Shown piece by piece: positions 1-32,417 of a DNA stretch of 32,417 nt (its first letter is position 1; each line of letters starts with the position of its first letter). The DNA is from a virus. The notes under the pieces are model-generated. The model saw only the letters and a program-made list of their open reading frames with translations. It was not told the origin of the DNA and made no database searches. The translations under genes and the position numbers were made by a program. The stretch covers positions 1-32,417 of IMG/VR virus record IMGVR_UViG_3300037244_000019. One strand, written 5' to 3'.

Positions 1-1810
1 CGATTGTATCTGCCATGACGACTGAGCTTTTACGGGCTTCACGCCCAACAAGGTCATCCTCGACAACCACATTATAGTGTCGGCTCTGTAGCGCCGCTCC
101 GACTCCGATAAGATCGAAAGTGCCTTCTCCTTGTCCTCGACCACTTGCAGTACGACGCTGGTGCAAACTCTCATTTGTCCATGTCTCCTTCGAGGTAGGC
201 ATTAGCTCAGGAAAAAGGTGATTGAAGAATGAATTGTTCTCATAGTGGTTCGAGATTCTACTACCCAACTTGATTGCGTTGGTAATGGTCTCACTGACCA
301 ACAGGATGCGTATATCCTGACTGTGGGTTCTGTGCATCCACTCAATGTAGAGATCAGTGTAGCCAACACTTGTGAAGAAATCTTCTTCCCGTTTGCCAAA
401 AGGTAATGCTCTCCAAATCGGAAAGCACTCGCTGTAGACTGTGGAATTGTGAGTTGGAACATATGCTTCTCCTGCTAGATACAACTGCGTTTTTGAAGCT
501 ACGGAAATACACTTTACTTTAACTGCTACAGGAGATAACTTCTGAATGTTAGTAATAAATCTAAAGTCATCTCGTTTTCTATTCCTGCATCTGTCTTGCT
601 TTCGAGGCAAGTAAAAAGGAACTCTCGAATTTGGATAGAATGTCAAAACATACGCAAGTTTCTTTATGTTGCCATCTTCTTTCTTGCCAATATAAGATTG
701 ATACTGACTGATAACACTTGGTTTCATTCCAAGAGAAGCGATTAGAGTGCGGATGTTTTCCATCAATTCCAAATTAGTATTTGTAAAAGAGCACTGACCT
801 TCTTTTGATACAGAACCATCTGTATCCATCAAACCACAAAGAAGATCCCAACGCTGTTCTTCTGCCCCTTGGAGATAAATAGAAGGAATGTGCTTGTCAT
901 TCGTTACACCAAGTTTATTAAGCTCAGTGCAGAAGTTACCGACAAAACCATACCTATACTTAGCTGCTTGAATTGTGACCTTAATCCCAACCTCTCGAAG
1001 CACTGAGATTATATCAGGATCAGCACAAGTAAAAGAGGCGTTCGCAGAAGTTCCATCTCCAAGCCAGCATCCTAAAGCGTATGGATGAATAACTAAAAGT
1101 TTCTCACTATATTGAACAGGTTTAGCTACTGCAATCCTATACCTATGTTCATAGTGAGTAACTCCTGTAAGTGCGTCAATACGCTCGGCTTTGATATAAG
1201 TACCATACATCTCTTCAGTCGTGAGAACAGAATCTCCATGATAGTACGTCTCATTCGCCAGTCTGACAGTATCATCCACTGTCCAGAGATGACCAGCATC
1301 ACAAATAAGCTGATCTCCAGTGGAGAAGGTTATCCCATAACTATCAGCACTATCTTCGATCTCACTCTCACCAGTAACTTCGACTGGCTCGCCACTCTCA
1401 CCAAATACATAATCTCCAACATGGATTTCGTACATCCTCTTAAAACCTGTTGGAGTAGGAATCCTAGTCTCTATACTCAAAGCCTTGAAATGGTCACGGG
1501 GAATTTCGATTCCTTCTTTGAGGCCGTCTTTCATTACTGTAAGGCACATCTGATAATGCAAGTTTGAGGCTTTGTCAGGATTCTTGGAAAAGCGATTCTT
1601 GCCCATTACAACAGTGCTGAAGTAGTACAAGTCCATCAAAGAATTAGCGCGATAAACCTGTTTCTTCTCCGCCGGCGTTTTGCATAAGTCTGTAGGAATA
1701 AGATTATAACCCAGAACGGTAGAACGAGGTACGAAAGTATCCCCGGTCTCTCCTACTTCGAGAGTCCGGAGTACATCTCGTACCTTCTGTTCTATCTCGC
1801 GCTGGCTCAA
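1..1810 (-). CDS. terL: Terminase large subunit (TerL) precursor with intein; 3' end outside window
   Basis: DNA-packaging motor ATPase of a tailed phage, read leftwards off the window edge (603 codons visible). The start is TTG at 1810, 5 nt after a GGAG that overlaps the stop of the gene before it. Residues 1-109 are the N-extein, ending in PRDHFK. Residues 110-455 are an intein (separate entry). Residues 456 onward (STVYSECFPIWRALPFG) continue the motor. Joining the exteins gives PRDHFK-STVYSE, a classic TerL Walker A, followed by an ILLVSET segment and a Walker B-like VVVEDDLVG. The nuclease domain must lie beyond position 1. The operon position, downstream of a TerS-like gene, agrees. 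Seen: both exteins in one open frame. Known: such motifs define TerL. Catalysis should need splicing, because the P-loop is interrupted before its Ser-Thr. Confidence 0.93.
   Translation of the reverse strand, partial: MSQREIEQKVRDVLRTLEVGETGDTFVPRSTVLGYNLIPTDLCKTPAEKKQVYRANSLMDLYYFSTVVMGKNRFSKNPDKASNLHYQMCLTVMKDGLKEGIEIPRDHFKALSIETRIPTPTGFKRMYEIHVGDYVFGESGEPVEVTGESEIEDSADSYGITFSTGDQLICDAGHLWTVDDTVRLANETYYHGDSVLTTEEMYGTYIKAERIDALTGVTHYEHRYRIAVAKPVQYSEKLLVIHPYALGCWLGDGTSANASFTCADPDIISVLREVGIKVTIQAAKYRYGFVGNFCTELNKLGVTNDKHIPSIYLQGAEEQRWDLLCGLMDTDGSVSKEGQCSFTNTNLELMENIRTLIASLGMKPSVISQYQSYIGKKEDGNIKKLAYVLTFYPNSRVPFYLPRKQDRCRNRKRDDFRFITNIQKLSPVAVKVKCISVASKTQLYLAGEAYVPTHNSTVYSECFPIWRALPFGKREEDFFTSVGYTDLYIEWMHRTHSQDIRILLVSETITNAIKLGSRISNHYENNSFFNHLFPELMPTSKETWTNESLHQRRTASGRGQGEGTFDLIGVGAALQSRHYNVVVEDDLVGREARKSSVVMADTI
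446..1483 (-). mobile_element. Class 3-type intein with LAGLIDADG homing endonuclease inside TerL Walker A
   Basis: 346-residue in-frame insertion, precursor residues 110-455. Block A is ALSIETRIPTPTGF, so position 1 is Ala, not Cys/Ser. Block B has GDQLICDAGHLW, with His65 and Trp67. Block F is VKVKCISV, with Cys325. Block G ends YVPTHN followed by +1 Ser, with Thr344, His345 and Asn346. Trp B:12, Cys F:4 and Thr G:5 are the W-C-T signature of class 3 inteins, which use the block F Cys as first nucleophile. Between blocks B and F lie two dodecapeptide motifs, LGCWLGDG (137-144) and LLCGLMDTDG (214-223), marking a LAGLIDADG (DOD) endonuclease with both acidic residues kept. All splicing residues are intact, so it is probably active. 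The exact intein ends are inferred from motif position and the perfect rejoining of Walker A. Confidence 0.92.
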
Positions 1811-1818
1811 GAAAACTC

Positions 1819-2109
1819 CTATACCGCAGACGGCGTCACAGTGGTTGCAATGATCTCTGCTACTTCCTCAGCAAGACCGTTGATAATCGTGGAGGCAGGA
1901 ATGAACAAAGGTTTCTTCAAGCATTGAACCTGAAGCGTCTTTGTCGCAGGATCGTAGTGATAGGTGAAAACGAACGAGCCATGAACAACTGTCACAGTCT
2001 CGTTCGCTGTCGCAGCAACATCTTGGCCAATGTCTACTTTGATCTTAGCAACCAAAGCATCAAACATTGGTTCAGAGACGTTGGTGAATGTTTGCATTTG
2101 AAGAGCCAT
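1819..2109 (-). CDS. Small phage protein between TerS and TerL, unknown function
   Basis: 96-residue protein rich in Val, Ala and Thr with no transmembrane segment and no motif I recognise. The start ATG at 2109 follows a TAAGGAG ribosome site. The stop TAG at 1819-1821 overlaps the Shine-Dalgarno of terL, so the two are translationally linked. It lies 10 nt after the 142-residue gene, in the same operon. The segment around residues 40-70 (TVVHGSFVFTYHYDPATKTL) reads like a small beta-sheet protein. Small genes beside terminase are often minor head or connector proteins, but nothing here proves that. Confidence 0.7.
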   Translation of the reverse strand: MALQMQTFTNVSEPMFDALVAKIKVDIGQDVAATANETVTVVHGSFVFTYHYDPATKTLQVQCLKKPLFIPASTIINGLAEEVAEIIATTVTPSAV

Positions 2110-2119
2110 GTATTTCTCC

Positions 2120-2548
2120 TTAGAGCAGTGCGCCAGTGGAAACCTGAGTTTTGACAGAAGTCACCGTTGGTGTAGACGTTGTCGAGGTGGTACTTGATGG
2201 AATTTGGTTAAGCAATGCAACGATACTGTTAATGATCGCTGTCTGTTGAGCTGTTTCGATTGTAGTACCTGTTGCGGTTTCATAAGCAGTGAAAACTGCT
2301 TGCGCATCAGCAGTAACAAGTGCAAGTTTCTGTGCCCCAGAGCCACTCTGTACATTTGCCGCCGCTGCAAGAGCTTCGGCTTTTGTGACCGAAGCGGCGA
2401 TACCAACAAGCAACGGTGCAAGAGCAGGATCAACAATTGCTGCCACATTGAGACCATCAGTAATGGTACTATCGACAACAGGATTCGTAAAAAACTTCTT
2501 CAAATCCGCCGGTACTGCCTCAAGCCATGTGATAAATTTGTTTGCCAT
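2120..2548 (-). CDS. Ala/Thr-rich phage protein, unknown function
   Basis: 142 residues. It begins MANKFITWLEAVPADLKKFF, an amphipathic helical start, then an Ala/Val-rich stretch (DPALAPLLVGIAASVTKAEA), then a low-complexity Ser/Thr/Pro tail (SSTTSTTSTPTVTSVKTQ). The start at 2548 is preceded by AAGGAGTAACG, which also carries the stop of the 28-residue ORF upstream. The hydrophobic central segment is too weak for a confident membrane span, so I do not call it a holin, although a lysis or membrane-associated role is possible. Confidence 0.7.
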   Translation of the reverse strand: MANKFITWLEAVPADLKKFFTNPVVDSTITDGLNVAAIVDPALAPLLVGIAASVTKAEALAAAANVQSGSGAQKLALVTADAQAVFTAYETATGTTIETAQQTAIINSIVALLNQIPSSTTSTTSTPTVTSVKTQVSTGALL

Positions 2549-2558
2549 TCGTTACTCC

Positions 2559-2645
2559 TTAGTCAATGTTGGTTGTCATACACTCTACCCAGTACATCCA
2601 CTCGAAGCACTGAGGACCGAAGATTGGACTGAACACATCCCTCAT
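2559..2645 (-). CDS. Possible 28-residue protein overlapping its neighbours
   Basis: Short ORF beginning MRDVFSPIFGPQCFEWMYWV and ending before the next ribosome site. Its ATG overlaps the TGA of the 134-residue gene (ATGA), and its TAA overlaps the Shine-Dalgarno of the next gene (TAAGGAG), so it fills the gap exactly. It is unusually rich in aromatic residues and has two Cys. The tight packing is the main evidence. There is only a weak AAAAGG upstream, so coupling from the previous gene would be needed. It may instead be a chance ORF. Confidence 0.4.
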   Translation of the reverse strand: MRDVFSPIFGPQCFEWMYWVECMTTNID

Positions 2646-3046
2646 AGAGACAGCACCTTTTCATCATAAGCATCCCAATTTACACCAAGTTCATCAGAAA
2701 GTTGACGCTCAATTTTAGTAGCAAACTGATGCTCTTTCTGATAAGGTGCATCTGGAGAATCTCCAGGCTCATCCTCATTTCCTTCTAAACGTAACTTTTC
2801 AAAAGCTATATCAAAAGCAGTAATATCTTCTTCTCTAATCCCACGCTTACGACAGAGATAAGCCTCGATAAGCTCGTGTATCGCTACGAGAAACTCATAA
2901 TCCTCGTTTCCCATATCTGACACACGTACCTGCATATCTTCTTCACCAAGTATAAAATTATCCTTAGTATAGAAATAATCACCTACCGTCTCATAGCGAT
3001 GCCTCTCGTGAGGAATTGTCTGAATGAAAATGTTTTTTATCCTCAT
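2642..3046 (-). CDS. Conserved phage protein with HELIE motif, possible metal-binding protein
   Basis: 134 residues. The centre holds DYEFLVAIHELIEAYLCRKR (about residues 49-68), whose His-Glu-x-x-Glu core recalls metal sites of small zincin-like or structural phage proteins. A second conserved-looking segment is PYQKEHQFATKIERQL near residues 101-116. I recall similar proteins (HELxE, then PY..EH.FA...ER) as recurrent unnamed phage proteins. No classical HExxH is present, so protease activity cannot be claimed. It is in the packaging operon, 1 nt after the TerS-like gene, and stops by ATGA overlap with a tiny downstream ORF. Confidence 0.75.
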   Translation of the reverse strand: MRIKNIFIQTIPHERHRYETVGDYFYTKDNFILGEEDMQVRVSDMGNEDYEFLVAIHELIEAYLCRKRGIREEDITAFDIAFEKLRLEGNEDEPGDSPDAPYQKEHQFATKIERQLSDELGVNWDAYDEKVLSL

Positions 3047-3047
3047 A

Positions 3048-3752
3048 CTAGTTCACCGTCCCATCTGTAGGCAGCGAATCTAGTAACTCCGCGTCAGATT
3101 CAAGTTGTGCCAACGCTTCTTCTTGATCAACGGCGCTAAGAGTGTGCGAGTTCGAGAACTCCTTGTTCGCCAGTACCGCAGCAAAAGTATGTTCTCCATG
3201 TGTCGGCGGCGCTGCGCTACGAATAGCATTGATGATACTTCGTGACGCTTCATCCGCCTTCTCAAAATCAAACATATCCACAGGTTTGACTTCGGTCTTA
3301 GATATTTTGGCGAACTGACCCTCGCGATCAAGGATGTCTTGAGCCAAAGCAACTTTGTGCTTACGCTCTGCTAGAGTGGTTCCTTGCGACTGGATTTCAT
3401 TCGCCAAAACTTGGAGCGCCGCGGGAAGCATCTGAGTGAGCATCTCGCGGCGCTGAGATTTGATCATGTCTAGATTTGAGTCCATGTCTACGATAATGCC
3501 GTGGGTAATTTTAATACGTGCATTAAGATAGTCTGAAGATTTCTTAATATAACGTAAGCGTGGGACAGAAACACAGAGCATCGAAGCTATAGCACCTTCG
3601 CCAAAACCAGCGGCTTCTAAACGTACAATCTTCTCTAAACGCTGTAACTTTTTGAAAGCGTTTTTCAGTGCTGGCTTGGAACCAAGACGTCCGCTCTTTG
3701 GATTGATTGAGCCACCATAGTGAAGATGTCCGAAATTTGCTGAGGTCGTCAT
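3048..3752 (-). CDS. terS: Probable terminase small subunit
   Basis: 234 residues. Residues about 40-75 form a helix-turn-helix-like segment (RLEAAGFGEGAIASMLCVSV followed by PRLRYIKKS), then a long helical region with the TerS-like pattern of a conserved AQDILDREGQFAK helix and a KTEVKPVD tail. TerS recognises the packaging site and delivers DNA to TerL. The gene lies four genes upstream of terL in the same leftward operon. The start ATG overlaps the TAA of the 67-residue gene by one base (TAATG). The assignment rests on HTH plus context, because TerS sequences are poorly conserved. A regulatory DNA-binding protein is the alternative. Confidence 0.55.
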   Translation of the reverse strand: MTTSANFGHLHYGGSINPKSGRLGSKPALKNAFKKLQRLEKIVRLEAAGFGEGAIASMLCVSVPRLRYIKKSSDYLNARIKITHGIIVDMDSNLDMIKSQRREMLTQMLPAALQVLANEIQSQGTTLAERKHKVALAQDILDREGQFAKISKTEVKPVDMFDFEKADEASRSIINAIRSAAPPTHGEHTFAAVLANKEFSNSHTLSAVDQEEALAQLESDAELLDSLPTDGTVN

Positions 3753-3955
3753 TAAAAATCGTCCCTTTGTGGTCCTGTGCGCGGTGCTGTGAGATTATAC
3801 CGCTCAAAATGTGCATACAGCGCACGCCGCAAAGGACTAGGATCACCTTGCCACTGGCGTTCAGTCTCAGCTACTGCCTCGCGCATCCTCTCAGATCGCC
3901 GAGGCTCACACTCGCAGTCTTCAATCTCAGACTTCTTATGCGTACATGTGTTCAT
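3752..3955 (-). CDS. First gene of packaging operon, unknown; predicted leaderless
   Basis: 67 residues, charged and Arg/Glu-rich, with a short Cys/His-containing start (MNTCTHKKSEIEDCECEPRR) that might bind a metal. No recognised family. A strong promoter (TTGACG, 18 nt, TAGACT) ends 6 nt before the ATG at 3955, so transcription should begin at or next to the start codon and no ribosome site is possible. It is followed by terS with TAATG overlap, so ribosomes loading here could feed terS translation. Confidence 0.65.
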   Translation of the reverse strand: MNTCTHKKSEIEDCECEPRRSERMREAVAETERQWQGDPSPLRRALYAHFERYNLTAPRTGPQRDDF

Positions 3956-3961
3956 GCTTCA

Positions 3962-3991
3962 AGTCTACCACGTCTGCAACGGCGCCGTCAA
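3962..3991 (-). promoter_or_regulatory. Sigma70-type promoter of packaging operon, leaderless geometry
   Basis: Read on the minus strand: TTGACG (3991-3986), 18-nt spacer, TAGACT (3967-3962), then TGAAGC and ATG at 3955. A start site 6-7 nt after the -10 box falls on the initiation codon. Confidence 0.65.
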
Positions 3992-4224
3992 GTGTATGCG
4001 GGCTATTTCACAGCCAAAAAATGCACCCGCGCACATTTTTCGGCACATACAGCCTTTGCGTGGACACGTGTGATCACTTCTAGCACATACATAAGCATCT
4101 GCTACAAGTTTTACAAATTCTACTACGATCTTACTCGTTCTGAAATTTCTAAAAAATTTAGTAGAGACGTCCCCCCCGTTTTATGCGCGAAAAAGATTTT
4201 TTTGAGGCGGAGGTGCATATGTTT

Positions 4225-4252
4225 ACTATTTAATCAATAGTTATTAAATAGT
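4225..4252. repeat. Perfect inverted repeat ACTATTTAAT / ATTAAATAGT
   Basis: 10-bp arms at 4225-4234 and 4243-4252 with an 8-nt spacer, fully A+T-rich apart from the outer pairs. It directly precedes the 15-bp tandem repeats. It may be an operator or an easily melted part of an origin. Confidence 0.75.
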
Positions 4253-4263
4253 TAATGACGAGA

Positions 4264-4333
4264 GAGTTAGTGATGTAGGAGTTAATAACATAGGAGTTAG
4301 TAACATGAGAGTTAGTAGTAAGAGAGTAACTTG
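4264..4333. repeat. Tandem 15-bp iteron-like repeats (4 full, 1 partial)
   Basis: Four consecutive units begin at 4264, 4279, 4294 and 4309 (GAGTTAGTGATGTAG, GAGTTAATAACATAG, GAGTTAGTAACATGA, GAGTTAGTAGTAAGA). A fifth partial unit starts at 4324 (GAGTAACTTG). The GAGTTA core repeats exactly every 15 bp, and a degenerate TAGTTAATGACGA precedes the first. Exact phasing in a noncoding divergent region suggests cooperative protein binding: replication initiator iterons or an operator array. Confidence 0.8.
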
Positions 4334-4334
4334 T

Positions 4335-4456
4335 GTTTACTAGAGAGTAAACACTATAGATAGTGTGAAAACGAATATAGTTTAGTATTAAACTATCATT
4401 GACTCCCCTGATAGCATAAGACTAGTCTTAAGTCATGGGGGAGATGCATAAGCATC
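4335..4456. repeat. Run of consecutive perfect inverted repeats, mostly 4-nt loops
   Basis: In order: GTTTACT-agag-AGTAAAC (4335-4352), ACACTA-taga-TAGTGT (4351-4366), ATAGTTTA-gtat-TAAACTAT (4377-4396), the 14-bp palindrome TAAGACTAGTCTTA (4417-4430) inside a looser CTCCCC / GGGGGAG pairing, and GATGC-ataa-GCATC (4443-4456). A possible plus-strand promoter overlaps (TTGACT at 4399-4404, 18 nt, TAGTCT at 4423-4428). There is no ORF with coding character. This could be a multi-hairpin RNA or an origin or operator with cruciform potential. Confidence 0.7.
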
Positions 4457-4571
4457 GTTCCCATCGGCCTAGGCCACGGTACCATTAGGTTATACTTTGA
4501 CAATCGAAAGACAAGCACAGTAGAGGCGAATACGTGTAACGCGTATGTGTGGTGACACTCGGCACTCTGAG

Positions 4572-4705
4572 ACTGTGCTCACAGTGTAGTATGCTGTGAA
4601 GAGTATAGTTTCACGGCCATAATGACTCTAGTATTCTAGACAATGCTAGAAGATAAGATGCAAGCGGCCAACTTATCCTATACTCTTCACAGCGTATTGA
4701 CGCTG
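4572..4705 (+). ncRNA. Structured leader A upstream of the 173-residue gene
   Basis: A perfect 15-bp closing stem (CTGTGAAGAGTATAG at 4594-4608 with 4678-4692; outer pairs extend it) encloses 69 nt. Two adjacent inner hairpins are TTCTAG/CTAGAA (4634-4651) and GATAAG/CTTATC (4652-4677), giving a three-way junction. GGCC occurs in the junction strand and again in the second hairpin loop. A 5' hairpin ACTGTG/CACAGT (4572-4585) and a 3' hairpin CAGCG/CGCTG (4690-4705) flank the stem. The 3' one shares bases with it, so the two pairings compete. The gene's ribosome site follows directly. Its function is unknown. Confidence 0.6.
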
Positions 4706-4723
4706 TAAACGGAGAAAACAAAC

Positions 4724-5245
4724 ATGAGTAACGAACAGAATGTATCTGAGTTGAAGTCAGTGAAGGTTACGGACTCCAAAGTGACGCCGGTAAACGGCGC
4801 CGTTGAATTTAACCCGTTGTCAGTGTTGAACGAACGTCAACGCATTGCCCTTGCCGCAAAGTGGGGAGCATTGAAGCAAGCGGAACGTGACGCATATGTG
4901 GAGTTTAGCTCTACCGGCGTCACAGATAGTGCTACGCTGTATGTTATCGCTTCAATCCTCACCGAAGCGAACAACAAGATTTTCTCAGACTCACGCGGCG
5001 AGTATCTGGGAATCATGCAACAGTGGTATCAGAGTTTGACTAGCGCCGAGCACTCCATCAAAACGTACGGTGAAGCTGAACTTCAGAAGTTGGCCGATAA
5101 GACCACTGGCGCACAGCAACTTACTTTGTTGAGTGCCTTGAAAGCAAAGCTGCTGGCCAATCGAACATTCCTGCCCGAGCCGGTAGAAAAAAGTTTCCGT
5201 GCTCTATGTCGGAACTTTGGATTTGACCTCAACATGGTCAAGTGA
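4724..5245 (+). CDS. First early-region protein, unknown function
   Basis: 173 residues, soluble. ATG at 4724 follows ACGGAGAAAACAAAC. The N-terminal 30 residues look disordered. A helical body follows (ERQRIALAAKWGALKQAERD; LTLLSALKAKLLANR) and the protein ends in FRALCRNFGFDLNMVK. No family is recognised. It is the first gene rightwards from the control region, lies between two structured RNA elements, and is therefore likely made early and regulated through its leader. Takeover or anti-defence proteins often sit here, but no motif supports a specific role. Confidence 0.75.
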   Translation: MSNEQNVSELKSVKVTDSKVTPVNGAVEFNPLSVLNERQRIALAAKWGALKQAERDAYVEFSSTGVTDSATLYVIASILTEANNKIFSDSRGEYLGIMQQWYQSLTSAEHSIKTYGEAELQKLADKTTGAQQLTLLSALKAKLLANRTFLPEPVEKSFRALCRNFGFDLNMVK

Positions 5246-5354
5246 CAGCACATGCGCAGAGTGTGTGCTGAAACATATGCAGAATGAGTACAGGGAGAAA
5301 TCCCTGTGCTTATTCTGTAGCGTAGGTGCATGTACTCTCTCTCTGCACACTCTG
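5246..5354 (+). ncRNA. Structured element G after the 173-residue gene
   Basis: A stem CAGAGTGT/ACACTCTG (5257-5264 with 5347-5354) encloses a long arm: CAGAAT/ATTCTG, then ACAGGGA-gaaa-TCCCTGT (5290-5307), a perfect 7-bp hairpin with a GAAA tetraloop. An alternative hairpin CAGCACA/TGTGCTG (5246-5270) uses the same bases as the closing stem. It lies just after the stop codon and lacks a terminator-like T run. Confidence 0.55.
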
Positions 5355-5765
5355 TTCTCTCTCATACTACAATGTATGAGGGGTCATCGACTAGGCCTCT
5401 CGAACCTTTGAAATGTGCAACATAGGAGGGGTAGCTAGTGTAGGGGTGGAAATTTTGACACGCGATGGCTGAAAAGGTGCCTTTGCGAAATGCGTTTTTG
5501 CGCAAATTCGTTTAAGAAGTTTTTCTCTTAGTAAAAAAAAAAAAAAAAAAAAAATAATAATATACTAAGAAAGAGAACAAGAACAGAAAAGAGAACAAGT
5601 AAAGCTTTCTCTCTCCAAGTGTGAAATGCGAAAGCGGCGACGCAACCGAAAAAGGCCGCGCATCGAATGTCAAAAATTCCGCCCCATGATTAGGTAGGGG
5701 TCATAAGTCGATGATTTGATGAGACTTAGCTGGGAAGCCATCGACCCCCCATGCTTTCTAGCAGC
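5355..5765. other. Noncoding region with A22 tract inside a diverged inverted repeat
   Basis: No convincing gene. A run of 22 A (5533-5554) followed by TAATAATA sits between CTTAGTA and TACTAAG, which can pair. It is flanked by diverged inverted arms: GGGGTGGAAATTTTGACA near 5445-5460 and, reversed, TGTCAAAAATTCCGCCCC near 5671-5688, both continuing into CGATG-like sequence. AGAGAACAAG occurs twice near 5572-5599. The pattern (long A tract, A+T-rich segment, flanking inverted arms) resembles a replication origin or a large regulatory site. No -10 box fits the TTGACA in either arm. Confidence 0.5.
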
Positions 5766-5795
5766 TTGACAAGCATCACTCTCGAAGCGTATACT
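5766..5795 (+). promoter_or_regulatory. Strong sigma70-type promoter
   Basis: TTGACA (5766-5771), 18-nt spacer, TATACT (5790-5795). The start site would fall near 5802, which rules out the ATG at 5797 and favours the ATG at 5821 for the next gene. Confidence 0.75.
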
Positions 5796-5820
5796 TATGA
5801 GAGTGAAGGAGCTAGGTCAA

Positions 5821-6369
5821 ATGATAGATCGCGCCACATTACCAGAGTATCAAGAGTATGTACAAATGCTTTTGATATATAAACAAGCGAAAAAGGATTA
5901 CCCGATTTTTGTATCACAGTATGGTTGGATGAAAAACTCTGAGAATCCACTAGAACGTGCTAGGTGGTATGATGAGAAAGAAAAGAATACACGGATTAAT
6001 AAGCTCTATTACGCTGTGAGAGCGAAGTATAAAGACGCCGCAGCCAGAGCAGAGTTTGCAGCAAGAAAGATTGATCTCTCAGTTGTGGATATAGCTGAGA
6101 TTGCAGGAATTGAGATTCCTGTAAAAATGTGTGATATTGTCAAGAGTGAGCGTAAAGTCTCTGACAATAGCACGCATTTGCTTAATCCTGAAGTCAGGAG
6201 AACTCTCAGAGAGATTGCTATTCGTGATGGTTTAGAGATTAAACCTGAGTGGATGGAGACTCCAGAAGAACTCGCGCAAGCATCAGAGAGCGAGTCTATC
6301 TCTAGTCCTAACATATCTTCAGAAGCTGAAGCTGAGTCTGAGTTTGACAACGGATTTGACAAGCTGTAG
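5821..6369 (+). CDS. Unknown early protein with acidic C-terminus
   Basis: 182 residues. ATG 5821 is chosen because AAGGAG lies 9 nt upstream and the promoter excludes the earlier in-frame ATG; a GTG at 5803 is also possible. The protein is mainly helical and charged (YKQAKKDYPIFVSQYGW; RAKYKDAAARAEFAARK). It ends in a Ser/Glu-rich acidic tail (ASESESISSPNISSEAEAES), typical of flexible linkers or DNA mimics. No domain is recognised. It is the first gene of a small-gene operon reaching to about 6751. Confidence 0.75.
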   Translation: MIDRATLPEYQEYVQMLLIYKQAKKDYPIFVSQYGWMKNSENPLERARWYDEKEKNTRINKLYYAVRAKYKDAAARAEFAARKIDLSVVDIAEIAGIEIPVKMCDIVKSERKVSDNSTHLLNPEVRRTLREIAIRDGLEIKPEWMETPEELAQASESESISSPNISSEAEAESEFDNGFDKL

Positions 6370-6410
6370 GCACATGCGTACATGCGTACATGCCCAAAGG
6401 AGCTATTCAA

Positions 6411-6611
6411 ATGAATGACATTGTAATCTTTGCTATGCTAGGATTGAGTATTCTCACACTCATTCTCGGATTGCTTATATGGAACTATGAGCAAGCAAAG
6501 AAGGCAGCGGCGCAAGAACGTGCTTATTATCGTGAAGCTGTCAGACGAGTTGAAGCTGGCAGAAAGCTCAATGAGAACTCTCACGGTGATGGATTTGAGT
6601 ACAGAGATTAA
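6411..6611 (+). CDS. Small single-span membrane protein
   Basis: 66 residues. An N-terminal transmembrane helix (IVIFAMLGLSILTLILGLLI, residues 4-23) is followed by a charged cytoplasmic-type helix (EQAKKAAAQERAYYREAVRR). ATG 6411 has AAAGGAG 8 nt upstream; the ATG at 6390 lies before this site and is not the start. Single-span proteins with a charged helical tail include holin/antiholin-like and Rz-like proteins, but no lysis gene adjoins. The 5' side carries a tandem repeat of ACATGCGT. Confidence 0.7.
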   Translation: MNDIVIFAMLGLSILTLILGLLIWNYEQAKKAAAQERAYYREAVRRVEAGRKLNENSHGDGFEYRD

Positions 6612-6637
6612 CAACCAACAACAGAAAGGAGTATATC

Positions 6638-6751
6638 ATGCGTATTAGTAAACGTGGTATAGGATGTTTAGGATGTTTGGGATTCTCTATTTTATTCTGG
6701 TTTATCCTATATCACGTTGTGAAATGGATATGGATTGCTGTTGTTAGATAA
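6638..6751 (+). CDS. 37-residue membrane peptide
   Basis: It begins MRISKRGIGCLGCLGFSILF and ends KWIWIAVVR. There is one transmembrane helix (about residues 9-35) with a basic N-terminus and a duplicated GCLG. AGAAAGGAGTATATC gives a good ribosome site. It directly follows another one-span protein, and a third lies at 6904. Such runs of tiny membrane proteins are common in early or host-interaction regions. Function unknown. Confidence 0.6.
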   Translation: MRISKRGIGCLGCLGFSILFWFILYHVVKWIWIAVVR

Positions 6752-6754
6752 GTT

Positions 6755-6883
6755 GGCAGACCTTGCTCTGCCATAGCCGCTCAGGTCAAAAACGAAGTCA
6801 GCATCAGGCTGATACTGGTACGCGCCGATGGGATACCATCTACCAGTGGGCCGGGAGAGCGGCTATGGGAGCGCAAGATGCTC
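6755..6883 (+). ncRNA. Structured leader B before the 32-residue membrane protein
   Basis: A perfect 12-bp closing stem CCATAGCCGCTC/GAGCGGCTATGG (6771-6782 with 6857-6868) encloses inner stems TCAGCAT..TGATA and CTGGTA..TACCAG. The 5' hairpin GGCAGA-ccttgc-TCTGCC (6755-6772) shares the CC of the stem. The 3' hairpin GGAGC-gcaagat-GCTCT (6868-6884) shares its final G. AAGGAGAATCC, the next ribosome site, follows at once. Confidence 0.6.
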
Positions 6884-6903
6884 TAACAAGGAGAATCCAA
6901 CAA

Positions 6904-7002
6904 ATGTTTTCTGACAAATGGTATCTCAAACATGAAAGACTCATCTATCGTGCAGGCTTCACAGTTATACTTCTAGCTGTGTATATGCTTATAGCATGGT
7001 AG
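6904..7002 (+). CDS. 32-residue membrane peptide
   Basis: It begins MFSDKWYLKHERLIYRAGFT and ends VILLAVYMLIAW. A basic N-terminal half is followed by one hydrophobic helix running to the C-terminus, a tail-anchor-like layout. ATG 6904 is set by AAGGAGAATCC 8 nt upstream; the longer frame back to 6763 crosses the structured leader and is not coding. Third tiny membrane protein in 600 nt. Function unknown. Confidence 0.6.
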   Translation: MFSDKWYLKHERLIYRAGFTVILLAVYMLIAW

Positions 7003-7069
7003 CACCCACGTAGTACATTCTATCTCAACATTTTCATTGGCGCCGCAGGTACCACCGGAGGCAAGACAC

Positions 7070-7276
7070 ATGAGAAGTACACAGATTCACAATATCGACG
7101 TAAAGGAACTTGAAGCTACGTGGATATGCGCTGACAATACTCCAAGAGTGGACGTGCCGCGAATGAAGAAAAGCATACGTAGTATAAGTGCTCACGATAA
7201 ACAATCGAATATCGTGAATAACGCTAAGCGTTACCGTGCTGCTAGAAAAACAAAGTTGGCGGCGCAAGTAGTGTAG
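7070..7276 (+). CDS. Small basic protein, unknown function
   Basis: 68 residues. ATG 7070 follows CCGGAGGCAAGACAC; the earlier ATG at 7037 has no ribosome site. The C-terminal half is strongly basic (DKQSNIVNNAKRYRAARKTK), suggesting nucleic-acid binding. No recognised domain. It lies between structured leaders B and C. Confidence 0.65.
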   Translation: MRSTQIHNIDVKELEATWICADNTPRVDVPRMKKSIRSISAHDKQSNIVNNAKRYRAARKTKLAAQVV

Positions 7277-7281
7277 CTACA

Positions 7282-7400
7282 GGAGAACTTCGGTTCTCCA
7301 GAGCACATCCAGGCTGTTATAACAAGTGGCCGTAAGTCTCTTCTTCGCGAGCTGTTATAGCGACCCCCACGTGGATGTGCTCTGGAGAGCTAAAGGCTCT
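7282..7400 (+). ncRNA. Structured leader C before the 80-residue gene
   Basis: A perfect 14-bp stem CCAGAGCACATCCA/TGGATGTGCTCTGG (7298-7311 with 7372-7385) encloses TATAACA/TGTTATA (7318-7324 with 7353-7359). The 5' hairpin GGAGAAC-ttcg-GTTCTCC (7282-7299), with a UUCG tetraloop, shares the CC of the stem. The 3' hairpin AGAGC-taaag-GCTCT (7386-7400) abuts it. AAAAAGGAGAATCC follows as the ribosome site. The order matches leader B. Confidence 0.65.
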
Positions 7401-7418
7401 AAAAAGGAGAATCCGAAA

Positions 7419-7661
7419 ATGCCAACATTACCAAAACTCGCATCACTGAAACCAGAGGATAATGAGCTGGAAGCTATGCTCATTCTCTTACTCAAGGTAG
7501 CCTATAACATTTCCGGCGCGGATATTGAGCACGTTCGTCAATTTGGCATGGGCATGTTCTACGAAGGTTGTGTTACAGGTGCTCAGGCATATGTGGAAGC
7601 ACTTCGAACCGAAGTAGAACTCCGTAAAAGTCACTTCAATGCCGTCTGCGAGGTCGATTAA
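7419..7661 (+). CDS. Small soluble protein, unknown function
   Basis: 80 residues, predominantly helical (NELEAMLILLLKVAYNISGA; VTGAQAYVEALRTEVELRK). ATG 7419 follows AAAAAGGAGAATCCGAAA; the ATG at 7326 lies inside the leader stem-loop and is rejected. Helical pairs of this type suggest oligomerisation, but no family is recognised. Confidence 0.7.
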   Translation: MPTLPKLASLKPEDNELEAMLILLLKVAYNISGADIEHVRQFGMGMFYEGCVTGAQAYVEALRTEVELRKSHFNAVCEVD

Positions 7662-7662
7662 T

Positions 7663-7715
7663 TAGCTTGAAAAACCTTCAAAAGATGCGCTAAATAGCTT
7701 GAAAATCAGCATCTT
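7663..7715 (+). promoter_or_regulatory. Repeats upstream of promoter, possible operator
   Basis: The direct repeat TAGCTTGAAAA occurs at 7663-7673 and 7695-7705, 32 bp apart (three helical turns). An inverted repeat AAGATGC/GCATCTT (7682-7688 with 7709-7715) spans the second copy. Both lie just upstream of the -35 box at 7721, where an activator or repressor would bind. Confidence 0.45.
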
Positions 7716-7720
7716 AGCTC

Positions 7721-7749
7721 TTGACAATCGACGCCGAGAGGTGTATCAT
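7721..7749 (+). promoter_or_regulatory. Strong sigma70-type promoter, leaderless geometry
   Basis: TTGACA (7721-7726), 17-nt spacer, TATCAT (7744-7749), then TTGAGA and an ATG at 7756. This matches the spacing at the promoters before 3955 and 12837. Confidence 0.75.
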
Positions 7750-7755
7750 TTGAGA

Positions 7756-8031
7756 ATGGGAGAACATAACATGACAGATGCAGCAATCGCAGCGAATGTG
7801 CCAGATTCCACATTTCCTCAGCAAATTGAGGTTACATTCATACTCAGACTCACCGTGGACGATCAGTTTGATCGTGATTACTGGCTTGAGACAGGAACAG
7901 ATAAGGTAACTTTGGATGCGATTGCCGATGTTACTGATATTCTACTCGACAATCTTAATCCAGCTCTTGAAACTGTGAACGGTCTTACCTATGAGCAGAT
8001 CAAGCAAGCTATGGCAGACCGTGAAGTCTAA
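7756..8031 (+). CDS. Small early protein, unknown function
   Basis: 91 residues from the ATG at 7756, which lies 6 nt after the -10 box and would be read from a leaderless mRNA. An in-frame ATG at 7771 has GGGAG 8 nt upstream, so the same transcript may also start there (86 residues). An ATG at 7699 lies upstream of the promoter and is rejected. The body is acidic and looks like a compact alpha/beta protein (QIEVTFILRLTVDDQFDRDY; KVTLDAIADVTDILLDNL). No family recognised. Confidence 0.7.
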   Translation: MGEHNMTDAAIAANVPDSTFPQQIEVTFILRLTVDDQFDRDYWLETGTDKVTLDAIADVTDILLDNLNPALETVNGLTYEQIKQAMADREV

Positions 8032-8069
8032 CACAGCAAGTGAGATGCGCATACTTTATCACGCATATT

Positions 8070-8217
8070 CTCACACACACACAGATGTGAGGTGTATTCT
8101 TTAGAACAGAGTTTGAAGAGACTCTTGGGCAGTAGAATAAGCTATTAACTAGATCATTTCTACTAGGCCATTCTCCTCTCTTCCACTCTGTTCTAAAGAG
8201 TACATGAGCCAAGGCTC
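8070..8217 (+). ncRNA. Structured leader D before the 199-residue gene
   Basis: A 19-bp closing stem with one G-U pair (8094-8112 with 8185-8203; core TTTAGAACAGAGT) extends inward as GAAGAG/CTCTTC. The inner hairpin AGTAGAA/TTCTACT is at 8131-8164. The 5' hairpin CTCACA/TGTGAG (8070-8091) and the 3' hairpin GAGC-caag-GCTC (8206-8217) flank it. About 50 nt follow, with a small CTCC/GGAG hairpin, before the ribosome site. It is the longest closing stem of the group. Confidence 0.65.
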
Positions 8218-8269
8218 TACTCTAACTCTCCTTTAATGGAGAATATGTTCTACCAAAGGAGCACTACAA

Positions 8270-8869
8270 ATGGCAGATGTAAACGTAACGGAGCAAGCGG
8301 GTGTGCTGACTCAGGAAAAGCTCACCTATCGCAAGTTTGTCAAGCTCGGAACCGATGCCGACGGCAAGACTACCATCGAGAAGAAGGCTGTAAAATCTGA
8401 GTCCGACAAGAAGGAGCCGGAAAAGCTGGAGGACGGCACTGCTAATCCTCACGCTGGCGTGGCTGTTTCGTGGACTGGGCCTGCTAGGGAAGGTTTTACA
8501 CTTTTCAACGAGAACGAGTTTATCCGTTATCAGGTCAAGTCTTGGACTGGTGCGGAGACGCTAGTTCCTGATGAAGCTCAGCGTGTCTACATCTTCCAGT
8601 ACGGCCTCAATGCAATTCAAACAGCTCGCGCTATTGGCTACATGGATGAGATCAAGGAAGAAGCCGGCGAGCCGACTCCTGTACATGACGGCGAGACTAT
8701 TGATCTCATTACTGCTATCAATGAGCCGCCCACTCGGAAGTCTACCTCTGACATTGACAAGCTCATCAAGCAACTCAATGCTATGGGTGTTCCGGCTGAC
8801 AAACAGGCGGATTTCTTGGCGCTGTTGCTGGCTTCACAGACTGAAGCTACGACTGAAGCTGCTGAGTAA
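8270..8869 (+). CDS. Abundant-type acidic protein, unknown function
   Basis: 199 residues. ATG 8270 follows AAAGGAGCACTACAA. The N-terminal third is Lys/Glu-rich. The middle has aromatic, beta-rich sequence (AVSWTGPAREGFTLFNENEF; IRYQVKSWTG). The C-terminal helices (STSDIDKLIKQLNAMGVPAD) end in an Ala/Glu/Thr-rich tail. Noticeably G+C-richer codons than neighbouring small genes, a strong ribosome site, a long structured leader and its own terminator suggest high expression. No domain recognised. Confidence 0.75.
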   Translation: MADVNVTEQAGVLTQEKLTYRKFVKLGTDADGKTTIEKKAVKSESDKKEPEKLEDGTANPHAGVAVSWTGPAREGFTLFNENEFIRYQVKSWTGAETLVPDEAQRVYIFQYGLNAIQTARAIGYMDEIKEEAGEPTPVHDGETIDLITAINEPPTRKSTSDIDKLIKQLNAMGVPADKQADFLALLLASQTEATTEAAE

Positions 8870-8913
8870 GAACAGGGTTGTAGCATTTTGCTGACAAGGT
8901 TACAATTCAGCAT

Positions 8914-8954
8914 ACGGAGTATGTGTAGGGGACGCATACTCCGTAGTTTTTTTA
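8914..8954 (+). terminator. Rho-independent terminator
   Basis: A perfect 10-bp stem ACGGAGTATG/CATACTCCGT (8914-8923 with 8935-8944) with an 11-nt loop is followed by AG and seven T. It ends the 8270-8869 transcript. Confidence 0.9.
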
Positions 8955-8972
8955 ATTGCTGTACTCACAATG

Positions 8973-9178
8973 GTTCCATAGACAAGCCTTTTCGGTGGCG
9001 GAACTATAAGTAAACGTAGCGATACTACGTTGAAACTAATTGTCTACTCGGCCATTACTATGGCCACAAGAAGAGTGGGTACAGCTAAGGTACTGAGGGG
9101 CTGTATTAAACCAGACATATCATTCTGACCCACTCTTCACAATTCTATCACCACTCACATTCTTAGCAGCGTCGCTGC
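8973..9178 (+). ncRNA. Structured leader E (two domains) before the J-domain operon
   Basis: First domain: TAGACAA/TTGTCTA (8979-8985 with 9040-9046) enclosing AACGTAG-cgata-CTACGTT (9013-9031). Then GGCCAT-tact-ATGGCC (9050-9065). Second domain: a perfect 11-bp stem GAAGAGTGGGT/ACCCACTCTTC (9070-9080 with 9128-9138) enclosing TACAGC/GCTGTA. A 3' hairpin GCAGC-gtc-GCTGC (9166-9178) precedes the start region. The order 5' hairpin, long stem, short hairpin, start repeats that of leaders B, C and D. No clear promoter was found between the terminator at 8954 and here. Confidence 0.6.
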
Positions 9179-9200
9179 GGGAAGATCACAGGGTACGTGT

Positions 9201-9764
9201 ATGTATGTGTACTACGAATACCACAAAGACACCTCTGACAAAATTGTGCTCGCAGAGCTAGTTCTTTCTTCTTGGGGAAATGGCAAACTCGCAATTAACT
9301 TCAACAGCGCAACAGAGAAGATGATTTTTGAGATTTGTAAGCTCTCTCTCAAGCATGCGCCTGTAGCACAGAGAAGTTTTGATCCAGCTACAAATGTCTG
9401 GAGCTACTTTGACGAATGGGGCAAGTTTACGCTTGAGCGTTTAGTCGCTGTCACAGATGCCATCACACAAAGAGTCACACTCATTGAGGTTCAAGATCTA
9501 GCAGCGCAAGCTGTGAACAAACGGATTAGTCTTTCTGCCAAACATGTGCGACCGGAAGATTTCTTCTACAACTACGGCAAGCCCGTAGCACAAGCTACGA
9601 TGACGAAAGAAACCGTAGCACAAAGGCTCAAGCAGCTTATGGGCGAGACGTTGGATAAATCCTCCTATCGCCGCGCTGCATTGAAGTATCATCCTGACAG
9701 AAATAACGGCGATGGTACTAAGATGAGTGAGCTTAACATGCTTTGGAGTGTGTACAATGCTTAG
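9201..9764 (+). CDS. J-domain (DnaJ-like) protein
   Basis: 187 residues. The C-terminal part (about 133-187) is a J domain: a helix with QRLKQLMGE, then SYRRAALKYHPDRNNGDG with the invariant His-Pro-Asp at 164-166, then a final helix. J domains stimulate Hsp70 (DnaK) ATPase. The N-terminal 120 residues, beginning MYVYYEYHKDTSDK, are unrecognised and probably select the client. The J domain lies at the C-terminus, and no Gly/Phe linker or zinc domain is present. The start at 9201 has a weak CAGGG. First gene of the operon leading to VWA and FtsK-like genes, so the client may belong to that complex. Confidence 0.85.
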   Translation: MYVYYEYHKDTSDKIVLAELVLSSWGNGKLAINFNSATEKMIFEICKLSLKHAPVAQRSFDPATNVWSYFDEWGKFTLERLVAVTDAITQRVTLIEVQDLAAQAVNKRISLSAKHVRPEDFFYNYGKPVAQATMTKETVAQRLKQLMGETLDKSSYRRAALKYHPDRNNGDGTKMSELNMLWSVYNA

Positions 9765-9876
9765 CAAAATTTATCATTGGTTCAAGCGTCGTCGTAAAGA
9801 ATGGCGTTATGCTAAGATGTATGACGCACTTTGGTTAACGCGCGTTAAAATTGTATGGCGAAACAGAAAGAAGTAG
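9757..9876 (+). CDS. 39-residue very basic peptide
   Basis: It begins MLSKIYHWFKRRRKEWRYAK and ends WRNRKK, with many Arg, Lys and Trp. It overlaps the end of the J-domain gene by 8 nt, and its stop TAG overlaps the Shine-Dalgarno of the VWA gene, so it exactly bridges the two. Its composition suggests nucleic-acid or membrane-surface binding. The tight fit is the main evidence that it is real. Confidence 0.55.
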   Translation: MLSKIYHWFKRRRKEWRYAKMYDALWLTRVKIVWRNRKK

Positions 9877-9887
9877 GAGAATCAGCA

Positions 9888-10667
9888 ATGGGCTGTCAAA
9901 TCCAAAACCCTAAAAACGCCGTGGACGCCAAGCGAGCAGCTATCGAAGCTCTCAAAGCATCCACAGCTCCAGCAGGGACGAATCCTAGTGCAATCGTGCG
10001 CTATATTCCACCCGGCGAGTGCCCAGACCGAAACAGAATTGTATTTGATGATTCTGGTTCTATGGGCGGTTACATTTATGATGCAAAACTTGGAATGATT
10101 GAGTATCTGCGGAATTGTATTCCCAATCAAACTTCCGTGGCGATTCATTTTATGAACTCTACAGCGTGTGATACACAGCTTGAGAGTAATTTGCTAAAGC
10201 TCGCTACGGATATTCGTGAGATAAATCTACGGAGTGGTGGAACACCGTTTTTTAACACTCTCAAGAAAGCTCTTGAAGCTACGCCCACGCTGACTCGGCT
10301 AATCGCTTTTACTGACGGCTCGCCGACGGACGCTCTAGCGGCAGACTATGGAGAAGAATTAGATACTTATTATGGTTCTAATTCCAATCCGTGGATTCAC
10401 TCTGCTGACGTTATCATTAAGATTGCCAAAGCTACAGGTTCTGGTATCCCGATTGATACTGTATACTTTGGTGTAGGAGCAGAGTATGAGCGCAAGGAAA
10501 TTGAGCTTCTGAAATATCTCTCTTCCAAAACCGGAGGCTATTTTCTGCACTTCGATCCTGCGAAGGTAAACTTCGCGCAAGCGTTCAAGTATCTCGCGCC
10601 GTGCCATCGTTTGATGCTGGCGTCTGCTAGCTTCAGAGCGCAAGTAGAAAGTGGGGCACAAAAATGA
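9888..10667 (+). CDS. VWA-domain protein with complete MIDAS
   Basis: 259 residues. A von Willebrand factor A fold starts near residue 50: IVFDDSGSMGG carries the metal-site Asp-x-Ser-x-Ser (54, 56, 58), RSGGTPFF supplies the MIDAS Thr, and AFTDGSPTDA the MIDAS Asp. VWA domains mediate metal-dependent protein contacts and often pair with AAA or other motor ATPases. ATG 9888 is chosen over 9855 because TAGGAG lies 7 nt upstream. The stop overlaps the next gene (ATGA), and an FtsK-like motor follows, suggesting a motor-adaptor pair. Confidence 0.88.
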   Translation: MGCQIQNPKNAVDAKRAAIEALKASTAPAGTNPSAIVRYIPPGECPDRNRIVFDDSGSMGGYIYDAKLGMIEYLRNCIPNQTSVAIHFMNSTACDTQLESNLLKLATDIREINLRSGGTPFFNTLKKALEATPTLTRLIAFTDGSPTDALAADYGEELDTYYGSNSNPWIHSADVIIKIAKATGSGIPIDTVYFGVGAEYERKEIELLKYLSSKTGGYFLHFDPAKVNFAQAFKYLAPCHRLMLASASFRAQVESGAQK

Positions 10668-10870
10668 GAATGCGTGAGTTTGAGTCAAGGCTCAAGAAAC
10701 TAACTACTGTAACTATTCTCACCTACGGCAGAAAGCCTGTAGGAAAAGGTTTTGAATTCCACCAACTCTACGTGCATACTGGTCCAGGTGTCTGTCATTT
10801 GGAACTTGGATCGGATTGCATGGAGAATCAGTTAGCGTATTTCCAGAAACTCTGCAAGAAGGAGTCATAA
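10664..10870 (+). CDS. Small protein between VWA and FtsK-like genes
   Basis: 68 residues (MRMREFESRLKKLTTVTILT near the start, ending CKKES). An alpha/beta mini-domain; no family recognised. Its ATG overlaps the VWA stop, and its TAA is followed immediately by the FtsK-like ATG, so all three are translationally coupled and may form one complex. Confidence 0.65.
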   Translation: MRMREFESRLKKLTTVTILTYGRKPVGKGFEFHQLYVHTGPGVCHLELGSDCMENQLAYFQKLCKKES

Positions 10871-12043
10871 ATGCTTCCTTCTGAAGCCGCGCAAAAACAA
10901 TCTGAACGTCTAGCACAATACAGCCCGCTCATCCAGCATCAAGTCACGACGCTGACGAGAAAGCTTTTTGTGCTAGGCTTCAGCGCGCTCTTCTCCCGTA
11001 TGGTAGAGGGTCCGGTGGTTCGTATCTTCTACTTCAAACCTCTCGGTGAGCCTAAATTCTCCAGCATCCTCAACAAAGAAGAAGAGTTTGCTGGCTCTCT
11101 TGCTGTAGAGTCCGTTCGTGTAGAACGTGCTCTCGGCGAAGTTGCTATTTCTGTTCCACGTGCAGACCGTCAAACCATACAGTTTGATGCTTGCTTGCAT
11201 AAAATGATGACCTCGGAACTTACTCGTGGAATGGCGCTGCCTCTGTTACTAGGTCAATCCACTATCGGAGAACACCTTTATGCTGATCTTGCTCAGCAGC
11301 CGCATTTACTGGTCGCGGGAGCTACTAACTCAGGGAAAAGCGTATTTACCGCACAGCTTATTTGCTCGCTTTCTCTGTTTCGTTCTCCGGAAGAGCTTGA
11401 GTTTATCCTTGTGGATACTAAGAATCTTGATCTCGTATTATTCAAGGGACTTGAGCATGTTAAATACGTACTCAACAACATCTCTGATCTCAGAGCCGCG
11501 CTTACGGTTTTACTTGAAGATGTTAGGTTGCGAAATGCCCAAATGAGTGGGTTAGCGCGGAACATTGGAGAGTGGAACAGCACAATCAATGGCTACGGTG
11601 ATAAGAAGTTCAAGTACAAGATTCTTATCATCGACGAGCTGGCGGATGTGCTAGATCAGGATAACGCATTCTTAGCACAGATCGAGCGTAAAATGCGTCC
11701 ACCGTCAATACACTCACTCTTGAAAACCATTGCACAAATCTCTAGGGCTGCTGGAGTACATTTAATTCTTGCTACTCAACGGCCTTCAGTCAAGGTAATC
11801 TCTGGGGATATTAAAGCAAACTTTCCTGCTAGAGTATCCTTCAAGTTGCCAAGCTCGATGGATTCTCGCGTTATTCTTGACGAAACCGGCGCCGAGAATC
11901 TACTCGGTATGGGATATTACTTTTACAAGATAGCAGGTTCCGATACCGTCAAGCGAGCGCACAGCGCGTTCGTATCAATCAACGATATTGCTAACATTCT
12001 CACACAGAATGAGAACATAAGGAGACAGTATGCCTCAATCTAA
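10871..12043 (+). CDS. FtsK/SpoIIIE-family DNA translocase, soluble minimal form
   Basis: 390 residues. Residues 45-115 match the FtsK alpha domain and 120-365 the RecA-like beta motor. LPLLLGQSTIGEHLYADLAQ leads into HLLVAGATNSGKSVF (Walker A 150-157). ILIIDELADV is Walker B (251-260). SRAAGVHLILATQRPSVKVI and FPARVSFKLPSS are the characteristic FtsK segments, ending AENLLGMG. These motors pump double-stranded DNA as hexamers. There is no membrane domain and no C-terminal winged-helix gamma domain for reading KOPS/SRS sites. In a phage that also has a terminase, its role (genome segregation, maintenance as an episome, DNA processing, or interference) is open. Confidence 0.92.
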   Translation: MLPSEAAQKQSERLAQYSPLIQHQVTTLTRKLFVLGFSALFSRMVEGPVVRIFYFKPLGEPKFSSILNKEEEFAGSLAVESVRVERALGEVAISVPRADRQTIQFDACLHKMMTSELTRGMALPLLLGQSTIGEHLYADLAQQPHLLVAGATNSGKSVFTAQLICSLSLFRSPEELEFILVDTKNLDLVLFKGLEHVKYVLNNISDLRAALTVLLEDVRLRNAQMSGLARNIGEWNSTINGYGDKKFKYKILIIDELADVLDQDNAFLAQIERKMRPPSIHSLLKTIAQISRAAGVHLILATQRPSVKVISGDIKANFPARVSFKLPSSMDSRVILDETGAENLLGMGYYFYKIAGSDTVKRAHSAFVSINDIANILTQNENIRRQYASI

Positions 12044-12275
12044 GCAAGAAGCAGAATCTCTGATGGAGCAGCAGCACTGCGGAGGAGATTACATCTCTCC
12101 TCAAGATGCAGGACTAGTTGATCCTGATGAAGAGCAGGATGACGACCCCTATTGGTATGAGCACGTTGCTGATCTTTGTGCTTGCTGTGCTCATATGAGA
12201 GAATCCCATGTTAACTATGATGAAGACTGTAGCGAAGCTAACTGCGACTGTCTTCATTTCAAGGAGCCAGAATGA
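12030..12275 (+). CDS. Small acidic Cys/His protein, likely zinc-binding
   Basis: 81 residues. The acidic N-terminal half is followed by LCACCAHMRESHVNYDED and CSEANCDCLHF, a Cys-x2-Cys / His-His / Cys-x4-Cys-x-Cys arrangement able to bind one or two zinc ions. The start lies inside the end of the FtsK-like gene (AAGGAGACAGT precedes ATG 12030), and its stop overlaps the next ATG. Function unknown; an adaptor to its neighbours is possible. Confidence 0.7.
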   Translation: MPQSKQEAESLMEQQHCGGDYISPQDAGLVDPDEEQDDDPYWYEHVADLCACCAHMRESHVNYDEDCSEANCDCLHFKEPE

Positions 12276-12685
12276 AATACTACTACGATCGCTACTGGGG
12301 CACTTTCTTCAGGCGCTCTGTTGAAGCAGGTACTGGACCTGTTACGCTTGACAACTCTGTAAGGCCAACAGACTTAGAACTCATTGGCTTTGGCTACAGC
12401 GGCAATGCAGCGTATCTCAACGACATCCACTCTCAGAATCTTCAAGACAAAGGTCCGCTTCCAGCAGGAACATACACCTTCTCTGGCCCATTTGACGATC
12501 CTAAGCGCGGTCCACAGTGTTGGCGGCTTAATCCTGCACCAACGAACCGCATGTTTGGTCGGTGTGCGTTTATGAACCACGGTGACACATCCGATATGTC
12601 TCACAATGCCTCAGACGGTTGTATCATAAGTCCGCACTGGGTAAGAAGTCTGTGGACTGATGGTGATACGTTGGAGGTGCTGTAA
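12272..12685 (+). CDS. DUF2778 / L,D-transpeptidase-like peptidoglycan enzyme
   Basis: 137 residues. GPLPAGTYTFSGPF (61-74) and FMNHGD..SHNASDGCIIS (100-120) match the DUF2778 (Tlde1-like) pattern with His103 and nucleophile Cys117. Family members act on peptidoglycan tetrapeptides as L,D-carboxypeptidases or exchange enzymes. No signal peptide is seen, so access to the wall would need a holin or export system. It could serve as a lysis enzyme or, given the operon, act with the DNA translocase. It is last in the operon and followed by a terminator hairpin. Confidence 0.75.
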   Translation: MKYYYDRYWGTFFRRSVEAGTGPVTLDNSVRPTDLELIGFGYSGNAAYLNDIHSQNLQDKGPLPAGTYTFSGPFDDPKRGPQCWRLNPAPTNRMFGRCAFMNHGDTSDMSHNASDGCIISPHWVRSLWTDGDTLEVL

Positions 12686-12710
12686 GAGCGCTCACACTAG
12701 CTCACTCGGT

Positions 12711-12746
12711 AGGCCCGCTTCGACCTAAGGGCGGGCCTTCCATTTT
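12711..12746 (+). terminator. Probable terminator of the J-VWA-FtsK operon
   Basis: AGGCCCGC/GCGGGCCT (12711-12718 with 12731-12738), a perfect G+C-rich 8-bp stem, is followed by TCCATTTTC. The T tract is short, so efficiency may be moderate. Confidence 0.6.
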
Positions 12747-12801
12747 CGGGATTTGGGCTAAGTCGTTGAAAACAAAGGTGCATACGGCCATTTTTCGCCC
12801 C

Positions 12802-12830
12802 TTGACTGCGAGCATACAGGCGAGTATCAT
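12802..12830 (+). promoter_or_regulatory. Strong sigma70-type promoter, leaderless geometry
   Basis: TTGACT (12802-12807), 17-nt spacer, TATCAT (12825-12830), then GGGTAC and ATG at 12837. It probably drives the whole replication module. Confidence 0.8.
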
Positions 12831-12836
12831 GGGTAC

Positions 12837-13073
12837 ATGACCACCCGAACCGGACCGACCGTAGCGATGACCGCCCGCATATTCGTAGCACAAAACGAGG
12901 CGCTTAAAGTAGATTATCCGCAACTTAGCAAGAGCGCCTTAATGCGTGTCCTGTTACACTTATTCTTATCTAAACAACTACCTACAAATGTCTACCCTCT
13001 AGCTCTAGAGGAAATGGCTAGGGCCGAGCAGGCTCTAAAGAGCAATAAGATCAAACAAGTTTCTGCAACATAA
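12837..13073 (+). CDS. Possible ribbon-helix-helix regulator, leaderless mRNA
   Basis: 78 residues. After about 10 residues, MTARIFVAQNEALKVDY could be a strand plus first helix, and LSKSALMRVLLHLFLSK a second helix, an RHH/Arc-like order. That is a weak, pattern-based call. The ATG at 12837 lies 6 nt after the -10 box and has no ribosome site, so translation would be leaderless, as for lambda cI. The first gene after a strong promoter fits an autoregulator of the replication module or a binder of the 4264-4333 repeats. Confidence 0.6.
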   Translation: MTTRTGPTVAMTARIFVAQNEALKVDYPQLSKSALMRVLLHLFLSKQLPTNVYPLALEEMARAEQALKSNKIKQVSAT

Positions 13074-13091
13074 GCACACAAGGAGAATAGC

Positions 13092-13862
13092 ATGGCAGAG
13101 CACGATGATTTCGTGATTGGTGATCTAGCTGATACAGAAGGTGAAGAAGATGCTAGAGATGCCGAAGCAGAATCTCCGGCGGAAGAAATCTTTGCGCCGA
13201 CGGATGAGCCGGAAGAAATCACAGCAGAAGAAGCCTCACACACGGATATTCCGGCAGAGCCAACAGAAGTTGAAGACTCCCATTTAACAGCGACAGTATG
13301 TGATGTGTGTCTTGAGCTAAACCTCACCCATCCAACGTCAGTTATAACCTGTGCTCGGTGTGGCCAACCGTTTTGTTTTCACTTTGCTTCTACGATTGAT
13401 GCACAGTATTGTGTGAATTGTCTGAGTGATATTTCGGTGTCTAAGAGTGTTGTTACTAAAACTTATGAGCACAAAAATGACCAGGGTGACATAGTGTTTT
13501 ATCGGCGCAGAGCCAGAGAAATACAGATTAGCGGTCTGGATTGGCTCTTTGCACAGCGTAAGATCAACGAACTTTCAGATCTTGAGCTTGATTTGAGTAT
13601 TGAGTATCATCGAAATATCCTATCGCTGATGTGTACTGAGCAAGAGCAACGTCGCACAGCTAAGATGCACAGGTACGCTGGTGTGAAGATTCACTTAACA
13701 CCTTCAGTGACAGATGTGAATCATACTACTACGACAACGGTGAAGAAAACCCGTACAGTGTCAAAGACCAAAGCGCAAGAACAAATAGCGGCGCTGCTCA
13801 AGAATATGGCCGCTAAAGGAATGACGATGGATAAGATAGCTGCGATGCTGAAGAAAGCGTAG
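13092..13862 (+). CDS. Zinc-finger protein with acidic N-terminus
   Basis: 256 residues. Residues 1-65 are strongly acidic and probably disordered. Residues 70-110 hold Cys70-x2-Cys73, Cys87-x2-Cys90, Cys95-x-His97 and Cys107-x2-Cys110, a two-zinc cross-brace or treble-clef pattern. A charged helical middle follows (DWLFAQRKINELSDLELDLS), then a Thr-rich linker and a C-terminal helix (QEQIAALLKNMAAKGMTMDK). AAGGAGAATAGC precedes the start. It could act as a single-strand or nucleic-acid-binding accessory factor, or a protein-protein hub. No named family. Confidence 0.75.
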   Translation: MAEHDDFVIGDLADTEGEEDARDAEAESPAEEIFAPTDEPEEITAEEASHTDIPAEPTEVEDSHLTATVCDVCLELNLTHPTSVITCARCGQPFCFHFASTIDAQYCVNCLSDISVSKSVVTKTYEHKNDQGDIVFYRRRAREIQISGLDWLFAQRKINELSDLELDLSIEYHRNILSLMCTEQEQRRTAKMHRYAGVKIHLTPSVTDVNHTTTTTVKKTRTVSKTKAQEQIAALLKNMAAKGMTMDKIAAMLKKA

Positions 13863-13870
13863 GAGATACA

Positions 13871-14152
13871 GTGAAAAATTTACCAGGTGTAAACGTGATT
13901 AATTCTGAGTTGAAAAAGAACGCAGAAGAATCTCTTAAACTTCTCGGCGACGATCTAGTGAACCATCCTTCACACTATACCTTTGGTGATTTTGAGGTTA
14001 TAGATGTGTTACAGGATTGGTTTCCAACGAGTCCACTGCTTTGGCAGGTTGTAAAGTATGTTGCTAGAGCACAGCACAAGGGTAACATGCTGCAAGACTT
14101 AAAGAAGGCTCAGTTTTATCTCAACAAGCAAATTGCAGAATTGGAGAAGTAG
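13871..14152 (+). CDS. DUF3310 family phage protein
   Basis: 93 residues. VNHPSHYTFGDFEVIDVLQD and LWQVVKYVARAQHKGNMLQD plus DLKKAQFYLNKQI are the signature of DUF3310, a small helical protein common in phage nucleotide or replication clusters, whose biochemical role is unclear. The start is GTG at 13871 with AGGAGATACA upstream; the Shine-Dalgarno overlaps the previous stop. Its stop is followed directly by the ATG of the RecB-like nuclease gene. Confidence 0.88.
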   Translation: MKNLPGVNVINSELKKNAEESLKLLGDDLVNHPSHYTFGDFEVIDVLQDWFPTSPLLWQVVKYVARAQHKGNMLQDLKKAQFYLNKQIAELEK

Positions 14153-15211
14153 ATGAAACCCTCCGATCAGTTGATTGAGTTTCTCAATCGTACACCGTTG
14201 CCGTGGGCACGCTACGATGAGGTCAAAGGTAGATTGATTGTGGTTATAGATAACCACATGTTAAGCACTTATAGAAATTGCCCTCAGCATTTCTTTTACT
14301 CCAACGTCCAAGGTTATCAAAAGAAGTCCGGCGTCAAAGAAGGAGAAAAAGAACGTGCGTGGTACTTGGACTTTGGCGTTCTACTTCACAAGATGCTGGA
14401 GATGTACTATCAGGAGTTTAAGAATCCTGGCTTTGATGTTACTAAGTGGGCTTCTGTCCGTACTATGGCCGAGTGGCAGGAAATGAGTATGGATGTTCAC
14501 TCAGAGCACAAGGAGTTTAAGGCTATCGGCGGCGCGTTCGGTTTTGCTGGCTTGTTAATGCAGTACGCATCTGTAATGTCGCCGTTGAATGAGAAGATCA
14601 GAGTTCTTGGTACAGAAGTTTCCTTCGGCAGAAACGGCGAAGTGCCTCTGTACATCGGCGAGGATATTGAAATCTATCTCGCTGGTCGCATGGACCTGAT
14701 CGTAGACGATGGATATTTCATCTGTCCTATGGACCATAAGACTATGGGTGCTTTTCGCGGCGATCCTGGGATGCAGTTTGAGACAGAGGAAGGTCCGACA
14801 GGATACATTTATGCACTCTCGAAGATTCTTCCGCAATTTGTACCAGAGGATCAGCTCTTGAAGCGCGATTGCTCGAAGATTCTGATGAACTTGATTCAGA
14901 AGAAACCTGCTCCTACGCCGCAAGAACGCTTTAGGCGTATACCGATTAGGAAGACGACAGAGCAACTCGAAGCCTATCGTTATAGGATGCTTGCAACTGT
15001 ACAGCATCTAATTCTCGATACAAAGAGTTTTGCAGCTAATTTTCCTCTTTGGCGCAACACAACAGCTTGTACAAACTGGCACATGACAACGTGTGCGTTC
15101 AGAGATGTATGCAGACAGAGTTCTAGAGAAGCGGAACAAGCTACTCTCAACAATGGTTTCCTTAAGCTACCGATATGGGATACGGAAGCTGTTCAACCTA
15201 CAACATTTTAA
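14153..15211 (+). CDS. PD-(D/E)XK nuclease, RecB/Cas4-like
   Basis: 352 residues. In order: LSTYRNCPQHFFYSN (first iron-sulphur-type Cys and the TxCPxxF motif), LDFGVLLHKMLEMYY (GxxxH), LAGRMDLIVDDGYFICPMDH with KT following (catalytic Asp and DxK), a QFETEEGPTGYIYA segment (QxxxY), and C-terminal CTNWHMTTCAFRDVC, the Cys cluster typical of Cas4/AddB-type nucleases. It likely acts as a 5'-3' single-strand exonuclease in recombination with the Sak4-like annealing ATPase three genes on. Confidence 0.88.
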   Translation: MKPSDQLIEFLNRTPLPWARYDEVKGRLIVVIDNHMLSTYRNCPQHFFYSNVQGYQKKSGVKEGEKERAWYLDFGVLLHKMLEMYYQEFKNPGFDVTKWASVRTMAEWQEMSMDVHSEHKEFKAIGGAFGFAGLLMQYASVMSPLNEKIRVLGTEVSFGRNGEVPLYIGEDIEIYLAGRMDLIVDDGYFICPMDHKTMGAFRGDPGMQFETEEGPTGYIYALSKILPQFVPEDQLLKRDCSKILMNLIQKKPAPTPQERFRRIPIRKTTEQLEAYRYRMLATVQHLILDTKSFAANFPLWRNTTACTNWHMTTCAFRDVCRQSSREAEQATLNNGFLKLPIWDTEAVQPTTF

Positions 15212-15233
15212 CAAGCAGGAGAAGGAGTAGCAC

Positions 15234-15542
15234 ATGGCAACAACGAAAACGTACGAACCTGTAACAAGTCTGCCGAATTTGCAGATTACTAAGTGCCAGC
15301 AGATGCTTGCAAATCATATGCAATGCTGGCGAGCAGGTGATTTTCTTGTCACAATTACTACTGACACGCCAACAGACGAGAATCCGGCAGCACAAACAGT
15401 CACGCAGTATCAGAAGTGTCGTGCTCATGCTTCCAGTGAGATGACACAAGATGCACAGATAACTGCGGATGAGGCGGCTCTGGCAGCAGCGCAAGCTGTT
15501 GTAGTGGCAGATACCGGATCTGTAGCAACCGTAAAGAAGTAA
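15234..15542 (+). CDS. Small Ala/Thr-rich protein in replication module
   Basis: 102 residues with two Cys in the first half (ITKCQQMLANHMQCWRAG), then an Ala-rich helix (ITADEAALAAAQAVVVAD). ATG 15234 follows GAAGGAGTAGCAC. No recognised domain. Its position between nuclease and annealing ATPase suggests an accessory role. Confidence 0.65.
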   Translation: MATTKTYEPVTSLPNLQITKCQQMLANHMQCWRAGDFLVTITTDTPTDENPAAQTVTQYQKCRAHASSEMTQDAQITADEAALAAAQAVVVADTGSVATVKK

Positions 15543-15564
15543 CTACCAAAGGAGCAGGAATCCA

Positions 15565-15756
15565 ATGGCAAAGTGGTATGTTGTAGGAAAAGGTGTTTGT
15601 GGTGTGGGCGCAAGAGCTGGCAATAACGCAAAATCAAAACGTCGTGGACCATTTGACACCAAAGAAGAAGCCGAGCTTTTCCTAGCTGAGCAAAAAGCTA
15701 CCTTTGAGCATGATGGTACAAGGTTCTCGGCTCACGTGGAAGAAGGAGAAGCATAA
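15565..15756 (+). CDS. Small phage protein, unknown function
   Basis: 63 residues. It starts MAKWYVVGKGVCGVGARAG, then SKRRGPFDTKEEAELFLAEQ, reminiscent of small SPOR- or DUF1508-like folds that begin with a KWYV strand and a DTKEEAE helix, though too short to assign. It ends TAATG, overlapping the next gene, so it is translationally coupled to the Sak4-like ATPase. Confidence 0.65.
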   Translation: MAKWYVVGKGVCGVGARAGNNAKSKRRGPFDTKEEAELFLAEQKATFEHDGTRFSAHVEEGEA

Positions 15757-16538
15757 TGGCAACAACACTAAACGTGTTTACGAATATGACAGGAGTACGC
15801 TCTGAGGATGTACACGCCACAGAGCGTCTCAAGATTGCAATTATGGGAGTACCGAAGAGTGGGAAGAGTTGGCTTGCTGCTACGGCGCCGGGACCGATCA
15901 GATATTATGACTTTGATGATCGTGCTGAGTCGCTGGAAGGTAAACCTGATTTGTTTATTCTTTCTAAACCAACAATGCTTATGATTGAGTCAGATCTTTC
16001 AGTAATGAAAGCAAATAAGGCTAAAGGTCTAGCTCTTCCAACAACTGTTGTATTTGATTCTGTTACATTCATGGTAAAAGCTCTCGAAGACGAGATTCGC
16101 AGACAAGCTCCTACGCTTTTCAAGGGTATTAGAGTAGGTAATTCTACTACTGTATACAAAGGAAAAGACTGGGACGTTGTGGTAGGAGTACAAAGGTACT
16201 GCGAATATCTTATCGGTGAGCTTGTACCACTTGGAGTGAACATAATCTTTGTTTTCCACGAACGTGATGAAAAGGATAACGCTGAGTCTACTAAGGATGA
16301 AACCAAATACACTGGAAAGGTAGTGGTTAGTCCTCAGTATCTTCAAAATATTCTCAGTCTTTTCAATGAAGTTTACCGTATTCAGGTTGACGGTAAGCAG
16401 AATTATAAAGTCACTTGCAAGCCAACGTATGATGTGACGGCATCGACTACAATGTTACTTGATGCTACCGAACCGCCTAACATCATGGACATGATTGCGA
16501 AGCATAAGGCTAAACGAGCGGCGTTAGCAAAACTTTAA
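15756..16538 (+). CDS. Sak4-like single-strand annealing ATPase (AAA_24)
   Basis: 260 residues. KIAIMGVPKSGKSWLAA contains Walker A (31-38) and TTVVFDSVTFM Walker B (Asp101). IIFVFHERDEKDN is a RecA-like sensor segment, and the VVSPQYLQNILSLFNEVYRI region is typical of the phage AAA_24/Sak4 family. These RecA-related minimal ATPases promote annealing or strand pairing with a phage single-strand-binding partner, here probably the next gene. TAATG start overlap with the previous ORF. Confidence 0.85.
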   Translation: MATTLNVFTNMTGVRSEDVHATERLKIAIMGVPKSGKSWLAATAPGPIRYYDFDDRAESLEGKPDLFILSKPTMLMIESDLSVMKANKAKGLALPTTVVFDSVTFMVKALEDEIRRQAPTLFKGIRVGNSTTVYKGKDWDVVVGVQRYCEYLIGELVPLGVNIIFVFHERDEKDNAESTKDETKYTGKVVVSPQYLQNILSLFNEVYRIQVDGKQNYKVTCKPTYDVTASTTMLLDATEPPNIMDMIAKHKAKRAALAKL

Positions 16539-16575
16539 CCAGATTTCAAAACCAAAGCGCAAGGAGCAGCACACA

Positions 16576-17076
16576 ATGGCATTTCAAATGTCGTATCAGA
16601 AAGAAGAACTCACTGGAGCATCGCCCGTACCAGCAGGATGGTACACACTACAGATCAAGAACTTCCGTCCGAGGGCATCAAAGGATGGAGAGTCTGTGTC
16701 ACTGAACGCCGAGCTTGCTATCATCAATAACGCAGAGTATGATGGCCGCAGGATTTTCGCTGGCCTTAATTCTAAGGCTGGTTTCATTATCCTCGACTTC
16801 GTTCATGCTACCGGTTTGCCGATGGAAGAAGTACAGGATGAGTTTGCTGGAACTGAAAAAGCTCACCTGACACTACCGGGGTTCTTTGAAGGTTCCGACA
16901 CACATCCTGATGATCCTTCACAGTGGAAGTATCAAGGGCCGCTCTTGAACAAGACAATGGAAGTTGAGCTTGCGGAGACGGAGTATCAGGGTAAGAAGCG
17001 TAATGAAGTACGGCAGTTCAAATGCGCCGTGCCGGGTTGTACGGATAAGCATAGCACGAACCTAATCAAGAACTAA
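16576..17076 (+). CDS. DUF669 / single-strand-binding-like partner of the annealing ATPase
   Basis: 166 residues. MSYQKEELTGASPVPAGWYT and LQIKNFRPRASKDGESVSLN form a beta-rich OB-like start. GRRIFAGLNSKAGFIILDFV and a late MEVELAETEYQGKKRNEVRQ segment fit DUF669-type proteins, which regularly follow AAA_24/Sak4 genes. The end has Cys-x4-Cys and a His (CAVPGCTDKH), possibly a small metal site. The predicted role is coating single-stranded DNA during recombination and replication. A terminator follows. Confidence 0.7.
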   Translation: MAFQMSYQKEELTGASPVPAGWYTLQIKNFRPRASKDGESVSLNAELAIINNAEYDGRRIFAGLNSKAGFIILDFVHATGLPMEEVQDEFAGTEKAHLTLPGFFEGSDTHPDDPSQWKYQGPLLNKTMEVELAETEYQGKKRNEVRQFKCAVPGCTDKHSTNLIKN

Positions 17077-17083
17077 CACAGAA

Positions 17084-17118
17084 AGAGCGCGACTTCTACG
17101 GAGGTCGCCTCTTTTTCT
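17084..17118 (+). terminator. Rho-independent terminator or attenuator
   Basis: AGAGcGCGACTTC-tacg-GAGGTCGCCTCT (17084-17112; one bulged C, one G-U) is followed by a T run. The T run is also the 5' arm of the next hairpin (17113-17148), so only one structure can form fully. Read-through to the polymerase genes may be set here. Confidence 0.7.
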
Positions 17119-17148
17119 CTAAGCTCTTGAGGGGGAGCTTAGAGAAAA
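17113..17148 (+). promoter_or_regulatory. 14-bp perfect hairpin abutting a ribosome site
   Basis: TTTTCTCTAAGCTC/GAGCTTAGAGAAAA (17113-17126 with 17135-17148), 8-nt loop. GGAG for the next gene begins at the base of the stem. It competes with the upstream terminator for the T tract and could act as an antiterminator or a processing and stability element. Confidence 0.65.
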
Positions 17149-17159
17149 GGAGAATAAGA

Positions 17160-17360
17160 ATGAGCTACCATGATCTAAGTGAATGTACCCTTTCGCCACA
17201 AGAACGCTTAGAAGAAGCTGTCCGTATTATGGACATGCTTGAGAATTCATCTGAGCTAAGAGACAATGAACGTGGGATGATGGATAATGTTGTTAAGTAT
17301 CAAACTTGTTCAGTAAAACAACTGTTTTGGTTTCGTGATATCAAGGATCGTGTGCTATAA
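17160..17360 (+). CDS. Small helical protein before polymerase genes
   Basis: 66 residues. ATG 17160 follows AAAAGGAGAATAAGA; the ATG at 17127 lies inside the hairpin loop and is rejected. Acidic, two or three helices (SPQERLEEAVRIMDMLENSS). The last base of its TAA is the first base of the next ATG, so it is coupled to the exonuclease gene. Function unknown. Confidence 0.65.
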   Translation: MSYHDLSECTLSPQERLEEAVRIMDMLENSSELRDNERGMMDNVVKYQTCSVKQLFWFRDIKDRVL

Positions 17361-18448
17361 TGCCTTTCATTTCGCCTAGAGGTACGCCAACTTCGAGAAT
17401 CTGGGTTATCCTATCAAAACCCTACGGCTCTGACAAAGGCACACTCTTCTCAGGAGGAATGGGTCATGTTTTCTTTAAGATGTTACAAGAAGCTGGTATC
17501 GCTCAGTCAGATTGTTATTTTACCTCTCGTTCGCCCAATACTGACGACGCTCATGCTTGCGTCAATCTTGATGCTGAGTTAGCCCATCATACTCCTCCGA
17601 TAATTCTCGTTCTAGGAGACGTGGCGGGTTGGTTTTTGCCAGAGTTACGCGAGCCGAAGCTAATGACTACAAGCGCAGGGCAGTTGCAGAAATATGCTGG
17701 CTCTTTGCTGTCGGCGCCGTCACTCTCATATCCACATTACATGATTCCGATCTACGGTTCCGAAAGATGCGTGGCCGATTGGACAGAGCGGAACATTACT
17801 ACCTATGTGGACTTACAGAAAGTCCGCGATGAGTTTAAGTATTGGCAAAAGCATGGCACACTTCAACCTCTTCCAGAACGTGTAATGAAGTATCAAGATA
17901 TGGATACGGATGAGCTACTCTCTTATCTTGATCGCTTCCGTAATGCTAAGATTCTCTCAGATGATATTGAAAATCCTACGTACCGAAGTGCCAAGTACTC
18001 TCCGCACCCAGGGTATCCACTGTTAATGGGTCTTGCTGACTCAAGTACGTTTGGGATTAGTTTTAAACTCTTTCGTGATAAGCCAAGCGAAAACAGAGAA
18101 CTCTGGAGAAGACTTGATGATCTCTATTACAATGTTCCGATTCTCTTGGGTCAGAACTTCTTTAACTATGATGCACTGTTTCATAACATGCTGGGGTTTA
18201 GGATACGACTTGAGAGAGTCCAAGATACTTTGCTGCGCCATCATATCTTGTGGCCGGAGCTGAGTCATAAGTTACAGTTTATGACCAGACAGTATACTCG
18301 TGAGCCATACTATAAGGATGAGAGTCACCATTGGACACTTAAATATATGGATAGATTTCGTAGATATAATTGTCTGGATGCTTGTATTACAAGAGAGATC
18401 TACGATGCCCAAGAACTTGAGTTTAACGAACGGCCACACTTGAGGTGA
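17360..18448 (+). CDS. UDG-like domain fused to DEDDy 3'-5' exonuclease (split Pol I N-terminus)
   Basis: 362 residues. Residues 10-150 resemble the uracil-DNA glycosylase superfamily: WVILSKPYGSDKGTLFSGG for motif A, CYFTSRSPNT, IILVLGD, and YPHYMIPIYGSE where the HPS-type motif lies. Glycosylase residues look degenerate, so activity is uncertain. Residues 190-355 are a Pol I-type proofreading exonuclease: Asp202 and Glu204 (SDDIEN), GQNFFNYDALF (Asn266, Asp271), and Tyr336-x3-Asp340 (YNCLDA). The polymerase domain is absent and encoded separately at 19379. The protein would proofread in trans. Its last codons are duplicated after the downstream HNH gene. Confidence 0.87.
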   Translation: MPFISPRGTPTSRIWVILSKPYGSDKGTLFSGGMGHVFFKMLQEAGIAQSDCYFTSRSPNTDDAHACVNLDAELAHHTPPIILVLGDVAGWFLPELREPKLMTTSAGQLQKYAGSLLSAPSLSYPHYMIPIYGSERCVADWTERNITTYVDLQKVRDEFKYWQKHGTLQPLPERVMKYQDMDTDELLSYLDRFRNAKILSDDIENPTYRSAKYSPHPGYPLLMGLADSSTFGISFKLFRDKPSENRELWRRLDDLYYNVPILLGQNFFNYDALFHNMLGFRIRLERVQDTLLRHHILWPELSHKLQFMTRQYTREPYYKDESHHWTLKYMDRFRRYNCLDACITREIYDAQELEFNERPHLR

Positions 18449-18905
18449 TAACCATTGAGAAGGACTCACATACGTTACGATGTCATTGACAAAGGCTATA
18501 CGACACCCTGTTGGATTTGGCAAGGATGTACTCGTGAAGGCTACGGAATGAAACAGAATTTAACTGGTGGGCCTAGTAAAATGATGCAAGCTCATGTTTA
18601 TTATTATGAACTTGCAAAAGGAAAAGTACCTGCTGGTTTAATACTAGATCATCTCTGTAATCAAAGAGCTTGTGTTAATCCAGACCATCTTGAGCCAAAG
18701 ACTCATAAGGCTAACATACGAAGAGGTAAAGTTCCTGTTGTAACAAAAGAAATAGCTGCCAAGATCAAGGAGTTATATTCCACAGGAAAGTGGCAGCAAA
18801 GCTGTCTTGCGGCAGCGTTCAAAATCTCACAACCAACAGTGTCTCAAATTATAAGAGGCATAACTTGGAATTGAAGAATTTAACCAACGTCCACAGTTAC
18901 GATAG
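18419..18905 (+). repeat. Coding duplication flanking the HNH insertion
   Basis: 18419-18448 encodes EFNERPHLR-stop (end of the exonuclease gene). 18876-18905, right after the HNH gene, encodes EFNQRPQLR-stop in its own frame. Ten codons match at seven of nine residues but differ at many third positions. The second copy's TAG overlaps the GGAG of the next gene, the arrangement expected for the original, uninterrupted gene end. Confidence 0.85.
18455..18874 (+). CDS. HNH homing endonuclease with C-terminal HTH
   Basis: 139 residues. PCWIWQGCTREGYG, AHVYYYELAKGKVPAGLILD and DHLCNQRACVNPDHLEPKTH give the HNH_3 fold: Asp65-His66, Asn75, His78, plus zinc-type Cys68 and Cys73. Residues 98-138 look like a helix-turn-helix (CLAAAFKISQPTVSQIIRG) for target recognition. 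The start is TTG at 18455 with GAGGTGA, which overlaps the exonuclease stop. More A+T-rich than the flanks. Free-standing mobile endonuclease inserted between the exonuclease end and the next gene. Confidence 0.92.
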   Translation: MRRTHIRYDVIDKGYTTPCWIWQGCTREGYGMKQNLTGGPSKMMQAHVYYYELAKGKVPAGLILDHLCNQRACVNPDHLEPKTHKANIRRGKVPVVTKEIAAKIKELYSTGKWQQSCLAAAFKISQPTVSQIIRGITWN

Positions 18906-18913
18906 GAGAATCA

Positions 18914-19066
18914 ATGAACAAGCATCTGACAAAAATTCGTGAAATCTGTGCGTTTCTTCGGCAACTTGTGCCGATTTGCTATCTTTCGGTACTACAGCAT
19001 AGGCTGGATGAGATTGTTGCAGAAGTTGATGCTATCAAAGTGATTCTGGAAAGAGAGGGTTTGTAA
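18914..19066 (+). CDS. 50-residue helical protein
   Basis: It begins MNKHLTKIREICAFLRQLVP and ends VILEREGL; amphipathic helices, possibly coiled coil. TAGGAGAATCA precedes the ATG, the TAG being the relict exonuclease stop. Its TAA overlaps the next ATG (TAATG). Function unknown; it lies between the two polymerase parts. Confidence 0.65.
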   Translation: MNKHLTKIREICAFLRQLVPICYLSVLQHRLDEIVAEVDAIKVILEREGL

Positions 19067-19386
19067 TGATTACTCCTAAGTTACTAACCTCAGCACAGAT
19101 CAAAGCTATGAATCGCTTTCTCAAGAATCGTATGATTGCTTGGGGTGATATAACTTTAAGTAACGAGGCTGCTAATAGATTGGCATTACTTTGTCAAATT
19201 GAACCGATAAATCTTTCTTATGTACTTAGCAGAGATTCAGAGGCGATATCTTGTAGAACAGCTTTGGGATGGTATGTGACATTTCATCGCTTTGAACAAG
19301 GAATAGAACAAACCAATTATTTCGCACTAGAATATGAAGCATGGAATGACGCTGCCAATCGTCTAAGAATGGTTGAGAATGACTGA
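19066..19386 (+). CDS. Small protein between exonuclease and polymerase genes
   Basis: 106 residues, alpha-helical start (TSAQIKAMNRFLKNRMIAWG) and an aromatic middle (TALGWYVTFHRFEQG). No recognised family. Coupled upstream by TAATG and overlapping the polymerase start by 8 nt. A structural bridge between exonuclease and polymerase is a conceivable but untested role. Confidence 0.65.
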   Translation: MITPKLLTSAQIKAMNRFLKNRMIAWGDITLSNEAANRLALLCQIEPINLSYVLSRDSEAISCRTALGWYVTFHRFEQGIEQTNYFALEYEAWNDAANRLRMVEND

Positions 19387-20884
19387 TCGAGTAACTAACA
19401 CCTACGAACACGCTCTTCAGGCTGCCTACTATGACATAGGCAACCGTGGCATCTGCGTCAACACAGCACGAATCGCAGAGGCTAAAGCCATCGTCAAAGC
19501 TGAAGTGGCAAGACAATTAGCAATAGCTTCTTCACAATGGCAAACAAAGGTTTTTGTCGGCGCGGCTAATGCTCCAGATGAAGCTGTCAAAGGTCTTAAC
19601 GCTGGCAGCGCAATCAATATCAATGCGACACAGGGTAAGTTTGCACTTTTGACAGGACTCAAAACTCTCGGCTACGAAGTTGTCAAGATCACAAAGAAAA
19701 ACTCTGAGGGAGATTATGAACAAAACTATTCAACCGGAGAACTCGCATTACAAAAGATGCTCTCAAAGAATCAGTTTGCGTATCCCGGAGGAGATCCGGC
19801 AATCAAAGCAATACTTAAAATTAGAGAACTTGGTAAACTCTACTCCTCTTACCTTAACGCTAGACTTCTCTTTCGAGAAGGAGAAAGTTTCTTTCTTAGT
19901 AACTATAATGTCGCCGGAACGCTTACAGGTCGTAGATCGTCCAGAAGACATACGTTTGGTTTTGGAAACAATGCTCAAAATTTCCCCAAACATTCAGACG
20001 TGGCGTCGATGTATAGACGATGTCTTGTCGCACGTCCCGGAAATATCTTCTTGATGGTCGATCAGATCAGTGCCGAAGATTGGCCTGTGAGTGCGTTGTC
20101 AGAGAATCACCAAGCACTCAAGGAGCTACGAGATGATACTGACGTTTACGGTCGGCACACTCGACTCGCATCTATCATATTTAACATTCCACTCAATGCA
20201 AAAACTCCCGGAGAGTGGAAAGATTCAATGGAACGGTATCTTGGCAAGAAAACTCGTCATGCCAGCAACTATGACATGAAAGCTGGTCGTATGAGTGATG
20301 CACTGGCGCAGGAAGGCTTTAGTTTTAGCGAGAGCGATTGTAGTACGCTTCTCAAGAAAGTCGCTGCTCATGATCCTTCTGTGCAGAAGATTTTTCATCA
20401 GTACGTCAAAGACACAATTTCCAAAACACACATGCTAGTAACTCCCTTTGGGAGAGAACGTCAGTTCTTAGGAGCGAGACCAAATGACAGCAACTCAAGT
20501 GTCTTCAAAGAAGCTTATGCTTACATACCTCAATCAACTGTCGGTGACAATACCGGAATGGCAATCCTTGCTATGGAAACTAAGTATCCTGTCGGCGAAA
20601 GATTCGTGGTCCAAGAAGGACATGATAGCATTGTCCAGGATGTACCTTCAGATATCGAAACAGTTTACAGATATCTCCTACGAGTTGGAGAGAGTTTTAA
20701 GCGCAGCATTACCTTCCATAACGGAATTACTGTTGAAATCCCCATTGAAGCAGAAGTTGGGTATGACTTCCAGACAACAGTTAAGATCAAAGAAGTAACT
20801 CGTGCTGGAGTCGCGGCGGCGATCGAGAAGCTCAAGGACAAATTAGCGGCAATAGAACCGAAACAAGTTCTAATCACAGCATAA
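19379..20884 (+). CDS. polA: Family A DNA polymerase, polymerase domain only
   Basis: 501 residues from ATG 19379 (TTG 19373 is an alternative). It begins at the polymerase domain (TYEHALQAAYYDIGNRGICV). Motif A is MVDQISAEDW, with Asp and the Glu five residues on. Motif B is GKKTRHASNYDMKAG, with Lys and, eight residues later, Tyr; His stands in place of the Phe762 of E. coli Pol I, and Asp follows the Tyr where Gly is usual. Motif C is VVQEGHDSIVQDV, with His-Asp. Catalytic acids are intact, so it should be active. No 5' nuclease and no own proofreading domain; the exonuclease is encoded at 17360. Main replicative polymerase of the phage. Confidence 0.93.
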   Translation: MTDRVTNTYEHALQAAYYDIGNRGICVNTARIAEAKAIVKAEVARQLAIASSQWQTKVFVGAANAPDEAVKGLNAGSAININATQGKFALLTGLKTLGYEVVKITKKNSEGDYEQNYSTGELALQKMLSKNQFAYPGGDPAIKAILKIRELGKLYSSYLNARLLFREGESFFLSNYNVAGTLTGRRSSRRHTFGFGNNAQNFPKHSDVASMYRRCLVARPGNIFLMVDQISAEDWPVSALSENHQALKELRDDTDVYGRHTRLASIIFNIPLNAKTPGEWKDSMERYLGKKTRHASNYDMKAGRMSDALAQEGFSFSESDCSTLLKKVAAHDPSVQKIFHQYVKDTISKTHMLVTPFGRERQFLGARPNDSNSSVFKEAYAYIPQSTVGDNTGMAILAMETKYPVGERFVVQEGHDSIVQDVPSDIETVYRYLLRVGESFKRSITFHNGITVEIPIEAEVGYDFQTTVKIKEVTRAGVAAAIEKLKDKLAAIEPKQVLITA

Positions 20885-20899
20885 GAAAGAGCTTCTAGC

Positions 20900-22126
20900 A
20901 TGAGCAGGGTTCTAAAGAAGCCGTTCCATGAAAGTTTCATTGACTGTGTCAGTCCTCATACTGATATTCCTGATACGTTTATCATCTGGTCGGCGCTCTC
21001 TCTTGTTGGAGCGGCGCTCAAAAACAATGTATACTTTCAGATTGGTACGTACACACTGTATCCGAATATGTTCATAGTACTTGTTGGACCTCCTGGCGTT
21101 GGTAAAGGAGCTTCGATGAACATTTTAGAACAGATGATTATTGATACTAAACCAAATCAGGTAGTCAATACGCTGTCTGATCGTATTACAGCAGAACGTA
21201 TCATCGAGCGTATCTCAGACGGCTGGAGTACAGCGCCGCAGCTAAAGAACATGCAACTTGTACTAGGTAAGAATGACCACAATTGCTTGCTCTTTAGTTC
21301 TGAGATTCGTGTCTTACTTGGAGCATCAGATTGGATGCTTGAGTTTCTCGAAGAAGCATGGAGCAAAACGACTTATGAATATCAAACTAAGAACAAAGGA
21401 AACGTGGCAATTGACAATATGTGCTGCTCGCTACTAGCTGCTTCTGTTCCTGATTTCCTTCGCAATGTCAATCGAGAAGCTCATATGGTCATTACAGGGG
21501 GGTTTTCAAGCAGATGCCTCTTTATCTACGCAGAAAATCCGTCTAAAGACTTACCATTCCCGGAGCCGCTTAAAAAGAACGTAAAGTCCAAAGCTCTCTA
21601 TGATAATCTTGTTCTTGATCTCCAAGAAATAGGCACTCTTCGTGGAGAGTTTGTCATAGACACTGGCGCACGATTACGCTTTGAGACTTTCTTACGTCTC
21701 AATCGCGCTGCCTCGTCAAAGGATGACTCCGAGGCTGTAGCAAATTTTCGAGCTAGAATAAAAGCTCATATTCTGAAGTTAGCTATGATTTTTAGTGTCT
21801 CTCGTGATAATTCTCTTCACATCTCTGATATGGATATGGTCAATGCTATAGCAGAGATACAAAAAATTCTTGCAAGTTTGTCAAAGCTTTTCCGCGGCGC
21901 TGGAGAAGGAATGGATGCCGCAGTAACGGCACGAGTACAGGATTTTATTGAGAAGTACGGCAGAGTCTCGAAGAAAGAGATTTTCAAAGCGTTACACAGA
22001 CACTTAAACTCTCCCGAAACTCTCGATAGAATTCTTTACGTTCTTGAAGCCATAGGTTATTGTACTGTGGTGAACTCAAACAAAATGACGTTTTATCAAC
22101 CTGTAGTGAGGAAGGTAGGTCCATGA
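20900..22126 (+). CDS. DUF3987-type ATPase, probable replicative helicase/primase-helicase
   Basis: 408 residues. FIVLVGPPGVGKGASMN carries Walker A (63-72). HNCLLFSSEIRVLLG corresponds to Walker B, with Glu. SLLAASVPDFLRN and ITGGFSSRCLFIYAENP are sensor-like segments of the DUF3987/AAA family found next to phage polymerases and primases. The C-terminal 70 residues (VQDFIEKYGRVSKKEIFKAL) look like a winged helix. No primase domain is present. The start has only a weak AAAGAG. The stop overlaps the next ATG. Confidence 0.83.
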   Translation: MSRVLKKPFHESFIDCVSPHTDIPDTFIIWSALSLVGAALKNNVYFQIGTYTLYPNMFIVLVGPPGVGKGASMNILEQMIIDTKPNQVVNTLSDRITAERIIERISDGWSTAPQLKNMQLVLGKNDHNCLLFSSEIRVLLGASDWMLEFLEEAWSKTTYEYQTKNKGNVAIDNMCCSLLAASVPDFLRNVNREAHMVITGGFSSRCLFIYAENPSKDLPFPEPLKKNVKSKALYDNLVLDLQEIGTLRGEFVIDTGARLRFETFLRLNRAASSKDDSEAVANFRARIKAHILKLAMIFSVSRDNSLHISDMDMVNAIAEIQKILASLSKLFRGAGEGMDAAVTARVQDFIEKYGRVSKKEIFKALHRHLNSPETLDRILYVLEAIGYCTVVNSNKMTFYQPVVRKVGP

Positions 22127-22863
22127 TGGCGATCTATAGCATACCAAAGTCAAATAAATCCGTGAACGTGGCACCAGAGGAGCCACAGAAACCAGATGCT
22201 CCGAATTTTTTGGCGCTAAGACGCCTTGAACTAGAAGCAGAAGACGCTGCCGATATAGCACTAAAGTCTGCCAGCGAAATCGTACTCGATGGTTCTAACA
22301 AGGTTACTATTCCAGGTTATGCTTATACATTCGAAGCTCTAGGTGAGCGGATACTCGTTAGTTTAGATATTCCACTCTCAGGCTATGAGTGTAAGACTTG
22401 TCTAGGCAGAAAGCGTATTAAGCGTCAGTGTGAGTGTGTAACGTGTGGAAGAGCAGGAAAAAAGTACACACTGGAACAAATAGAAGACATTCGTAAAACT
22501 CTTGGAGACTCTGTGGCAGATGCTCGTACTGAGATTATCTGTCCAGAGTGCGGTGGTGATCCTGACAGTGTTGCCACAGATGAAGTCTGTCCAGAGTGTA
22601 ACGGCGTTGGCGGCAAAGTTTGGATTCCACGTTCAGCAAAAGAATTCCCTACCACCGGTGTCGTAGTCTCGATGGGTTCTGTAGCAAGAGAGAAAGCTGA
22701 ATTTAAGATCGGTGATCGTATTCTCTTTGGTTTCCAAGCAGGAACAATGATTCCAAACAAGGCTGGATTACCGTTTAAATACATGGACTATTACAACGGC
22801 GCGATTAAGATTGAAGGTGCCGAAGCTATGGCAGCCTTTGATTTTGTGTTGTCGGCAGTCTAA
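22123..22863 (+). CDS. GroES-like co-chaperonin with DnaJ-type zinc module in the mobile-loop position
   Basis: 246 residues; ATG 22123 overlaps the previous TGA. Residues 70-84 ([15 protein letters not shown]) match the first GroES strand. Residues 166-242 ([29 protein letters not shown]; then IKIEGAE and DFVLSAV) match the rest of the GroES barrel. Between them, where GroES has the GroEL-binding mobile loop, is a Cys-rich insertion with Cys90, 93, 103, 105, 108, 140, 143, 156, 159, including CPECGGD and [10 protein letters not shown] as in DnaJ zinc repeats. Residues 1-65 are an extra extension. It probably replaces or redirects GroES, comparable in role to T4 gp31. Confidence 0.8.
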
Positions 22864-22876
22864 GAAAGGAGGTGTC

Positions 22877-23038
22877 ATGCCACTTGAAGAAGGGAGTTCA
22901 AAAAAAGTAATCTCAGATAATATTAAAACTGAGATGCACGCTGGTAAACCACAAAAACAAGCTGTCGCTATTGCAATGAGTGAAGCTGGTAAAAGAAGAC
23001 AGAAGAGAAAGAAGACTCAGAAAAAGAAATACTCGTAG
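22877..23038 (+). CDS. DUF6496 family small basic protein
   Basis: 53 residues. [20 protein letters not shown] and [19 protein letters not shown] match DUF6496, a short protein frequent in phages and bacteria with no known function. The Lys/Arg tail ([12 protein letters not shown]) suggests nucleic-acid contact. AAAGGAGGTGTC is one of the strongest ribosome sites in the window. Last gene of the rightward module. Confidence 0.85.
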
Positions 23039-23045
23039 CATAAGA

Positions 23046-23082
23046 AAGTCCCACTCTAGAGAACATTCTAGAGTGGGGACTT
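23046..23082. terminator. Bidirectional terminator between convergent modules
   Basis: AAGTCCCACTCTAGA-gaacat-TCTAGAGTGGGGACTT, 15 bp with one bulged G. It is followed by TCTTGTTTGT on the plus strand and by TCTTATG after the TT on the minus strand, so it can end the early module and the leftward tail module. T runs are modest. Confidence 0.75.
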
Positions 23083-23176
23083 CTTGTTTGTGCTCCCCCG
23101 GTACTACCTCAGCGCGTCCGTGTTCCGGCTGCTAGTTGCCGTCGATGAGGGAAAGGCGGCTCGACGCGCTCTCTGT
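23083..23176 (-). other. G+C-rich 3' untranslated segment of the tail-fibre gene
   Basis: No gene. AGCGCGTC/GACGCGCT (23111-23118 with 23163-23170) can close a long G+C-rich stem-loop just after the tail-fibre stop. Composition matches the distal tail-fibre gene rather than the early genes, so it was probably acquired together with it. Confidence 0.5.
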
Positions 23177-26023
23177 CTAGTCTGTGCATGTATACGCAAA
23201 AACCATAGCTGTGCTCGCCGGAGGAGCAGTGACCAATTGCGCGTTAAGAAGATCTGTGCTGCTAGATCCGCCCGAGAGCCACTGATAAATTCCTGTGCCG
23301 ATGGAATTTCCCGTTATTGTGCAGTTAGCAAAGTTGGGCCGATTGGTTCCCCCATCTACAACATAGACCATTGCTGTTCCGGTGGAACCCGTAGGACTCG
23401 TTCCAGTCGTAAACAGGACAGTCCCTCCAGATTGGTTACAAACATTACTCGATTGGCATACGGCAGTTGCCCCGGTTCCCGCGCCCGATTGCACTGCGAA
23501 TGTTACAGATCCTGTGCCCGTCCAAATTGGGCCTTTCACAATGCCCGTAAAGGTCGGTGCGACGAGGGGCGCCCCTCCTAGATTCGCTAGCGCCGTAGCT
23601 GCCGTAGTTGCTCCTGTTCCACCATTAGCTATTCCTACTGTGCCAGTAACAGCCGGGGCCGTATATGCTCCTGCCCCATTCAGATAGGTGGTCGCGCTGC
23701 CGCCTGTTGTCAGAGTCACTCCGTTGGTTGTTCCTGCACGATTGCTGCTCGATGCAATCTCGTGCCACGCATTATCATAGGCGGAATAAGAAAGAGTCAC
23801 AAATTCATTTGTCGGTATCGCCTCGCTCGTCGCGCCTCCCATCAGTTTGATGCCGTTCGGAGACGCTCCGCCTGTTTGAAGAACTGAAGGCCCATACTGA
23901 GCTGAGTAGATTTTTAGCAAGCGTCCATCGTACCCTCCTGTGATGGTGGTTATAGGCGTACCAGCCTGTACATCGTAAAGTCTAATGATGTCTCGATTGT
24001 TGGGTTGCAGCGGCAGGATACCTCCCGTTATGACATCTACAAATGTTGAAGTTTCTCCTGTCGGGGCCGTTGTGGAAACCGGGTTGTCGCCTTCGTTGCC
24101 GCTGGCGTCGATAATCGTCACCTGCTGACTGAAGTTAGAGCCAATATGGATGTTGCTCTGATTACTCAGTGAGTTGATATAGATGTTCGGCGTTCGATTC
24201 CCGCTAATTTCTCCTGTGCTTTGACCCGCATCATCATAGATACTATAGATGGTTGTCGAGTCGTTGAAGATATTATCATTGACGTTAAAATTTGTGGCGT
24301 AAAGGCCGGTAGCTCGAATGTCGGCATTGGTAACTCCAGACGGACAATTTCCTTCAAAGTAGCCTAATTTGATGGTCACTGCCGCTTGATTCTGTAGATA
24401 TATGCCAGCGCAGTTCGTTGCTATCCCTGCACCGTTGCCTTCAATGTCCATCTGGTCAAATTTAAGAGCCATAGACCCTCCGTAGGTCGAACCGGCAATC
24501 AAACCCACGCCGTAATTGCCATTGTTATTAAACGAGTCTCGTTCCCAAGCACTGTCATGTATAGTGTTGGAAGTTCCGTTGCATGTGGCTGTGGTACCCG
24601 TGCAGCCCGTGGTGCTTGTGTTTGACAAAAAGCCATCATTGCTATCGGAGCTTTCATAAATATCCGTGTACTTACAAATGATGCACCGGCCCACCACATG
24701 TATGCCATTAACAAATGATCCTTGAATGTTTATATTTTCTATGTCATCTCGATCCGCAATCCAATCCATATCAACTCGGCTTTGGAGTTCGATAGCGTCG
24801 TTCGTTCCCGTGCCAGGACTGTTGACGGTCAAGTCTTTGATTGCAAAATCATTGATAACTGTTGCCGCTTGCACGGTATCTGACTGTAGAGCATAAGGCG
24901 TGCTGCACGCAGGTTCCGTGATCGTAAACTGCGTTGCTGTGGCTGTCTGAATATAGTAGCCAACATAGCCTGTCGTGGCAAACAGCTTCATGCAAGAAAA
25001 CGCAGGAGAAGTCAAGAATGGCCCGGTAAAGGCTATGAACTGCGTGCCTCCACCGATAAAGTTGTTATTAGACGTGAATGTTACCACGCCACCGGAGCCA
25101 ACCGAGTATCCCGTCACATACGACAAGATTCTCCGGCCCAATGCGGGTTTTGTCGTGTCTAACGGCTCTACCGTCACGCAAGACTTGGCGGCGCCTTCAA
25201 CCTCAACTCCTGTCGATGGTTGAAAGTTATCAAGATAAGTTCCACATGGAAGAAAGATCTCCCCGGTAGGATACCCATTAGTGACAAGCTGTGCGTAAGC
25301 GGCAGTGATTGTGCCGGTGCCTGGAACTGCCGCAACGACAGAATCTAGCGAAGTGATATGCTGATCTAACGGCAGGAAGGAAGAGACGCCGCCTAGGTTA
25401 GCAAGTGCCACGGGTGCTGTAGTTGCGCCCGTGCCGCCGTTCGCAATTGTGATTGGTGTAGTAAGCGTATTTCCTGTAACACAACCCCATGCACTACCGC
25501 TATAACCTCTATAACAAGAATCGGTGACATTGTAATAGATGTTACCTGGTACAAGTTGTAGAATTGCCTCTACGTCAGCATAACCGTAGTTTCCTATGAC
25601 AGCAGAGAAGCGCGGTACTGGAATAGTGGCCGTGACTTGTGAGGATATATTCATACTTGGACCCGAAGCAGGAAGAACTAATATCCCACATTTAGAAGTA
25701 GAGAAGGGACATATAGTATATTGCCAAGAACTTCCAGCTGGAGTTACTTGGGTATTATCGTAGACTGAAACAGAAAAAGTTCCTTCTGAGCCTAGAGAAA
25801 TTGGTCTTTGATTTACAACAGCCATTGATAATGGCGCACCGTTTAACCTATAAACGCTAAGATTTGGCTGCGCTGGGTTAGGAACAAACTGTACTGTAAC
25901 AGTCCCGTCGAACCATGTTATGTTGTCTGAGTCGGTTACTGTGGCAGTTACCGTAGTAGTCTGTGCAAAAGAAATGCCACTCACAAAGAGTAGCATTCCA
26001 AGGAAAGCAAGATACTTCTTCAT
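23177..26023 (-). CDS. Tail fibre/tailspike with signal peptide and beta-helix region
   Basis: 948 residues. Residues 1-20 (MKKYLAFLGMLLFVSGISFA) form a canonical Sec signal peptide. A beta-sandwich-like start follows. At 193-212 lies IANGGTGATTAPVALANLGG, a tail-fibre repeat recurring at 798-817. In between, residues about 240-640 hold a beta-helix, pectate-lyase-like region (NDGFLSNTSTTG; GSMALKFDQMDIEGNGAGI), common in depolymerase tailspikes. It is the likely receptor-binding protein. Strong RBS TAGGAGGAAGT directly after the ATP-grasp stop. The N-terminal 190 residues are A+T-richer than the rest, so the distal part looks exchanged. A signal peptide on a virion protein is odd. Confidence 0.8.
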   Translation of the reverse strand: MKKYLAFLGMLLFVSGISFAQTTTVTATVTDSDNITWFDGTVTVQFVPNPAQPNLSVYRLNGAPLSMAVVNQRPISLGSEGTFSVSVYDNTQVTPAGSSWQYTICPFSTSKCGILVLPASGPSMNISSQVTATIPVPRFSAVIGNYGYADVEAILQLVPGNIYYNVTDSCYRGYSGSAWGCVTGNTLTTPITIANGGTGATTAPVALANLGGVSSFLPLDQHITSLDSVVAAVPGTGTITAAYAQLVTNGYPTGEIFLPCGTYLDNFQPSTGVEVEGAAKSCVTVEPLDTTKPALGRRILSYVTGYSVGSGGVVTFTSNNNFIGGGTQFIAFTGPFLTSPAFSCMKLFATTGYVGYYIQTATATQFTITEPACSTPYALQSDTVQAATVINDFAIKDLTVNSPGTGTNDAIELQSRVDMDWIADRDDIENINIQGSFVNGIHVVGRCIICKYTDIYESSDSNDGFLSNTSTTGCTGTTATCNGTSNTIHDSAWERDSFNNNGNYGVGLIAGSTYGGSMALKFDQMDIEGNGAGIATNCAGIYLQNQAAVTIKLGYFEGNCPSGVTNADIRATGLYATNFNVNDNIFNDSTTIYSIYDDAGQSTGEISGNRTPNIYINSLSNQSNIHIGSNFSQQVTIIDASGNEGDNPVSTTAPTGETSTFVDVITGGILPLQPNNRDIIRLYDVQAGTPITTITGGYDGRLLKIYSAQYGPSVLQTGGASPNGIKLMGGATSEAIPTNEFVTLSYSAYDNAWHEIASSSNRAGTTNGVTLTTGGSATTYLNGAGAYTAPAVTGTVGIANGGTGATTAATALANLGGAPLVAPTFTGIVKGPIWTGTGSVTFAVQSGAGTGATAVCQSSNVCNQSGGTVLFTTGTSPTGSTGTAMVYVVDGGTNRPNFANCTITGNSIGTGIYQWLSGGSSSTDLLNAQLVTAPPASTAMVFAYTCTD
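23573..23632 (-). repeat. Tail-fibre NGGTGATTA repeat, distal copy
   Basis: Encodes IANGGTGATTAATALANLGG (residues 798-817). It matches the copy at 25388-25447 at 18 of 20 residues. Such repeats are known recombination points for fibre tip exchange. Confidence 0.85.
25388..25447 (-). repeat. Tail-fibre NGGTGATTA repeat, proximal copy
   Basis: Encodes IANGGTGATTAPVALANLGG (residues 193-212). It sits where base composition changes from A+T-rich (N-terminal part) to G+C-richer (distal part). Confidence 0.85.
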
Positions 26024-26031
26024 ACTTCCTC

Positions 26032-27342
26032 CTAGAGCCAGCCATTAGTCTCAAGAAACTGATAACGCTTGAGAGTTGATTTGTTGATATCGGTACGATA
26101 CTGCATGTTTGGAATGTTGATTTTATTGAGCGCTTTATCACACTCAGCTGCGGCTTCCTCAATAGAATCGCCAATGCCAATAGGTGCACAAACGTAACCA
26201 TAGTTACCACTGGTAACGAGAGACTTCTTATCTTTAGCGAGCTTCACGTCGTACATATACGTGTGTGTAAGTTGCTCAAGATCCTCTGGATCAAGTCCCT
26301 CAATAGGAACATCCTTGGCTTTAGAAACTCGAATCTCAGTAGGATACGGCGGTATCGAAAGCGTTACCGACATTCCAAACGGCGCCCGCCATTTAATCTG
26401 AGGTATCTGAAATGAGGCCACACGTTGCAGCATCTCGCCAAAACCTGAACCATACATAGTGGCGATAGTAGTATCGGCGAGGTAGCCGAATCGCGGCGTC
26501 CACTCTAGGCCATAAGCTGTATCCATTGTCACAATGGTATTAAGATCAATCATTCCAGTGAAACAATTTGCACGCAGAAAAGGTATAATTTTCTTTAAGC
26601 CCTCACGATAGAGCTTAGATTCTTCTGAGATAGCGAAGACCAAATTACCAGAACATCCTGTATTCGGTCCCTTACCTTCATTCATGAACTTTTTTTCTTC
26701 GAGTGTACAAGTAAGCATATAGAAATCCGCGCCATTGAAATACCCCATCACCGAGGCTTCCGTACCCTTGACGAACTCTTGTAGAATGAATGGCTGATTC
26801 TTCGATAGCGCGTATAATCTGTCGATGACTTTGAGCATGTCCAGTGCATCCTTAGCAACATACGTCAGCGCCTTATCATCGTTTCCACCTGGACCCTCGT
26901 AGGGTTTGTAGACATAGCGTTTCCCTTCTTTTTTTATGTGCGCCTTCCCTTCTGAGGCTGTAGCAAACTCCTGATACGGTGGCACCACAATCTTCGCTTG
27001 TTCCATTGCTTCCAAACCGAATTTCCTATCATCCTCCAAGGCTTCTTCAAAACTGCCATCTCCTAGTGTGGGCGCCTCCATTCTTGAAGCATCCGCTTGC
27101 TTTGGTTTGCCGGTGAGATCAAACAAGGACAAATTATACCCTTTATACGATGGGTATCCATATCCTTGCACCGTGCGTCTATGATCCAGCGATAGCTTCT
27201 TGGGGGGTGGAATTAACCCCCCAAGAACATCCTCATAATACTCTGGCTTAGACAAAAAGTAGTCTACATCATGACCTTCCGCAAGGAGGCGTAAGATAAA
27301 CCACGCGCCCATGCCAGAAAAAGAGGACATTGCTATCTTCAT
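26032..27342 (-). CDS. PurD-like ATP-grasp enzyme
   Basis: 436 residues. Residues 1-100 resemble a Rossmann-type pre-ATP-grasp domain (MKIAMSSFSGMGAWFILRLL). KRYVYKPYEGPGGNDDKAL is the ATP-binding strand-loop. FILQEFVKGTEASVMGYFNG and GKGPNTGCSGNL correspond to PurD (GAR synthetase) motifs. CFTGMIDLNTIV and LEWTPRFGYLADTT mark the metal-binding end, but the usual Glu-x-Asn reads Glu-Trp-Thr, so one metal ligand has changed. Probably a carboxylate-amine ligase with a substrate other than phosphoribosylamine. Its place in the tail operon hints at modification of a virion protein, nucleotide or small molecule. Confidence 0.82.
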   Translation of the reverse strand: MKIAMSSFSGMGAWFILRLLAEGHDVDYFLSKPEYYEDVLGGLIPPPKKLSLDHRRTVQGYGYPSYKGYNLSLFDLTGKPKQADASRMEAPTLGDGSFEEALEDDRKFGLEAMEQAKIVVPPYQEFATASEGKAHIKKEGKRYVYKPYEGPGGNDDKALTYVAKDALDMLKVIDRLYALSKNQPFILQEFVKGTEASVMGYFNGADFYMLTCTLEEKKFMNEGKGPNTGCSGNLVFAISEESKLYREGLKKIIPFLRANCFTGMIDLNTIVTMDTAYGLEWTPRFGYLADTTIATMYGSGFGEMLQRVASFQIPQIKWRAPFGMSVTLSIPPYPTEIRVSKAKDVPIEGLDPEDLEQLTHTYMYDVKLAKDKKSLVTSGNYGYVCAPIGIGDSIEEAAAECDKALNKINIPNMQYRTDINKSTLKRYQFLETNGWL

Positions 27343-27344
27343 TG

Positions 27345-27614
27345 CTAGTTACCTTCTTCGTCAAGAATTTTACCAAGTTTACAAACGTGAACTTGAGAAC
27401 TGAGTGTCTGCTTTTCAATCCTATCGTCAAAAACTTTCTCAAGGTCAACTGTAGCTGACCTCCCATCGTTTGCTTCAAGAGGAATTCTTACAGTAATCCT
27501 CTTATTCGCAAAGTTAATGTACACATAATGCGCACAAGTTGTGGTTGTAAGTTCAATTCCATCTTGATGAACTTCACTTTCGTTTCTGAGCCTAACTTTC
27601 GTAAAATCAATCAT
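27345..27614 (-). CDS. Small protein before ATP-grasp gene, unknown
   Basis: 89 residues, beta-rich (GIELTTTTCAHYVYINFANK; RITVRIPLEANDGRSATVDL). The stop lies 2 nt before the ATP-grasp ATG, and AAGGAG (from CTCCTT) precedes its own start. No recognised family. Coupling suggests it works with the ATP-grasp enzyme, possibly as substrate or partner. Confidence 0.7.
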   Translation of the reverse strand: MIDFTKVRLRNESEVHQDGIELTTTTCAHYVYINFANKRITVRIPLEANDGRSATVDLEKVFDDRIEKQTLSSQVHVCKLGKILDEEGN

Positions 27615-27641
27615 TTTCCTGCTCCTTTGTTTTTACTGGTA

Positions 27642-27800
27642 TTACTTGTTATTCTTTCCAGCATGATCTGCTTTTTGGTTTTCATGTGGCTTCTTGCTAT
27701 GACCGCTACCACAGCCTTTGGCTTGCGAACCACTGGCTTGCACACGTTCCTGCATCGCCTTGGCTTCTTTGAGTGAGAGTGCTGCACTTTGACCGCTCAT
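27642..27800 (-). CDS. 52-residue Gly/Ser/Lys-rich peptide
   Basis: It begins MSGQSAALSLKEAKAMQERV and ends NQKADHAGKNNK, with one Cys in a GCGSGHSKK segment. ATG 27800 is set by AAAGGAGGAATCC; the ATG at 27827 overlaps the preceding gene and is not needed. Probably disordered after the first helix. Function unknown; a small virion or scaffold-like protein is possible. Confidence 0.65.
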   Translation of the reverse strand: MSGQSAALSLKEAKAMQERVQASGSQAKGCGSGHSKKPHENQKADHAGKNNK

Positions 27801-27814
27801 GGATTCCTCCTTTC

Positions 27815-29764
27815 TTAGAATTCCCAAGTAGTATCTTCCCTGTGTCTGGAAGGTCGTCTTGGACGAACAGGTTTTTTAGCTTGTCCAATCTTTTGTTCTG
27901 CTGGAGTTTTTACAAACTGATGCGCCAAGATATTACCAGCAAGGGGTATTGTATCCTCCAATATATCACGTACCACAGGAGCTGCATTGTATTTGCCCAT
28001 ACTGTTTGTACGTGTAACCATGTTAAATACATCCTCTCCGGCACGAAACGGCGTTCCGATCGTCGGACCCATTAAAGAATAAGCTAGGCGATTTCCGTGA
28101 GCGGCTCCAATATAGTTTGTATATACTCCAAAAGACGCATACATGGACATTAGAGAGATGTATTCACGCACAGTCGCAGGAATGTTACCAGAACCAAGCT
28201 GAGCATAATCTTGCTTTGCGGAATCAATTGCTTGCTTCGCATTCAGTGTGCGTCCATAGATTTCTACAGACTTCATCATAGGAGCGACAGCAGGCCATAA
28301 AGCTCCAACAGTTCCTGCAAACTGTGCCAAGCCTACGTAATCACCTGCTTCCCACATTTTAGTAAGTTCACGTCTCAAGAAACGAGATTGAGCGTTTACG
28401 AAAGTATGATACATTGTTGCAGAGCGCATTACCATATTAGAATTACTCTTGAGAGCTTGCTCTACTGTCTTATCCATGAAAAAACGATTATTTACAAAGT
28501 GAAACACTCCCGTACGAAGTTGTTCTTCATTAAGTTTTCCACCTTGTCTGATTACTTCTTCTGGATTGATACCCATTTCTTTGAGGTTAGCTATTGCAAT
28601 CTTAGAACCCCTTAATGCTTGCGATGCCCAATTATGAGAAGCGCACCATCCTACAGAAGCCGCATATGAAAGTTGCTTCGAGCGCACAAAACTAAAAAAA
28701 GGCATGTGATAAGATTTGAAGAAGATCTGACCTGCTGTAGGACTTCCGGTTAACTTGGCAGTTGTACCAGAACCACCACGCATGGCACGATCCATGAAAT
28801 CATGATCTGTGTAAGCTAAAATATTAGTAGAGTCAAGAAACGCCTTAAACTCAGGGTCACTCATGTGAAGCATACCTTCAACAAGACGCGGCGCTGGTAT
28901 AGAAGCAAGGTTTCCAACCGTAGAAATATGCTTAAATGCCACCTGAGTCAGCTGAACTACCCTCATCACACCTTGTATACGACTCTCGATTCCTAGTTTA
29001 TCTGGTGGCGTATACGTAGACGAGGTGTCAAAAGGCTTGAGCAAATCACTCTTATCCAGCTTCTCACCTTTAGCAAAACTTTGTAGCTTTACAAGTTTAT
29101 TTCTGCGATTGATCTCTACTGCAATAGCTAATTTTGAACTAGAAGCTGGCCTAACTCCGCCACCTTCTCTATGATTCACAGTGTCTCGAACTTCATTCGA
29201 GATCAAATTCATTGCACCTCTAGCCCAAGACTCTTGAACAGGATCTTTACTTTCAAGAAGAGGCATTATATAAGGCATGACGTGTTGCATTTTTGGACCA
29301 AAAGCTACAGCAGCTCCTTGTACTCTGGCTTGTTGGATATTTTGATTTTTTATCTGCATTAAAGAGCGATCTTCGTTACCTGCTTCACGTGCCATGAGTT
29401 GTACTAAAGGACCATTAGAACTTGCGAGAGGATGGTTTAATCTCTGCGCTTCGGCATGAACGTCGCGCAGCGAACTATTTAGACCGATCTTATTACGTAA
29501 CTCTGGATGCGCTAATACTTGTTTTTGAATCGAATCTACAGGAGCATCTAATCTTGTAAGCGCCGCGGCTCGCTCTGTTTGAAAAGTCATATGCAATTGT
29601 TGGAGTCTCTCACCAAACGCACCGCCTACTCTAAAGTAAGCATCCTTAGCACCCACGGTATCGTTAAGATGAATCTCCATCTTGCTGATAGATTCTTCCG
29701 CAGAAGGAGCAACTGCTCGTGCTACTGTACGTCCCAGATCGCCAAGAAGTGATCCAATTCCCAT
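27815..29764 (-). CDS. Large late protein, probable internal-virion or ejection protein
   Basis: 649 residues, Ala/Met/Gln-rich and helical throughout, no enzyme motif. ATG 29764 is chosen: GGGAG lies 9 nt upstream and the previous stop ends 1 nt before it (TGAT-ATG). The middle has long amphipathic helices (GIESRIQGVMRVVQLTQVAF). The C-terminal third has moderately hydrophobic stretches (VGLAQFAGTVGALWPAVAPM). The end is basic and Pro-rich (KKPVRPRRPSRHRED). Two adjacent very large helical proteins before the tail fibre recall the internal core proteins of podoviruses. That is inferred from position and size only. Confidence 0.7.
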   Translation of the reverse strand: MGIGSLLGDLGRTVARAVAPSAEESISKMEIHLNDTVGAKDAYFRVGGAFGERLQQLHMTFQTERAAALTRLDAPVDSIQKQVLAHPELRNKIGLNSSLRDVHAEAQRLNHPLASSNGPLVQLMAREAGNEDRSLMQIKNQNIQQARVQGAAVAFGPKMQHVMPYIMPLLESKDPVQESWARGAMNLISNEVRDTVNHREGGGVRPASSSKLAIAVEINRRNKLVKLQSFAKGEKLDKSDLLKPFDTSSTYTPPDKLGIESRIQGVMRVVQLTQVAFKHISTVGNLASIPAPRLVEGMLHMSDPEFKAFLDSTNILAYTDHDFMDRAMRGGSGTTAKLTGSPTAGQIFFKSYHMPFFSFVRSKQLSYAASVGWCASHNWASQALRGSKIAIANLKEMGINPEEVIRQGGKLNEEQLRTGVFHFVNNRFFMDKTVEQALKSNSNMVMRSATMYHTFVNAQSRFLRRELTKMWEAGDYVGLAQFAGTVGALWPAVAPMMKSVEIYGRTLNAKQAIDSAKQDYAQLGSGNIPATVREYISLMSMYASFGVYTNYIGAAHGNRLAYSLMGPTIGTPFRAGEDVFNMVTRTNSMGKYNAAPVVRDILEDTIPLAGNILAHQFVKTPAEQKIGQAKKPVRPRRPSRHREDTTWEF

Positions 29765-29765
29765 A

Positions 29766-32192
29766 TCAATACTCCCACTTTGCAAGTTTGCCCTTAGAAA
29801 GTTTTACCAAAAGATCGTCGATTTCACTTTGCTTCCCGAGTCTCTCAGCATGTTGGCCTCCCGTAAAAGCCTTAGCGCGATCACCAGCAAGTATATTATA
29901 CGCAGTTAAAGCTTGCTCGCGTTCAGCTGGCTTACCACTGAACATATCTGTGATAAGTTTACGTTCTTGGATTATTGTTTCCTTGTGTAACTGCGCTTGT
30001 TCCGTAGTTATCGCATCTGGAGAATCAAAAGCAGAACGATAGAAGTTTCCAACTTCGCCTTTGATATTTGGCACTTTGAATTTTTCAGTTTGTAGCAGCT
30101 CATCCATCTGAGCTAAGACTCCATGAGCATAGCGTTGTAGATCATCATCACCAAAATTACGAGTTTTACCTTGCCAATCCTGTACTCTTGAGGCACTTGC
30201 AAAATCATCTTCTAACCTTTTTCTAAAGATCGGTGGCATACGATCTCTAAAATTATACATAAAAGCCAGAAAATTAGGATTCTCAGAACCTTTTCCTGCT
30301 ACGTGCTCAGTCTCAAACAATGAAATTCCTGCCTTTTTTAGAGACTCAGGATAGAAAAAATCATGTAAATCTTGCTGAAAATCATGCTCAGAAAGTCCTT
30401 TAAGCCATTCTGCGGTTCCTAGACCTTCAGCTTTGGCTTTCTTAGCTGCATAGACATTCCAATCAGTCGAGATTGAAACAGAACGACCTCCTTTATTAGA
30501 TGTACGTGTTTTAAGTGTCATAGCATCTCTATTACGTCGTCTCGCAGCTTCTTCTTTTATGATAGCGCCCCGTCGTGCGGCTATATCAAGCGCATCATCA
30601 ATAGGTTTTTGTCCGACTTCTTTAGAAGCTCTTGCAGCTGCTTGTTTGTTACTTTGTACATAAGCATCCTTTCCTACATCTTTTACAACCTGTTGTCCTT
30701 GTGGCGTCTCCATTGCTCGCTTGATCTGTTGTTCTACTTCTGAAGTCTCTGCCTTAGTAAGATTCTCCGCGTGTTTAAGAAGCTCTCCAAACTTCGCAGA
30801 AAGATCCGCTCTTCCTTCTGGAGAAAGTGTAGATAATTTTCTATCCCCAAGAGTTGCTCTGAGCCACGCAGATATTTTAAAAGTAGGATTCCAATACGCT
30901 GGGTTTCCTTCATGTACGCTTCTGATATGCTCGTTAAGTTCCTCGTGTGAAAGATTCTCAGTCTCAGCTACATGCTTAAAAGCTGAACCTAATACATCCA
31001 TCAATAAAGGTCTACCGCCAGCCAGAGAGACTCCTTTTATTGCCTGCTGCACTTCTGGCGCAAGTTTATCAGCGTCGCCATGTATCCAACCTTTTTGAGC
31101 CGCTTCTGCTTTTTCAGCAAGCTGACCTAGTTCCGAAGTACGACTTGCAGAGGTAACTTCTGATAACTTAACCTTGCCAAACTTAGTGTGAAAGATAGTC
31201 CCAAGAATAGCTTGTTGAATCGCCCCTTGGATCATTAACTGATTTTTATCGCCGTCGTCAGCCATAGTATAACCATACATAGCTCCTTCAGAACCATTTA
31301 TCAATAGTTTAAGAGCTGTCTTACCACGCTCAGACTGAGAAAGTAACTTCGTAAGTGGCACAGCTGCGGTTTCTCCTGTTGCGCCTGCGATAATACCTTC
31401 TGTCAACTTCCCAGAACCTCTAAAAAAAGGAAGCAACATTGCTTGCTCTGCGCTCCACGAGCGCGCTCTTTCTCCCCATGTAGTATCTGGATTAATATCA
31501 TGCCAAAACTTATCGTGTGAAATTGCTGTTTCCAGCGAGCGTAGTACATTACCTACAACAGGCATAGCGCGTGCATTTTTGTCGAAAGTTTTGTAGATTC
31601 CCTTTGAAGCCATCTCTGAATGATCGCCAGAACCATCTGGAGACATATCATCATCAGTACCAGCTTGCCAGTCTGCTTTTACCATGTGACCCAAACCAGC
31701 AAGAATAACTATTCCTGTTCGCGCTGAGTTTTCTAAGTCTTCGAAACCTGCGTACAAGCCATGCCGCCAGTGTGAGTCATAAGCATCATCCATGTTCCAT
31801 TTCAAAGCACTTGTATACGCATTGTCAATCCAGTTTTGTCTATCGGGTATCTCAGAGCCATGCGCTTTACTAAGTTCTCCATAAAACGGAGCTATTATCT
31901 TATCGTAGTAATTACCTGCTGCCTCAAGTCTCTGTGCAGGTGTGGCACTCTGTGACTCTTTTGAAGACGCCATCACTTTCCATCTTTGCAGGATATTGTT
32001 TGACGCATCGTAAGGTTCTAGATTGAAAGGATTTGTATTCAAGTCTTTCAGAACGCTAAGTTTCTGTGTTCTCTCCATTGAGGATATCGAGTCATACTTT
32101 GTCGCTTCACGCTGTGCCGCTCTCGCATCAGCAGCAGCATGCACATTAAATGAAGTTGGCACAACTCCACTAGAGTCTCGCCGAGGTGGCAT
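29766..32192 (-). CDS. Large late protein, probable internal-virion protein
   Basis: 808 residues from ATG 32192. Mostly helical, polar, with an Arg/Lys/Glu-rich second half (AARRGAIIKEEAARRRNRDA). Central hydrophobic segments (TGIVILAGLGHMVKADW; QLMIQGAIQQAILGTIF) could insert into membranes on injection. A longer version from GTG 32294 has a strong GGAGG but would overlap the upstream gene by 89 nt, so I prefer 32192, which starts 13 nt after that stop although its ribosome site is poor. No enzyme motif found. Confidence 0.72.
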   Translation of the reverse strand: MPPRRDSSGVVPTSFNVHAAADARAAQREATKYDSISSMERTQKLSVLKDLNTNPFNLEPYDASNNILQRWKVMASSKESQSATPAQRLEAAGNYYDKIIAPFYGELSKAHGSEIPDRQNWIDNAYTSALKWNMDDAYDSHWRHGLYAGFEDLENSARTGIVILAGLGHMVKADWQAGTDDDMSPDGSGDHSEMASKGIYKTFDKNARAMPVVGNVLRSLETAISHDKFWHDINPDTTWGERARSWSAEQAMLLPFFRGSGKLTEGIIAGATGETAAVPLTKLLSQSERGKTALKLLINGSEGAMYGYTMADDGDKNQLMIQGAIQQAILGTIFHTKFGKVKLSEVTSASRTSELGQLAEKAEAAQKGWIHGDADKLAPEVQQAIKGVSLAGGRPLLMDVLGSAFKHVAETENLSHEELNEHIRSVHEGNPAYWNPTFKISAWLRATLGDRKLSTLSPEGRADLSAKFGELLKHAENLTKAETSEVEQQIKRAMETPQGQQVVKDVGKDAYVQSNKQAAARASKEVGQKPIDDALDIAARRGAIIKEEAARRRNRDAMTLKTRTSNKGGRSVSISTDWNVYAAKKAKAEGLGTAEWLKGLSEHDFQQDLHDFFYPESLKKAGISLFETEHVAGKGSENPNFLAFMYNFRDRMPPIFRKRLEDDFASASRVQDWQGKTRNFGDDDLQRYAHGVLAQMDELLQTEKFKVPNIKGEVGNFYRSAFDSPDAITTEQAQLHKETIIQERKLITDMFSGKPAEREQALTAYNILAGDRAKAFTGGQHAERLGKQSEIDDLLVKLSKGKLAKWEY

Positions 32193-32205
32193 CTCCGCTA
32201 GAGGA

Positions 32206-32417
32206 CTACCTAACTGTCTCGATCGGTTGACTAGGGGGGGCTTTGAACCAGTCTGTGAAGCTGTTCCCTGTTCCTGGGGCTGTGGTAGTGGCACTTGGAG
32301 TACCTCCTTCTGCTGGTTTGGGTTTAGTTATTGCTGGAATAGGTACCACTCCAACTTGAAGCAACTTGTAGTTAAACTTATCAAGAGAATCATCAGCTTG
32401 ATCTTGAATTCCTGCTA
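32206..32417 (-). CDS. C-terminal end of an upstream late gene (partial)
   Basis: Open in one frame from the window edge to TAG at 32206-32208; 69 residues visible. The tail is Pro/Thr/Ala-rich (PIPAITKPKPAEGGTPSATT; then GNSFTDWFKAPPSQPIETVR). The family cannot be told from this part. Its 3' end competes with the alternative GTG start of the next gene. Confidence 0.65.
   Translation of the reverse strand, partial: AGIQDQADDSLDKFNYKLLQVGVVPIPAITKPKPAEGGTPSATTTAPGTGNSFTDWFKAPPSQPIETVR

Follow-up and report, generated by a model that had tools for sequence, protein, structure and literature searches.

The window analysed here is an entire virus record of 32,417 bases, whose left end truncates the gene for the large subunit of the phage terminase (TerL). 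The reverse strand of this end bears an ORF (2-1810, minus strand) that exits the record on the left. Within it, a stop-free stretch of 346 codons (446-1483, minus strand; translation ALSIETRIPTPTGF...AGEAYVPTHN) is inserted in frame as residues 110-455 of a precursor whose full length of 969 residues is seen in a second contig, L003. The original prediction had placed an intein at 446-1483. This is confirmed by the open 346-codon frame, by the mismatch-free recurrence of all 1038 bases in five further contigs (L002-L006), which also excludes a sequencing error, and by the 64 of 80 related loci that are uninterrupted at this point. The empty loci likewise bear out the claim that excision rejoins PRDHFK with STVYSE, as they read straight through this junction or a near variant of it, and the predicted Ala1, Trp67, Cys325, Thr344 and both LAGLIDADG motifs are all present in the translation. 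The features of the locus are as follows.

1484-1810, minus strand: TerL N-extein, 109 residues with a TTG start (from the ORF and the match of the uninterrupted homologue L009 to the PHROG terminase large subunit)
1484-1501, minus strand: PRDHFK, N-terminal part of an atypical Walker A motif (invariant residues in 17 TerLs; the remainder, Ser-Thr, lies at 440-445)
446-1483, minus strand: intein of 346 residues (Ala1-Asn346), assigned to class 3 (from the translation, with both ends set by the empty alleles)
1481-1483, minus strand: Ala1, a non-nucleophilic first residue (Asp in other alleles at the same site)
1289-1291, minus strand: His65, block B position 10 (invariant in 49 aligned inteins)
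1283-1285, minus strand: Trp67, block B position 12, the W of WCT (invariant in the 49; 79/79 in the larger sample)
569-1123, minus strand: homing endonuclease domain, about residues 121-305 with limits drawn by eye (from Pfam LAGLIDADG_3 and Hom_end and from a full-model match to PI-SceI)
1052-1081, minus strand: LAGLIDADG motif 1 (block C), YALGCWLGDG, residues 135-144 (Gly142 invariant, Asp143 and Gly144 nearly so)
815-844, minus strand: LAGLIDADG motif 2 (block E), LLCGLMDTDG, residues 214-223 (Gly217 to Gly223 invariant)
509-511, minus strand: Cys325, block F position 4, the C of WCT and the expected branch-point nucleophile (invariant in the 49; 79/79)
446-454, minus strand: Thr344-His345-Asn346, block G positions 5-7, with the T of WCT (from the alignments)
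443-445, minus strand: Ser at +1 (TerL Ser110), the predicted acceptor nucleophile (from the ORF and the empty alleles)
2-445, minus strand: TerL C-extein, first 148 residues, the rest being cut off by the record end (from the ORF; complete in L003)

Elsewhere in the window, a family A DNA polymerase is split over two genes within 17360-20884 (plus strand). The first (17360-18448, plus strand) encodes a UDG-like domain detected by Pfam, followed by a match to the earlier part of phrog_17, and the second (19373-20884, plus strand) encodes DNA_pol_A. The two halves are separated by a stop in 36/36 related loci holding both, with the first ending no later than where the second begins and the estimated spacers ranging from -10 to 1623 bases; thus, within this clade the split would seem to be an old one. 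An intron in the polymerase was considered and rejected in view of these stops and of the failure of Rfam to match anything in the window at an E value of 1 or better. The spacer between the two genes contains an ORF for an HNH endonuclease (18455-18874, plus strand), which is identical in L190, L191 and L221; L219 has a 44% relative of it in the corresponding spacer, and tblastn (E 1e-5) retrieved no match to it in the remaining spacers. It looks like a free-standing mobile gene. The window also encodes a GARS-like ATP-grasp enzyme (26032-27342, minus strand), a Tlde1-domain protein (12272-12685, plus strand) and, at 22060-22863 (plus strand), a protein whose GroES-like match is weak (7e-5).

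The insertion point and the intein

The host gene was identified through the uninterrupted homologue L009, which matches phrog_38 (PHROG 38), the terminase large subunit, at 2.8e-49; Pfam returned no family for the same protein at E 0.01. Across 17 aligned TerLs, P104, R105, D106, H107, K109, S110 and T111 are invariant, and the P, R and K are also conserved in two distant TerLs, those of ANMV-1 and ctLwi270. The Walker A motif so delineated is non-classical, reading PRDHFKS with Phe in the usual place of Gly. On the strength of this conservation and of the two distant TerLs, the insertion most likely separates the P-loop Lys109 from Ser110 of an atypical motif. The earlier statement that the intein lies exactly in the Walker A motif thus stands insofar as the break falls between a conserved Lys and Ser fitting a P-loop, and needs qualification in that the motif departs from the classical form and is assigned by conservation. 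An AlphaFold model of L009 from 17 close relatives was too poor to verify the loop (pLDDT 33.9), and searching the PDB with a profile from the 17-TerL alignment gave two matches only (E 0.57 and 0.77). The TerL of ctLwi270 (L189 1210-2862) has an apparent insert of its own elsewhere, at a point where its relatives read FSCQFLN, and this is perhaps an intein beginning with Cys. A scan of genome contigs with the TerL alignment also recovered an intein-free relative (78% identity, all 623 positions) on a contig binned with Sulfuriferula. We do not claim this bacterium as the host, since the evidence is a single MAG-binned contig of 47,690 bases that may be a stray phage contig.

Class 3 inteins have been defined by a Trp at block B position 12, a Cys at F:4 and a Thr at G:5, without an N-terminal nucleophile (PMC3196547, PMC5050341), as in the DnaB intein of Mycobacterium chimaera (W67, C124, T143, with H65; PMC7664689) and in DnaBi1 of M. 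smegmatis (W67, C118, T137, with H65; PMC6195587). The window intein begins with Ala rather than with a Cys, Ser or Thr nucleophile, its W67, C325 and T344 align to the WCT of 6bs8 and 6rix, and the block B His (H65), the terminal His-Asn (H345-N346) and Ser+1 are all in place. Its sequence hence supports an assignment to class 3. The description of class 3 as a minority class is fair, yet 1701 such inteins, 82.5% of them with LAGLIDADG motifs, had been tallied by 2020 (PMC7891396).

We next consider the residues in a sample of 79 inteins, namely that of the window and those of 78 further loci. The latter come from the 80 best-scoring of 588 loci recovered with the intein alignment, from which L003 was dropped as identical to the window and L089 as partial. 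In this sample, which leans to class 3 because it consists of best-scoring relatives and which includes some near-duplicates, W-C-T is present in 79/79, while residue 1 is Ala in 62, Pro in eight, Asp, Glu and Met in two each, and Gln, Lys and Leu in one each; Lys and Ser/Thr flank 61/79. At the TerL site itself, the four fully readable alleles of the other type (L010, L014, L033 and L082) have Asp as the first residue and keep W-C-T. A single site that is home to both Ala- and Asp-starting alleles thus offers comparative support for Cys325, and not residue 1, as the nucleophile. The Ala- and Asp-type alleles are 47-49% identical for L010 and L033 and 35-36% for L082. A splicing-block tree, which contains few non-class 3 sequences and has no support values, groups the window intein among the WCT inteins. 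In this tree the two allele types, considered as a possible single lineage at the site, are not joined as sisters.

W-C-T was also found in 17 of the 20 inteins that were aligned from phage records; those of the Vibrio phages JA-1 and 1.245.O have N-C-T, and the GRNsp50 helicase intein has neither the W nor the C. The TerL intein of Acidovorax phage ACF1 (L165 463-1512) and the intein of Mycobacterium phage TinyTim gp212 (L175 601-1593) possess the full W-C-T plus, at position 1, Cys and Ser, respectively. With both possible nucleophiles at hand, these two blur the border between class 1 and class 3.

The central part of the insert matches Pfam LAGLIDADG_3 and Hom_end above their cut-offs. Its two motifs were named by eye, with invariance judged in 49 aligned inteins, and end in the acidic signatures of LAGLIDADG endonucleases, LGDG (141-144) and MDTDG (219-223). 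An AlphaFold model of the intein from the alignment of 49 (pLDDT 94.4, pTM 0.92) was compared with known structures by VIA-align. It superposes on PI-SceI (1ef0; Z 27.4, 321 residues, rmsd 3.2), on the class 3 inteins 6rix (Z 21.4, 130 residues, rmsd 1.8) and 6bs8, from DnaB (Z 21.2, 125/125 residues, rmsd 1.3), and on the class 1 intein gp41-1 (6qaz; Z 18.5, 124 residues, rmsd 1.5). Ranking by sequence profile places 6rix, 6bs8 and 6riy on top (7e-39 to 8e-38). Between L010 and L033, the pN/pS ratio, which is rough with pS near saturation, is 0.13 for the endonuclease domain and 0.22 and 0.20 for the splicing domain. On this rough measure, the endonuclease domain appears to be constrained at least as much as the splicing domain.

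We therefore hold it highly probable that the window carries a class 3 LAGLIDADG intein at TerL Lys109/Ser110, which is predicted to splice under the lead of Cys325 and to have spread by homing. From class 3 membership, the splicing steps would be as follows: Cys325 would attack the peptide bond between Lys109 and Ala1 to form a branched thioester, the N-extein would then be transferred to Ser+1, and Asn346 would cyclise as the exteins are ligated to give PRDHFKSTVYSE, the ATP-binding loop. Unspliced TerL should be without this loop. During co-infection, the endonuclease would cleave an empty TerL allele, and repair would copy the intein together with flanking donor DNA into the cut allele.

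Alleles of the TerL site and a probable record of homing

A C-extein search of viral contigs brought up 113 TerL relatives, and the 80 best were retained. Among these, 64 have an empty site, 10 have an intein and six are cut off before the site, so that 64/74 readable sites are empty. The N-extein was matched with a 0-base gap in 63 of the 64 empty loci, and in the remaining one, L015, two upstream residues are visible. The 10 occupied loci include L028 and L083, in which the C-terminal part of the insert alone is visible, and duplicate contigs (L007 of L003, L027 of L002 and L047 of L005); L004 appears both here and among the five contigs with the identical intein.

Occupied and empty alleles are found in closely related phages. 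The record G001, which holds the empty locus L008, corresponds to window positions 16,415-32,417, that is, 16,003 bases at 100% as printed (one mismatch in the 8467 bases counted), and the records that hold the intein-bearing L003 and L006 match window positions 2001-12000 at 99%. Furthermore, metagenome 3300050034 yields both the occupied L047 and the empty L025, and 3300050035 both the occupied L004 and the empty L068. In the empty sibling contig IMGVR_UViG_3300037171_000022 (L008 1-39), the assembly breaks off 39 bases upstream of the intein site, an ending that could be anticipated in a sample with both occupied and empty alleles.

All 1038/1038 intein bases are identical in window-type and L004-type phages, the exteins of which (L004 versus L003) are only 78.9% (N) and 76.6% (C) identical, with pS values of 0.66 and 0.72. 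Downstream of the site, L003 and the empty L008 show 26 differences within the first 198 bases and 0 in the next 1300; the window is identical to L003 through +203 and across 3000 bases upstream. L002, identical to the window wherever the two were compared (600 bases upstream, 420 downstream), shows 147 differences from L008 in the first 900 bases downstream and 0 in the next 600. Tract ends could be mapped downstream only, as L008 reaches just 39 bases upstream of the site. We read these patterns of L003 and L002 against L008 as donor tracts nested around the same intein, the donor DNA reaching to about +200 in the former genotype and stopping before +900 in the latter, as would result from two events or from a single one that recombination trimmed later.

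In the second lineage, the divergence between L004 and the empty L048 falls downstream from 18% over the first 200 bases to 3% at 300-900; upstream, it is 8% in the first 100 bases and 1.1% at 150-324. The pair is unclean, as there are extra patches of difference farther from the site: the downstream counts are 36 (0-200), 7 (200-750), 14 (750-900), 0 (900-1080) and 28 (1080-1500), and the upstream counts are 9 (0-110), 4 (110-450), 18 (450-750) and 6 (750-1083). Among the compared loci, none stands out as the source of the L004 flank, which even the best of them matches at no more than 84%. The Asp-type alleles yield less: L010 versus L009 shows a weak pattern (0.025 near and 0.010 far downstream; 0.09 near and 0.04 far upstream), and L033 has no near-site peak against its nearest empty locus, L032 (0.035 near, 0.112 far).

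Identical inteins with locally divergent flanks might also arise from phage mosaicism or from assembly chimeras, in which case they would be uninformative with regard to homing. As a control, we used 29 empty-empty pairs, not independent of each other, that diverge distally by more than 0 and less than 6%. In 26/29 the divergence in the first 200 bases is at most 10%, and the three above this value each involve L022, indicating that local mosaicism happens in sites without an intein at present. Such readings have in their favour that the contigs are all metagenomic and that L008 stops 39 bases short of the site, where mixed-allele assemblies may break, together with the peaks in 3/29 control pairs and the outlying patches of L004 versus L048. 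However, the intein-bearing flank recurs in separately named assemblies, with 0 mismatches over 4913 bases between L003 and L006, and the intein-centred peak appears in two TerL lineages (L003/L008 and L004/L048) and is absent in 26 of the 29 controls. We accordingly rate such an artefactual or mosaic origin as unlikely.

These observations suggest a recent transfer of the intein between TerL lineages, with adjacent divergence shaped like the remnants of co-conversion, and a selfish, recently homing intein appears to be their best reading. We also considered evasion of homing through a synonymous +1 Ser codon (AGY versus TCN), and dropped this idea because the codon of the empty L008 differs from the intein-bearing TCC at its first two bases, so that an AG-type allele had seemingly been invaded.

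Splicing and the proposed timing of packaging

The original prediction further proposed that splicing could time packaging. Under this proposal, the intein acts as a regulator, with splicing answering an infection signal and thereby timing DNA packaging. The insertion interrupts the ATP-binding loop, so that unspliced TerL should be inactive; a regulatory role has been proposed for P-loop inteins (PMC5050341), and the best precedent is DnaBi1 of M. smegmatis, a P-loop intein of class 3 that is reported to be inhibited by oxidation (PMC6195587). Nevertheless, the site is empty in 64/74 readable cases among the best 80 of 113 relatives, a phage with a printed match of 100% to 16,003 window bases has no intein in its TerL, and the intein appears to have been gained recently through recombination. 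Moreover, the five mycobacteriophage terminase inteins assayed in one study, which did not include TerL1-a, all spliced readily (PMC5050341). The timing proposal is hence unsupported by the distribution of so recently moved an insert, and we consider it very unlikely.

The residue at position 48 bears on the same question. The oxidation switch of DnaBi1 is described as a disulfide between Cys48 and Cys118, and every replacement of Cys48 that was tried, including Ser, ended splicing (PMC6195587). The window intein has Ser48, which speaks against a switch of this kind in it; the Asp-type alleles have Cys48 (L010 2065-3096, L033 735-1766, L082 2745-3764) and are exempt from this objection. The intolerance of DnaBi1 would be a warning for the activity of the window intein if the position were equally important. 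Among the 79 aligned inteins from the best 80 of 588 loci, 39 have Cys48 and 40 lack it, which suggests that it is not equally important here. One may conceive of conditional splicing that gates packaging, with the alleles that compete for the TerL site differing in their switch (Cys48 in the Asp type, Ser48 in the Ala type). We give this little credence, but if true, the near-identical phages with and without the intein would allow a direct test of the debated regulatory role of inteins.

Finally, an insert derived from a class 1 intein through loss of its first Cys, now splicing-dead and on its way out, would account for Ala at residue 1 and for a Ser48 of the kind not tolerated by DnaBi1 (PMC6195587), but is scarcely credible given that every class 3 residue is intact, that relatives vary in the first residue with W-C-T constant, that this exact sequence appears to have spread recently into a gene essential to phages, and that the predicted model superposes on class 3 structures.

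Comparison with known inteins

The selfish, homing class 3 intein favoured here shares its two-domain plan, a splicing domain with a LAGLIDADG endonuclease, with PI-SceI, the yeast VMA1 intein. PI-SceI uses the class 1 mechanism, and it differs in its host gene and in its sequence (19% identity). The class residues and the numbering of His65 and Trp67 are shared with M. smegmatis DnaBi1 (6bs8) and the M. chimaera intein (6rix). DnaBi1 also resembles the window intein in its P-loop site and Ser+1, but is a mini-intein without an endonuclease, resides in a helicase and has Cys48 where the window intein has Ser48 (PMC6195587).

Within terminases, the closest parallel in position is the mycobacteriophage TerL1-a intein, which lies between the invariant P-loop Lys and the next Thr, at a site described as a "classic" P-loop insertion, as against Lys and Ser here (PMC5050341). 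TerL1-a and TerL1-b, both P-loop inteins of TerL, differ from the window intein in belonging to other TerL families and in having a known host. According to the same source, TerL inteins may bear LAGLIDADG endonucleases, and TerL1-b and TerL1-c cut intein-free alleles (PMC5050341). In a search of 50,697 phage records, the top-ranked intein match has 35.1% identity, and all 759 matching records fall below 60%. The top-ranked match from a named phage, at 35.1%, is the TerL intein of Acidovorax phage ACF1, which directly follows GK and has W-C-T, but differs in the Cys at its position 1.

Thus, TerL inteins, P-loop sites, phage class 3 inteins and the endonuclease activity of TerL inteins have all been described before (PMC5050341), and environmental phage variants have been reported to gain and lose inteins and homing endonucleases (PMC7468147). 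Among the titles and abstract openings listed by searches of the open literature, none was noticed that deals with co-conversion tracts for a class 3 intein of phages, a weak sign given that subscription papers lie mostly outside it. Hence, the kind of element, its class and the kind of site are all known, whereas the record of recent homing is unusually clear: one 1038-base sequence in two TerL lineages, and near-identical phages with and without it, constitute a natural record of an intein in motion.
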